Assembly: GCA_029204225.1 (NCBI GenBank)
Contig: CM055099.1
Location: 48,072,909-48,136,908, forward strand
Length of the DNA: 64,000 nt
Source of the DNA: Diphasiastrum complanatum
Taxonomy: Eukaryota; Streptophyta; Lycopodiopsida; Lycopodiales; Lycopodiaceae
Direction: 5' to 3'
The position numbers were made by a program, and so were the translations under genes. This document shows, piece by piece, positions 1-64,000 of the stretch. The notes under the pieces were generated by a model. It saw only the letters and a program-made list of their open reading frames with translations, did no database searches and had not been told where the DNA came from. The stretch's first letter is position 1. Each line of letters starts with the position of its first letter.

Positions 1-1
1 A

Positions 2-1546
2 GATGAAGCAAGGCAAAAAGAGGAATGGATCCAAGCAATGGATCTTGAGTTTGAAGCACTTATGAAGAACAACACATGGAGATTGGTGGAGCTTCCAAAG
101 GGCAAAAGTGCAATTGGATGCAAATGGATCTTCAAGGTAAAGACAAATCAAGATGGATCTATCAACAAGTTGAAGGCAAGGTTGGTGGCTAAAGGTTATG
201 CTCAAGAGCATGGCATTGACTATGAGGAAACCTTTGCACCCGTGGCAAAGATGGTGAGCATAAGAGTAATCATTTCCCTTGCAACTCTTTATGGATGGGA
301 TCTTTGGCAATTAGACATTTCTAATGCTTTCTTGAATGGTGATCTTGAAGAGGAAGTCTACATGGAGCAACCCGAGAGCTATGTTTCTCATAGCAAGCCT
401 AATCATGTGTGTTTTCTACAAAAAAGTTTGTATGGTCTTAAGCAAGCACCAAGGAGTTGGTATGCTAGGCTTAACTCTTTTCTACTTTCTCAAAACTTCA
501 CTATGAGTGAGTATGATCATTCACTTTACTTTAGAATTAGTGCTAATGATGTTACAATCCTTCTAATTTATGTGGATGACATTATTTTAAGTGGAGGGAA
601 CAAGGAAGATATAGAAGATATCAAGAAAGCACTAAAAAAGGAATTTGAAGTGCATGATCTTGGTCTTTTGAGCTATATCTTAGGAATAGAAGTAATTAGA
701 ACTTCTCAAATCACTTTTATTTCACAAGAGAAGTATGCTATTTCTATTCTCAATAGATTTCATATGGTAGATGCAAATCCTATTGATACACCTATGGAAT
801 CACATGTAAAGCTAACTATAAGAGGTAATGAAAGATCCTTCGAGGACATTACTCTCTATAGGAAGCTAATAGGTTCTCTTATATATCTAACCATCACAAG
901 ACCTGATTTATCTTATTGTGTTGGTAGATTAAGCCAATTCATGCAAGATCCTAGCATAGAACATTGGAAACTAGGAAAGAGGATCTTGAGATACATCTCG
1001 GGAACAAAAGATTTTGGCATTGTTTATAGAGGCTCATCACCTAACTTATTTGGTTTTTCAGATTCAGATTTTGCAGGAGACCTTATGGATAGAAAATCCA
1101 TAAATGCACATGCTATTTTCATAGGTGATGGAGCTATCTCATGGATGTCGAAGAAACAAGCAACTATATCACTTTCTTCTAGTGAGGCCGAGTACAAAGC
1201 TTTGACATCATGCACAAAGGAGATGGTGTGGATCAAGAGGATGATTATGGAGCTTCATTTGCTGGATTTTTCAGAGAGTCCAATCATCTTTTGTGACAAC
1301 CTTTCAGCCCAAAGTCTAGCAAGCAATCCGGTTTTCCATGCAAGGAGCAAACATATCGAGGTGGCTTACCATTTTGTGAGAGAACAAGTGTTGGCAAAAG
1401 AGATCAAGCTTGAACATGTCCCATCAAAGGAATGTGTGGCTGATATCTTTACCAAAGCATTGGGAAAGGACTTATTTTTCAAGCATAGAACAAGTCTTGG
1501 TGTACTTTCTAAATCTATGCTAAAACTAGTTGAAGAGGGAGTGTGA
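2..1546 (+). CDS. Copia A1 polyprotein, C-terminal part (RT and RNase H)
   Basis: The frame is already open at base 2 and runs uninterrupted to the TGA at 1544-1546, so this is the 3' end of a gag-pol polyprotein rather than a gene starting at the ATG at 38. The RVT_2-type reverse transcriptase carries the FAPVAKM block, the LYGLKQAPRSW block and the YVDD catalytic box (about base 570). RNase H follows, with DSDFAGD, SSSEAEYKAL and the terminal ADIFTKAL signature. The product would convert genomic RNA into cDNA inside cytoplasmic virus-like particles. The stop codon lies across the start of the 3' LTR, as in copy A2. No frameshift or stop is visible, so this copy may also be intact upstream of the window. 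Confidence 0.95.
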   Translation, partial: DEARQKEEWIQAMDLEFEALMKNNTWRLVELPKGKSAIGCKWIFKVKTNQDGSINKLKARLVAKGYAQEHGIDYEETFAPVAKMVSIRVIISLATLYGWDLWQLDISNAFLNGDLEEEVYMEQPESYVSHSKPNHVCFLQKSLYGLKQAPRSWYARLNSFLLSQNFTMSEYDHSLYFRISANDVTILLIYVDDIILSGGNKEDIEDIKKALKKEFEVHDLGLLSYILGIEVIRTSQITFISQEKYAISILNRFHMVDANPIDTPMESHVKLTIRGNERSFEDITLYRKLIGSLIYLTITRPDLSYCVGRLSQFMQDPSIEHWKLGKRILRYISGTKDFGIVYRGSSPNLFGFSDSDFAGDLMDRKSINAHAIFIGDGAISWMSKKQATISLSSSEAEYKALTSCTKEMVWIKRMIMELHLLDFSESPIIFCDNLSAQSLASNPVFHARSKHIEVAYHFVREQVLAKEIKLEHVPSKECVADIFTKALGKDLFFKHRTSLGVLSKSMLKLVEEGV

Positions 1547-2194
1547 AAAATTGTCAACTAGTAGTATTTTCCTAACTTGAGATTTTGTAGGCCTATGGCC
1601 AAATAAAAGTTAGAGATAGGTTCATACATGTATGTAGAGGCCCAAAGTATGTGTACACTACTTTTGAGGTCACATTAATTAGAGGAGGTCGAGTGTGGAG
1701 CTCTTCTATTGGCTCATAATTTGGTGCATTCCTATTTGACCAAATTTCTAGGTAGATGGGTGAATCCTATTGGACCCCAATTTTAGCCTATCATAAGACA
1801 AGTGGCCAAGAGGCACTATGGCTGCTATAAATAGCCATCTCCACGAGTATGTACACATCTCATTTTCATTCTATTGAATGAATGTTATGCTCTTTGAAGA
1901 TCCATCTTCTTCTCTCTCACTTTTTTGTTCATATCTTGCATTCTAGCCACTAGAATTGTGATTTCTTTGTTGCTATGGCTTCACACGTGTGAAATGCAGG
2001 TTGTAGGCTCTGAAGTACGGACAGGGACAGCAAGTTTCTGTTTGTGGAAGCTTATGATCAGATCTTGATGTTTAGTTGATGTTTAGTATGCTTAACATCA
2101 CAATTTCTATCATTTTTTCAATCTAGATGTGCATAACTTCCATGGCCAAGATCTTTATGAAACTTTAGCATCTTTTGGATCTGAGTTTTTCACA
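1542..2194 (+). repeat. 3' LTR of copia A1 (653 bp)
   Basis: The LTR begins TGTGAAAAA and ends TTTTTCACA, a perfect 9-bp terminal inverted repeat. It is preceded by the purine tract GAAGAGGGAG. A TATA-like CTATAAATAG lies at 1824-1833, a plausible transcription start region for the family. It contains two tandem copies of an 11-bp unit near 2068-2090, as in the right LTR of A2; the left LTR of A2 has one copy. It differs from the A2 LTRs by about three substitutions. Confidence 0.93.
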
Positions 2195-3039
2195 CAGAAA
2201 AGGCTAAGGTGGCCAAAAATGGTTAAGGCAAAAAATCTTAAAGGGGAAAAAGTGAAGATCCGAAAACATGTAGTCGGCCTTTGATTTTCAGGATGCTCAT
2301 TACTTGAATGATTTGTTTAAGATTAATTTTATTCCAAACTCGGCAGACTCAAATGTCTACTTCAAGTCTCTATCAGATTACTTCATCATCATCACTCTAA
2401 AGCCCACATCGTAGGGATAGATCAAACTTAATTTTCTCAATCCCTTCTACGTTATCTCCACTAAGAATGATATCATCAACATAAAACAATAAAATTACAA
2501 AGTGGGATCGTACTCACAAGGAATAAATTCTATAGAGATAAGAAAAATGTGATGCCATCAAATAACGTCAATATTTCTTAACATAAAATACCATAGCCAA
2601 AGCTTCACACTGTTGTGGAGTAGGTAACTTTAATTAAGTAGGTGAAAAGTACAAAATTGTAAGAAATGTAAATAAAGTCTGTATCTTTTAGTTTATAATA
2701 GGGCTTAATTTATTATCATCAAGAAGCAACAATTTTAGTTGAAGCCATTTTTGGCGCTGTACTGTCTCGTGCCTATGCTTCCAGCCCTTGTACTCATTTT
2801 TAAACAATCAGAGTGCAAGTTTTTGTCTATACTACTTTTTTGTTCTATTGCACATTCCTACTGTTTATTCATCTTGATTATTTGCTGGCAACTGATGTAC
2901 TTATGTCGTTTATTAAACTTCCACTTCTATTCCACACATTTCTAATTTGATATCAGATTCTGTTTTATCAGAACTCTATCTACTAATCCGATATCAGTCG
3001 ATACTTCTCATAGTATCCACATGTTATGTTCCATGACTA
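2195..3039. other. Unassigned AT-rich sequence with a copia RT scrap
   Basis: No gene can be supported here. On the minus strand, 2455-2500 translates to a YVDDIILSG box in a short copia-like context. This marks a small, heavily decayed copia RT fragment on the opposite strand to A1. The rest is AT-rich sequence without recognisable domains. Confidence 0.5.
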
Positions 3040-3534
3040 CAGGTAATTCACCCATTGTAGAGTTGTGCAACTAGGAGACAACTCATCTCATACTATCAAG
3101 GGTGAAGGAACAATCAGGGTCGAATTCCAGAAAGGTAAAGTAAAGTTATTGTCCAATGTTCTTTACGTTCGAAATCTTACCAAAAATCTTCTTTCTGTAA
3201 GTAGAATCACTGATTCTGGTCGTAGGGTTGAATTCGATACAAAGGACTGCACCATTCTTGACAAGTCTATGAAAGTTTTAGCTTTCTGTAGACGATCTGG
3301 CTATCTTTACAAGCTTAGTTACTGCTATTCTACAAATAGTCAAGCTCTTCACACTTCGACTTCTGAATCGACTGATATGTTGTGGCATTCCAGATTAGGC
3401 CATTTAAATTTCAATAGTATGTCAAACCAAAATTTAGTGCAAGATCTTTCATCTATTAGAAAATCAACTTCTCCTTGTGAAAGATGTTTATCAACAAACA
3501 TGCTAGAAGTCCATTCATTTTTGTGTCAACTTTA
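3040..3534 (+). pseudogene. Copia fragment: protease C-terminus to pre-integrase zinc region
   Basis: This isolated piece of a Ty1/copia polyprotein is open from about 3065 to the TAA at 3533. It shows the LKNVLYVP-like block (as LLSNVLYVRNLTKNLLSVSRI), then the GAG_pre-integrase region with WHSRLGHLNF and a downstream CERC pair, matching the HH-CC zinc site at the integrase N-terminus. The usual protease DSGA motif is missing upstream and the integrase core is missing downstream. Gypsy RT begins abruptly at about 3545, so the copia piece is truncated at both ends. It belongs to a different copia lineage from A1/A2. Confidence 0.8.
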
Positions 3535-3544
3535 AAAAATTTAA

Positions 3545-6200
3545 TGTCGTCACAGAACATGATCATTTTCCATTACCTTTCAGGGAATCCATCTTAGAAA
3601 ATCTAGCATGAGCTAAGGCCTACTCATTCTTAGATGGCTTTAGAGGCTACAATATGATTCAAATCACTAAGGAAGATCAACATAAAATCGCTTTTGTCAC
3701 AAAATGGAGAACCTTTTGTTAGAAAGTCATGCCCTTCGGTCTCTATAATGCCCCTAGCACTTTCCAGCGTGTTATGCAAGCTGCCTTTTCTCATTAGATG
3801 GGAGATACCCTAGAGGTTTACTTGGACGATCTAGGCGCACATTCAGAAGAAATATGTCATCTGTCTGTGCTACAAAAAAAATTATCCAATGTCAACACTT
3901 CGGAATCTCCTTGAACCTTGAAAAATGCCAGATCTGGATAACACATGGCATTGTGTTAGGGCATATCATTTCCAAAAATGGCATCACAACAGACCTTGAC
4001 AAGGTCTTGATCATTCAAAATCTGCCTGAACTACGCACTATCCGCAAGATCTATTCAGTCCTAGGTCACGCTAATTATTATCATTGCTTCATTCTCGATT
4101 TCACAAATAAACCACAATTGATTTATAAGATGGTCATTGTTCCTACATGGATTGATGAACAACGAGTCGCGTTCATTCAGTTGAAAGAAGCCCTCACCAA
4201 TGCACTTGTCCTCTAGGCTCCTGATTATTCCAAAGAATTTCATGTGCATACCAATGCATCCAAGTATGCCAGTGGGGCAGTGCTCACCCAACCGGGAGAA
4301 TTCAAAAAGAATTATCCAATCTGCTTCCTCGATAGACAATTGATTCCCATTGAAGTCAATTACACCACTACCGAGCGTGAAGCTTTGGCGATGGTGTATG
4401 TGGTTCAGAAGTTTCGCCATTATCTCCTGGGAAAAGTTTTTGTGCTCTTCACTAATCATCAAACACTCCTCTACTTCATCAATAAAACTTGCACAACTGG
4501 TCGCATTACTCGTTGGATCTTGTTGTTATGCGAGTTTGACTTTCGAATTGTTGCTAGAAGGGAGTTCAACATTTTTTAGCAGATCATCTATCCCGAATCC
4601 CTAATCTACCAACTCCAGAAACGATGATTTACCTAATGCCATTCTTTTCCAAGTTGACTATACCCCAGTTTGGGCCAAGGACGTTACTGAATATTTAACT
4701 TCAGGGCAGATGGATCCCTCCTTATCTAAACCCTATCTAAACTCGAACAACGTGCATTGGTCCTCAAAACAATACCTTATACGTAAATTGCAGGCCAACT
4801 TTATAAGCAAGGTTTAGATGGAATTATCTGACATTGTCTTACTGAAGGTGAAATAATCTCAGTTATATCCCTAACTAATGAAGGTGTTGGAGCTGGTCAT
4901 TTCTCTTCCAAAACGACCGCCAAAAAAATCCTCTTGGCAGGATTTTGGTGGCCAATTCTCTTTAAAGATACCCACATCTACCTAAAGGCATGTGATGTTT
5001 GTCAAAGATCAAAACACTTTCAAAAAATAGACTATATGCCTTTACACCCTGTCACGACTTATCAAGATTTTCAGAAATGGGAAATTGATTATGTTGGACC
5101 AATTAACCCGCTACGCGCAACTCCCAATCCAGATATATTGTCGTAGCTATAGACTACTGTACCAAATGGGCTGAAGCTAGAGCTATTTGCAATGCTGACA
5201 CTCGTTCTACCACAAAATTTCTCTATGAATAGGTTATCGTTCGTTTCAAATGTCCTCTAGAACTTATAAGCGATAGGGGCACTCATTCCCTTAACTTTGT
5301 CATACTAGATCTATTATTGAAATTTTTTGTGGTACATTGCAAGAGTTTCCCATATTATCCATGATGCAATGGCCAGGCGGAATCCACCAACAAAATCTTA
5401 TGTGGTGTTCTAACTAAAACCATCGAGTCCAGCCGATCCGATTGGGAACTAAAACTTCACGCTGCTCTATGGGCCCATCGCACAACCCCAAAAAGAGCCA
5501 CAGGTTTAACCCCTTTTCAGCTAGTATATGGCCAGGAGCCCGTCATGCCTATGGAATTCCATATTTTTTTCCTACGTGTAGCATATAATCTAGAGTTAGA
5601 TAATCGTCAGATTCTAGCTAATAGATTATTCCACCTGGAACAACTGTGTGAAATACGACGAATCAGCATCCATGCTCAACCAGTCCACAAACGTCGACAA
5701 AAGACATGGCATGATCGATCTTTAAAACTTAAAGAATTTCAGGTTGGAGACAAGGTCCTCTTATACCAAGCCAAAACATTCACGGGCAAACTGAAATTTT
5801 TCAACCAAGGACCTTATGTCATTCAAAAGATATTTTCCTCTGGATATGTCCAACTCCAAACCCTACAAGGCGATACCTCAGATATTGTGGTCAATGGAAG
5901 CAGACTCCAAAAGTACAATGAACATTGTTTTTATTTTGATATGTATTTTCTTTATTCTCTAAATTTTGCTATTTATTTTTTATTATTGCTTGCTTGCCAT
6001 TTTGATAAAAAATTTAATATGTTTTTGTTTAAAACATCAAGATATCATCAAATCAAGAATACAATCAGTCTTTTTCTATCCAACCACAAGATTCATTCTT
6101 TTTTATGCACAATCATACCAGATAGAATTCGCTCAGACCCATTTTTATTGTCCACGATTCATTTATTACCTCTGCAAATTCTAGCTCACAGTTAAACTTT
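3545..6200 (+). pseudogene. Gypsy-1 pol pseudogene (RT-RNase H-integrase)
   Basis: This is a decayed Ty3/gypsy pol. The RT palm begins near 3545 (the HFPLPF block), shows FLDGFRGYN and MPFGLYNAPSTFQ, and has the catalytic box as YLDD near 3820. It is broken by in-frame stops (for example near 3613, 3719 and 3795). RNase H follows (4216-4580: SKEFHVHTNASKYASG, then TEREALAMVY and FTNHQTL). The integrase H2C2 zinc region and WWP motif lie at 4880-5020, WEIDYVGP at about 5080, and YYPxCNGQAES at about 5360. A C-terminal GDKVLLY segment lies at about 5745. Several frames are used, so no functional enzyme can be made. It is clearly related to gypsy K and gypsy E in this window. Confidence 0.88.
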
Positions 6201-6437
6201 TCAGAAATAAAAAGAGACCAATTTTTTGTATCAAATCCTCACTGACAGAATTCGTAGATAATTCGTTGAGCCTCAAAATTAGTTGCACGATTTCTATGTA
6301 CCATTTGCAAACTTTGATCATACCAATTTTTGTATTGTCGAACAATTCCACTCATTTTTATACAAAAATCATTTACAGGAACTTGCCGGACCTCAAAACA
6401 TTGCCTTGAAATTTGCAAACCTCACTGGGAAATCGTG
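6201..6437 (+). other. Gypsy-1 3' untranslated tail, interrupted by copia I
   Basis: AT-rich sequence follows the integrase pseudogene and has no recognisable protein. It ends at the 5-bp target site TCGTG (6433-6437), where copia I inserted. The other side of the target resumes at 11231. Confidence 0.6.
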
Positions 6438-7049
6438 TGTTGAATTCACACGTGTGGGACGCCCTACACATGTTCTTTTGATCCTTTAAGCCCAATAATA
6501 CCATAAAGATCAAACTAGCATTGGTTGTCAATAGGAAAGTTGATCATACAAGAAATATTAGTGTTACAAGCAAGATCTGTCAACAAAACATAAGACTAAG
6601 CATAATAAATGCCTCAACTCGACTAGAGAGAGAAAATAGAAAGTACAAAACTCATGTAGAGAGAGAGGGCACAAAGAGCTTGTCTCCAAATTTGCATTAC
6701 ACACAAATTTCATCATTTTCTCAATGAGAGTACATCACATATATATAGATCCATGGACTCTCCTCCTCCTTTGAGTTGAATTGGAGTTGTGAATCCACCT
6801 CTCAAGCTATCTAGACTTATTCAAGCCACCTCACTATGTATAATTGTGCCACCTAGTCTTTTCATGCATTAAATGTGGCATGTAAAGTACAAATGGCAAT
6901 TCCTATGGTAGCTCGAGTTTCTACTTCTACCTACCTTGAATATTTTATTCTAAGATGGGTCTTTACTAAGCCAAAAGAGCTTAATTCATATTTGGCATTT
7001 TTAGGACCCCTACTCACAACATTAGATAGATTTTTCCAATATTTTGACA
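6438..7049 (-). repeat. 3' LTR of copia I
   Basis: On the plus strand this LTR begins TGTTGAATTC and ends ATTTTGACA. It is nearly identical to the 10617-11230 copy. A TATA-like run (ATATATATAG) lies at about 6739-6749, giving a minus-strand promoter candidate. The adjoining purine tract GGAGGAG (7050-7058, minus strand) marks the polypurine tract. Confidence 0.92.
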
Positions 7050-7067
7050 CTCCTCCTAAAAATGTAT

Positions 7068-9857
7068 CTAATGTGGATCAAGCATCGATCTTGAGATAAG
7101 ACCAAGATTAGACCTACGCTTTGAGAAGGCACTTTTGCAAAGTGGCTTTGTGAGAAGATCAGCAATACATAAAGATGTGTCGACATGTTCTAAGTTGATT
7201 TCACCTCCAATGAGCTTTTCTCTTACAAGATGGTGTGCCACTTCTATATGCTTGCTTCTTGCATGAAAAATAGGATTGTTTGCAAGAGCTTGTGCCGATA
7301 TGTTGTCACATTTGTCAAGGGAAGATCATCCTCTTTGATGCACTTTAGCTCCATGATTAGCCTCTTGATCCAAAGCACCTCTTTAGTTGTTGTAGTGAGT
7401 GCTTTGTACTCGGCCTCAGAAGATGATAGGGATATGGTATCTTGCTTCTTTGAAAGCCAAGGCACAAGATTGCCTCCAAGAAAGATAGTATATGCATTAA
7501 TGGACTTTCGATCCATTTTATCACTTGCAAAATCGGAATCCGAATAGCCAACAATGGTTAGATCTTCATTCTTGTACAATAAACCATAATCTTGAGTAGA
7601 AGATACATATCTTAGAACTCTCTTGGCCATCTTCCAATGTTGGATCTTGGGATCTTGCATAAATTGACTCAATTTGTGCACACAATAGCTTAAATCAGGT
7701 CTAGTGATAGTAAGCTAGATTAAAGAGCCTATAAGACTCCTATAAAGTGTGATGTCCTCGAAGGATCTTTCATCACCTTTAATAGGATCTTTTACATGTT
7801 GCTCCATGGGAGTATCTATGCCTTTACAATTTTGCATATTGAATTTTCTCAACATAGAAAAGACATATCTAGATTGACAAATAAAAGCATACTCTTCATG
7901 AAAATCAATCTCAAGGCCTAAAATGTAATGGATCTCTCCTAGATCTTGCATTTTAAATTCTTTTCCTAATGCATCTTTGGTTTCTTGAACTAGCATCAAA
8001 CAACTTCCACTAAGAATAATGTCATCTACATAGATTAGAAGAATGACAATATTACTACTATCAAACTTTAAGTACATAGAAAGATCATAGTCACTAAGCA
8101 CAAATCCTAATGAAAGTAGAAAGTTGTTGAGTCTTGAATACCATGATCTAGGTGCTTGCTTAAAGCCATAAAGACTTCTAAATAGCAAACACACCTTAGA
8201 TTTATCCTTGATAAATCCTTGAGGTTGTTCCATGTATATCTCCTCCTCAAGATAGTCATTCAAAAAAGTGTTGGAGACATCAAGTTGAAACAGTTTTCAC
8301 TTAAAAAATAAGGCAAGAGAGATTATGATTCTTATTGTCACCATCTTTGCTATAGGAGCAAAGGTTTCTTCATAGTCAAGGCCATATATTTGTGCAAAGC
8401 CTTTAGCACATAATCTTGCCTTGTACTTGTTGATGGAGCCATCATGATTGTACTTGATCTTGAACACCCACTTGCATCCAATGATGTGCATGTTAGGTAG
8501 TGGATTCACTAGCTCCCAGGTGTGGTTGGTGATCAAGGCATCATATTCAATCTTCATGGCCTCATACCACTCCTTGGTATTGAGGGCTTCTTGGACATCT
8601 TTGGGCTCCTCGTGAGAAACAAAATAAGCATAAGTGGAATCAAGATCCACTTGTTTTCCTTTGTCATCATAAGTGAGCCTCTTGGGCTCAGATCTCTCCC
8701 TCATGGATCTTCTAGGAGTGAAAATCCGAGGACTTCCATCTTCAAATCTTGACTCCTCCATATGTTGATTGTCTTCAATAACAAAAGGTGATAGATTTTG
8801 AGGTTGCTTGATCTCGGCCCCTCCAAGATTGGACTTTTCTTCTTCATGAAAAACTACATCTCTACTATCAATTACTTTAGAAGTAGAGAGCATGTAGATT
8901 CGATAGGCTTTCTTGTTGGATGAATATCCAACCATTACTCCTTTGCTTGCACAAGGATCATCCTTCTTTCTCATTTCCAAGGGAATATGGACAAAGCATA
9001 TGCATCCAAATAATCTAAGGTGATCAACCTTAGGTTTCTTCAAATAAAGTGCTTCATATGGTGACTTTCCTCCAAGTGCAACATGAGGGATCGATTGCAG
9101 AGATAGTTTGAACAATTGATGGCCTCACCCCAAAAGTCTTTTGGCAAGGATGCCTCAATTCTAATGGTTTTGGCACATTCACACAATGATGTTGATTCTT
9201 ACTTCTTGTCTTGTGCTTGTCTTTGGTAAAGAGAGCTTTACCATCAATGTTGAGAGACAGTCTCTCCATTTTCAAGAGCTTATACTCTTGTCTTGATTCT
9301 TCAGAAATGAGCACACTTTGGAGTGCTTCCAAACTTGGTAGCTCCTCCTTAATGGCATAACTCTGAACAAGGTTGTCATATTCCTCCTTTAACCCATTAA
9401 GTATGACTTGAACAAGTTCATTTTGGTTGATGGAGTCTCCTATGCATGACAATTCTGTATGGAGGTCTTTAACTCTCAGTACATAAGCTGAAGCACATTT
9501 ATCACTTCTCTGTACACTTTGAAAATTTTGGTTTCTTAGTGTTAGAAGTCTAGAAGTATTCTTTGCCTCATAGATGGACTTGAGAGTATCCCAAGCATCT
9601 TTGGCATTAGTACAAGCACCAATTTCTCTTAAGATGTCATTTGAGACATTCATCTTAATATAATGCAGAGCCATCCTAGCTCTCTTTTTGTACTTTGGAA
9701 TTTATTGAGGAATTTGTGGTTCTTCTTCAATGCCAAGTACAATATCCATCACATCTTGTAGTATTAAGACATATTCCATTCTAACCTTCCAAATTGAGTA
9801 ATTGGAGGTTGACAATCTTTCACTTGCTTCTAATAGAAAGACACCCATTGAAGTCAT
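7068..9857 (-). pseudogene. Copia I gag-pol pseudogene, gag fused to integrase C-terminus
   Basis: The minus-strand reading begins at an ATG at 9857 (MTSMGVFLLEASERL, aligning with the gag starts of A2 and J). UBN2-type gag runs to about 9200. A deletion near 9190-9205 then joins gag directly to the C-terminal part of integrase (KDFWGEA, then KSPYEALYLKKP), removing the CCHC knuckle, protease DSGA and the DDE catalytic core. RT follows (FAPIAKM, LYGFKQAPRSW, YVDD near 8020) and then RNase H (DSDFASD, SSSEAEYKAL), ending at the TAG at 7068-7070. Stops at about 9703, 8298 and 7716 and frame changes confirm that it is non-functional. Confidence 0.9.
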
Positions 9858-10604
9858 AAAGAATGATGGAAATCAAAAAAGATGGATTAAAAAAATTTCT
9901 TATCTTCTCACTATAGGAACCAATCAAGGGCAGAAAACCAAATCCTATGTAATACAAAGCAAAAAAAACTGTGAGATACATCTCACTAGCTTGACAATCT
10001 CTCTAAAACAAGATTTGAATCATCAAAAAAGATGAAGTATGGCAAAAGTTATGGTTCTTTGAATTTTACACGTGTGAAATACTCCAAAAATGTCAAATTG
10101 ACTCAAATACAATCTATTTGTATGAAACAATTTGCCTAGAACCTATAAATTTTGTCTAAATCACATATAGATGAGATTGTTCAACTTCTGGATGATTTTT
10201 GTGATCATTCAAGCAATAAATGGCATGTACACACGATTTGCCACAGGTCTAGGCGCCCTACCTACGACTCTTCAAAAGCTTATAACTTTTGATTGGCGAA
10301 TATAACTGTCAGGATTCAAATTGCATCAGATTCTACACATTTCTAGCTTTCTATTGGGCTAATTTGCATGGAATTTGGATCTAAGGTGAGAGAGAACCAC
10401 CAAACTGAAAATGGGTGGATTTCACATGTGCCAACACCTGAAATTCCGTACAGTACCTGATCTGGACCATTCAAAGTGGTTTGAAGCTCTAAATCACTAG
10501 AAAACTGCAAACTAGCTAGAAAGTAGGATCTAGACAATTCCTAGCTTGAAATCTGATCAAATCTGCAAACTTTTTGATTAGATTTGCTTGTAAAACTTAG
10601 GTAG
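9858..10604 (-). other. Copia I 5' leader
   Basis: Untranslated leader between the primer binding site and the gag start. No open frame of note was seen. It would carry the packaging signal of the element, but no motif can be identified by eye. Confidence 0.6.
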
Positions 10605-10616
10605 GCTCTGATACCA
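10605..10616 (-). other. Primer binding site of copia I (initiator Met tRNA)
   Basis: On the minus strand this reads TGGTATCAGAGC immediately after the 5' LTR, the standard plant copia site complementary to the 3' end of initiator methionine tRNA. It fixes the orientation of the element. Confidence 0.93.
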
Positions 10617-11230
10617 TGCTGAATTCACATGTGTGGGATGCCCTACACATGTTCTTTTGATCTCCTAAGCCCAATAATACCATAAAGATCAGATTAGCAT
10701 TGGTTGTCAATAGGAAAGCTGATCATACAAGAAATATTATTGTGTTACAAGTGAGATCTGTCAACAAAACATAAGACTAAGCATAATAAATGCCTCAACT
10801 CGACTAGAGAGAGAAAATAGAAAGTACAAAACTCGTGTAGAGAGAGAAGGCACAAAGAGCTTGTCTCCAGATTTGCATTACACACAAATTTCATCATTTT
10901 CTCAATGAGAGTACATCACATATATATAGATCCATGGACTCTCCTCCTCCTTTGAGTTGAATTGGAGTTGTGAATCCACCTCTCAAGCTATCTAGACTTA
11001 TTCAAGCCACCTCACTATGTATAATTGTGCCATCTAGTCTTTTCATGCATTAAATGTGGCATGTAAAGTACAAATGGCAATTCCTATGGTAGCTCGAGTT
11101 TCTACTTCTACCTACCTTGAATATTTTATTCTAAGATGGGTCTTTACTAAGCCAAAAGAGCTTAATTCATATTTGGCATTTTTAGGACCCCTACTCACAA
11201 CATTAGATAGATTTTTCCAATATTTTGACA
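10617..11230 (-). repeat. 5' LTR of copia I
   Basis: This 614-bp LTR is nearly identical to 6438-7049. It is followed on the plus strand by the target duplication TCGTG at 11231-11235. Confidence 0.92.
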
Positions 11231-11235
11231 TCGTG

Positions 11236-11299
11236 GTCAAAATGTAGCAATCCTATGCTACTTCCGTTGAGGCCCTAAAGCGACATATTGCCACCCTGG
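11236..11299. other. 64-bp island between copia I and copia J
   Basis: Residual target DNA between two complete insertions. The left end continues the gypsy-1 tail across copia I. The right end carries CCTGG (11295-11299), the target duplication of copia J. No function is seen. Confidence 0.6.
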
Positions 11300-11956
11300 T
11301 GTTAAAAATTCACAATTTTAGCTTGACTAGTTTTGGTCATATGACTTGTAAATAGTTAGATGGTCATGATGTGGCTTGTCACACGTGCCAAATAGCATTG
11401 GATTCCATTCATAAGGATGTTCTCAAGTTGACCTGAGTGATAGAACCTTTGGAATGTGTACAAATCATGTTTAGATACAAGAGAGAGAAAGTAGGAGCTA
11501 TTTTTGGTAATTTTTACATTGTTGAGGGATCTCCAAGATTCCAACCCTAACTTGGTAGGGATGAGGGATAGGTTTAGGGCTACTCATACCTTCCCAAACC
11601 ATGATGGATCATTTACATATAGGTGATGATCTCTCACCAAAATCAATCAAGCAATTTTATGATTTTTCTCTCATATTGGTGCAATTGCTCTCTATGTTCA
11701 TAATCATTTGAGTTCTTGTGATTCCTAATCATTATAGGATTGAATGTGGGTCTGGTGTACAATACTCAGACTATGGGAGGCCTTACTTTCACACATGTGA
11801 AGGCTTCTTCAAGGATTTGGGCCATTTAGTGAGGTTCGAGCATAGATTATTGATGGATTTTGATGGTTCAACTTGTGCTAATCTTATGAAATCATAATCT
11901 ATTGTTTCCCTCATCATTTCAAGTTTTTAGGATACTTATTTGCTGTAATTTTTACA
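11300..11956 (+). repeat. 5' LTR of copia J
   Basis: Begins TGTTAAAAATTC and ends AATTTTTACA. It matches the 3' LTR at 14256-14935 with substitutions and small indels; for example, the 3' copy has an additional segment near 14510-14530. Confidence 0.9.
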
Positions 11957-11968
11957 TGGTATCAGAAC
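11957..11968 (+). other. Primer binding site of copia J
   Basis: TGGTATCAGAAC lies directly after the 5' LTR and matches the initiator methionine tRNA site at all but one of the usual twelve bases. Confidence 0.9.
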
Positions 11969-12750
11969 CTAAATGTTGAAATGAGCTAAATCCTTGTTTT
12001 TCATTCAATTTGATTACAATTTTTTATCTAAATCTTGTGTAGATTGGATCGTAGCATCAAGCATTGATTCTAGAACTCAAAGTGAGTCAAATCCATTGGA
12101 AATTGGTGTTGTGTGACTTCATTTGCAGGTGTTTAGGTGTCTAAAACCAGAGGCAAAGCTGAATTCAATCCGCATTACCAAGATAGCAAGTTTTGCTTGC
12201 TCCAAGCATTGACTTCTAAGCAAGTTTTGGAGGTGATTTCATAGAGGAGGATTTCTAGCATTCAAGGAGAGGGAAGATCAGAGATTTGGGGACTCTTCAA
12301 GGCTGTTCTAAGGTGTAGAGGACACCTCCTAAAGTGATTCTGGTTCAGTCCAACCATTGTTGTACTTATGCATCAAATTAGATCAATTTTGATCAATTTT
12401 TGCTTGTGATTGGATAGTAGATTGCGTTGCATCCTCATTAAGTTTCATTTATATCTTTTGCAAGTGATTTTGGAAGGATATTAGGTTGCTGAAATTCACT
12501 CTTGATCAGATCATTTGGAGGCTTTTATGTTCTTTATAGGAAGAGGGGCAATTCTACTAGTATTATCTACTTCAATCAAGCAAGTGCACTAGTATTCTAT
12601 GATTTGATTTTGTTAAAGATCATTCTTAGATCTTTATAGGAAGTCTATTACTGATCTTTTCAGGTCCCTAATAAGTGGGATAAGGTAGATCTTCAATCAA
12701 ATCAATAGAAGTAACCTTCATTTGTGTCAAGTCCTTGATTAGGAGAATAG
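11969..12750 (+). other. Copia J 5' leader
   Basis: A 780-bp untranslated leader between the primer site and the gag ATG. No protein or repeat was recognised. Confidence 0.6.
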
Positions 12751-14240
12751 ATGGCATCTTTAAATGCATATCTTTTGGATACTAATGAGAGGCTCAACAA
12801 AACTAACTATTCCATATGGAAAGTTAGAATGGAATCCATCATGATCATGCAAGATCTAATGGAGATTGTAAATGGTAAGGAGGATGAACATATTCATCCT
12901 CAAGAAAAAGCCAAATACAACAAGGGGTGCAATATTGCACTACATTGTATAAAAATGAATGTTGCAAATGAACTCTTAAGAGAGGTAGGAGATTGCACTT
13001 CGGCTAAAGATGCTTGGGAGACTTTGTAGAAGGTCTATGAATCCAAGAACCAAACTAGGATGCTAGCTTTGAAGAATCAAATCTATAGAAGCTATCAAAA
13101 GAAAGGAGAGAGTGCACATACTTTTGTCTTAAGAGTGAAGGAATTGAACAACAAGCTAGCCTTCATAGGTGATGACGAGCTTGTTCAACTCATATTGAAT
13201 GGACTAAGCTTTGAATTTGACAATTTGGTACAGGGATATGCAATTATGGGTAAGCTACCCATACTTGAAGTGCTCCAAGGCACACTCATGGCCGAGGAGT
13301 AAAGAAGGAGCCAAATGCAAGAGAGGATGGATAGACTTTCCATCCAAGGTGGAAATGACCAAGCTCTCTTCACCAAAGGCAAAGGGAAGTCCAAAGGCAA
13401 AGGATCAACATTCAAGAAGTCTTCAACAAAGCTTGAGGATCAAGAAGGACCCTCAAAGGCATCTCCATCAACCACCAAAGTCAAGAAGGACAAATCGAAT
13501 GTGAAGTGCTATTATTGTAGCAAGATGGGGCACTATGCCTCGGAATGCTTCAAGAGGAAGCAAGATCAAAGCCAAGCCAACATGAGCAAAGAGGAGGAGG
13601 AGGAGGAGAGTTCACATGAGAACTCTCTCATGATGTCCATATTTTCTTCAACAAGCTTCAAAGGAGAAGATCCTTGGTGGATTGACTTGGGTGTTCACAC
13701 ATGACTAGCAAAAGGGAATTTTTCTGTTCTCTCTTATCTTATGATGGACCTATAAAATCTATCTATACTGTAAGATTGAAGGAGTTGGTAGCATTCCCCT
13801 AGTATCTTCCAAAAAGATCAACATAGAAGGTGTTTTGTACACTCCTACAATAACAAAGAATCTACTAAGTCTTGGCCAAATAGTAGACAATGGTTTCAAT
13901 GTTGACTTTGCTTCAAATGAATGTTTCATCAAGAAGAAGGGTGAGATAGTGGCCAAGGGCACTAGACTTGGCAAACTTTATAAGTTGGATGCATTTGTGG
14001 ATATAATGTTGTCATGTTGGCCGAGAAGAGCAAGATATCTACCTTCACTTTATGGCACCAAAGACTTGGACATGTCAACTCGGGTTCCATGGAGGCTATG
14101 ATCAGGGAGGAGTATGCTTTAGGACTACCAAGGTCTATTGGGAAGGAAGACAAGGTTTGTGAAGCTTGTGCTTTATCCAATTTCATGAAGTTCAGATCAT
14201 CACTTGGATTGATTAGTACAGCAGTGATTGAACCAAGCTA
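12751..14240 (+). pseudogene. Copia J gag, protease remnant and pre-integrase region
   Basis: Gag starts at the ATG at 12751 (MASLNAYLLDTNERL), with the UBN2 hallmarks NYSIWKVRM and, after an in-frame TAG at 13027, QLILNGL. A second stop at about 13300 follows LMAEE. The CCHC knuckle CYYCSKMGHYASEC is intact at about 13507-13548. The protease motif WWIDSGA appears as WWIDLGV near 13676-13696, so the catalytic DSG is lost. The pre-integrase block TKNLLSLGQ follows, then WHQRLGHVNS and CEAC, the zinc-binding HH-CC residues. Coding then stops and the polypurine tract begins. Gag might have been expressed before the stops arose; packaging and integration would have needed partners. Confidence 0.88.
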
Positions 14241-14255
14241 GATAGTGAGGAGGAG

Positions 14256-14935
14256 TGTTAAAAATTCTAGCTTGACTAGTTTTGGTCATATGACTTGTAA
14301 ATAGTTAGATGGTCATGATGTGGCTTGTCACACGTGCCAAATAGCATAGGATTCCATTCATAAGGATGTTCTCAAGTTGACCTAAGTTATAGAACCTTTG
14401 GAATGAGTCCAAATCATGCTTAGATACAAGAGAGAAAAAGCTATTTTTGGTAATTTTTACATTGTTGAGGGATCTCCAAGATCCCAACCCTAACTTGGTA
14501 GGGATGAAAGATCCACCAAAATTAGCATTAGGGATAGGTTTAGGGCTACTCATACCTGCCCAAAGCCGTGATGGATCATTTATATATAGGTGATGATCTC
14601 TCACCAAAATCAATCAAGCAATCATTATGATTTTTCTCTCATATTGGTGCAATTGCTCTTTATGTTCATAATTCTTTGAGTTCTTGTGATTCCTAATCAT
14701 TATAGGATTGAATGTGGGTCTGGTGTACAGTACTCAGACTGTTAGAGGTCATACTTTCACACGTGTGAAGGCTTCTTCAAGGATTTGGGCCGTTTAGTGA
14801 GGTTCAAGCATAGATTATTGATGGATTTTGACGGTTCAACTTGTGCTAATCTTATGAAATCATAATCTATTGTTTCCCTCATCATTTCAAGTGTTTTAAG
14901 ATCCTTATTTGCTGTAATTTTTACACCTAGAAGAC
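14256..14935 (+). repeat. 3' LTR of copia J
   Basis: This 680-bp LTR begins TGTTAAAAATTC directly after the purine tract and ends AATTTTTACA. It is followed by CCTAG, the imperfect target duplication. Confidence 0.9.
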
Positions 14936-14984
14936 CTATATCATTTTTAATAAACAATAGAAAACAGTTTTTCTTGCAAAAGTA

Positions 14985-16130
14985 GGACCATATACAATTA
15001 TAGACAAGGTTTTATATAAATTAGGACTAGACGATAATCTTCGTCGCTGTCCAGAACCCACCGAAGTCACCACTGTAATCCGCACATTACATGAAGAAGA
15101 TTTGAGGGGACATTATGCTCTTAAAAATACCACTAGAAAAATTTTAAACGCCATGTATTGGTGGCCTACTATTTATAGAGATGTTAAATCTTTTATTCAA
15201 AAATGTGATGCATGTTAGAGGATGCCAGAAACCCAGCTTCGCAACTCACTGGCCACTCACACCCATTATTCCCTTAGCAGGTTTTGAGAAATGGGAAATA
15301 GATTTTGTAGGGCCAATCAAATCAATCACTCGTAGAACCCGAAGACGTTACATACTTATTGCGACAGACTATGCTACCAAAATGGTAGATGCCCAAGTTA
15401 CCGCCAAAACCGATGCCAGAACAATAGCAAAGTTTTTGTTTCAAAACATTATCACATGTTATGGTTGTCTCTTAGAACTAGTTAGTGATAGGGAACCCCA
15501 TTTCCTCAACCAAACCATCAAAGCATTGTTATCATATTTTTCCATCACCCATAGGCAAACCACACCATACAATCCCAAAGCCATCGGACTTACTGAGCGA
15601 GCCAACAGAATTTTGTGTAAGATTCTGAACAAGATAACATAAACACACTCTTCCGACTGGGACCAAAAACTTCCATCAGTCTTATAAGCATACCGTGCTG
15701 CCGAAAAGATTACAACCAAGCAAACTCCATATTATCTTGTATATGGAATGCAGCCTATACTACCGATTGAGTTCGAAGTTCCAACATTCCGCATTATTAA
15801 CGGATGGATGAGAACGATAGCCTCCACGAGCGAATAATAGCTTTAACACAGTTGGAGGAGGATTGTCAATTAGCCTTGATCGGAACTAAAAGAGTGCAGA
15901 ATAAACGAAATTTTTTTTTTTATCAATCCTTTTAAAAAATCAAATTAAACGTGGGGACTGTGTGCTTCTGTATGATAATAGACACATGTTGTTTTCAGAA
16001 AAACTACACACTAGATGGATGGGACCTTACAAGGTCATAGAGGTTTTTAATAAAGGATCTTTACAATTAGCTGATCTCGAGGGACATTTGCTCGATGGTA
16101 AATAGATCAAGGGTGAAGCAATACTATGAC
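14985..16130 (+). pseudogene. Gypsy K integrase pseudogene
   Basis: The integrase N-terminal H2C2 zinc region lies at about 15080-15215 (LHEEDLRGHYALK, then YWWPTIYRDV, then CDAC followed by a TAG). The catalytic core includes WEIDFVGP at about 15292 (first Asp) and TDYATKM at about 15365. LVSDREPHF at about 15480 is the second Asp, where the family usually reads SDRGTHF. TPYNPKAIGLTERANR at about 15560 carries the catalytic Glu. A GDCVLLYDNRH segment near 15955 is the usual C-terminal region. The open part is 15181-15642; stops and frame changes surround it. It is related to gypsy-1 and gypsy E but is a distinct copy. Confidence 0.87.
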
Positions 16131-16180
16131 TAATTTTCGAGTAGACGAATAAGTTGAGCTTTGCGTTTTTTGCGATTAAT

Positions 16181-16575
16181 GCAAAAAGTGTGACACTTTT
16201 CGTGATCCATGTTCCACGAAGTTCCACTTCTCTGGAAACCCTGAAAAATGCGACAATGCTTACATTCGTGTTTTCCGAAGGTTGCTATTCGCCAAAAACC
16301 AAGACAACTTTCATATTCAAACTTTTCACCGTTTGCTAGTATGCAAAAAATGCGACATTATTTGGAATTTGTTTTTCTTCGCCTCAAGATTTTGCAAAAA
16401 ACCTGACACTTGTCTGGAACTACTATTCTCGCATTTTGGCCATTTTATTTTTCCGATAATGCCGACACTTGTGCGGATACTTCCATTTTTATTTTCTTGC
16501 TATTTTACCTCATGCAAAAAATGTGACACTCGAGATATCACATTAGATATGCAAAAAAGCCGACAAGTGGGCGAA
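16181..16575 (+). repeat. Degenerate tandem array in gypsy K tail (about 50-60 bp unit)
   Basis: A motif of the form GCAAAAAATGCGACACTT recurs at about 16181, 16243, 16291, 16343, 16394, 16455, 16514 and 16551, with spacings mostly 50-61 bp. Copies are diverged. It lies between the end of integrase and the downstream reading frame, so it is part of the element's non-coding tail. Confidence 0.65.
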
Positions 16576-16845
16576 ATCAGCACATACGATTGTTTCCACC
16601 AGACTCTGTAAATTTTTATTCTTTCACAGTTCGAAACTCAAGTTTCCAAGTTTGACTTTTGCGAACTGTGTGAAACATTAGCTATATTTTGTTTTATTTT
16701 TATTTTTATTTTTGATTAGGACTATTTCATTTTATTTTAAAGCATCTACCTTTACCATTAATAATTGTCAAGTACGTCGACATATCATTAATATCTTAAA
16801 CACTTCAGCTTTTTTGTTCTCTCTCTCACTCTTTCTTCTACTTTT

Positions 16846-17402
16846 GTGATCGTTACGTTGTTCCCCTCGTTACGATCAAACACTCTGACTACTACCATCG
16901 CTAGTTTCCTTGCATTCCAAACTAGCGATACCATAGTTTTCAAAACCCACCCAAAACCAATGCTATCAGTTTTGCAACCTTTTGCCGCTAGAGCTAGAAT
17001 CAAAGGATTGCTTCAATTTGATCCTTCGGTTGTTTTATCAGAATTATGCCACGAGCTTATTCGAAATCTAGGCAAAATTGAAGCTGGGGACATCTCTGCA
17101 CCATAGTTCGGAATGCGCCTATAATCATCACAGAAGAATTTTACTGTCAAGCGTTAGGCTTACCGGTAGATGGTACCATCCCTACTACCAAGCTCGATTA
17201 CATTACACGAAGTGGAGTTGTTCAGGATGGAGCATACCTTGAGAAGAGGGGGTATAAATTGTCTTATATTCAAGACCACAATCTTAAAAGCTTCGTCCGC
17301 TTCTCCCTTGCTTCTATATTCTTACCAAAGCAAGAGTATACCATATCCACCACGAACATGGGACGCTTCACATTTAAGGAGGGGGAATATGTAATACCCT
17401 AT
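16846..17402 (+). pseudogene. Putative extra 3' ORF of gypsy K (unknown product)
   Basis: An open stretch runs from 16846 to about 17106 (86 codons). After a single frame change near 17100 it continues with about 95 further codons (blocks such as FYCQALGLPVDGTIP and TKLDYITRSGVVQDGAYL) across the polypurine tract into the LTR. The position, between integrase and the 3' LTR on the sense strand, is that of the additional ORFs known in some plant gypsy lineages. I do not recognise the protein and see no signal peptide or clear membrane segment, so an envelope role is not supported. It could also be captured host sequence. Confidence 0.45.
17376..17389 (+). other. Polypurine tract of gypsy K
   Basis: AAGGAGGGGGAATA immediately precedes TGTAATACCC, the start of the 3' LTR. 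This is where plus-strand cDNA synthesis would initiate. Confidence 0.75.
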
Positions 17403-17529
17403 TACATGCATATTTTTCTTGTCATCCCGATGCCCTCCATCATTTGCCACCGTAATTTGTTCAGGAAGGGCATGGGTTTGTAATAATGGAGCATACCTTG
17501 GAGAAAGTTATGGGTTTTCCATAGCTCCA

Positions 17530-19573
17530 CCACATCCAAGTTGTAGCTCGTAGAAATAGGCATTGCTAGGAATATCGAGTACGACTAGGTCTATAGAAAA
17601 TTTCAGACCTCCTAGTTTGATGAGCACTTTTGGAAGAAAACCAGTAGGTCGGACCACACTTTGATCAGCCATCCTAAGCTGACAAGTGGGTTTGGTAAGT
17701 TTGTCTCTCAGATTCCATTCTATCATGAGGGAGGTGGAAATGATGTTGACACCTGAGCCACCATCTTGTACACCTAAGACTTCGCGGGATTGGTGATGGA
17801 ATCTTGATATTGCCCCTTTCACTGAGTGGATTTGTGAGATGTAATGGCATTTCGGGCAATTCATCAGGGGTGGTGGTGTCAGTGGCTTGGATTTGTTGTT
17901 TCCATTTTCTTGCATGCTTCCAGAGACCATGGAAAGGGAGAGTCACATTGGCTTGCAATAAATTCCCCCAGACTTCAGTGCCTTCAAGGGTTTTGGTCTC
18001 AAAAGGCTTGTGAGGTACTTTATGGAAGGTGGAAGAATGTTGGTCTACATTGAGAATTTGTTGGCAATACTGATGATGCAACCAAATTTTTTCAGATGGG
18101 TGAGGATAGACAATAGGTGTGGAGTCTTCACTTGGAGGTGCAGCATGCGGCTGGGTTTGTTGGGTGCAAGTGTAGAGGCTTGGCATTGAGTTTGTGCATG
18201 AGTCAAGACCCATGCTGGATGAGTTTCGACTGGCAATGTTTCTACTTACATAGAACAGACAAGAGCATCTGGTTTAGATCAAGATGGACAGTCCTTCACA
18301 TGGTATTTAATGCCGCAATTTTCACAAGCCGGAGGAAAGCGATGTTTATCAGGACAGCGAATACTAGGGTATTTACCTGTGCAAATAAAACATTCTCGTA
18401 TTGCTTGGAGTCGATGCATGGCAAACACAGCTTGGTTAGGATCATAGGTTTGGGCATTGGGGTCAACCACTTGAGCATTAGGATCATATGTATAATAAAC
18501 AACTGTCTCAGTGGTGTATCTCGGTTGAGTAGTGTCTTCTACAAAATATATTGATGGATCGATGGTATTGGGATCAAGATAGTGGGCAGCTTGTTGTGGA
18601 GTAGGTTGGTTAATGACAAATTGTTGTCATGGTGGTTGGTACTGATTTGGTGCAGTTGGTCGTGGTTGGTATACCCCTAGTCATGGCATAGGCTGTTGTG
18701 GAGGGTAGGGACAGTATGCTCGATAGATGGTGGGTCTAGGTGCTGCTGAAAAATGGTTTCGTAGTTGAGGGCATTCATACAGCAGTATGATGTTGTGAGC
18801 AGATTGGACACCAGACATTTTTTCTTGCTGGAAAAGATATCTCAGCAATCTGTTTCATGGTGGTTTGGAAATCGACAGTGAGTTTATCCATATGAGATTG
18901 TTGAGCTTTTTGTCAGGTTTTCATTTGATGCAGAAGTTCAGAAGGTTCGGCAACATTTTCAGACCTCGGGTGATTAAGACGATCGTGATTCTTAGATTTC
19001 TTTTTACGATGGTCAGAGTCATTGTCGGAACCTTCGTTTTCTTCACGGAAAACATCAATCATTATGTATTTAAGTTTATCATAAAGGTCAATTGGCTTTA
19101 GTTCTCGGCGGATGTTTTTAGGCAATCCCACCAAGAACAGTTTTATGGCCATTTGTTCAGTGATATTTTCGTCAACACATTCGACCTTGAGACATTTAAA
19201 GTGCTCGATGTAGTTTCGAACAGACTTGTCGTGACACAACTTGATATGGATAATTTGGATGAATGGGCTCTGAGTCAATTTGGATGGTTTGAAACACTTT
19301 ATGAGGATGTCTTTAGGAGTGGTCCAAGAAGCAAGATCAGGAGTTTCGAGGTTAAGATACCACTCTTTGGCTGTTCCATAGATTACGATGGAGAATAGGT
19401 GAATCTTTTCTGTCTCAGAGGTATCTCCATAGAAGCGGCATGCATTATCAAAGTCTTGGAGAAATTGGACTGGGTTAGATTCTCCATCGTACTTTGGTGC
19501 ATCGATATGTGAAATTCTGCGTTCTAGTCGTGGAGGAATTGGATTGGAAGATTCAGCACAACTCTCGAGACAT
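17530..19573 (-). pseudogene. B1 gag-protease pseudogene
   Basis: Reading the minus strand from the ATG at 19573 (frame lost within a few codons), the pieces recognisable by alignment to B2 are, in order: retrotransposon gag (DNACRFYGD, then KLFLVGLPKNIRRELKP near 19130); a basic, charged linker; CCHC-like knuckles near 18300-18400 (ECFICTGKYPSIRC and CENCGIKYHVKDC); and a retropepsin-like segment near 17570-17760 (DGGSGVNIIS, then LKFSIDLVVLDIPSNAYFYEL). The catalytic motif is DGGSG rather than DTGA, a variant also common in plant Tat-type proteases. Frame changes and stops throughout make it non-functional. Confidence 0.82.
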
Positions 19574-20400
19574 GTTGCAGAGTGTGGAATAGAGTAGCAG
19601 TATAGATTACCAGGGTAGTACTATACTTGGCAAAAAAGACAAAAAGAGCAGAATGGAAGATTTTGGACAAAAAAACTGGACTTTTGTGCTGTACCACAAG
19701 AAAACAAGAAATCTAATTTACACCTACAATCCACAACCACACAATAGAAAAACATGCTAAGAAATCGTGGAGAGATAGAGGAATCGAATTGCAGTACTCG
19801 CAAATTCTGACAAGGAGTGCGTTTTGTCAAAATACTAATTTTTTTAATATTTTTGAAAAAAAAATTAATGGTAGAATTCGTGGAGGGTACAGATAATTCG
19901 TGCTCACTAAGGACTTTTTTGTAGGGTGGCTGGTGATTTATGATACAGAAGTTTTACTAACAAAGAGAGCTTATGGTAAAAAAAAGTGACTTTTTGATAG
20001 AAAATAGGCAAAATCTCTTAGATAGAATTCGCGGAGCTATTGGAGGAATGATCTTGAATAGATCTAGCCTCAAGGAAGCCGACAAATTTTAAGATAGATT
20101 TGGATGGAAAACAAGAGATTTTGACAGTATATCAAGCTGTTTTCACAGAATCTGACTTGGGTCAGAATTTGTGGAGGTGATAAAATGAAAGATCAGGGTC
20201 TGTTATGGCTACAAACAGACCGGCGAATTCTGATATACCTGTTTGGTTGGAAAAAATGTCATTTTGGTCACTTCTTTTCAAAGAAAATGCCCAAGTTGAC
20301 ACTTTTGTTGCTCCCCCCCGGTTTGATAGGTTGCTCCGCAGCTCGGTATGGCCTGGAGAGAAGACTCGTGTTGTGGCTGGAAGATAGAAAGCAAGCAAAA
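19574..20400 (-). other. B1 5' leader
   Basis: Untranslated leader between the primer site and gag, alignable to B2 42257-43117 (shared blocks such as GATAGAATTCGCGGAGC). No coding potential is evident. Confidence 0.6.
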
Positions 20401-20415
20401 CACAAACGACGCCAA
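20401..20415 (-). other. Primer binding site of B1 (degenerate, tRNA-Asp type)
   Basis: The minus strand after the LTR reads TTGGCGTCGTTTGTG, a degraded form of the TGGCGCCGTTGCC site complementary to aspartate tRNA. B2 and C carry better-preserved versions. Confidence 0.6.
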
Positions 20416-20865
20416 TGTTGGAAGTAAATCTTGTTTGCGTTGGCTAGATCTACTCACGAGGTGGTGTAGTATAGAGAGGATCGTCCACCTTTTAAGTTCC
20501 TACCAAAAGCTTCAAACAGAAATAGTTAACGAAAATGAATACACTAAGGCTTGCCCAACTAGTGCCCAAAACTAAAATGAAACTATCTAAAACAATAAGT
20601 AACCAATCCTTGCTAAGGCTTATCCAACTAGCAAGGTTTCTAAACTAGATCCTAAATGAACACCCACAAGGAAAATGGAATGATAGATTGCGGCTATCTA
20701 ATAATCAATCAATTAAATACATGCCACAATACAAACCGATGAGAAGGAGACAAGAGGAGCCCGAGCACCTTCCCTCAAGCTATGCACCTTCCCAAAGGGA
20801 ACACAAATGAAACAGAGAGATAGTCTCAAAAATAGAGAGCTTGATAGCTTAATCTCAAAAGTGTC
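20416..20865 (-). repeat. B1 5' LTR, first segment (left of transposon T)
   Basis: Begins TGTTGGAAGTA on the plus strand and aligns with the first ~475 bp of the B2 LTRs. It stops at TGTC (20862-20865), where transposon T is inserted. The LTR resumes at 28339. Confidence 0.88.
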
Positions 20866-20876
20866 AACACGATGAC
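20866..20876 (+). repeat. Left terminal inverted repeat of T
   Basis: AACACGATGAC, matching the right end (complement of 28324-28334) at 10 of 11 positions. Similarity beyond this is weak. Confidence 0.75.
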
Positions 20877-21167
20877 ATTTGTTTTGGGACTTTGACCTGA
20901 AAAAGAGTAATCTTTTTGGTGTTTTTTAATGGTCCTAGTTTTAGGCCAAAATCATGGATTTTTTCAATAAATCTCTAAATTTTGTTTTTAGAAAAAGCCA
21001 AAAAAATGCATATTCTAGATAAAGAACTACAAGTTTTTTGTTGCAAACTTCATAAAACCATCCTAATCACAAATAAAATAATAATTCAAGAGAACAAATG
21101 ATTTTTGAAACTTGAAATCCCATTGAAATACAAAATAACTTAAATTATATTTTCACATTCTTTTTTT
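20877..21167. other. T left subterminal non-coding region
   Basis: About 290 bp of AT-rich sequence between the inverted repeat and the end of the transposase gene. No motif was recognised. Confidence 0.5.
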
Positions 21168-23799
21168 TTAAAGTACATTTTCTAAGGAATTTTCATTGAT
21201 GCCTCTCAATTCAAAACTTGACATATTCTCGACACTCTCGTTTTCAGCTGATGAAGTGGAAGATCCGTCTTCTTCATTAGAGTCAACTGGCATGTCTTCC
21301 TCAGAATCCGCGTCTATTAGTTGTTGATGTATGTTCGAGATTGAGCAAACTGATTTTTTGTTCCTCGAAAAAGTCCATCCACCAATGCTGATCAAACTCA
21401 TCAAAAAAATGATAAGTTGTTTGAATACTTGATTCCAAAAAATTCAATGAGGCAAATGGATGAATCTCGTGATGCTCTCTTTGCACCTTTTGTTCTTCTA
21501 ACAAGGACTTCAAGAAAGACACCACAACAAGCTTGATTTGGGTTGATGGAATGTTAAGCAAAAATTGAACTCCTTCAAGAGGTGGCCACGAAACTGAATT
21601 TGAAAATAGTTTGCCCCATAATAATATAATGTTTGATTCGTTACATTTGATTTTAAACTGGTGCTGAAAGCTAATATCATTAATATTAGCTATGCATCGC
21701 TCTGTTTTGTTGGACGCCTTAACATAATCACGAAAATCATATGCGTGTCTGATTAATAACACGTTTGGCTTTGGCACATACGATTCCTCAACAATGCTTT
21801 GAAACACTGTAATAAAAATGCTTTTTTGCATCTTAACCTCTTAGAAAAGCAACTAAACATTTGATCAATTTGATCGTGGGTATGTCCTACCAACAAAAAT
21901 CCTATTTTTATTTTTTTGAAATTTTTTTTCTCCACTAGCATAGACAAGTATGCCAAAACAATTTGATTTTTATTTTTCCTAGCAATGTTGTCAAGCTGCA
22001 AATAAAGTATTTCTGGAAGATTTTCACCAAAGTCGCAAATTATCTTATGTACAATGGGGATCATCGAATTTGGATCATTTCGAACATTGGGATAATTAAA
22101 AAAGACTTTGGAATCCAAAATGCCATTAAACACAAGTGCTCCAACAAGATGAACCTGAATAAAATCTGCCTCATTCAAATTTTTGGACACTCTGACAAAT
22201 TGAGACAACATTGTTTTCTTCTGATCCATGCCATCAATAACAAGGCCCGAATATTTTTGTGGACATTCCAAACATTTTTTTCGATGTTTAGCCAACTTTT
22301 GTCTTTCAACTGTTTGTTGATCTCTGTGTAGTTGAAGAGATTTTGCAGCATCCATTGAAAATACAATGGTTCACTTCTTTGATAAAATAAAAATCATTCC
22401 ATAATGGTGTTAAAAAAGACTGCAATATAATGGTGTTCAAAAAGACTGCAACATAATTTTTTTTCAAAACAGAAAGTATTAAAATGAATGACAAATTTGA
22501 TTAATATTTATCTTTCTCATTATTGGTCTTTGCAAGTTGTTTAGCAAACTTTAACAACACGCAAGTGGAGCACACTATCATTCGTGATATTTTGGAAATC
22601 TTTACCAGTCTCTGTTCCAAACTCTAAGAAAATATGAGTAACTCAAATATGAAACATTTTTTGTTTTTGCAAACTCTTTTTACATCAAAAATATTTTTAA
22701 TTTTGTAAAATTATTCAGCAAGTGAAAATATAAGGAATTAGACAATTTTTCTCCGTGCACATCTATGAAATGCTTTAGCCAAGCAGTTGCATTTAAAGCA
22801 TTTGGAGAAACAATTCGACCATGTAAGAATCCCCGTAATGTTGGGTCTTTCTGAAGTCGTGCATGCATTCATTGAAGCCGTGAGTTTCCGATTGCGTGAA
22901 CCGCTTTGTAAGCTTTGCAACAAACCTCCAAAGCATTTAAAAAATATGAAAATGAGTTTTTGTCGGGCCTCACTGTTGCACACAAATAGTAATTTCTCTC
23001 ATCCTTACTTTGTAAAAAGAAGTTTGATCTTAATTCTTCAATTTCTCTGATACTCAGCTTTTGCAAACAATATGATGAGTAGCAAATAATATTTCGTACC
23101 TTTCGAATCTCAGATTTTGTAATCAATTGTTTTTGACGATTCGTTAAATCAGGTGAGGATCTCAAGTCTCTCTTGCATTTTATTTTTTGTTTGGAGTCTG
23201 ATCTATAAATTGAACCTGTGACACTAGTAGGTGCTTGAACTGGTTGAGAAGGTATTGGAATTTCATGACCCGAAATTCTGGCTCCAACCGCAGGATGTTC
23301 TGGACACTCAAAAGGTCTAAATTTTCAATGAATATAGCCCTTTTAGATTTAACACGACGAACATCACTTTGAGAAGGTCTCCTGCGAACATGAGAAAAGC
23401 TTGAATGTCGCAGATCAACAGACTTACACAAATCTGTTGATTTACTAGAGTCAGTAACTGAGTGAATTGAAGCTTTTGACTCATCACTCAATGATTCAAC
23501 TTGTTCAAAAGAACAATGTTCTGATTGTGTTGAGCCTGTATCTAAAGAGGAGGACGAGGTTGAAAGATTTGATACAAGTTGAGTTACAGGTGTCATTTCT
23601 TGAAAAGTACTTACTTGAGAAATTTTAGAAGATGAACGGGTAAATGATGATGATGCCACATCATTTACGAAACCATGTTCAGATTCAGGAGTGGCTTTAT
23701 AAAAAAGCTTTCATTGGGAATGTCAGATAAAGATGTTGCACTTGTTGCAACATATTGAGTTACAACTACTGGAATAGAAGAGGTAGAACTACTTGACAT
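21168..23799 (-). pseudogene. DUF7869-like transposase gene of T (decayed)
   Basis: Minus strand, start ATG at 23799 (MSSSSTSSIP). The N-terminus is Ser-rich and low-complexity. Next comes RQKQLITKSEIRKVRNIIC, then VCCKAYKAVHAIGNSRL and HGRIVSPNALNATAWLKHFI, typical of the N-terminal part of this family. The core (22355 to about 21840) contains VIDGMDQKKTML, LPEILYLQLDNIARKNKNQI and VGHTHDQIDQMFSCFSKRL; the Asp residues in VIDGMD, LQLDN and THDQID are candidate RNase H-fold catalytic positions. The C-terminal HAYDFRDYV and an acidic tail end at 21168. An intron probably lies at 22370-22680. Breaks: frame changes near 23703, 23200, 21835 and 21352 and an in-frame TGA at about 22877. Recognition of DUF7869 is by pattern, not by search. 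Confidence 0.75.
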
Positions 23800-23977
23800 C
23801 GTAACCTTAAAATTTTTTTGACCTACGTACTTATGCTAAGCATAGACCCGTTGAAATAGTTAACACCACGGCTTGTTTTATTAAAGTTTTCAGTATTTTC
23901 ATTAAGCTAGTATTTTAAATTTTTTTAACAAGTCTTTTTTTTTTGCAGATTTTCAATTGTCTTTGATAATTTTTGAA

Positions 23978-26900
23978 ATGTCGAGGATTTCTTTTAAGAT
24001 TTCGGAAAAACCTCAAAATATTTCCTTGAAAGATAAGAAAAAAGTCATGGACTACTATAACAAAGGGGTCAACAACACAAAGCTTTCAGAGCTTTTTATT
24101 CATTTAGTTGAGAAGCTTGGTAGGGGAGACTCACAATTCAAAGTTCAAGGAAGATTGCTTGCTGATCAACCAGATGAGGATCAGGAAGAAAGTTTTGTGA
24201 ATGTACTTGTAAAGGAGACGGATAAGTCTCGTTCTATTTTCATTCTGAACGAGACTATGATAAAGATCCGACTTTGCCAAGATGAGGCCTCCAAAGCCTA
24301 TTTTGATAAAACTCTAGTTACTTTGGTATGTAATTATAAAACATATTTTTATTCATATTTGTTTCATGCTTAGCATAGTTGTTACTAAATTTAAAATTCT
24401 TTAAACTTTTAGATAAAAGCCTTTACTCATTATATATTAAACTTGATTTTTGTTTCTGTCCAGAGCATGAAGCAATGCCTAAAAATGGTTCGAGCTGCTA
24501 TTGCTGAGGGGAAGGATCCGGTCTATTCATTACAGAGTTCAAAAGGTGTATCTATTGGACCTCGCAAGCCCGCTTCTACCACTGCTCAGGTCACAAATCC
24601 AACCTCTGAAAATGTTGAGGATGAAATTGTAGTTGTCCCTCATCCCAAAAAAAAAAGAGATCTCATAATATTTCTGAGTCTTCTCCCACTAGACCTAAGT
24701 CACACCCAAAGACCATGGCTACACATCGCCATAAGTCCATTCCGTCTACTGAGAGCAAAAAAGCTGTCACTGAACCATCTATGTCGCTACATAGTGCCTC
24801 CATCCGTCCTTTACAAGACAGCTCTGAACTTGCCAAATTAAGAGAAGATATTCATAAAACAAAAAAAATAAAAGAAACAACTTAGATTTTAGACATAAAT
24901 CACTGTGATAGGCCACTTGTAGACCCATTAACAGGTGACAGGCCAATGGAAGTTAGAGAACCGAATGAAACACATGTACATAATTTAAAAATAAAATTTA
25001 AAGATCATATGCAGGTCATAGTTACTCCTTTTGTTGTTCTAGTTGATCCCAACGAATGCAATGATGTTGCAAATTTTGATTTTTCTTTATTAGATTCATA
25101 TCATTTTTTTTGTTCTTGGGGGCATTCACAGTTTACAAGTCCGAAAACAATTATCTCAAGAGTATCCCCATATTCCAAGCTTTCGAACTGTGAGTGCCAT
25201 TGGCCTAATAGTGGAAGAAGCGAAATTATTGACTTGGGACCACAATATTGATGAGGACTACCAGATGAAGATGACCGTGATACAAAGAATACGATTTTTT
25301 CACAAAGAATACATGAGAGTCTCCAAAGCAGGAGATGTAAATCAACTTGAGTTGAAAGCACTCTGTGCTCAAGAGACAGGCCTGTCTTTTGATTCAAAAA
25401 ATCTTACGCAGAGCCTTACAAAATACGATAATTTTTTTCAGCTTGTTTTTCGCAGTGGCCAGGTAATTTGTTTTGCTATGCTCGTCATGGAATGCTCTGG
25501 TCATAATATATGTTGTAATCCTTTTAAATTGTTTTTATTAGACTAAAATTTTGAACTCAATTTTAATATTCCCTAAGTTCCTTATCAAATAATTTTTTTA
25601 TATTTCAGGTGTGGGCCGTAGTTGATAAAAATTTTGAAAATTAAGAAACCTTTCAAATTAAAGGCCAACCTACTTAGGGTGCTTCAAAGTCAAAAAAAAA
25701 AAAAAAAAAGTTGTGAGCACTCAAACTCTGAAACCAATTCTAATAGAAATGAGAATATCAGAGTGGAAGAACATGCAAGGGATTAGCTCTTCAGAACTAT
25801 TAATAAGTGTTCTTTCTAGAGTTGCCGATGATCAACTTTCTCTTGTAGAAATGGGACAAGAATTTCAGAGGTAATAGTCATAATCTAAATATTTATTTTT
25901 TTGTTACATTTTGTAATAAAGTGATTTTCATAATTTGGTTGGATTTTTAACAATTATATTTTTTGAATGCATGTACAAATTATTTATAAAAGTTCAAGAA
26001 GCCCTTGTGACATGGTTAAATTGTCAAGATTTTGATGAGTGCCATAGGCTTTATCCTCTGAACAACCAAAATGAATCCTTGAGTCCATTTCTGATTTTGT
26101 TTAGAGACATGGTATTTAGTTCACCCATGCTTAGATAGGTACTTATTAATTGCTTCTTTTCTATATTCTATGTCTCTTATGCTAATTAATTATTATTTTT
26201 TGATAAGTTAAGTCTCCTATTCTATTTTATATTTTTTGTCTCCCATGCTAAGCATAGCTTTTTCTTTTTCAGTCTCCCGAAGACAAGAAAAACAAAGTCC
26301 TTCCAGAGCAATTCAAGAGACATATTTTAAAGGCAAAAGCAGAAAAAAGAGAAAGGGAGAGATTGGCATGGGGTGAGACCATTGCGGAGGAGGATCCATT
26401 AAAGATCTACCTTCCTAAAAGTGTCGATGATCAATCATGCTTTTACTCGGTTGAGGAGGGTGATTGTAGAGAAATTTCAATTTTTTTAAATAAAAAAGAC
26501 CTTATACACTCTGCATCGCCGATATACCATATGGATTTCAGATGAAGAAATCATTAAATGATGATTCCTTTTTTAAATTCATTGAAATCCGTAGTTTTAT
26601 GCAGGGCTTTCTTGAAGTCACAACTTCTCCAATTTGGAGAGTTGTTATTTTTCATTCTTCTTGGCAGTCAGCATCAGTATAGAAAGATACTAATTTGATT
26701 CTACTAATTTTCCGTAATGTGGGAATAGAGAATGCTGTGTGGTAAGTTTTTAAGTTCCTGAAATATTAATTCATATTTTAATTCATATTTTTATTTTAAA
26801 TTTTTCATTTTAAAGTTAAAATTTTAAGCTTATTTTACTTGTAATGTTCCATGTCATGTACAAGCCCAATGTCAGGAACTCGGGAGGATCTTGACTTTTC

Positions 26901-27514
26901 AATGAAATAGAATACATAACCATCGGTTATTATTCTTTGGATGACAAACGTTCGATGCTTTATTACAACACTTCAGGACTGACAAGTTTTGGAAACTTGT
27001 TCTAGTATCCAGCCGTGACAAAGAAATTAAAGAATCCAATGACGGGTTTCGTGGCTTGTCCCTACCAAAAGCCACAACAATAAGTTAATCATTTAATTGA
27101 TATTTTTTCTCACCCAGCTGATTGGATTTTAAATTTATTTAGCGGTAGCGACACTACGAGCGCATGTGTTGTTCAGAAAGGCAGACATGTTGCTGTAGTA
27201 GATTTAGATACTAATTTAGTTGATTTTGTAAAATGAGAATGAAATCTCTTTCAGTTTTGCCAGATGAACTGTCTGAGGTGGGAAAGAGTTTAGATAGTGA
27301 GGATACAATAATTCCCTTGTCCAAGGAACCTCAACTCCTACTAGTGGAAAAGTAGGCGACACAGGAGAATTTGCTTATGTCTTGGTTCAAGATTACAATG
27401 TAATAACGACAGTCGAGAAAATTGTAGAAAAGGTGCCACTTGAAAGTACATTGGCTACTCAAGAAAAAAACAAATAAAAAAGATGTAAATGACCTCGATG
27501 ATTTTTGGGAATAA
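23978..27514 (+). pseudogene. ParB-like / N6-N4 DNA methyltransferase gene of T (decayed)
   Basis: Plus strand, ATG at 23978 (MSRISFKISEKP). Intron 1 (24326-24463, GT-AG) and the next (25463-25608) keep frame exactly; further introns are likely at about 25871-25990, 26112-26272 and 26742-26850. After a charged region, DPNECNDVANFDFSLL is followed, after a frame change in a T run near 25105, by FFVLGGIHSLQVRKQL and LLTWDHNID, a ParB/sulfiredoxin-type fold pattern (GGxH box). The methylase part starts at about 26450: VEEGDCREI, then DLIHSASPIYHMDF (motif IV, SPIY for SPPY/DPPY), then NEIEYITIGYY, QKP near 27080, and WILNLFSGSDTT with GRHVAVVDLD near 27124-27215 (motif I, FxGSGTT). The order IV to I is that of beta-class N4/N6 methylases. 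An acidic tail ends DLDDFWE at 27514. Stops and frameshifts make it a pseudogene. Confidence 0.78.
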
Positions 27515-28323
27515 AATTTTTTTTTTGTTTTAAAAAATAATTGCGTTTATTTTTTTTTATTGTATTGTGTTTTGACTTCTTTTTAATCAATTCAATGTTC
27601 TTAAATTTGTTTTTTAACGATTTACAATTAAGAATTTGAAATATTTTGAAAATTTTAACATTGATAAAAATTACCAATAATTAAAATTGTAACGATTTGT
27701 CAAATTTACAATATTTTAATTTTAGATGTGTTTTTATAATATTTTTTGTAAAAAAAAATATTGTTAAAAATTTTAAGAAATAAAAAGATTTTTTAGATTT
27801 TTTTCAGGGTGATTTAAATATTTTCACAGATTATTTAATCTCGATTATTGTAAATTAATTTTATTTGCATTTATTTAATGTTTAAATATTTATAAACTTA
27901 CGTGGGTATAAGTAAAGATTTTCAAAATCTAAAATTTTAAAAAATATTGATTCAATTTTTTAACACAATTTAAAAAATATTTTTTTCGATACAAGAATTA
28001 TAATTTAAAAAACTTTTAAAATTCCAAAAAAAAAACTATAACTTTTGTTTTAAGTAAGCAAAAAATATTTTTTAGGTATTTTAGTGGTTGTGTATCTAAT
28101 GATTTTATTTTAAATAGTATTATTATTTAATGTAACCTAATTTTAATCTATTTATGAAAATCTATTGACCAAATTTTTGTAGCTTGAATTATTTCTTGCA
28201 AAATACAACATTTTTTTAACATTACAATATATTTATTTGAAGCATTTTAAATTTGGATACTTTTTTAAAAAAAATTAAAAAATTGAAAAAAAATGGGTCT
28301 CCAAGTCATTTCTCTTTTTTTTC
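27515..28323. other. T right subterminal AT-rich region
   Basis: About 800 bp of very AT-rich sequence without open frames, between the methyltransferase gene end and the right inverted repeat. Homopolymer runs are frequent. No regulatory site can be named. Confidence 0.55.
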
Positions 28324-28334
28324 GTCATCATGTT
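28324..28334 (-). repeat. Right terminal inverted repeat of T
   Basis: Plus strand GTCATCATGTT, the inverted partner of 20866-20876. It is directly followed by the duplicated target TGTC (28335-28338). Confidence 0.75.
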
Positions 28335-28338
28335 TGTC

Positions 28339-28613
28339 ATTTACATTTCTTTTATGGCAAGGAGGGTCTTCCATAAGTATCCACTAACTTATGGGATTAA
28401 CTTATTTCTAGCCTTTCTAGAACTTCTAACTTAGGACTAACTTAAGAAAACTTAAGACAAAAGTTTCTAATCTTACGTTTCTTAAGTCTAAGTTCTAAAT
28501 GTAAGTTTAAGTTATTTTATTATTTTAAGCTTCTACTCATGGACTTACAAAACACATGCCACGAAGTTTTATTTATTTATTATATTTTCTCTGTGTTTGC
28601 ACAGTTGCTAACA
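28339..28613 (-). repeat. B1 5' LTR, second segment (right of transposon T)
   Basis: Aligns with the end of the B2 LTR (blocks such as TTCTTAAGTCTAAGTTCTAA and GACTTACAAAACACATGCCA) and finishes GCTAACA, the LTR terminus. Together with 20416-20865 it makes one LTR. Confidence 0.87.
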
Positions 28614-30960
28614 ACAGGAAGACGAGATAAAGTATCAGTTGTCATGTTTGCCTTGCCTGGACGATACAAAATATCAAAATGACAAGACTGCAAAAATTGT
28701 AACCAACGATACAGGCGATCACTAAGATCACGCTAAGAAAAAAGATAACAGAGAGACTGATGATCAGTAATAATATCAAAGGGAACACGATACAAATAAT
28801 AGCGCCCCTTCTTAAGAGCATGGATAACAACAAGTAGCTCTTTTTCATGTACAGAGTAACATTGCTCATAAGGACGCAAACAACGAGACTCATAAGCAAT
28901 AACACACTCGGACTGACGAAGAAGAGCGCCTAAACCAACAGCACTAGCATCAGTCTCAACAAAAAAATACTGGTCAAACTGGGGGAGACACATAACAGCA
29001 GCAGAAACAATGGCATGACGTAAAGCATCAAAAGCAGTTTGACACTCATGAGTCCAAACAAAGGTATGAGACTTCTTTAGTAACGAATAAATCGGAGCAA
29101 CTAAAGTGGCAAAATACTTAATAGGACGATGCAGATGGGTAGCCATACCTAAAAACATACGAACAGAATGAACATCAGTTGGGACAGGCCAATTCTCAAT
29201 AGCCTGAACTTTTCGAGGATCAAGACGAATACGTCCACCACAAATAAGAAAATCCAAAAATTCGATTTCAGCCATGACAAAAGATCAGTTGGACAATTTG
29301 GCAAACATTGATGCCGACCAGCATGTATAAAAGATAGTATCTACTGAGAAAGATCCACAACAACAATACCAAGTGAAGAAAACCAATTGGCACCAAGAAT
29401 AATGTCATAGCGCTCTAGAGGAATAATATAGAAATCTGCCTGTCCAGAGAAGTCACCAATGTTATAGTCCAAGCCCTGAAACATCTGAGAGCTAATAAAA
29501 GAATGTGAGCTAGAAACCTCGACATTGAGAGACTATGTAACAAAAATAAGTGTAGCACGAATCCTAGTGGAAATGTAACTGATAATAAATGAATGTGTAC
29601 TACCAGTATCCACCAAAGCAATATACTCTCATCTCAAAATGTGGACACGTAACCGAATAGAACAAGGACCAGGACGCCCAGCCCAAGTAGCATAAGCAAG
29701 CTATGCATGGCAAGCAACGAAAGCAGGATCATCAGAAAGCGGGTCAACCGGCTCATCAACATAATGTGGACTATCAAGAATCTGGATATAAATATCAGAA
29801 TCATCAGGAGTAAGAGCCTCATGGTGAAAAATAGTAGTAGGAGGACCAGGAGACTGTCAGCAATTACGGGCTAGATGATCTGGACTCTTAGAACGATAAC
29901 AGATGTGCTTCTGTTAAATCTCAGCAAACTCTGCGGCTGAATAATGTCAAAGGTAGGACGAGGTACTGTAGGAGTGCGAGGAGGAATGGTAGTAAAAGAA
30001 GCCAAAGTAGGAGAAGTAGTGGAATGAGAACAAGAAGAATGAGAAGAAGTGGATAACTCAGGATACTTATGTTGCAAGGTAGTAGCCAAGGAGATAGCAT
30101 CTGAGATAGTAGGTGGCCGAAAAGATGAGACATCATATTGTAAGGAGCCTATAAGACTAGCAATAAAACGTGAAATAATCTCTGTAGGATGGAGATCAAT
30201 AAAAGGTATGAAAGCTCAGTAAATTGATCAATATAAGTAGTCAAATCACTAGTATGGCAAAGGCTACGAAATAGATCACGTTGGCGAACCAACCACTGTG
30301 GGTCAATCACAGCCATATGAAGATCATGACAAAACGTAGGCCATATATATACCCCCTCATGAGTAGGCTCAGAGCGATAGATACGCCACCAAGTCTGAGC
30401 TCGACCATCTAAATGTAATACAGCCAACTGCACTTCATGGGTGTTAGTCTTGGAATACATAAGAAAATAGGTCTCTAATTTAGAGAACCAATTTTCCAAG
30501 ATATTTCTATTAGACGAACCAAAATAAGTAGTAAGCTGGATGCGATCACAAAAATCACAAGCAAAATGGAACTTATGATTACCTGAAAAAGTAGGAGAAG
30601 GAAATCCAGGTGGTGCGAAGGAAAATTTTGGGACAGAAGACCCGAAAGGAGACCCATAAGGACTAGCACTATATGAAGGGAGACCAAACGTACTACCAAA
30701 AGCGTCTCCCGAAGATGGAGATGGAGCAGGAGCAGATGTACTCAAAACATGAAATAAAAGTGCTTTACCAAGATGATGAAGAATGTCTGGGGGGGTGGTA
30801 TCCCCTCGTGGTAGGATAGTGTGAAGGCTAGAAAAAACATGATCAATACGACTCTCAAAATGATCCATGCGGGCATCAATATGTGTAAAACGATCATCTG
30901 ACGAAGAAGTCGCCATAGGGACTAAGGAAGAGACAACTTGAGGGAGAGGATGTTTGTCAT
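28614..30960 (-). pseudogene. Gypsy D gag-protease-RNase H remnant
   Basis: Minus-strand Ty3/gypsy fragment. Gag starts at the ATG at 30916 (MATSSSDDRFTHID) and keeps LAVLHLDGRAQTWWR. A CCHC knuckle near 29895 has its second Cys changed (CYRSKSPDHLARNC). The protease shows ALVDTGSTHSF near 29595. The RT palm is missing: protease sequence runs at about 29280 straight into the RT thumb (FLDFLICGGRIRLDPRKVQAI) and RNase H (FVETDASAVGLGALL, EKELLVVIHAL, TDHQSL). Coding ends at LYRPGKANMTTDTLSRLP at the B1 LTR border, before integrase. Neither a primer site nor a polypurine tract adjoins, so D was probably the target into which B1 (at 28613) and B2 (at 30961) inserted. Confidence 0.87.
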
Positions 30961-31805
30961 TGTTGGAAGTATTTCTAGTTATGTGGTGGCTAGGTCAACT
31001 TACAGATGCAGTATAGGGATGTAAAGGTTTGTCCACTTCTTAAGTTTCTACAAGCTTTCTAGCAAAATGAAAACATCAACGAAATGGAGCACTAAGGCTT
31101 CCCAACTAGTGCTCGGAAATAAATGGGGTGGCTAAGGCGGTACCCAACTAGCCACTTACTTAAGAAATACAAAGTCTTGCTAAAGCTTCCCAACGAGCAA
31201 GAAGATTAATCTAAAATCTACTTAACATCCAAAGGGTAATAAAATGAGATTAAACATAGAACCAATAAAATGCATACCACAATACAAACCAATGAGGAGG
31301 AGTCAAGAGGAGGCCCGAGCACCTTCCCTCAAGCTATGCACCTTCCCAAGGGAAACACAAATGAAATAGAATGATAATCTCAAAAATAGAGAAGCATAAT
31401 AAGCTTAATCTCAAAAATGTCGTTCACAAGAAAAATGCCTCTCTTCTTATAGCAAGAAGGGCCTTCCATAGATATCCACTAACTTATGGGATTAGTTTAA
31501 AACTAGCCATTCTAAGACTCCTAAACTTCCAACTTAGAACTTAGAACTTTAAAAAGTTTCTAACTTGGGATTTAAAATAACTTAAGATATCTTAGAATAT
31601 TTCTAAGCTTAAGTTTCTTAAGTCTAAGTTCTAATCCTAAGTTTAAGTTATTTTATTATTTTAAGCTTCTACCCATGGACTTACAAAACACATGCCATAG
31701 CAGAAGTTTATTGACAAATACTCATACCTGGGCTTACAATACACATGCCACGGAGTTTTATTTCTTTTTTTATATTTTTTTACTGTGTTTGCATAGTGGC
31801 TAACA
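30961..31805 (-). repeat. B2 3' LTR (845 bp)
   Basis: Plus strand begins TGTTGGAAGT and ends GTGGCTAACA (TGTT/AACA ends). The 5' flanking pentamer is GTCAT; its partner cannot be checked because the 5' LTR is truncated. Aligns with both halves of the B1 LTR and with 43134-43688. Confidence 0.9.
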
Positions 31806-31822
31806 TTATCCCCCTCCTCATT
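31806..31822 (-). other. B2 polypurine tract
   Basis: Minus strand reads AATGAGGAGGGGGATAA directly before the 3' LTR start TGTTAGCC. Confidence 0.8.
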
Positions 31823-31829
31823 GGATTGG

Positions 31830-34430
31830 TGGTCCCACACCAATTGAAGCTTTTTTGTCCTGGATTTTTTGAGCTTCTTGGAGGTGAGATTGTTGTTGCC
31901 GAGATTGGTAAATTTTGTTGTTGATGCCCTCCATCATTTGCCAGCGTAGTTTGTTAAGGAAGGGCATGAGTTTGTAGTAGTGGAGCATACCCTGGAGAAA
32001 GTTATGATTTTTCCACAGCTCCATCATATCAACGTGCAGTGCCGAAATGAGGGTTGCTCGATAATAAAGCTGCGCTACATTGATGTGGTCGTCTTGTGTT
32101 CGTAGTGGTTTATTGATATCAATGGCTATTGGTGGTAGCCCTCAATCCCAATAATCTTTGAGTTCTACCAAAACTGCCACCAAGCCGCAATTATTCGCAA
32201 AATATCTTACGTCGCAATCAGGGTTGCCATAGTGCTTTTGGTAAAATACACGACAAATGGTTACAATGTCTTCAACTAGGTTGCCGGTATCCACTCATGT
32301 GAGCTTGGGCCAAAAGATCTTGTTCTTTATCTTGGTGACAAGAAACGGTTCTCGCCACGCTACTGGATAATAGTATGGATTGGTGTGCATGTAGGAGTGT
32401 GCTTCGAGATACTGTGTCATGGAGATTTTGCTCTGTAGGAAGAGCTAATGGTGCCAGAGTGGTTGTGGATCCAGGAGCTTGACTGCTTCCTTATGGATTG
32501 TGCAGTGGTCTAGGTTTGGCAGTATGTAGTCGCCTCGCTCCTTTGTAGTTTGATATTTCTTTGCAAACTCTTGAGATGTAAGAAAATCCTTGCTAGGTTC
32601 AGTAGGCGTGATCCTGTGCCTTATGGTTGGTGCTTCAGCTGCCAAAGCATGTTCTATTTGTGGGTCAGGTTGAGAGGAGAGAGGTGGTGAATGATTAGAA
32701 TCAACAATTCGTTGAGATTATGGAGAAAATTGGCATTGAATGAAGGGAAAGTTAATGGTGTCGATGGGGTTAGAAGTGGTAGAAGCGAAATGGTGTTGGG
32801 AGGAAGTACCACCTGTGCCCGGAGGATTGGTTGGTATTTGAGCTATTGGCACTTGAGGCGGTCCTTTAAACGACGATCCTTGATTGGTTGGTGGAGGCTG
32901 TTGATATCTTGCCCCATCACCACCATCTGATCCATCATAATGAGGCATGGAGTCATGAAACTGGGCATGCTCTACATGGACAGAAGGTGTTGATTGAGTA
33001 GCTACATTTAATCTTTTCTCCAGGGTAGCGATATGTTGGTTGAGGGCCTCGACGAAAGCAATATATGATTGTTGCAGTTTGGAGTGCTGCTTCGTGTGGC
33101 TTTTAACTTTTGTGCCAACACTTGATATGCTGCCACTGGAATTTGAGTTCCCTCGGGAATAGTTGGTGGTGCAAAATCATGGAAATCTACCAATTCCAGT
33201 TGTTTCTTCATAGTGGAACGTGTTGCTTGTGCATCTGCTAAGGCCTCATCCCGTTCTGCTATAAGTTGTGTTATGGCAGTTTGGTGGTTGGAGATCTTCA
33301 GCTGGAGTTGGCTCTCAAGGTGGATGGGCATTTGCTGTTGCCATTGATTATAGGCAGTGAGATCATGGATCTACTGTTGTTGTTGCTTGCTTTCCACCTC
33401 CAACCTTGTTTTTTCTTTCTAAAGATCTACCATGGTCAAACTATCTCATGGTTTATTGACCCCCTAAGATGCCGAATAGGTTACTGGAGCTCATTCACCA
33501 ACCAAACCACTTTTTGGGTCGTGAGGGTAATTGCTCCCAAGGGCCAATGTCAGGGAGTGTGCGTGTATAGTTAGGATATGGCATGGCATTGAATGGAAGA
33601 AAAATTGGAATGGGGGGAGATGTTGGAGCGTGAGAAAATGCAGGGGGAGATGATTATGGGATGATATGAGGTGAATGTGGTGGTGACTGAATGCGTGTTG
33701 GAGATGTGTTGAGTGGATTAGTTGTGATGGTGGTGGATGGGGTTTGTGTTAATAACTGCAATGCAAAATTGTCTACATTGATCGTAGAGTCAAGTAGGGT
33801 GGAAGAATGTACAGGTGAGGGCTTTCGGGGGATTGTGGAATCAAAGCCCGTGTTAAGTGTGAATGAGGGGGTGGATGTGGTAGTAAATGGTGGGGGTAGT
33901 GGTGGAAGGGGAGTGGTGTTAGTAGGTAATGATACCGGAATGATGTAAGTGACCTGAATGGACGGAATCACATCTACTGAGCCAGAACCGGAAGCACCAA
34001 CATCAAAAGAGCCAGCTGCTACAGCTACCGCTTGTTTTCGTTGGTGGGCTTGTTGGAGTAGAGCCTCCTACTGCGCTAGAACCTCTCTTGGGACTTGAGA
34101 GAATTTCAAGATCCCTCCGGATTCAGTATACTCTGTATAATGAGGAAGTGGTGGCACATCATGGAGGATTTCGTCGTCCCATAGATAGTTTGGTCGTTTG
34201 ACCCGGTATAGTTTGGTATCATGTTTTTTAATCATAACTTTGGCAACTGGTTCCACTTTGGATGACTGCTGCAGAAAGGCCTTGAGTGGCAGGGCCTCCA
34301 TGTAGTTGAGGATCTAAATGTCAGAAATGTCCAAATCATCTGGGCAATTCTGATTTCATAAGACATTGTCATCATCTTCGAATAAATCTTTTGATTCATT
34401 AGTAGGCAGCCATGCAACATTTAACAACTC
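31830..34430 (-). pseudogene. B2 post-protease region, protein of unknown family
   Basis: Downstream of the protease on the minus strand lies about 2.6 kb of broken reading frames. In order: a DDEILHDVPPLPHYTEYTE block; a Pro/Thr/Ser-rich linker (about 33660-33970); a probable coiled coil (about 33010-33330, TQLIAERDEALADAQATRS); a Gly/Pro/Gln-rich linker (32720-32950); and a C-terminal segment (31830-32650). The C-terminal segment contains GLPPIAIDINKPL, NVAQLYYRATL, LMPFLNKLRWQMMEGINNKI and IGVGPP. It resembles the C-terminal segment of element C (45151-45561) in motif order. I do not recognise the family; there is no sign of RT, RNase H, integrase or methylase. Stops near 32000-32450 and elsewhere break it. 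Confidence 0.6.
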
Positions 34431-34754
34431 ATCATTGTGTAAAAGAATATCAATAAAATTGATATTAATGATAGGGGTGTCTTTGCCAGATGAATCGATG
34501 GTAATAGAGTTGTCTCTATTTCCAAAGGTGACTCGACCTTTGCTCCAGTTGTGAACGACTCTTGCATTGGTAAGCCATGGGCGACCAAGTAGTAACTCAT
34601 AGGAATAGACATTGCTAGGAATATCGAGTACACCTAGGTCTATGGAAAATTTCAGACCTCCTAGTTTGATCAGCACTTGTGGGAGGAAAAACCGGTAGGT
34701 TGGACCACACTTTGATCAGCCATCCTAAGCTGACAAGTGGGCTTGGTAAGTTTG
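34431..34754 (-). pseudogene. B2 protease, C-terminal part (left of copia A2)
   Basis: Continuation of the retropepsin-like domain: LIKLGGLKFSIDLGVLDIP then YSYELLLGRPWL (the ILGRPWL-like flap-distal block of plant gypsy proteases). One extra base near 34683 relative to B1 shifts the frame. The N-terminal half with the catalytic motif is beyond the A2 insertion at 40605-40860. Confidence 0.75.
34750..34754. repeat. Target duplication of copia A2 (left)
   Basis: GTTTG, repeated at 40605-40609. B1 carries the same site once, uninterrupted, at about 17700. Confidence 0.93.
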
Positions 34755-35396
34755 TGTGAAAAACTCAGATCCAAAAGATGCTAAAGTTTCATAAAGATCT
34801 TGGCCATGGAAGTTATGCACATCTAGATTGAAAAAATGATAGAAATTGTGATGTTAAGCATACTAAACATCAAAATCTGATCATAAGCTTCCACAAACAG
34901 AAACTTGCTGTCCCTGTCCGTACTTCAGAGCCTACAACCTGCATTTCACACGTGTGAAGCCATAGCAACAAAGAAATCACAATTCTAGTGGCTAGAATGC
35001 AAGATATGAACAAAAAAGTGAGAGAGAAGAAGATGGACCTTCAAAGAGCATAACATTCATTCAATAGAATGAAAATGAGATGTGTACATACTCGTGGAGA
35101 TGGCTATTTATAGCAGCCATAGTGCCTCTTGGCCACTTGTCTTATGATAGGCTAAAATTGGGGTCCAATAGGATTCACCCATATACCTAGAAATTTGGTC
35201 AAATAGGAATGCACCAAATTATGAGCCAATAGAAGAGCTCCACACTCGACCTCCTCTAATTAATGTGACCTCAAAAGTAGTGTACACATACTTTGGGCCT
35301 CTACATACATGTATGAACCTATCTCTAACTTTTATTTGGCCATAGGCCTACAAAATCTCAAGTTAGGAAAATACTACTAGTTGACAATTTTTCACA
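34755..35396 (-). repeat. 3' LTR of copia A2 (642 bp)
   Basis: Ends are TGTGAAAAA and TTTTTCACA. It has one copy of the 11-bp unit CTAAACATCAA where the other LTR has two. A TATA-like CTATTTATAG (complement CTATAAATAG) lies at 35104-35113. Confidence 0.95.
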
Positions 35397-38300
35397 CTCC
35401 CTCTTCAACTAGTTTTAGCATAGATTTAGAAAGTACACCAAGACTTGTTCTATGCTTGAAAAATAAGTCCTTTCCCAATGCTTTGGTAAAGATATCAGCC
35501 ACACATTCCTTTGATGGGACATGTTCAAGCTTGATCTCTTTTGCCAACACTTGTTCTCTCACAAAATGGTAAGCCACCTCGATATGTTTGCTCCTTGCAT
35601 GGAAAACCGGATTGCTTGCTAGACTTTGGGCTGAAAGGTTGTCACAAAAGATGATTGGACTCTCTGAAAAATCCAGCAAATGAAGCTCCATAATCATCCT
35701 CTTGATCCACACCATCTCCTTTGTGCATGATGTCAAAGCTTTGTACTCGGCCTCACTAGAAGAAAGTGATATAGTTGCTTGTTTCTTCGACATCCATGAG
35801 ATAGCTCCATCACCTATGAAAATAGCATGTGCATTTATGGATTTTCTATCCATAAGGTCTCCTGCAAAATCTGAATCTGAAAAACCAAATAAGTTAGGTG
35901 ATGAGCCTCTATAAACAATGCCAAAATCTTTTGTTCCCGAGATGTATCTCAAGATCCTCTTTCCTAGTTTCCAATGTTCTATGCTAGGATCTTGCATGAA
36001 TTGGCTTAATCTACCAACACAATAAGATAAATCAGGTCTTGTGATGGTTAGATATATAAGAGAACCTATTAGCTTCCTATAGAGAGTAATGTCCTCGAAG
36101 GATCTTTCATTACCTCTTATAGTTAGCTTTACATGTGATTCCATAGGTGTATCAATAGGATTTGCATCTACCATATGAAATCTATTGAGAATAGAAATAG
36201 CATACTTCTCTTGTGAAATAAAAGTGATTTGAGAAGTTCTAATTACTTCTATTCCTAAGATATAGCTCAAAAGACCAAGATCATGCACTTCAAATTCCTT
36301 TTTTAGTGCTTTCTTGATATCTTCTATATCTTCCTTGTTCCCTCCACTTAAAATAATGTCATCCACATAAATTAGAAGGATTGTAACATCATTAGCACTA
36401 ATTCTAAAGTAAAGTGAATGATCATACTCACTCATAGTGAAGTTTTGAGAAAGTAGAAAAGAGTTAAGCCTAGCATACCAACTCCTTGGTGCTTGCTTAA
36501 GACCATACAAACTTTTTTGTAGAAAACACACATGATTAGGCTTGCTATGAGAAACATAGCTCTCGGGTTGCTCCATGTAGACTTCCTCTTCAAGATCACC
36601 ATTCAAGAAAGCATTAGAAATGTCTAATTGCCAAAGATCCCATCCATAAAGAGTTGCAAGGGAAATGATTACTCTTATGCTCACCATCTTTGCCACGGGT
36701 GCAAAGGTTTCCTCATAGTCAATGCCATGCTCTTGAGCATAACCTTTAGCCACCAACCTTGCCTTCAACTTGTTGATAGATCCATCTTGATTTGTCTTTA
36801 CCTTGAAGATCCATTTGCATCCAATTGCACTTTTGCCCTTTGGAAGCTCCACCAATCTCCATGTGTTGTTCTTCATAAGTGCTTCAAACTCAAGATCCAT
36901 TGCTTGGATCCATTCCTCTTCTTGCCTTGCTTCATCTACACATGAAGGTACATCAAAAGAAGTTAGGAAAGCATAGTTGGATCCATCCACCACTTGCTTA
37001 CCTTTGTCATCATAAGTGAGCCTTGAGGGTTTCACTTTATGCCTTGGAGTTCTCCTTGGAATTTGACTTGAAGAGGCTTCTTCAACATCCACATCCAATG
37101 TGTCATCAACTCCATTGTCATCAAGCACATTAGTTGCAACAACACCATCATCACTTGAAACAACTTTTGGAATGTTATTTTCATCAAAAATGACATCCCT
37201 ACTTGTGAACACTTTCTTGATTGAAGGAACATAAATCCTATATGCTTTGCTTACTTCACTATAACCAACAAAAATGCCCTTTCTTGAAGATGGATCCTCC
37301 TTAGTTCTATCATCAAGAGTAATGTTGAAGTAGCAAATGCATCCAAAAGTTCTTAGAAACTTGACATTAGGCTTCGTACCAAACAAAGCTTCAAAAGGGG
37401 TTTTTCCTTCCAATACAACACTTGGCCATCTATTGCATAGGAAATTTGCACACAACAAAGCATCACTCCAAAAAGGTTTAGGAAGATTAGCATTCAATCT
37501 CATTGCCTTTGCACTCTCACACAAGGTTCTATTCTTCCTCTCGGCCACTCCATTTTGTTGTGGTGTTCTTGGACATGTGTACTCCCTCTTGATCCCATGC
37601 TCATCGCAAAAGGCTTTGAATTTGTTAGAAATGTATTCACCACCATTGTCGCTCCTCAAGCATTTGATTTTGGTTGTAAATTGAGTCTCAATAGCAACTT
37701 TGAACTTGACAAACACATCAAACACCTCATCCTTGCTCTTTAGTAGATAAACCCAACAAAATCTACTAAAATCATCAATGAAAGTTACATACATCTTAGC
37801 ACCTCCATTGCTAATTGTAGTAACACCATGAATATCCGAATGCAAGAGAGAAAAAGGCATCTTAGATCTAGATATAGATCTAGTATATGGCAATCTATGT
37901 GATTTAGACAAAGCACATTCTTCACAAACATGATTCAAGCAAGTAAGAGACTTGGGAAGTCCCCTTACTACCTCCTTTTTGGCTATTACCTCCAAGGCCT
38001 TGTAGTTGAGATGTCCCATCCTTTTATGCCATACCTCTTGAATTGACATTTGTTCATTTGCCATGCATCCAACTTGGTTAGCAACAACACATGCATCAAG
38101 CTTGAACAATTTCCCTTGCCTTTTCCCTTTTGCAATGATACTACACCCCTTTTTGATCAAGCAAGCATCACCATCAAACTCAACTTTGAATCCTTTGTCA
38201 AGCATTTGGCTTACACTAAGTAAGTTCTTGGTAATGGATGGAATGAGCAAAACATCTTTCAATTCTATATTCCTATTTGTAGAAAGTGAAATAGGAATTG

Positions 38301-39342
38301 TGCCAATCCCCTTGATTGCACACTCACCATCATTTGCGGTATAGATTACCTTCCTATCACCATCAAATGCCATTAAAGATGAAAAATACTCTTTATGATA
38401 TGTCATATGAGAAGTGGCTCCACTATCAATCCACCAAGGATCAATGTCTCCATGATTAGCCAACAAGCAAGATGACATAACAAAAGCATCATTTGAAAGA
38501 AGCTCATCCCCACCCTCATCAATAGTTAGATTGGTTTGCTTTTCCCCTTGATCCCTCTTTTTCTTAAAACAATCACTAGCAAAATGCCCTTTGACTCCAC
38601 AATAGAAACATTTTAGCTTAGATCTATCCTTCTTTTTGCCAAAAGTAGAGTGCTCACCTTGGTCTTGCCCTTTAGACCAATTGCTTTTACCTTTGCCCTT
38701 GAACTTGCCTTTAGAGAACATTGCCTCCTCTTCTCCTCCTTGAGATGTAGAAGATGCTCCCACTCTTGCTTGCAACCTGAATTCTTCAGCCAACAAGACC
38801 TCTTGCAAGTCTCCAACACTTGGTAAACATTTTTGGATAGCATAACTTTGAACAAGATTAGCATGATCATCCAACAAGCCATTGAGAATCACTTGAACAA
38901 GCTCCTCATTATTTATGCCATCATTAATGCATGCTAACTCATCATTCAATGCTTTAACTCTCAAAACAAAAGCATGTCCATTCTCACTCTTCTTTTGCAT
39001 ACAAGAAAAGATTTGCCTTCTTAAAGTCAACACTCTAGAAGTAGACTTGGATTCATAAACCTTCTTCAAGGCTTCCCAAGCTTCACTAGATGATGTGCAC
39101 TTACCAACCTCTTTGATAAGCTCATTTGTCACATTCATCTTGATCATGTGAAGGGCTTTCTTTGCCCTCTTGTCATACCTCAATTGTTCTTGAGGTGCCA
39201 AAGGTCTCTCCTCCACACCTACAACAATATCCATCAACTCATTCATCTCAAGCAAAGACTCCATCCTTACTTTCCAAGTAGAATAGTTGAGGGAGGTAAG
39301 CCTATCATTGCTTTCCAACATGTAGCCTCCATTTGTAGCCAT
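35392..39342 (-). CDS. Copia A2 gag-pol polyprotein, intact (1316 aa)
   Basis: A single ORF with ATG at 39342 (MATNGGYMLESND), about 600 bp after the primer site, typical copia length. Domains by residue: UBN2 gag (about 15-190); CCHC knuckle CFYCGVKGHFASDC (245-258); aspartic protease WWIDSGATSHM with catalytic DSG at 306-308; integrase zinc site (H439, H444, C473, C476); integrase catalytic core with D503 (HSDIHG), D565 (RSDNGGEY) and E601 (VAERKNRT); RVT_2 RT from about 815 with YVDD at 992-995; RNase H with DSDFAGD, SSSEAEYKAL and ADIFTKAL. All key residues are present. The polyprotein would self-cleave in cytoplasmic particles and then reverse transcribe and integrate the element. The TGA stop lies within the first bases of the 3' LTR. 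Confidence 0.97.
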   Translation of the reverse strand: MATNGGYMLESNDRLTSLNYSTWKVRMESLLEMNELMDIVVGVEERPLAPQEQLRYDKRAKKALHMIKMNVTNELIKEVGKCTSSSEAWEALKKVYESKSTSRVLTLRRQIFSCMQKKSENGHAFVLRVKALNDELACINDGINNEELVQVILNGLLDDHANLVQSYAIQKCLPSVGDLQEVLLAEEFRLQARVGASSTSQGGEEEAMFSKGKFKGKGKSNWSKGQDQGEHSTFGKKKDRSKLKCFYCGVKGHFASDCFKKKRDQGEKQTNLTIDEGGDELLSNDAFVMSSCLLANHGDIDPWWIDSGATSHMTYHKEYFSSLMAFDGDRKVIYTANDGECAIKGIGTIPISLSTNRNIELKDVLLIPSITKNLLSVSQMLDKGFKVEFDGDACLIKKGCSIIAKGKRQGKLFKLDACVVANQVGCMANEQMSIQEVWHKRMGHLNYKALEVIAKKEVVRGLPKSLTCLNHVCEECALSKSHRLPYTRSISRSKMPFSLLHSDIHGVTTISNGGAKMYVTFIDDFSRFCWVYLLKSKDEVFDVFVKFKVAIETQFTTKIKCLRSDNGGEYISNKFKAFCDEHGIKREYTCPRTPQQNGVAERKNRTLCESAKAMRLNANLPKPFWSDALLCANFLCNRWPSVVLEGKTPFEALFGTKPNVKFLRTFGCICYFNITLDDRTKEDPSSRKGIFVGYSEVSKAYRIYVPSIKKVFTSRDVIFDENNIPKVVSSDDGVVATNVLDDNGVDDTLDVDVEEASSSQIPRRTPRHKVKPSRLTYDDKGKQVVDGSNYAFLTSFDVPSCVDEARQEEEWIQAMDLEFEALMKNNTWRLVELPKGKSAIGCKWIFKVKTNQDGSINKLKARLVAKGYAQEHGIDYEETFAPVAKMVSIRVIISLATLYGWDLWQLDISNAFLNGDLEEEVYMEQPESYVSHSKPNHVCFLQKSLYGLKQAPRSWYARLNSFLLSQNFTMSEYDHSLYFRISANDVTILLIYVDDIILSGGNKEDIEDIKKALKKEFEVHDLGLLSYILGIEVIRTSQITFISQEKYAISILNRFHMVDANPIDTPMESHVKLTIRGNERSFEDITLYRKLIGSLIYLTITRPDLSYCVGRLSQFMQDPSIEHWKLGKRILRYISGTKDFGIVYRGSSPNLFGFSDSDFAGDLMDRKSINAHAIFIGDGAISWMSKKQATISLSSSEAEYKALTSCTKEMVWIKRMIMELHLLDFSESPIIFCDNLSAQSLASNPVFHARSKHIEVAYHFVREQVLAKEIKLEHVPSKECVADIFTKALGKDLFFKHRTSLGVLSKSMLKLVEEGV

Positions 39343-39939
39343 GTTGCAATGATTGATCTCTGATCTTTGACCTGTTCCAATGCACTAAGCACTCTCTTGA
39401 ATCAACAAATGAAACACAAGAAGAAATCACAAAGATTTGGAACCTAAAACCTTACTTTTTCTCTCTTTTCCTCACTTTTTCCTTAATTTTAGCCACTAGT
39501 TTTATGATTTCTTGATCAAACCAAGACCAAACCTCAATATACTTGCTTTTCCCTCACTCATAAGATTGAAATACACTCTTGAATCATTCAGCAAACTGAA
39601 AATCAGAGGGTTACATCAATTTTGAAGTTTTTGACATGAAGAAGCAAGAAATTGAATCAAAAAACTATATGCTAGAATGGAAAACTAATAGGATCTTGTT
39701 GGATCTTGCATCTCCCTCTTTCCAAAACAATTTTTGTCTCCTTATTCTGATAAGTACAGAGGGAATTCGCCCTACTTCAATTGAAATGCATACAAATGAT
39801 GTTTTGATCACAAAGATCCAATTTCTACACATAAATCAACAAGATTTTTAGCTAGAAACTTGATTGGAATGCTACAAAAGCAAACTCGCCCACAAATCTC
39901 TTCTAAATCTGGCAAAACCTGCACATTTGGCCGCCTAAT
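39343..39939 (-). other. Copia A2 5' leader
   Basis: Untranslated region of about 600 bp between primer site and gag ATG. No competing long frame in the sense direction. Confidence 0.7.
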
Positions 39940-39951
39940 GCTCTGATACCA
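39940..39951 (-). other. Primer binding site of copia A2 (initiator Met tRNA)
   Basis: Minus strand TGGTATCAGAGC abuts the 5' LTR, an exact match to the usual plant copia primer site. Confidence 0.96.
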
Positions 39952-40604
39952 TGTGAAAAACTCAGATCCAAAAGATGCTAAAGTTTCATAAAGATCTTGG
40001 CCATGGAAGTTATGCACATCTAGATTGAAAAAATGATAGAAATTGTGATGTTAAGCATACTAAACATCAACTAAACATCAAAATCTGATCATAAGCTTCC
40101 ACAAACAGAAACTTGCTGTCCCTGTCCGTACTTCAGAGCCTACAACCTGCATTTCACACGTGTGAAGCCATAGCAACAAAGAAATCACAATTCTAGTGGC
40201 TAGAATGCAAGATATGAACAAAAAAGTGAGAGAGAAGAAGATGGACCTTCAAAGAGCATAACATTCATTCAATAGAATGAAAATGAGATGTGTACATACT
40301 CGTGGAGATGGCTATTTATAGCAGCCATAGTGCCTCTTGGCCACTTGTCTTATGATAGGCTAAAATTGGGGTCCAATAGGATTCACCCATATACCTAGAA
40401 ATTTGGTCAAATAGGAATGCACCAAATTATGAGCCAATAGAAGAGCTCCACACTCGACCTCCTCTAATTAATGTGACCTCAAAAGTAGTGTACACATACT
40501 TTGGGCCTCTACATACATGTATGAACCTATCTCTAACTTTTATTTGGCCATAGGCCTACAAAATCTCAAGTTAGGAAAATACTACTAGTTGACAATTTTT
40601 CACA
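39952..40604 (-). repeat. 5' LTR of copia A2 (653 bp)
   Basis: TGTGAAAAA/TTTTTCACA ends, with two tandem copies of an 11-bp unit at about 40060-40081. The TATA-like element at 40312-40321 would drive minus-strand transcription of the element. Confidence 0.95.
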
Positions 40605-42256
40605 GTTTGTCTCTCAGATTCCATTCTAACATGAGGGAAGTGGAAATGATGTTGACACCTGAGCCACCATCCAATACAACTAGGACTTTGCAAGATTGGT
40701 GATGGGTAGCTGGAATTTTGATATTGCCTCTTTCACTGAGTGGATTGGTGAGGTGTAATGGCATTTCAGGCAGCTCGTCAGGGGTGGTGGTGTCGGTGGA
40801 TTGGGTTTGTTGTTTCCATTTTTCTGCATGTTTCCAAAGAATGTGAAAAGAGAGAGTCACATTAGTTTGTAATAAGTCTCCCCAGACTTCAGTACATTCA
40901 AGGGTTTTGTTCTCAAAAGACGTGTGAGTTACTTTATGGGAGGTGGAAGATTGTTGCTCGGCATTGTGAATTTGTTGACGATACTGGATGGGTGAGGATA
41001 GATGATGAGTGTCAAATCTTCACTTGGAGGGACATTATGCTGCTGGATTTTGTTGGGTGCAATTGTAGGGGTTTGGCATTGAGTTTGTGCACAAGTCAAG
41101 ACCCATGCTGGATGAGTTTCAACTGGCAATGTTTCTACTTGCATGGAACAGACAGGAGCAACTGGGAAGGACAATCCTTCACATGATGTTCAATGCCACA
41201 ATTTTCACAAGCTGGTGAAAAGCGAAATTTATCTAGGCAACGAATACTAGGATGTTTACATGCACAGATAAAAGATCCTCATATGGCAAATTGTTGACAT
41301 GGTTTGTACTGATTTGTTGTAGTTGGTCATGGTTGGTACACCTGTGGTCGTGGAATGGTACACCCTTGGTCGTGGAATGGACTGTTGTGGAGGATAAGGG
41401 CGGTATGCGTGATACATGGATCTGGATGCTGATGAAAAATGATTTCTCAGTTGAGGACATTCATTAGCAGTGTGATGTTGTGAACAGATCGAACACCAAA
41501 CATTCTCTCTTGCTGAAAAAGATTTTTCAGCAATATTTCTCATGGAGGTTTGGAAATCAGCAGTGAGTTTATCCATATGAGTTTGTTGAGCTTTCTACTA
41601 AGTTTCCATTTGATGTAGAAGTTTGGAAGATTGGGCGATATTTTCATGCTTCGGTTGGTTAAGACATTCAGGATTCTTAAGTTTCTTTTCACGATTATCA
41701 AAGTCGTCATCAGAACTCTCGTCTTCTTCATGGATAGCATCAGTCATTACATCTTTAAGTTGATCATAAAGGTCAACTGGTTTTAGTTCACGATGGATGT
41801 TTTTAGGCACTCCAACCAAGAACAATTTGATGGCCATATGTTCAGTGATACTTTCGTCAACACATTCTACTTTGAGACGTTTAAAACATTCAATGTAGTT
41901 TCAAATCGACTCTTTGCGATGCATCTTGATATGAGTGTTTTGGATGAATGGGCTCTGAGTCAGTTTGGATGGTTTGAAACGCTTGATGAGAGCGTCCTTG
42001 AGGGTAGTCCAGGAAGCAAGATCAGGAGCTTCAAGGTTGAGATACACTCTTTGGATGTTCCATAGAGTACCATCGGGAATAGTCTAAGCTTTTCAGTTTC
42101 AGAGGTATCTCCATAGAAACGGCATGCATTATCAAAGTCTTGGAGAAATCTAACTGGGTTAGATTCTCCATCGTACTTTGGTGCATTGATACGTGGAATT
42201 ATGCATTCTAGTCGTGGAGGAGCCGGATTGGAAGATTCAACACAATCTCGAGACAT
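40605..42256 (-). pseudogene. B2 gag, zinc knuckles and protease N-terminus
   Basis: The ATG at 42256 (MSRDCVESSNPAPP) starts a retrotransposon gag: PKYDGESNPVRFLQDF, KLRLFPMVL, then (other frames) a LIKRFKPSKLTQSPF-like block, FKRLKVECVDE and KLFLVGVPKNIHRELKP. An acidic EEDESSDDD stretch follows at about 41720. A CSICSQHHTANEC knuckle-like motif lies at about 41480 and a CENCGIEHHVKDC knuckle at about 41180-41220. The retropepsin N-terminal half lies at 40605-40690 with VVLDGGSGVNIIS. The order gag-knuckle-protease is that of gypsy-type elements and also matches element C for gag. Stops and shifts (for example near 42080 and 41890) make it non-functional. Confidence 0.82.
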
Positions 42257-43117
42257 AATGCAGTATGAGGAGTAGAGTAAGAGTATAGATGATCAGGGCA
42301 GTACTATACTTGGTCAAAAAGTTAAAAAGAGGTAGTTTTCTTATAGAATGAAGGATTCTGGACAAAAACTAGACTTTTGTGATGCAATATAATTTGTGGA
42401 CAGTACTAGAAATCGTGGACAATCAGATGAATCCAACTGCGGTACTCGCGAATTTTGACAAGGGGTGCTCTCTGTCAAAATTTTGATTTTTTTAATGTTT
42501 TTTTGAAAAAAAAAATTGTGATAGAATTCGCATAGGGTACAGAGAAATCGTGTCCACTGTGGGCGATTTTGTGGTATGATTGGCGATTTCTGATACTGAG
42601 GTTTTGCTGACAAACAAAGGAAATAGTGAAAAAGATGATTTTATGACAGAAAACAAGCTAAATCTCTGAGATAGAATTCGCGGAGCTGTTGGAGGACTGA
42701 TCTTTGATAGATCTAGCCTCAGTGAAGTCGACAAATTTTAAGACCAAGATTTGGTTGAAAAACAATGGATTTTGATAGTATATCAAGGTGTTTTCAGAGA
42801 ATCTGAACAGGGTCAGAATTCATGGAGGTGATAGGATGAAAAATCAGTGGCTATTATGGCTGTAGACAGACCAACAAATTCTAATATACTTGTTTGGTCG
42901 AAAAAAAATGTCACTTGGGTCACTTCTTTCAAAGAAAATGCCCAAGTTGACACTTTTGTTGCTTCCCTCTGGCTTGATAGGTTGCTCCGCAACTCATTGA
43001 GTACCTATAGAGAAGTCTCGTGCTGCAATGTAAAGGGAAAAAAACAAGCAAACATACACACAAGCACGTGAGCGAAAAAACGAAAAACAAGAAAGCTATG
43101 TAGAAAAATCTTAAAAA
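42257..43117 (-). other. B2 5' leader
   Basis: Untranslated leader, alignable with the B1 leader. No gene seen. Confidence 0.6.
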
Positions 43118-43133
43118 GCGGCAATGGCGCCAA
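43118..43133 (-). other. Primer binding site of B2 (tRNA-Asp type)
   Basis: Minus strand TTGGCGCCATTGCCGC directly follows the 5' LTR. It matches the TGGCGCCGTTGCC core complementary to aspartate tRNA except for one base. Confidence 0.8.
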
Positions 43134-43688
43134 TGTTGGAAGTATTTCTAGTTATGCGGTGGCTAGATCAACTTACGAATGTAGTATAGGGATGTAGAGG
43201 TTCGTCCACTTCTTAAGTTTCTACAAGCTTCCTATCAAAATGAAAACATCAATGAAATGGAGCACTAAGGCTTCCCAACTAGTGCTAAAAAATAAATGGG
43301 GTGACTAAGGCGGTACCCAACTAGCCACTTACTTAAGGTGGTACCCAACTAGCCACTTACTTAAGGCGGTACCCAACTAGCCACTTACTTAAGAAATACA
43401 AAGTCTTGCTAAGGCTTCCCAACTAGCAAGAAGATTAATCTAAATTCTATTTAACACCCAAATGGTAATAAAATGAGATTGCGGCTAATACTAAATATAG
43501 AACCAATAAAGTGCATGCCGCAATACAAACCAATGAGAAGGAGGCAAGAGGAGGTCTGAGCACCTTTCCTCAAGCTATGCACCTTCCCAAGGGGAACACA
43601 AATGAAATAGAATGATAATCTTAAAAATAGAGAAGCATAATAAGCTTAATCTCAACGTGTCGTTTACAAGGAAAATGCCTCTCTTCTT
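43134..43688 (-). repeat. B2 5' LTR, truncated by gypsy E
   Basis: Begins TGTTGGAAGTATT on the plus strand, is homologous to the first ~480 bp of the 3' LTR, then stops at 43688 where the gypsy E LTR terminus begins. It contains a 28-bp unit three times in tandem (43310-43393) that the 3' LTR holds once. Confidence 0.87.
43310..43393 (+). repeat. 28-bp tandem triplication in B2 5' LTR
   Basis: Three nearly identical 28-bp units, each with GGTACCCAACTAGCCACTTA. The partner LTR has a single copy at about 31138-31165, so the expansion happened after insertion or during reverse transcription. Confidence 0.9.
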
Positions 43689-43719
43689 TGTTCACAGATT
43701 CCCGCTGAATCTGTGAACA
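43689..43719. repeat. 12-bp perfect inverted repeat at the LTR E terminus
   Basis: TGTTCACAGATT, a 7-base spacer CCCGCTG, then AATCTGTGAACA: a 12-bp perfect stem at the very end of the inferred LTR, followed by a T run. Confidence 0.9.
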
Positions 43720-44365
43720 CGTTTTTTTTTTCCTTATTCTTTGTTACTTCAGGAGGTTACCGCTCTAGAAACCGGGTGTTTCTTCCCCTTTCCAGCAGCC
43801 AGTTCTTACAGTTAAGTCTTCTTGCTTAGAACGGTTCCCAGGCAAAAGTATGTCTCAGTTTACAACGTGTATTTCCAGCCTGTCAGTGGGTTGAAACGGT
43901 TACGTTCACTCAGCTACATGCATTTACAAGCCATGCAACCAATCCTAGCTCAAGTATAGATCAACGTTTTGGACAGAGAGCAAATCTACAATCTATCTAC
44001 CAAACTATCTTAGGAAATCAGAGAATAATGCAATAACAAGATTAAGCTACTCAACAAGAAACAAGAAACAAGAAAGCTAACTTCCTAACAACATCCTACT
44101 AGCCCAAGAATCAAGAAACACCCATTTCTTGATGCTTGGAATATCCAAGAACAATCAAGGACAGGATTGTTAATGAATATGCAAATCAGATCCACAATCT
44201 CAGCCTATATAGTTTACCTGCATGCTGAAACTACAAAATCAAGAAACAAAAAAGTTAATCCACATCTACATTCCACAAAGCAAGAAAGCAAGCAAGAGTT
44301 CTAATTAATCCACAATCACAAAAAGAAATCAGAACATGCTCATAGGAATTTCACTCAAGAAGATT
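43720..44365 (-). repeat. Gypsy E 3' LTR, left segment
   Basis: About 650 bp without coding potential between the inverted repeat and the C insertion. Assignment to LTR E rests on its position between the B2 LTR and the C target site and on continuity with 49484-50083 across C. It contains a TATA-like CTATATAG near 44205. Confidence 0.5.
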
Positions 44366-44370
44366 GCCAT

Positions 44371-45100
44371 TGTAGTGGGTTCTTTCTTGGCCTCATTCTA
44401 GCATCAAGGAGACGGAGTTGGTTGTCACACGTAGGTTCGTTCCCATGAGAGCGATAGTTTAGTTCAGATTTCAACATGAATGGAGGATTCACATCTATCT
44501 CTACATCCATTAACCCTACTCTTTAACACTACACATCCGTTAACACTACACATCCACAACAGAGATAGCTTACTCTTTCTCTCTCTCCCTTTCTCTCTCA
44601 TAAAAAGTATAATAACATACAATCCCAATAACACTCAGATCCAACAATTAGCAAAATCCAAGTAATCATGAGAGATGGAGGAAAAGTGATAAAGAGCAAG
44701 GACATTCATCAATCCATTTCTGAAGAGAACCAATCTGCTTTATTGAAATGAGAAAATGAACATGAGGAGCAACTCGAGTTGGTCCCTTCTTATAGTAGAG
44801 AGGAGGACCCTGGCCTATGGATCCTATTGGTCCAGTCTTGCCTCTCTTTTTATTCAAATTTAAAAAAGTTTGGGAACCATCAAAATTGGAGGGAAACCCA
44901 ACTTTATTCATTAACTTGACATTTAGGCCCTGCGACATTAAAAGTCCTGCAAAAAGGCCTAAAGTCCTTTTATTAACTTTTAACTAATCAATCAAATAAC
45001 TGTGTGATCATCGGGTTGGACTTACACATGCAGGGTGCCAATTCCCTCTCACTTATTAACTAGGGTTAGGGTTGCCTTGGGATCCGCAAATCCTCCAATA
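44371..45100 (-). repeat. 3' LTR of element C
   Basis: 730 bp. Plus strand starts TGTAGTGGGTT; the other end reads CCTCCAATA, so on the minus strand the LTR starts TATTG rather than TG. Relative to the 5' LTR it lacks a ~24-bp block near the start and one ~18-bp repeat. Confidence 0.85.
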
Positions 45101-45150
45101 GTATCTCCCACCAAAACTGGTGGCGGTCCCACGACACCTGCAATTTGCAG

Positions 45151-46680
45151 TTATTGGGGACTTTTATTGGCTTCGCGCCGAATCTTGATTAAATGATATT
45201 GCACCTTCTCCATAAAATCGAGACATGCAGTATTAAAATCCAAATTGTGTGGCAAAAAACAACGGTGGGCTCTGGCAATCCACTTGGAGGTTGTCCATGA
45301 TGTGAAGCGTGATTCCCAAGAGCCTCCCATCATTGCCGCACAAAAATATACATGAGCAACCGGCAACTGATCTTTGATTTGCTCTGAGGCCATCAGCTTA
45401 TTTGGATCGAATGCTAGAGGAGGGAGGCAGTCGTCCCATCTGGTTGTCACTGACGCCAACAGAGTTAGATCTTTAGCAAACATTTTCGATTGTCGCACCG
45501 TTGGATCTGGAGAGTGGACATACTCTCGTTGATAGGCTTGTAAGGTGTGGTGAAAATCCACTGAGATGGTCTAGTTGTAAGGCTGATGGATGATTGGCCA
45601 ATTGGACATATGGATGGTGATCTTGTCCATAGCCAATCCCAAATCTTTCCATTTATTTCTTCGTGGCATTGGCACTTAATAGGGGGCTACCCGCAATTGG
45701 CGAGGGATGGCGACGTAACTCCTAATTGAGTTCGGAGTTTTCTCAGAAACCGTGATTCTCCATGCCGGCTGCTCTCCCAATGTAGGTAAATTGTCTAACT
45801 CTTTGTCGGCCTCGATCTCGGAGGTCTTAAACTTCAGAACCCATCCACCACATGAGGACTCATGCGGATGTTGCTTTAAGAAGGTCTGGATCTGGTCCTC
45901 AACGCTGATGGGCCTTCTGAATAGAGGTGTTGTCCTTGATGAAGATGGACCTGCTTGTACTGCCAGTATGGTTGGCGGTTGGTCTGCTATATCTGGAGCT
46001 CCCCCTTGGTCCATGCTCAAATCAACCCCTGTATCCATTGGTACGGCTTCTTGGCATAGAGGGGGGAATTGCGGCATGACCAGTACGGGGATTTGTGGTC
46101 CGGCTTTCAACACTCGAGTGACTGCTTTTTCATAGGCAGTGATGGTCTCTTTAGCCTTTGCCAATTCAGTTGAAGCTGCTCCTTTAAACCTATCAAAGCA
46201 GTCTTGAAATCCCTGAAGGGCCACTTTGTATGTCTCCACTTTTTTGAACAAATACGCAATCTCCGTCGGTGTAACCGGATGATCTGGTATTTGCGTTTGA
46301 AGATACGCATCACGCTCAAGGGTGGTCACATCCAATTCACCTTGAAGCCGCGTGTGTTTGGCAATTTTCAACTCTCGATCCAGCTGGACAAGTTTTTGGT
46401 TGATCAGAGTGTCTTCGGACCCCAGATCAGAGATTCTCTGTTCCATTTCTTTCTTTTTATCCAGCATCGACTGGATCACTTGCGCAAGGCTTGAAACCAA
46501 ACCTAGAGCATCCCCAGAATTGACGGTTGTGGAGGCGGTAGCAGCAGGAGGACCTGATGGAGCTGTCCTTGGTTGGCGTAGAATAGGTGCCACTACATCT
46601 TCTTCTTCAAAATGGTCTTCCTCTTCAAACCCTTCAGGCACTGTGGCGTCGAACTATTTTGGTGATTTTACAGCTTTGTC
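45151..46680 (-). pseudogene. Element C post-gag ORF: coiled coil plus conserved C-terminal segment
   Basis: Open from 46641 to 45676 (about 321 codons), then, after stops near 45675 and 45570, from about 45561 to 45151. The first part has an acidic N-terminus, a probable coiled coil (about residues 60-190, with the heptad-like stretch KKKEMEQRISDLGSED and later TELAKAKETITAYEKAVTRV) and a Pro-rich linker. The second part shows WDDCLPPLAFDPNKLM, LPVAHVYFCAAM, WESRFTSWTTSKW, FLPHNLDF and FMEKVQYHLIKIRREANKSPQ, ending near GVVGPPP. The same motif order occurs in B2. No known enzyme motif is visible. Function unknown; a structural or particle role is only a guess. Confidence 0.65.
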
Positions 46681-46869
46681 GACCCGAAGTGCGGCTGGAC
46701 TATCTTCCGTATGAGGTTGCTGGCTGACATCTTCAACACCAACAATAGATTCATGGATATGTCCAAATCCTCTTCCAGGGGATTGGAGTTCAAAGGGCGC
46801 AGGGCTCTATGGCATTTCAAAAATTTTGGTGGCCCCAAGGGGATCAAAATCATTGAACATATCCATGAA

Positions 46870-47517
46870 GAACTATGCGTTTGGTGAGGTGGCTTCAGTG
46901 TGTGGGGGTGAGGCGGCCTGGACAGCTGTGATGATACTAATATTTGGCTCCTCATCTGAATCTTCATCCTCCTCTCGAATTGCATCGTCTATAGCATTTT
47001 GCAAGAGTGCATACTCATTATGGCGTTTCAACTCATGTCTGATCCGTTTAGGTAGACTTGACAAAAATCACATAATCATGGCATTTTCATTAATCAGCTC
47101 AGGTTCGCATTTAGATCTAAAACGTTTCACCCGTTCAAAGTAATCTCGAACCATTTTCCGCTTTCCCATTTTAATTTTACTTAAAAGTAGGAAAGGGTCT
47201 TCCGTAAACTTTCGTGGTTTGAACCGTGTGATCAGGGCTCGCTTAACGACCTCCCAATCTGTACGCTCAGTTTCATCTTGATTATAGTACCAATCTTCGG
47301 TTGCGTCTGTTAAGGCCATAGAAAACAACTTAAGTTTATCTTGAAGATAAATCTCACCATAGACTTCACAGGATTCAGCATAGATCTGAAGAAATCTAAC
47401 TAGATTTGTTAATTCATTATATTTGGGTAGATCCAATCGGGGTGCTCTTCTAACAATAATTGGATTGACTTCCTGTGGAGCACCTCTAGGAGCAGCTCCA
47501 GGGGCAGCCATCTTCAC
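46870..47517 (-). pseudogene. Element C gag
   Basis: Start at the ATG at 47517 (MKMAAPGAAPRGAP). The retrotransposon gag domain contains LDLPKYNELTNLVRFLQIY, QDKLKLFSMALTDATEDWYY, a RALITRFKPRKF block, VRDYFERVKRFRSKCE and, after a stop at about 47068, LSSLPKRIRHELKR and an acidic DAIREEDEDSDEE. It aligns well with B2 gag, including the acidic tail. No zinc knuckle follows, unlike B. The single in-frame stop splits the domain, so this copy cannot make a whole Gag unless read through. Confidence 0.8.
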
Positions 47518-48687
47518 AAATTTAGATCAAATAGATAATGAGATTGGATCTAGATTTTTCAAAAAACTTTCTCAGATTAGATCTACTAGATCTATTCCAC
47601 TTTTCAGGAATCTGATTCTATATAATGAAATTTTTTTCGAAATTCGATCAATTTATACTTCTCAAAATGATAAATCTCTCAAAATCCAAATCAAAACATA
47701 TCAGATTTGATCCAAATTTTGACAAAGACTTGATCTGAAAAATCAGAAACTAAAAATAGGACTGGCAAAGTTTATCTTGGCGAAGGTTCATCAGTGCTAT
47801 TTTGGAAAAAAAAAAAAACTCTCTGAACACTTTTTTGGCAATTTCTAGAGAAATAACCTTCGCCAACCTCTCAAGTGAAGGATCTGACATAGATACAGCT
47901 ATGAAAAATCGGACGAAGGTTTCTGACACAAGAAATTATAGTTTTTGTAGTCTGACGAGGGTAAAATTCAAGAATTTCTGTGATCTGATCAAGAAGAATC
48001 TTTGTCAGACTCAAAAATAGTATTTTACTATAAATAGAATGTTTTGGAATCTCAACGAAGGTTTTGGAAAAGGTTCAAGAGTGATACTGGTATTTTTGCA
48101 AAAAGTGACTTTTTGACAAAAATATGACAATATGACAACTGATCCTCTGAAAACCTTTTTATTTTTGATATTATTCTTCGTCGACATGGCAGTAGATAGA
48201 TCTGAATCACACCTAAGCACAGTGAATTGAGCAAGGTTCTTTTTTAGGGTTTTGACAATTTTTTGATATTTTTTGACAGTTTTTTGATGTTTTTGGAAAT
48301 CTGCTAGGAATCAATCTTCACCCTTCAAACTGAAGGTTCTGTAAACAAAATCAAAGGTGTCTGCAACTCGGCGAAGGTTTCCTGAAAGAGGGTAAAACGT
48401 TATCAGCTCTGATGACGTTTTTTTTTTTTACCAATCTGACATATTTGATCGATTTTTGTTATTTTATCTGATATGTCAGATTCAAATGGATCTTAAGATT
48501 GGTGATCTGAATAGCTTCCCTGTTTATTAATCAGATTAGATTTCAAAAGCCAATCCACTCAATTCAAGCAAAATTAATCCCGAACTAACCCTAAAATGCA
48601 GATCTAACACTATTCATGCCACGACAAGATGCCTAATGCAAGCTTACCATCCAACAATCATGTTACAAACTGAAAAATTGGCGTAGC
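47518..48687 (-). other. Element C 5' leader
   Basis: About 1.2 kb untranslated, rich in short direct repeats of GAAGGTTC/TTTTGACA type; GCGAAGGTT-like motifs recur between 47780 and 48390. No coding frame of note. Confidence 0.6.
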
Positions 48688-48705
48688 TCCCCGGCAACGG
48701 TGCCA
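48688..48705 (-). other. Primer binding site of element C (tRNA-Asp type)
   Basis: Minus strand TGGCACCGTTGCCGGGGA, 17 of 18 matching the aspartate tRNA 3' end complement, four bases inside the 5' LTR end. Confidence 0.88.
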
Positions 48706-48709
48706 AAAT

Positions 48710-49478
48710 TGTAGTGGGTTTCTTTCTTGGCCTAACCTGAATCCAAGATCTACTCATTCTAGCATCAAGAAGACGGAATTAGTTGTCACGCGTAGGTTCG
48801 TTCCCATGAGAGCGATAGTTTAGTTCAGATTTCACCATGAATGGAGGATTCACATCTATCTCTACATCCATTAACCCTACTATTTAACACTACACATCCC
48901 TTAACACTTACAATCCCTTAACACTACACATCCACAACAAAGATAGCTTAATCTTTCTCTCTCCCCCTTTCTCTCTCATAAATAGTATAATAACATACAA
49001 TCCCAATAACACTAAGATCCAACAAATAGCAAAATCCAAATAAGCATGAGAGATGGAGGAAAAATGATAAAGAGCAAGGACATTCATCAATCCATTTATG
49101 AAGAGAACCATTTTGCTTTATTGAAATGAGGAAATGAACATGAGGAGCAACTCGAGTTGGTCCCTTCTTATAGTAGAGAGGAGGACCTTGGCCTCAGAAT
49201 CCTATTGGTCCAGTCTTGCCTCTCTTTTTATTCAAATTTAAAAAAGTGTGGGAACCATTAAAATTGGAGGAAAACCCAACTTTATTCACTAACTTGACAT
49301 TTAGGCCCTGCGACATTAAAAGTCCCGCAAAAAGACCTAAAGTCCTTTTATTAACTTTTAACTAATCAATCAAATAACTGTGTGATCATCGGGTTGGACT
49401 TACACACGCAGGGTGCCAAATCCCTCTCACTTATTGACTAGGATTAGGGTTGCCTTGGGATCCGCAAATTCTACAATA
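48710..49478 (-). repeat. 5' LTR of element C
   Basis: 769 bp, begins TGTAGTGGGTTTC on the plus strand and ends TTCTACAATA. It is followed by the target duplication GCCAT. Confidence 0.87.
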
Positions 49479-49483
49479 GCCAT

Positions 49484-50083
49484 GAACAAGGAGCTTCACA
49501 ATTGTCAAGAACTCATGAAAGATCTTCTTTATTCAATCAAGAGGAATGACAATACAATCAAAGCTCCCTCACAAGAGAGGGGGGCTCTTAAATAAGCAAG
49601 AGGGCTACCCATGTGGAGCCCAAGTTGCAATTCCACTACTTTGGAAATTACAAGTGGAAAAGCCCTTCCACTAGAGGTCTCCATCAAAAGGTGGCTCACT
49701 CTAGATTATTTAAGGGGGTGTACACTTATTACACTACCTAGGAAACATTACTAGCTCCTACATGGTCGTTCCTTCTCTGGGATACACCATGTAGGCTCAC
49801 ATAGAAACTAACTGTCATCCTAGCTAGCAATCATCGACTCTCATGCTCGGCTCTCACCTTCTTCTGCTCTCTTCCTTCAGAGACCTCCTCGGTCATGGGT
49901 GAGAGATACTCAAAAAATAAAATATAAAATATATAAAATATATACCAAGAAAAAGTGCTAAATTGGATCAACAAAAAACAACTCCTCGTAATACCACCGT
50001 TGACGACAGTGTCTAGGAGTATTCTATCAAGTGTTTGCAGCTAGACTGCACCATTAGAAAAGATTTTATTGATAACATACAAT
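49484..50083 (-). repeat. Gypsy E 3' LTR, right segment
   Basis: Non-coding; contains a TATATAAAATATATA run near 49925-49945. On the minus strand it starts TGTATGTTATC at about 50083, after the purine-rich AAGTGAGGGAT. LTR assignment is by position and end structure only, since no second LTR copy is in the window. Confidence 0.55.
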
Positions 50084-50094
50084 CCCTCACTTCG

Positions 50095-51775
50095 GAATTT
50101 TAATCTTCTGGGGTGCTTCTTCGATTATAAAGAAGCACCTGGTCACCTAAGTGTAAATCTTTGTTGCGTAAGTGACGGTCATGCTAGGCCTTTTGGCATC
50201 GTTTGTTAACCAGTTATGTGTGGTAAGATATGAGTCTTGTCTCGCACAACTGGGCTAACGTAAATAGCCTGGCTTTGACTTGCTTTTCATTGTAGCTTTC
50301 TCACAGAGGTCTGTAGAGAAGGCTTCCATGATTTTTAGAAAAGGTACTAAGAATTCTACAAGCATTACCGCCTCTTGACCATACACTAGATGGAATGGGG
50401 TAACCCAACCAACGGCTTTCTTCGGGGTGGTGCGGTAAGCCCATACAGCTGAGAAAAGTTTCGTTTCCCAATCAGATCGACCGATTTCAACTACCTTTGT
50501 CAATATCTTACATAATGTCTTGTTAGTTGATTCGGCCTGGCCATTACATCGGGGATAGTACGGTGTACTCTTTCGGTGAACTACAAGGTAATGGCGTAGC
50601 AAATTATCAATGACAACATCTAAAAAGTGTGTGCCGCGATCACTAACTAGCTCTATAGGACAACCAAAACGTGTAATAATGTTTTCGTAAAGAAAATGCG
50701 CTACAGTTTTTGTGTTGGCGTCCTTTGTTGCCCGAGCCTCAACCCATTTAGTGGCGTAATCTGTAGCTATTAGGATATATCGAGCTTGGGTGCGTTTTGC
50801 TGCTGGGTTGATTGGTCCAACAAAGTCAATTTCCTATTTATGGAAGGCTTCGTCTTCTATAATGGGAGTTAAAGGTGTGAAGTCTGCTTTTGTATTTTTC
50901 TTGGCTCGTTGACAGACATCACATGTTTTGATGACAAAAAATGTGTCCTTAAATAAGGATGGCCACTACAAACCTGCTCGAAGGATAATCTTAGATGTTG
51001 CTTCAGCAGAGAAGTGACCCGCCGCCAATGCCCTCATGAGCCTGAGATATGATAGGTCGTATCTCAGATTCATAAGCGCATCGTCGGATATAACCGTCAA
51101 TGCCCCTTTTGTAAAGTTGTCCAGCTATTAGCTGAAAGGGCGCTACTTTAAGCAAAAAAAAAAAAATTGCAGCTGTATTCAGGCCTTCTTTGAGTCTGTC
51201 TGTTGTTAGGAACTGAGTGACTTCCTCAGCCCATAAGGGTGTAGCATCAATCTGAAAAAGGCATGCATCAGGAAGATCATCGTTGACTGGTGCAGTTGCT
51301 TTTTCAACATTAGGGAGCCAAAAAAGGTGATCCGCCATGAAATTAAATTCCTCTAATATCAATAGCCATCGAGCTATACGTCCTGTTTTACAAGATTTAT
51401 TAACAATATATAACAGGCCTGGATGGTCGGTGTAGAAGGCAAATGTTTGGCCTAGTAAATAATGTCTTAGTTGTTGAACAACATAGACCATTGCCAATGC
51501 TTCTCGTTTGGTTGTTGTATAGTTTACTTCAGCAGACACCAGTTGTCTACTCAAGAAACGTATTGGAAAATCTTTGCCATACTCGTCCGGTTGTGCAAGA
51601 AGACCTCCAATGGCATACTTACTAGCGTCAGTATGCACATGGAACTCTTTCGTGTAGTCTGGCGAACGGAGTATGGGTGCTGTGGTAAGGGCTGTTTTTA
51701 ATTCCTGAAAGGCCTTAATGCGTTCTTCGGTCCATCGAGGATCTACCACAACTAAATAAACAAGTCGTGCCACTT
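50095..51775 (-). pseudogene. Gypsy E RNase H-integrase pseudogene
   Basis: Minus strand. RT thumb/RNase H begins at 51773 with DPRWTEERIKAFQELKTAL, then FHVHTDASKYAIGGLL, TKREALAMVYVVQQLRHYL and FYTDHPGLLYIV. The linker DACLFQIDATPLWAEEVT follows. The integrase zinc region near 51030 keeps only ISQAHEGIGGG before a stop. Core remnants in other frames follow; 50602-50255 is open with YYPRCNGQAESTNKTLCKIL and LVYGQEAVMLVEF, including the catalytic Glu. The C-terminal GDQVLLYNRR lies at about 50145. The first two catalytic Asp regions lie in broken frames. Close relative of gypsy-1. Confidence 0.87.
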
Positions 51776-51781
51776 AGAATT

Positions 51782-52099
51782 TGCTTCGAACAGGAACACA
51801 GATCATGCTACACAGCAATACAGATAGAAAACACTCTCCACACCAAGCTCATGTAGCAACTGTATTTCTCAAAAAGAAATTACACTGTACATATAGTTGT
51901 TCACTCAGGCAACTTATGCATGACCCAGGTTGCCGTTGGCGGGACGCGTGTCTCGTTGACTTGCCTCGTGGCAAGTCCAACTGATCCTTATCAACTGATA
52001 GGACCCACAGTATAATAGCACAGTGATTCTACTTTAACTCTATCCCTTAAAGTAGAGTCTACTTTTTATACAGTCATATACATAGCTTTAAAGTCAACA
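51782..52099 (-). repeat. Probable 3' LTR of copia F
   Basis: 318 bp with TG/CA ends on both strands (TGCTTCGAAC ... AAGTCAACA), a TATA-like CTGTATAAAAAG on the minus strand at about 52061-52072, and direct contact with the end of the copia F coding region. The purine tract is weak and no second LTR is available, so the limits are tentative. Confidence 0.55.
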
Positions 52100-54379
52100 A
52101 ACTTTAAGTACAAAAAGCTTTGATCTAAACTTATCAACCTTTTTTCCAACAAGTGGCTTAGTGAAAATATCAGCTAGTTGTTCTTCTATACTACAATGAA
52201 CAACATGAATTTCACGACTCAGCAGCCTCTCATGTATAAAGTGACACTGAATCTCAATGTGTTTGGTTCTTGCATTGCTAGCTGAATGCCACTCTAACTA
52301 TCGCTATGTAAAGTTGTGGGATTTTTCTGCTTCATGCCAACTTCTTTCAAGATTTGTCTCAACCATATAGCTTTTTGTGCTGCACTACACATTGCCTTAT
52401 ACTCTGCTTCTGTGGTGGAAAGAGCAATTGTACTTTGCTTCTTACTAGACCAGGAAAAACAACTGCCACAAAGCTGGAATACATACCCCGTGGTAGATCT
52501 ACTCCAAGGCAATAATGCATCAGGTTGAGATTTGTCATCTCAAATTGTTCCATGAGGTCTTTCTTGATCATGTCTATCATCTCTTGATTATTTCCCGTAA
52601 TAATCAAGTCATCAACATAAAGAGCAATCAAAGCAACCATACCATCAAAGCATAAGATCAGAATGTGTTCTCACCATCCCCTTTGAACGAAAGCAGGCAT
52701 CAATCCTGCTATACCACGCACATGGTGCCTGTTTAAGACCATAAAGCGCTTTCTTCAAGCGACTTACTTTATTTTCCTATCCTTTCGCTACAAAGCCTTC
52801 AGGTTGATCCATGAACACCTCTTCTTCTAACGCACCATTTAGAAAAGCAGATTTCACATCCATCTGATGCAAAGGCCAACCAAAATGTGAAGCTAAAGCA
52901 ACAAGTAGACGTAGAGTATTCCACTTACATACCGGTGCAAAGGCCTCCTCATAGTCAATGCCTTTACTTTGTGCATACCCTTTGATCACCAATCTTGCCT
53001 TGTGCTTTGCTATACTACCATCTGCATGGTACTTAGTCCTATATACCCATTTGCAACCAATGGGTTTCTTGCCAACTGGTTCTACTAAGTCCCATGTGCT
53101 ATGCTTAGCAATTGACTCCATCTCCTCTCCCATGGCCTTGACCCAAATGTCATCATCCTTCGCCTCCACATAAGTCGAAGGTTCTTTGCTTTGAATAATG
53201 CTAGGTAAGAGAGCACAATTTGCTTCATACCTTTCAGGTTGTGTCTTCTCTCTTGTTGATTTTCGTAGTTCTCCCTGGCTAGATGATCCTGAAAGTCATC
53301 CATGTCATGGCTCTCCAACAATCTCTCAAACCACTTAGGGAGCTTTTTGTCAAGTGATCGACTTCTTGGTGAAAATTTATCTCACGGTACATCCTTCTCC
53401 TTGCGTTTTTCACCTGCAACTTCAATCCTTCTTGCACCAAAAGGTTTGTCTCTACCTCTCCAACCTGTCTCTTGAGGTTGAGTAGTAGTATCTTGAGATG
53501 TATCCTCATATTCATCACTTGGAAGGTCAATGAATGGATCATCATCAGGAGGTATCCTCACTATACCATCTGTCCCACTGGATGTATCTATCTTCTCAGC
53601 ATCCTCGTTTTCATACATCTTGGATTCATCAAAAATAACATCACGGCTTACATGGAGTTTGTTTTCCACTGGATTAAAACATCTATAGTTCTTTACACGA
53701 TCATCATATCCTAGGAGTATACACTTGATAGCTTTCACATCAAGTTTACATCTCTCTTCCTTAGGAATGTGTACAAAGGCCTTACATCCAAAGATTCGCA
53801 AGTGGTTCACCTTTGGCTTCTTCTTTGTGAATGCTTCCTCAGGTGTTATCTTTGGTATGGCAATGGTAGGACATTTTGAAGATAGACTGCCGTACTGCAT
53901 GCTTCTGACCAAATTTTTTTTGGTAGTTTCATCTCAGCTAGCATAGATCTGGCACTTTTCACAATCGTACGATTCTTGCGCTCAGCTACACCATTGAGAG
54001 CAGGAGTATGAGCTTGCGTAAATTGTCATTTAATCCCACATTGATCAAAAAGATCATTGAAGTCATTAGACTTGTACTCACCTCCACTATCTGATCTTAA
54101 GACTTTGATCTTCCTACTCGTCTGATTTTCGACCAATGCTTTGAAGCTCTTCAAATTGTCAAATGCATCCGATTTCTTCTTCAAGAAGTAGATCCACGTC
54201 TTACGTGACATATCATCAACAAAGGTCATAAAATAGAAGGCTTCACCTAAGGACATGGTCCTCTCCGCATAAATCTATGTGGATCAAATCCAGGATGTTC
54301 TTTGCCCTTGCAATACCACCTTTATTGAACCTCTCTCGATGCTACTTCCCATATACACATGATTCGCACATCGATCAGT
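52094..54379 (-). pseudogene. Copia F pol pseudogene with two internal deletions
   Basis: Minus strand. Coding begins abruptly at about 54379 inside the integrase zinc region (CESCVYGK). The core has IHIDL, VLRSDSGGEYKS and QCGIK in pieces; then KKPKVNHLRIFGCKAFVHIP (53800), and RT from about 53130 with GCKWVYRTKYHADGS, FAPVCKWN and MDVKSAFLNG. The YVDD box lies at about 52613 in a broken frame. A second deletion near 52510 joins the RT thumb ([13 protein letters not shown]) to late RNase H ([30 protein letters not shown]). Gag and protease are absent. It differs clearly from A, I and J and is closer to copia H. Confidence 0.87.
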
Positions 54380-54644
54380 CTCCAATCAATAGCCGAAACG
54401 GACAGCAAGTCGGTGAAGAGCACTGCTGAAAATGAGACGGTAGTAAGGCGCTAGGCAGCAGCTACCGAATATGAAAAAACAATAAATATCTACAGAAAAA
54501 ATCAACGAAAGTGATGGGTAGTAGGGCGCCCCCACCACCAATCTGCAAAAAAGGTGACGGAGAAAATTGATGAAAGTGATGGGTGGTAGGGCGCTGGACA
54601 ACCACCACCAAATCTGCAGGAAAGTCTCCTTTGTGCGTTGATCC
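54380..54644 (-). repeat. Leader-like sequence with three diverged direct repeats
   Basis: Units of about 70-80 bp, each containing GGGCGCC- or AGGCGCT-type and GTGGTAGGGCGC/GTAGTAGGGCGC sequence with flanking CCACCACCAA and TGCAGAAA/TGCAAAAA. They lie between the copia F integrase remnant and a primer-site-like TGGTATTCAAT (minus strand, about 54645-54656). Confidence 0.5.
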
Positions 54645-55130
54645 GATATTGAATACCAAGTTACAAGCTAAGATTCACTAGCTATGCTAGAAAGTAGGAC
54701 ATAAGCTAGAAAATAAGAAGAGAGAATGCTTAAGGAGGCTAAAGATGAGCAATCATCATAAACTGAATAAAGGAATACAATGCTGCCCTATATATACCCT
54801 CTCCCTGAATCAAATAGAGGGCAAAAAAAAGGGAGGAAATAGGATTTGAAGGAAAAATAGTGCGCCTTCGCAATAGGAGGAGCCCCACTCCAAATCAACG
54901 TGACCAAGTCCTAAAAATATGACCAAATAGGGCCCAAGGCCAGTATATGAATAAACAGGGCCCTTAGGCCTGCTTATGCATAATAACAATAAAAGAATGG
55001 ACGCGGCGAATGTAATGAGCCAAGTCCATAACTGGTTACTACTAAAACACTACTAATATGTAATCGTTTAGGGTACTACCAATGCATATGACCAAAGAAA
55101 ACCCTATGCAAACAATCTTAACCCCCCGTA
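54645..55130 (-). repeat. LTR-like segment (tentative)
   Basis: On the minus strand this segment has a TATA box (GGTATATATAGG, about 54790-54800) and ends next to TGGTATTCAAT, a weak initiator-Met primer-site candidate. A G-run CGGGGGG lies at the other end (about 55125). It is not homologous to the putative copia F 3' LTR at 51782-52099. It may be the 5' LTR of another deleted copia. Confidence 0.35.
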
Positions 55131-56007
55131 AATGAAAATAAGTTAGGGCTCGTATGTATTTACGAGTTAAAGTGAAAGTATACTGGAAAGCGAGGATTTG
55201 CTTAGTACTTACCACACTCGTAGGAGACTAGTATACTAGTCTTTGGAGGTCAGAATGGTATGAGGGTACCCTGATACCTGCGAGACTTAACACACTTTAC
55301 TTGTTGCACTAACCAAAACATGATAACGGACTATTTCAAACTATCAAACTACAGTTTTTGGTATCTAATATGGTTGAATTGGTTCAGAGTCTGGTAAGTC
55401 TGAATGGCATGGATTTTTCCAAGTCAGCTTGAATGGCATGGATTTGCCCAAGCGTGTAGAGTCCATCGAGTGTTAAATGATTCACTGGTATTGATGGGTA
55501 CAAGATGGCATGGATATGTCCCGTTACCGACTCCTATGGCAAAACTATACATTTTTTCACTTGTAGTGATTGATTATGGCTTTGTCATTTTAATCTATGT
55601 GATTGTCGTTTAATAATAGGTATACTCGCCTTGTATTGATCAGTATGGCGGATGCCATGATACAGTGACATTAGGGCAAGACCTACAATGTGGTAAAGAG
55701 TTTGGTAGGGAAGATTGGACTAATGACTACTATACATTCTAATTAAGCTGATAGTGAATCTTGTTTCGGACATGGATGACAACTGATGCTCAGCTATGAC
55801 ACCTGTCTTTCTAACTGAACTAACTTGTGTGGTTGCGTTTTGTGGGATGGTGGCATGTAACAACTGGGTATTGTAAAACTTGCTTCACTTTATGGTGCTT
55901 TGTATTGTAAGTTTTTTTCAACTTTGTTTAGACCTGCTATGCTATAAGATGAAAGGATTCAAAGGATTTGGTCTTGACTTGTCAAGGGGGACTATGTGAA
56001 ATCTATT

Positions 56008-56008
<1 letters not shown>
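55131..56008. other. Intergenic sequence, nothing assigned
   Basis: No gene or element is supported. Two or three short copies of a GAATGGCATGGAT motif lie at about 55399-55515. Base composition is less AT-rich than the transposon T region. Confidence 0.5.
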
Positions 56009-56081
<73 letters not shown>

Positions 56082-56102
56082 CTCTCTCTCTCTCGCTCTC
56101 TC
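56009..56102 (+). repeat. (CT)n microsatellite
   Basis: About 94 bp of nearly pure CT dinucleotide, with CG interruptions near its right end (CGCTCTC). Confidence 0.97.
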
Positions 56103-57156
56103 TTCGATTTTGAGGAATCAGATAATATGATACAATGGAGTTTGTACTTGAAATCTTGCTTGCACACCTATTTTGATGTCTCTTTGACCGATCGATATTT
56201 GCTTATTTTTTGAGTGGTACCATTTGACCTTCGATAGTTCGACATTGTCAACAAATTCGATAGTGACATAGTGTCGACAAGGCCGATAGTGTCGATAGAT
56301 CGATAGTTCGATGTAGATGATGGATATGGCTATAATGCACCATAGAACTGCAAATTGATCAACATCATCAAAGATTCTTGAAACAAGTTGCTGGAACTGA
56401 TTGACACAAGAGACAATAGAAACGAGGGCAAAAAATAATGAGAGCAGTAGGGCAATTCATTTTTGAGTTATTGACCAATCATACACAAAGGGAGAAAAGG
56501 GGCAAAAAGATTCTAAGAACAATAATGCAAGATAACTGCCACTAGTCGGGCTGTTATCTAGTATGGTGTCACAAATTACTTGACATGATGACCCTCTTTG
56601 TTATCGAGTATTGGAGATCACTTCACATGATGGCCCTCCGGGAAGATTGGGGGGGGAAGAGTGTTCGGGAAAGCCGACATAGTTCAAGAATGGAACCGAC
56701 ATCTTTTTTCAAAAATCGGCATGGCAAAAATTGTACAAAATTTTTTATGTCATAAGTCTTGGGTTTTATAAGAAAAAATCGACAAGTAAAAGCTTGTCAC
56801 TCAATAGACGCCGAAGAACTTTTTCACATAAAAGGTTTTCGGAACACACAGGAGAGGGGAGGACATGGCACATACTAAAGCAAAACAATTGAAATATCAA
56901 AACGCAAGTAGATGCTCCAAGCGGTTTCACGTGCAATCTGAAAAACCTGAAAAGCGTGACAATTCGGAGATGCGAGCTTCAGGAACTTCACATTGAAGGG
57001 TCCAGAAATCCGCAGACGGCTTCGCTTTCAGTAACTGGAACCTCACCAGACTGCACTCCTCATTTCAAATTGAAAGGGAGAGAAAAATCTCATTTCACGT
57101 TGAAGGGAGAGGCAATCTCTGTGGACAGTAAAAAGCAAAGGTAGCAGGGTTGATGC
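56103..57156. other. Upstream region of the F-box gene
   Basis: No protein-coding frame supported. Short CGATAG-type repeats cluster at about 56228-56312. Three imperfect copies of TTCAnnTTGAAGGG lie at about 56988, 57063 and 57093 in the presumptive 5' UTR/promoter. No clear TATA box can be assigned. Confidence 0.45.
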
Positions 57157-57408
57157 TTGGCGATGGCGATGGCGATGACGAGGAGGAAGAAGACGATGAA
57201 GAAGAGAGCAGGAGGAGTAGGAGAAGAAGAAGAGGGGGAGATGGAGATGATGGATGGATGCGAGCTAGAGCGCTTACCAGATGCTGTGATGCAGGCCATA
57301 CTGACGAGGCTAGATATACTTTCAATCTATTCAGCCGCTTCTTGCTGCCGCTTTCTTCGCAGCACCGTTGCGCAGTTGCTTCCCTACTTGGAAAGTTTTC
57401 ATCTTCTT
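57157..57408 (+). CDS. F-box protein, first exon (host gene, partial)
   Basis: ATG at 57157 (MAMAMAMTRRKK). A basic then acidic low-complexity leader (residues 1-36) is followed by an F-box motif at about 37-82: ELERLPDAVMQAILTRLDIL then a block with AASCCRFLRSTVAQLLPYL. The LP start, hydrophobic spacing and CR(F/R) ending fit the F-box consensus, which binds Skp1 in SCF ubiquitin ligases. The open frame continues past a good donor site (CTT|GTAAGC, GT at 57409) into sequence with no protein-like character, so the exon is taken to end at 57408, after 84 codons, phase 0. No further exon is recognisable downstream in the window, so the substrate-binding part lies beyond or is lost. This is the only likely non-transposon gene here. 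Its GC content is higher than the surroundings. Confidence 0.65.
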
Positions 57409-57981
57409 GTAAGCATTTCCTTCTTCTTTGTTTGTTTTTGTGTAATCAAACTGACGGATCTCGATTTTCTGGGCTTTCATCTCAAATTAGTGCAAGTTTG
57501 AGGGGTTTTGTTGCATGAAATGCTTTGTTTGCTGCTATGAAGATCAATCATTTATCTTTCTCTCGAATCATGAATTTTGACCTTGAAATCAAGCAATAGA
57601 GTTGCCATAACTGCACTTATATGAGTTCGGATTGCAAAAATGGAAAATTTGCTGTAAAATTGTCAAATGACATCTTTGACCACTTTCCAATCCGAGCTAT
57701 GGATTGAAAGTTATGCCAAATTGAAGATTTTAGCCTTAAAATGGCTCACACAACTGCCCTTCCCAACCTGCAATTTTTGGAAATTTCCTCTGTTGCGCAC
57801 AGATCTCTGATTTCAGAGATTTTTATATCAGCACGTAGTCCTTTGTACCAGCATAGCTCGTGTCTAATCAGATCCCAAAATCAGTCTCTCCAGCTAGGTC
57901 AAATTATCACTCTGTTTTTTGCCTTATCTGCAAAAAAACCACCAATGGATAGGCCTTAAAACAAAAGTGGCCCAGTACCAA
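57409..57981 (+). other. Probable first intron of the F-box gene
   Basis: Begins GTAAGC. AT-rich and non-coding, running up to the left border of the copia G LTR candidate at about 57982. No acceptor with a following F-box-type exon was found in this interval. Confidence 0.45.
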
Positions 57982-59228
57982 TGTTAAGGGCCCTTTCAGG
58001 ATTTTATTTGAAGTTGAAGAAAGGTGAAGGAAAACTTCAGCAAATTCTTGGCCGTCGGATTTGTGCAAGATCTGTGGTTCAGATCAGCTTGACCTTTTCT
58101 TTTGACACGTGGCATGCATCGACTCACGCGCTCTCACTCTGTTGCATTTGCAAGGCGACCCACCCCTGCGCTAAGTATTTTAAACCACTTTGCTGCGCGA
58201 CCAGTGGACCCTCCCGTCGCGCGTTTTGGGCTGCAAGACCGCATTTAGGGGCAGCACGCTGGCGTTTCGGGCCTGCGGGTAGGCGTTTCGGGCACTTTTC
58301 AGGTGTTTCGGGCACCTAGGATGGTGTTTCGGATGCTTTTCCAGCGTTTCAGACCTTTCCTGTACCTTTCCAGCAACAAAATACAGCCAGCAAACCTTCT
58401 ATACACTTCTCCTGCCAAAATATGCTGTTTCTTACTCAAATCTTCACCAAAATCAACGATTTTTGATGGAATAAGCTACTAATCCAACTCTCCTTGCAGT
58501 CGGCTACCTCCCAACACTTCTCATTGAAAATGATGGAGAATAAATGCCTCGTAACTATGAATGGCAGTACTAGACATAGTCTAGTGTGATTATTAGTTCT
58601 CCAAACAACCAAATGAAAAATATCTTGGCAAAACTCTTTCACAAATGGCACTTTTCACATAAAACTAGGAAGTATTGTAAAAATCTCCCCACTCAACAAA
58701 TTTTCAATCTATCTGATGCTACCCTGGACTTTCCGATACCTCCGGGACTGTGTCTTCATTCCCCACTGATGATTCTGAGCTCCAAAACCTGCAAAATACT
58801 CCAAGGAAGGATTTCTTCCAACTTTAAGCTTGTAGGAAAGCAAGAGTCAAGTCACCAAGATCTAGTTATCAATCAATCTTCACAGAAAACAAGAGAGAAG
58901 AGGTTGGGCGCCCAACTCTAAGAGAGAGAGAGAGAGAAAACAACAACAAGAGCAATGGAGAGCAATGCTTAGCCAAACTGTCCAAAAATGGAATACACAA
59001 TGAGCATCTAAGTACTCTACCTGAATGTGGCCAAATGCCACCAAACCCTAAGGTTAACCACTTACTAAATGTAGGGCACCCCCAAAAGTCAAGATAGGGC
59101 CCCTAAACAAAATTAGACCCCTAAGGACCTACGAGTCAGTACCTAAATACCCATGGTTACACAAATCTCGACCTTTTGGGTCAAAGTAACCTATGGATTA
59201 ACTTCAACATAGTCATTTATTTCTAACA
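57982..59228 (-). repeat. Probable 3' LTR of copia G
   Basis: The right end is firm: minus strand TGTTAGAAATAAATG follows the purine tract ATTTAAGGAGGG (59229-59240) and the RNase H end. The left end is tentative at TGTTAAGGGCC (57982), which gives TGTTA/TAACA ends and 1247 bp. It includes a GC-rich block (58130-58320) and a 20-21 bp tandem repeat. Confidence 0.5.
58262..58362 (+). repeat. 20-21 bp minisatellite (about 5 units)
   Basis: Units begin GCGTTTCGGGC or GTGTTTCGG at about 58262, 58283, 58303, 58324 and 58344 (spacings 21, 20, 21, 20). The array lies in a GC-rich part of the copia G LTR candidate. Confidence 0.88.
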
Positions 59229-59297
59229 CCCTCCTTAAATGACAATGCAAAAACTGAAATCTTCACTATATAATAAAACCATCACGTGGTATTAAAT

Positions 59298-60023
59298 TTA
59301 AAGCTTTGCATAAAGCTTCAAATCTGACTCTAGGCAACGCTTAGTGAAGAGGTCCGCAATATTATCCTCCGTAGGACAATACTCGAGTAAAATGTCGCCA
59401 TCATGAAGTCTCTCCCGAACAAATTGATAATGGATCTTGATGTGCTTCGTCCTCGCATGAAAAACAGGATTCCGTGCAATGGCAATAGCACTTTGACTAT
59501 CACTCAAGATAAGAGTGGTTGAGGGCTCGCCAAATTTCATGTCAACAAGTAGTCTTCTCAGCCATAAACACTCCGTTGTGGCTGAAAATATCGCTTTATA
59601 TTCTGCCTCACTAGAAGAAGTAGCAACAATGGGCTGCTTTTGACTTGACCACGAAATTGCAGATTTCCCATAGAAAAAGCAATGTCCACTTGTAGAGCGT
59701 CTAGTGTCTTGATCTCCACCCCAATCCGAGTCACTAAAACCAACCAAACATGCATCATCACAAGCAGGAAAAACCAGTCCATGATTTCTTGTTCCTTGAA
59801 GATATCGAAAGATCCTCTTCAATGCTTTCCAATGTGATGTCATCGGGGCATGCATGAATTGGCTCATGAGTGAGACACTATTCCGGTCTTGAATTACATA
59901 GATAAATGAGATAGCCAATAGCTCGACAATATAAAGTAGTATCAAATGGTTCACTATCACCTTGACTACTTAATTTCAGGCCTATCTCCATAGGTGTAGC
60001 TGTCAAATTCCAAGGCCTAGCTA
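59298..60023 (-). pseudogene. Copia G RNase H and RT tail, truncated
   Basis: Minus strand, open from about 59960 to 59298 with SQFMHAPMTSHWKALKRIFRYL, GFSDSDWGGDQDTRRST, SSSEAEYKAI, NPVFHARTKHIKIHYQFVR and the terminal NIADLFTKRCLESD. Upstream, 59960-60010 holds a PME/LKLSSQGDSEPFD-like RT connection segment in another frame. The element is cut at 60023 by the LTR of copia H. RNase H would degrade RNA in RNA-DNA hybrids. It is a lineage distinct from A, I, J and H. Confidence 0.88.
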
Positions 60024-60388
60024 TGGAGTATCATAACAGCATAGTAAGCACACTATGAAAGCTTCAGAAAACCAGCTATAGAGTAGAACACAAAAGCAAG
60101 AGAGAGGACTTCAAAGCTCACACAACATGAATGAATATTCAAAGTGTAGTAGGGCGTGGAAACCCCTCCAAAGTTTGGGCTACATATAGCATGTTATGTA
60201 TAGAGGTGGTGTCTTGCTAATTCTAGCTCTAGAACCCACATGGGTCCTTAACCTACTTGATTTACTTGCCTAATTAGCACAAGTGGGGTGTACTATGTAC
60301 ATAAATGTTTTACCCCCATGTCTTATGCACAACTTACAAGTTACAAGTATACAAGCCTTAAGGGGCAAAATAGGCATTTATTTTAACA
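60024..60388 (-). repeat. 3' LTR of copia H (365 bp)
   Basis: Minus strand begins TGTTAAAATAAATG after the purine tract ATTGAGGGAGGG and ends GATACTCCA. The left limit is chosen for its TG/CA ends and the abrupt stop of copia G coding. No partner LTR is inside the window. Confidence 0.72.
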
Positions 60389-63300
60389 CCCTCCCTCAAT
60401 GGCTATTTTGTTCATACCAACACCTAGCATGCTACGTAACTTTTCAAATTTTCTCACAGTACTCGAGCTGAATTTCTCCGCTTTGTATCTTCTCTCGTAA
60501 GAAGTGTTGATCCACCTCAATATGCTTCGTACGAGCATGGTACACAAGATTTTTGGCAAGCTGGATGCAACTCTGGCTGTCACACTGAAGAATAGTAGGA
60601 CCATCCTGTGGAATCTGCACCTCCCCAAGAAGTCTCCTGAGCCATATTGCCTCGCAGGTAGCTTTTGCCGCTGCCCTGTACTCAGCCTCTGTCGATGATA
60701 AGGTAACTGTGGGCTGTTTCTTGCTACACCAAGAAATGGCCCCTGAACCAAGGTTAAAAGTGTAACTTGTGGTCGACTTTCGATCATCCCTATCACCTGC
60801 CCAATCCGAATCAGTAAAGCCTCCAAGCTGAAGCTTTCCGTCATCTGAGTACTCAATCCCATAGCAGGTTGTCCCTTTGACATACCTCAAAACCCTCTTG
60901 GCTGCTTTCCAATGTGCTTCAGTTGGAGAACTCATGAACTGGCTTGCTACACCAACCGCATAGGAAATGTCTGGTCTCGTAGTGGTGAGATAAATCAGGC
61001 TACCCACAAGTTGCCTATAAAGAGTCTCGTCCACAAAAGGAGTGCCATCATCTCTGGATGGCTTATTGCTGTATCAATGGGCGTGGAAACGGGTTTGCAA
61101 TCCTGCATGTTGAACCTGTTCAAAACTTCACATGCATAGTTGGCTTGGGAAATAAACACACAGTTTTCCTTTTTCCAAACCTCCAAACCAAGACAATAGT
61201 GGATTAAGCCCAAAGCCTTCATCTCGAACTCATTTGATAAATGAGCCTTCACCTTTTCAATAAGCTGCCCATTGTTACCCGTGATGACCAAGTCATCCAC
61301 ATAGAGAACTATCAAAAAATGTTCCCATCTTCCTCCTTCACGAACAGGTTGCAATCCGACTGACTCTTTATGAATTGCTCCTTGGCAGAATAGTCGTCAA
61401 TACGACTATACCAGGCCCTGGGTGCCTGCTTCAAACCATATAAGGCCTTCTTAAGCCTGCATACCATACTTTCCTTGCCCTTAGCCTCAAAACCTTGTGG
61501 CTGTTCCATGTAGACTTCTTCAGCCAACTGTCCATTAAGAAAAGCACTCTTCATGTCCATTTGATGGACCTCCCAACCAAAAAATGCAGCCAATGCTAAA
61601 ACCAACCTGATAGACGTCATCTTAGCTACCGGTGCAAACGTCTCATCATAGTCCAAGCCCTCCTTCTGTGCATAGCCTTTAGCAACCAGCCTTGCCTTAT
61701 GCTTTTCGATGCTCCCATCAGATTTGTATTTGGTCCTGTAGACCCACTTACAGCCAATAGGACGCTTCCCTTTTGGTAACTTCACCAAATCCTATGTATC
61801 ATTCTTGAGAATGGAGTCGTACTCTTGCATAGCATGTTGCCATACCTTCTCATCTGCTGCCTCAACGAATGTATGTGGATCTTGTGAATCCAAAATAGTA
61901 GTCATAAGTGCATAGTTTGTCTCCTGGTGTTCATGCTGTTGGGCTTGCCTTTGAGACCTCCTAGCCCCTGGATTGCTGCTCTCTCCCTCATCCAATATCA
62001 AACCGTCCTGCACAGTTTGCCAGTACCACTTGGGAAACTTCTTCCTTGCAGTTGGTGATGAAGACGGTGAATAGGACTCAACAGATTTGCCCCTTTCCTT
62101 CCGCTTCCTAGCCTCCTCGGATTCTTCCTCTTGATCACTCATATGATCATCCTGAGGCTCCCCAATATATGGATGTGGGTCATCAAGTATTGGCACAAAT
62201 TCACTTGTACCGTCCTCCATCTCAAGTTCCTCTATAGGAGGCGTTTGATCTTTTTCAAAGATCACATCTCGACTTATGATCCTCTTTTTGCTAGTAAGAT
62301 CGTAAAGTCTGTAAGCTTTGCTTTCTTCACTGTATCCCAAGAAAATACTCTTTGCTGATTTTGCATCCAGCTTCTTCCTGTTATCCTTGGGAATATGGGC
62401 ATAGGCCGTACAACCAACACTCGCAAAGCGCCTACCTTGGGCTTAATGCCGCTAAATGCCTCTTCTGGAGTCTTGCCTTCCACAGCTTTTGTTGGACTTC
62501 TATTCAATAGAAACAATGCTGTGTGCATTGCCTCGCCCCAAAAAGAGTTGGGCAACCCCTTTGCCTTGAGCATGCACCTTGCACACTCCACAATAGTTCG
62601 GTTCTTTCTCTCTGCTACGCCGTTTTGCTGAGGGGTATGAGGAGCTGTAAGCTGCCTTTTGATCCCATTGGCTTTGCAAAATTCCACAAATTCTGTCTTA
62701 ATGAACTCTCCACCACCGTCTGACCTGAGCATCTTTATCTTCTTTCCTGAATGTTCTTCTACCAAAGCTTTGAAATGCAGGAAGTACTTGAATGCTTCAG
62801 ATTTTAACTTCAAGAAATAAATCCAAATCTTGCGTGAGAAGTCATCAATAAAGGTCATAAAGTAATATGCCCCCCCTACAGATTTTGTTTGGGTTGGCCC
62901 CCACAAATCTGAATGTATCAAGTCAAGTATGCCTGTTGCCCTGGTGGTGCTTTCCTTGGGAAACTTATGTCTTTGTTGTTTTCCCATAGCGCAAGCCTCG
63001 CAAACTGAAGAGCTTGGCTTAGCAACTGGAAGCCCCTCCACCATATGATGCTGGTTCAACACCTGCATGCTTTGGTAGCCAAGATGTCCATACCTCTCAT
63101 GCCACAACCTATCCACATCCCTTCCTTTTGCTGTATAAGCATGCTGACTAGGGATAGAAGTGTATAACCTGTATAGATTATCTTCCTGCAATCCTTTGGC
63201 CACAACCTTCATATTATCACTCAAGTCCAACACAAGACAAGAAGTAGCATCAAATTCTACTTTCATATTTTGTTGAGTGATAGCTCCTACTGAAAGAAGA

Positions 63301-64000
63301 TTTTTAGCAAGTCCTGGTAGATATAAGACATTCTTAATGACTTTGACTTCTCCTGATGGAAGCTTTACAGGTACTGTGCCCTTTCCCTTGACCTTGTGTG
63401 TTGAGTTGTCACCTAGGCACACCTCTTGTCCATCACTAATCCCCACAAAGGTATCAAACCAATCCCTATGAGGGGTCATGTGCTTTGAAGCACCTGAGTC
63501 AATGTACCAACCACCGGTTGTAGCTTGTGAAGCCAATGCAACAGAGAATAACTCAGCTTGCCTTATGTCACTCTGCTCCTCTCTTGCAACACTCTCAACA
63601 ACATTTCCTCCTTGCTTCTTTGTGCCCTTCTTTTGGTCTGCAAGCTTCTTCCTGCACTCAAAAGCAAAGTGTCCATATTTACCACAGTAATTGCAATTCC
63701 CCTTCCTTCGAGGTGTGGAAGAAGTATTCGAGGAGGGTTCTGACATCTGCAAGTTCTCCATTCCTTGCTCAAGTGTTTGTGGTGTTCCTTTGTTCTTGCC
63801 TTTACCTTTCTTCTTATCCTTAGCTGGATTTTGCTTCTTCTTAGAAGCAAAAGGCATGCTCCTGGAAATCTTCCCTCTTGGAGAGATTAACTCTCCTCAT
63901 CTCCTCCTGTAACAAGAGACCATAGACTTCTTCATAGGTAGGGATCTTCTCTCTCACTGATATCATCATCACAAAGTTCTGATAAGCATATGATAAGCTA
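60383..64000 (-). pseudogene. Copia H gag-pol polyprotein, 5' end outside window, several frameshifts
   Basis: Minus strand. The gag C-terminus (KIPTYEEVYGLLLQEEMRRV) enters from the window edge; one frameshift near 63850 separates it from the long frame 63857-62274. That frame contains CCHC CNYCGKYGHFAFEC, protease GWYIDSGASKHM, integrase zinc WHERYGHLG and CEAC, and the catalytic sites HSDLWGP, RSDGGGEF and VAERKNRT. A shift at about 62340 leads to the integrase-RT linker, then RT (61788-61312: GCKWVYRTKYKSDGS, FAPVAKMTS, LYGLKQAPRAW) and, after another shift, LYVDD at 61290. RNase H lies at 61034-60444 (DSDWAGDRDD, SSTEAEYRAA). A deletion near 60444 removes the ADIFTK block before the C-terminal KFEKLRSMLGVG. 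Few lesions, so decay is recent. Confidence 0.92.

Follow-up and report, generated by a model that had tools for sequence, protein, structure and literature searches.

A dead DNA transposon copy in the clubmoss Diphasiastrum complanatum pairs a DUF7869 gene with a ParB-like methylase gene and contains a palindrome, the candidate target of the enzyme

The element at positions 20866-28334 of Diphasiastrum complanatum contig CM055099.1 (numbered within the window, the whole 64,000-nucleotide stretch analysed) is a dead member of a family of cut-and-paste DNA transposons that have two divergent genes, one of them read as the transposase gene. The other encodes a DNA methylase behind a region that resembles ParB. 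What is new here is the vascular-plant lineage, a test of selection and a palindrome, ATGC-N3-GCAT. The methylase gene in fern-like relatives is constrained about as strongly as the transposase gene, or more, and the palindromic array common to the clubmoss and fern-like groups may be the target of the enzyme.

The element is a DNA transposon of 7,469 bp. Its inverted ends are 11 bp long, and the left end AACACGATGAC and the right end GTCATCATGTT differ by one mismatch. Its boundaries and the two repeats that preserve the empty target site are as follows.

20862..20865, no strand: left target-site duplication TGTC (single TGTC in the empty-site paralogues)
20866..20876, plus strand: left terminal inverted repeat AACACGATGAC (matched exactly by 9 of the 20 copies fetched)
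28324..28334, minus strand: right terminal inverted repeat GTCATCATGTT (matched exactly by 6 of the 20 copies fetched)
28335..28338, no strand: right target-site duplication TGTC (single TGTC in the empty-site paralogues)
30961..31712, plus strand: paralogous repeat with the empty target site (joined flanks align through the junction)
43405..43668, plus strand: second paralogous repeat spanning the empty target site (alignment of joined flanks)

Inverted ends and a target-site duplication were rejected as proof on their own, as 66 comparable pairs (11-bp repeats with at most one mismatch and a 4-bp duplication, spaced 3-12 kb apart) were counted across the whole window. The insertion is nevertheless certain because the flanks of the element, when joined, align across the junction to two repeats in the window that each have one TGTC, and because other copies in the genome share its ends. 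Among the 20 other genomic copies that were fetched for comparison, the left end had one mismatch in one copy besides the nine with an exact match, and both ends were found in three copies, each with identical 4-bp flanks (L021, TGTC; L023, ATAC; L029, AGTG). Because L021 arose from the window site, or the reverse, by segmental duplication (99% in the flanks), three insertions count as independent among those with both ends seen, and one of the three is the window's. The family thus has the same terminal repeats with different 4-bp duplications in addition to an empty site, as expected of cut-and-paste transposition. The divergent gene pair was present, in part or in full, at 11 of the 20 fetched loci, and the other nine had no divergent methylase gene beside the transposase gene. 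A sequence-only reading of the window had proposed a 7469-bp insert with inverted ends and a TGTC duplication, and had suggested a search for further copies with the same ends and 4-bp duplications; the paralogues and sibling copies confirm the former and the three copies answer the latter. Its proposal that two divergent genes share the ends of one element is upheld by the same loci. The window copy itself is broken, with stops and frameshifts in both genes.

The gene on the minus strand is made up of the following parts.

21304..21840, minus strand: 3' part of the transposase gene, in a shifted frame relative to the upstream exon (homologues)
21831..22370, minus strand: transposase exon with the DUF7869 core (VIDGMDQKK, YLQLDN, VGHTHDQIDQMFS; Pfam PF25273, 150.2 bits; 44 homologues at E <= 0.001)
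22504..22581, minus strand: transposase exon piece (VCSTCVLL; sibling copies)
22737..23303, minus strand: N-terminal transposase exon with one stop (sibling copies)

The DUF7869-type family had been recognised in this gene by eye, and the Pfam profile bore this out with an E value of 6.6e-44 and a score far above the gathering score of 26. Candidates for the acidic catalytic triad of a DDE/D transposase (RNase H-like fold) stand out in a 45-row alignment, in which D506 is invariant and D384 and D464 are each conserved in at least 90% of rows. No mention of DUF7869 was found in the literature searched. The Sola1 superfamily is marked by a 4-bp target-site duplication, and such a duplication was present in the element copies with both ends seen and in the fern-like relative L051, which likewise starts with AACACG and is flanked by TGTT on both sides. 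The exception is the relative L058, whose ends are recognisable but whose 4-bp flanks, read by eye, are unequal.

The gene on the plus strand could be followed through these parts.

23978..24325, plus strand: first exon of the ParB-methylase gene (sibling copies)
24464..25101, plus strand: second exon and start of the ParB-like region, in frameshifted pieces 24464-24655 and 24661-25101 (proteins P0001-P0004)
25097..25462, plus strand: ParB-like region with the GGIHS box (identity to P0001-P0004; hhalign to ParB)
25609..26111, plus strand: middle exons, in pieces 25609-25671, 25707-25871 and 25980-26111 (sibling copies)
26273..26742, plus strand: methylase exon with motif IV ADIPYGFQ, in pieces 26273-26494 and 26509-26742
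26859..27227, plus strand: methylase exon with motif I NLFSGSDTT and three internal stops (PF01555, 36.3 bits)

The prediction of a beta-class DNA methylase held up well. The N6_N4_Mtase profile (PF01555, cut-off 26.7 bits) was matched by the window copy, with stops read as X, by three of eight assembled sibling copies (46.6, 40.1 and 35.8 bits) and by the fern-like relatives L051 and L056 (52.0 and 56.4 bits). The motifs occur in the beta order, with ADIPYG (IV) followed by DLFSGSGTT (I) in some sibling copies, and in the relatives motif I reads DLFSGTG, which an intron is predicted to separate from GTT. The best match among solved structures was the adenine methylase CcrM (1.9e-8), followed by DpnA (1.8e-4); solved matches weaker than E 9.5e-4 carry little weight because unrelated antibody chains appear there. 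The methylase rows from a PHROGs search, the sole matches there, were weak and no better than E 0.14, a Foldseek search gave no match at E 0.001, and scans of viral contigs found no relatives.

The region is called ParB-like for its motifs and the order in which they occur, and is best said to resemble ParB. The GGIHS box noted in the sequence-only reading is present, and in most relatives it takes the form GGSHSAEAR, but no profile or sequence match to ParB was obtained in Pfam, NCBIfam or PDB sequences. The region shares approximately 40% identity over some 330 amino acids with P0001, P0003 and P0004, and 36% over 398 amino acids with P0002. In hhalign comparisons the order of the boxes matches that of bacterial and phage ParB-domain proteins, below significance: the long alignment was co-linear with P 0.0058 and an HH probability of only 6%, and the trimmed core gave P 0.036-0.04, with HH probabilities of only 1-6% across alignments. 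The methylase control gave P 0.35. The predicted model of the region was unusable (pLDDT 36).

Relatives of the element were found on nine contigs of a cyanobacterial metagenome-assembled genome, and these contigs are probably misbinned sequence of the fern Azolla. The divergent gene pair was present on five of the nine, and on the other four the ParB match begins just 156-657 bp from the contig start. Among these relatives pN/pS was 0.09 for the ParB core and 0.18 for the wider ParB region, 0.14 and 0.09 for the methylase exons, and 0.19 for the transposase, against 1.30-3.31 in the shifted-frame control. The tested gene parts were free of stops in all tested copies except L056. The same measure among the clubmoss copies gave medians of 0.50-0.65 over five gene parts with similar values in shifted frames, and was dropped as evidence because the two were not clearly separated.

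The palindrome was found at three places in the window copy.

23833..23843, no strand: palindrome ATGCTAAGCAT between the two genes
24366..24376, no strand: palindrome ATGCTTAGCAT in a predicted intron
26245..26255, no strand: palindrome ATGCTAAGCAT in a predicted intron

ATGC-N3-GCAT was the top dyad of the 4+3+4 form in both pools, with 100 occurrences in the clubmoss copies and 26 in the relatives, where the next dyads reached 33 and 7. At nine clubmoss loci, 55 of the 80 dyads within the gene span fell between the genes; clubmoss copies also have dyads within the methylase gene, outside the coding matches. The dyad was absent from three of the nine relative contigs (L055, L057 and L059), one of which, L057, has both genes. 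Dyads of the relatives were 77-100% symmetric across eight further bases per side; in the clubmoss the symmetry outside the core falls fast, from 68% at the first base to 22-43% from the fourth on. The dyads form clusters, the arrangement that a parS-like centre bound by the ParB-like protein would have. They often lie about 41 or 51-54 bp apart, but helical phasing is not claimed because the copies share descent and the distinct spacings gave R values of 0.44 (17 spacings) and 0.78 (8 spacings).

The reading that we favour, with slightly better than even confidence, is that the element labels itself. The ParB-like part would bind the palindromes clustered between the two genes, the methylase part would methylate DNA on or near the dyad array, probably as N6-methyladenine, and the mark or the bound protein may label the element as self, either tuning transcription of both genes or shielding the element from host silencing. 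Self-marking was among the roles suggested in the sequence-only reading, and purifying selection in the relatives and the shared palindromic array both lend it support. The array could instead be a transposase binding site or a promoter element, with the ParB-methylase acting at other genomic sites such as host chromatin. It does sit between divergent genes, a position in which one would look for promoter elements, and nothing ties it to one particular protein. However, transposase sites usually lie near element ends and these dyads are internal, and of the three copies that have an exact left end but in which no methylase gene was found, two (L028 and L040) are without a dyad and the third (L035, half N) contains one, though the region may have been deleted. 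We consider this reading unlikely.

Slightly less likely again is that the methylase counters host silencing with a mark that blocks cytosine methylation or small-RNA silencing and needs no specific array. The large number of copies (a first look at the genome gave 4007 candidates for the transposase exon, 150 of which were scored) and the constraint on the methylase in the relatives would fit, but the occurrence of the same dyad in both groups would be left unexplained. If the dyads were foldback hairpins of RNA or DNA (a regulatory RNA, a source of siRNA or nested palindromic repeats), independent of the ParB protein, the near-perfect dyads of the relatives would form hairpins too and the arms that vary with symmetry preserved would be accounted for. 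A hairpin alone would not require one core to be the top dyad in two distant element groups, however, and we regard this as improbable. The idea that the methylase gene is a passenger, captured but with no function, agrees with the nine copies that lack it beside the transposase gene, but it conflicts with the low pN/pS and near absence of stops in the relatives and with the fact that two distant element groups share the same divergent genes, and is very improbable.

Beyond self-marking as such, a more far-reaching version is put forward tentatively, at clearly less than even confidence: a plant-nuclear, parS-like marking system in which a ParB-like adenine methylase recognises its own ATGC-N3-GCAT iteron array, selected in clubmoss and fern elements since before their split or after transfer. 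If this is true, land plants have a sequence-specific DNA adenine-methylation system that is selfish in origin. The concrete palindromic candidate makes self-methylation by the element a testable idea.

The arrangement is known in kind, because the excerpted part of a brown algal study (PMC12477816) describes an Ectocarpus element, Sola1-1_Ec32, in which the gene on the strand opposite the transposase encodes a ParB-like domain and an N4C/N6A methylase domain. In that excerpt its authors propose that the protein binds and marks the element's own sequence, and report similar proteins in transposons of green and red algae (their references 50 and 51), reference 51 describing red algal EnSpm elements of giant size that carry accessory genes. 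The red algal transposase class may therefore differ. Compared by description, the clubmoss element and Sola1-1_Ec32 both pair a transposase with an opposite-strand ParB-like methylase gene, but their sizes are 7.5 kb and 21.5 kb, and the selection test and target motif given here are not in the excerpted description. The hosts also differ, one being a vascular plant and the other a brown alga. Reference 50 of the brown algal paper is a 2011 book chapter, reportedly by Iyer et al., and reference 51 is the 2025 work of Petroll on Bostrychia. The present data extend an arrangement proposed for self-marking in algae to what looks like two vascular-plant groups.

Other eukaryotic elements carry DNA methyltransferases as well, among them the cytosine methylases of retrotransposons and the adenine methylases of DIRS elements. 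In all of these a selfish element brings along an enzyme that modifies DNA, but the element classes and methylase families differ. The beta-class enzymes CcrM, DpnA, MboIIA and RsrI are the solved structures that the element methylase matches best, and like them it matches PF01555 and has motif IV before motif I; it is unlike them in its motif IV DIPYG, in its predicted introns and in being fused behind the ParB-like region and a further N-terminal region. Four fetched phage methylase genes (239-266 codons) were annotated without ParB. Among the matches listed, however, a ParB-type match occurs in some phage genes whose annotation is DNA modification methylase.

The insert at 20866-28334 is bounded by the inverted ends AACACGATGAC/AACATGATGAC, and TGTC flanks it on both sides. 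A pair of inverted ends this long next to a 4-bp duplication is not unusual on its own (66 such pairs within the window), and because this is weak proof, an empty site was sought in the window. The flanks of the element are part of a repeat with further copies in the window, two of which (30961-31712 and 43405-43668, the latter extending just eight bases past the junction) cross the junction with one TGTC each. These paralogous repeats hold TGTC only once at the junction, so the insertion claimed in the sequence-only reading is real, and so is its 4-bp duplication.

The source genome (1.74 Gb, 5,176 contigs; the window is C8:48072909-48136908) was searched with the transposase exon, which gave 4,007 first-look candidates, 150 of them scored, and 151 reported matches at megabase coordinates on contigs C1 to C23. 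Twenty stretches around copies were picked from this match list, and in 11 of them a divergent ParB-methylase gene adjoins the transposase (L021, L022, L023, L027, L029, L030, L031, L033, L036, L037 and L039), so the proposal that both genes belong to one element held, with some pairs partial. Only the later part of the ParB-methylase gene is present in L023 and L039 and only the first part in L033, and the last exon is missing from L027 and L031. L026 has a short inverted fragment, and in L038 the gene (6035-9278) is inverted in orientation relative to the nearby transposase copy. No ParB-methylase gene was found in seven of the 20 stretches, one of which (L035) is half N. The left end is exact in 9 of the 20 copies, with one more carrying a mismatch, and the right end in 6. 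Both ends were found at three loci, and at all three the duplications match (TGTC, ATAC, AGTG); copies with the same ends and 4-bp duplications, which the earlier reading had proposed to look for, thus exist. When the end rows were aligned, homology began at the AACA end and the flanks differed, with one exception: L021 and the window site are segmental duplicates whose flanks are 99% identical.

The identification of a beta-class DNA methylase was confirmed. The window exon at 26859-27227 matches N6_N4_Mtase (PF01555, cut-off 26.7 bits) with 36.3 bits when X is placed at its three stops. Of eight sibling copies that were assembled, three were run against the profile and scored 46.6 (L022), 40.1 (L021, which duplicates the window copy) and 35.8 bits (L037). 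Motif IV (ADIPYG) comes before motif I, which reads DLFSGSGTT in some sibling copies; this is the beta order. The GGIHS region sits upstream of the methylase domain and aligns over 328-398 aa with four public-contig proteins (P0001-P0004; 36-40% identity). The description of this region as a ParB-like box stood in part: GGIHS is present, and a profile of the region aligned in the expected order with eight ParB-type sequences across 93 columns (P 0.0058). The HH probability was nevertheless only 6%, and no profile library searched names the region ParB. Trimmed-core comparisons gave P 0.04 and 0.036, and the methylase control 0.35. The region is called ParB-like here, partly after the wording for the Ectocarpus protein of transposon Sola1-1_Ec32 (PMC12477816). 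Ahead of it, P0001-P0004 have a conserved stretch nearer the N-terminus (around residues 65-170 in P0001); its model, of very low confidence, consists mostly of beta strands, and the stretch is possibly a further domain.

One scan of genome contigs yielded nine relative contigs (L051-L059), all in one MAG, CAKZGI01, labelled uncultured Trichormus, a cyanobacterial species genome. Because the fern Azolla has Trichormus azollae as its cyanobacterial partner and the genes on these contigs have predicted introns, we infer that they are misbinned Azolla DNA; the eukaryotic transposons in this MAG probably come from the host fern. A DUF7869 gene is divergent to the ParB-methylase gene in five of the nine contigs (L051, L052, L054, L057 and L058), and stops are absent from all five transposase matches. 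In the remaining four, only 156-657 bp of contig precede the ParB match, too little to show a pair. L051 holds a complete element (698-8421, 7,724 bp) with ends AACACG... and the target duplication TGTT on both sides, and L058 has recognisable ends with 4-bp flanks that are unequal by eye. Methylase scores reach 52.0 bits in L051 and 56.4 bits in L056 (joined across a stop). Among solved proteins the best match is CcrM (1.9e-8), followed by DpnA (1.8e-4); from 9.5e-4 on the match list includes antibody chains, so weaker rows carry little meaning.

Both genes are under constraint in these relatives. Uncorrected pN/pS, with L059 excluded as decayed, was 0.09 for the ParB core (8 copies, 158 codons), 0.18 for the wider ParB region (8 copies, 476 codons), 0.14 for the motif IV exon (8 copies, 154 codons), 0.09 for the motif I exon (6 copies, 98 codons) and 0.19 for the transposase (5 copies, 320 codons), against 1.30-3.31 for shifted frames of the identical sequences. 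Stops occur in a single tested copy, L056, with three across the wider ParB region and one within the motif IV exon. Clubmoss copies showed no clear difference from shifted frames, as old dead copies would give, and this is uninformative either way.

The elements also carry a palindromic dyad array. Clubmoss copies have palindromes like ACCTATGCTNAGCATAGGT (three in the window), and the relatives have arrays of GGAAGTCGATGC-N3-GCATCGACTTCC, which lie between the genes in L051, L052, L054 and L058, the four relatives that have arrays as well as both genes. With low-complexity arms excluded, ATGC-N3-GCAT was the top 4+3+4 dyad in both pools, at 100 in clubmoss (next 33) and 26 in the relatives (next 7), and it did not occur in the window's other 56.5 kb (shuffle average 1.07). 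Ten clubmoss loci with a divergent methylase gene, leaving out the duplicate L021, have 13, 4, 7, 9, 5, 11, 8, 13, 10 and 2 dyads (shuffle means 0.07-0.20), and eight loci without one have 0, 0, 3, 0, 0, 1, 1 and 0, the three being in L026, which also has the inverted methylase-gene fragment. L038, outside these counts, has six palindromes of the form ATGCTWAGCAT. The nine relative contigs have 4, 10, 4, 4, 0, 2, 0, 2 and 0. Across the gene span of nine clubmoss loci, 55 of 80 dyads lie between the two genes and 6 are inside tblastn matches, a placement bounded by match reach, as the transposase query was without its first part and tblastn matches can bridge introns. Symmetry in the relatives is 77-100% over eight more bases on each side; in clubmoss it drops from 68% to 22-43% beyond the core. 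Some dyads at L054:4040-4450 have altered arms (GATACCTGGTATC) with symmetry kept, as if target and binder were drifting together.

Read most simply, the ParB-like part would recognise the array of dyads, the methylase part would mark it, and this mark may label the element or tune its two genes. The data show the element, its genes and their linkage, the constraint and the array, whereas protein binding, which base is methylated and what the system is for are inferences. A transposon with a ParB-methylase is of a kind already known, from the Ectocarpus element. No vascular-plant case was among the literature matches listed, by titles and abstracts, which does not establish absence from print. 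Membership of the window family in Sola1 is plausible from the 4-bp target duplication, a Sola1 trait, and the shared accessory gene.

In one Diphasiastrum complanatum gene model, the final exon agrees with the window methylase exon at 28 of 34 positions by eye, in keeping with this clubmoss as the likely host. P0049, a D. complanatum protein that carries an ion-channel domain (PF07885), has its last stretch from the window transposon family, probably through an annotation artefact or exonisation. In P0010, an Adiantum nelumboides gene model, an integrase-type domain (PF00665) is joined to DUF7869, probably as two neighbouring elements fused in annotation. Elsewhere in the window, an unbroken 1,330-aa Copia-type polyprotein frame (35392-39384) with near-identical repeats on either side (34755-35396 and 39952-40604, 98.3%) is apparently a young LTR retrotransposon, part of which has an inverted copy (99.3%) at 1-2196.
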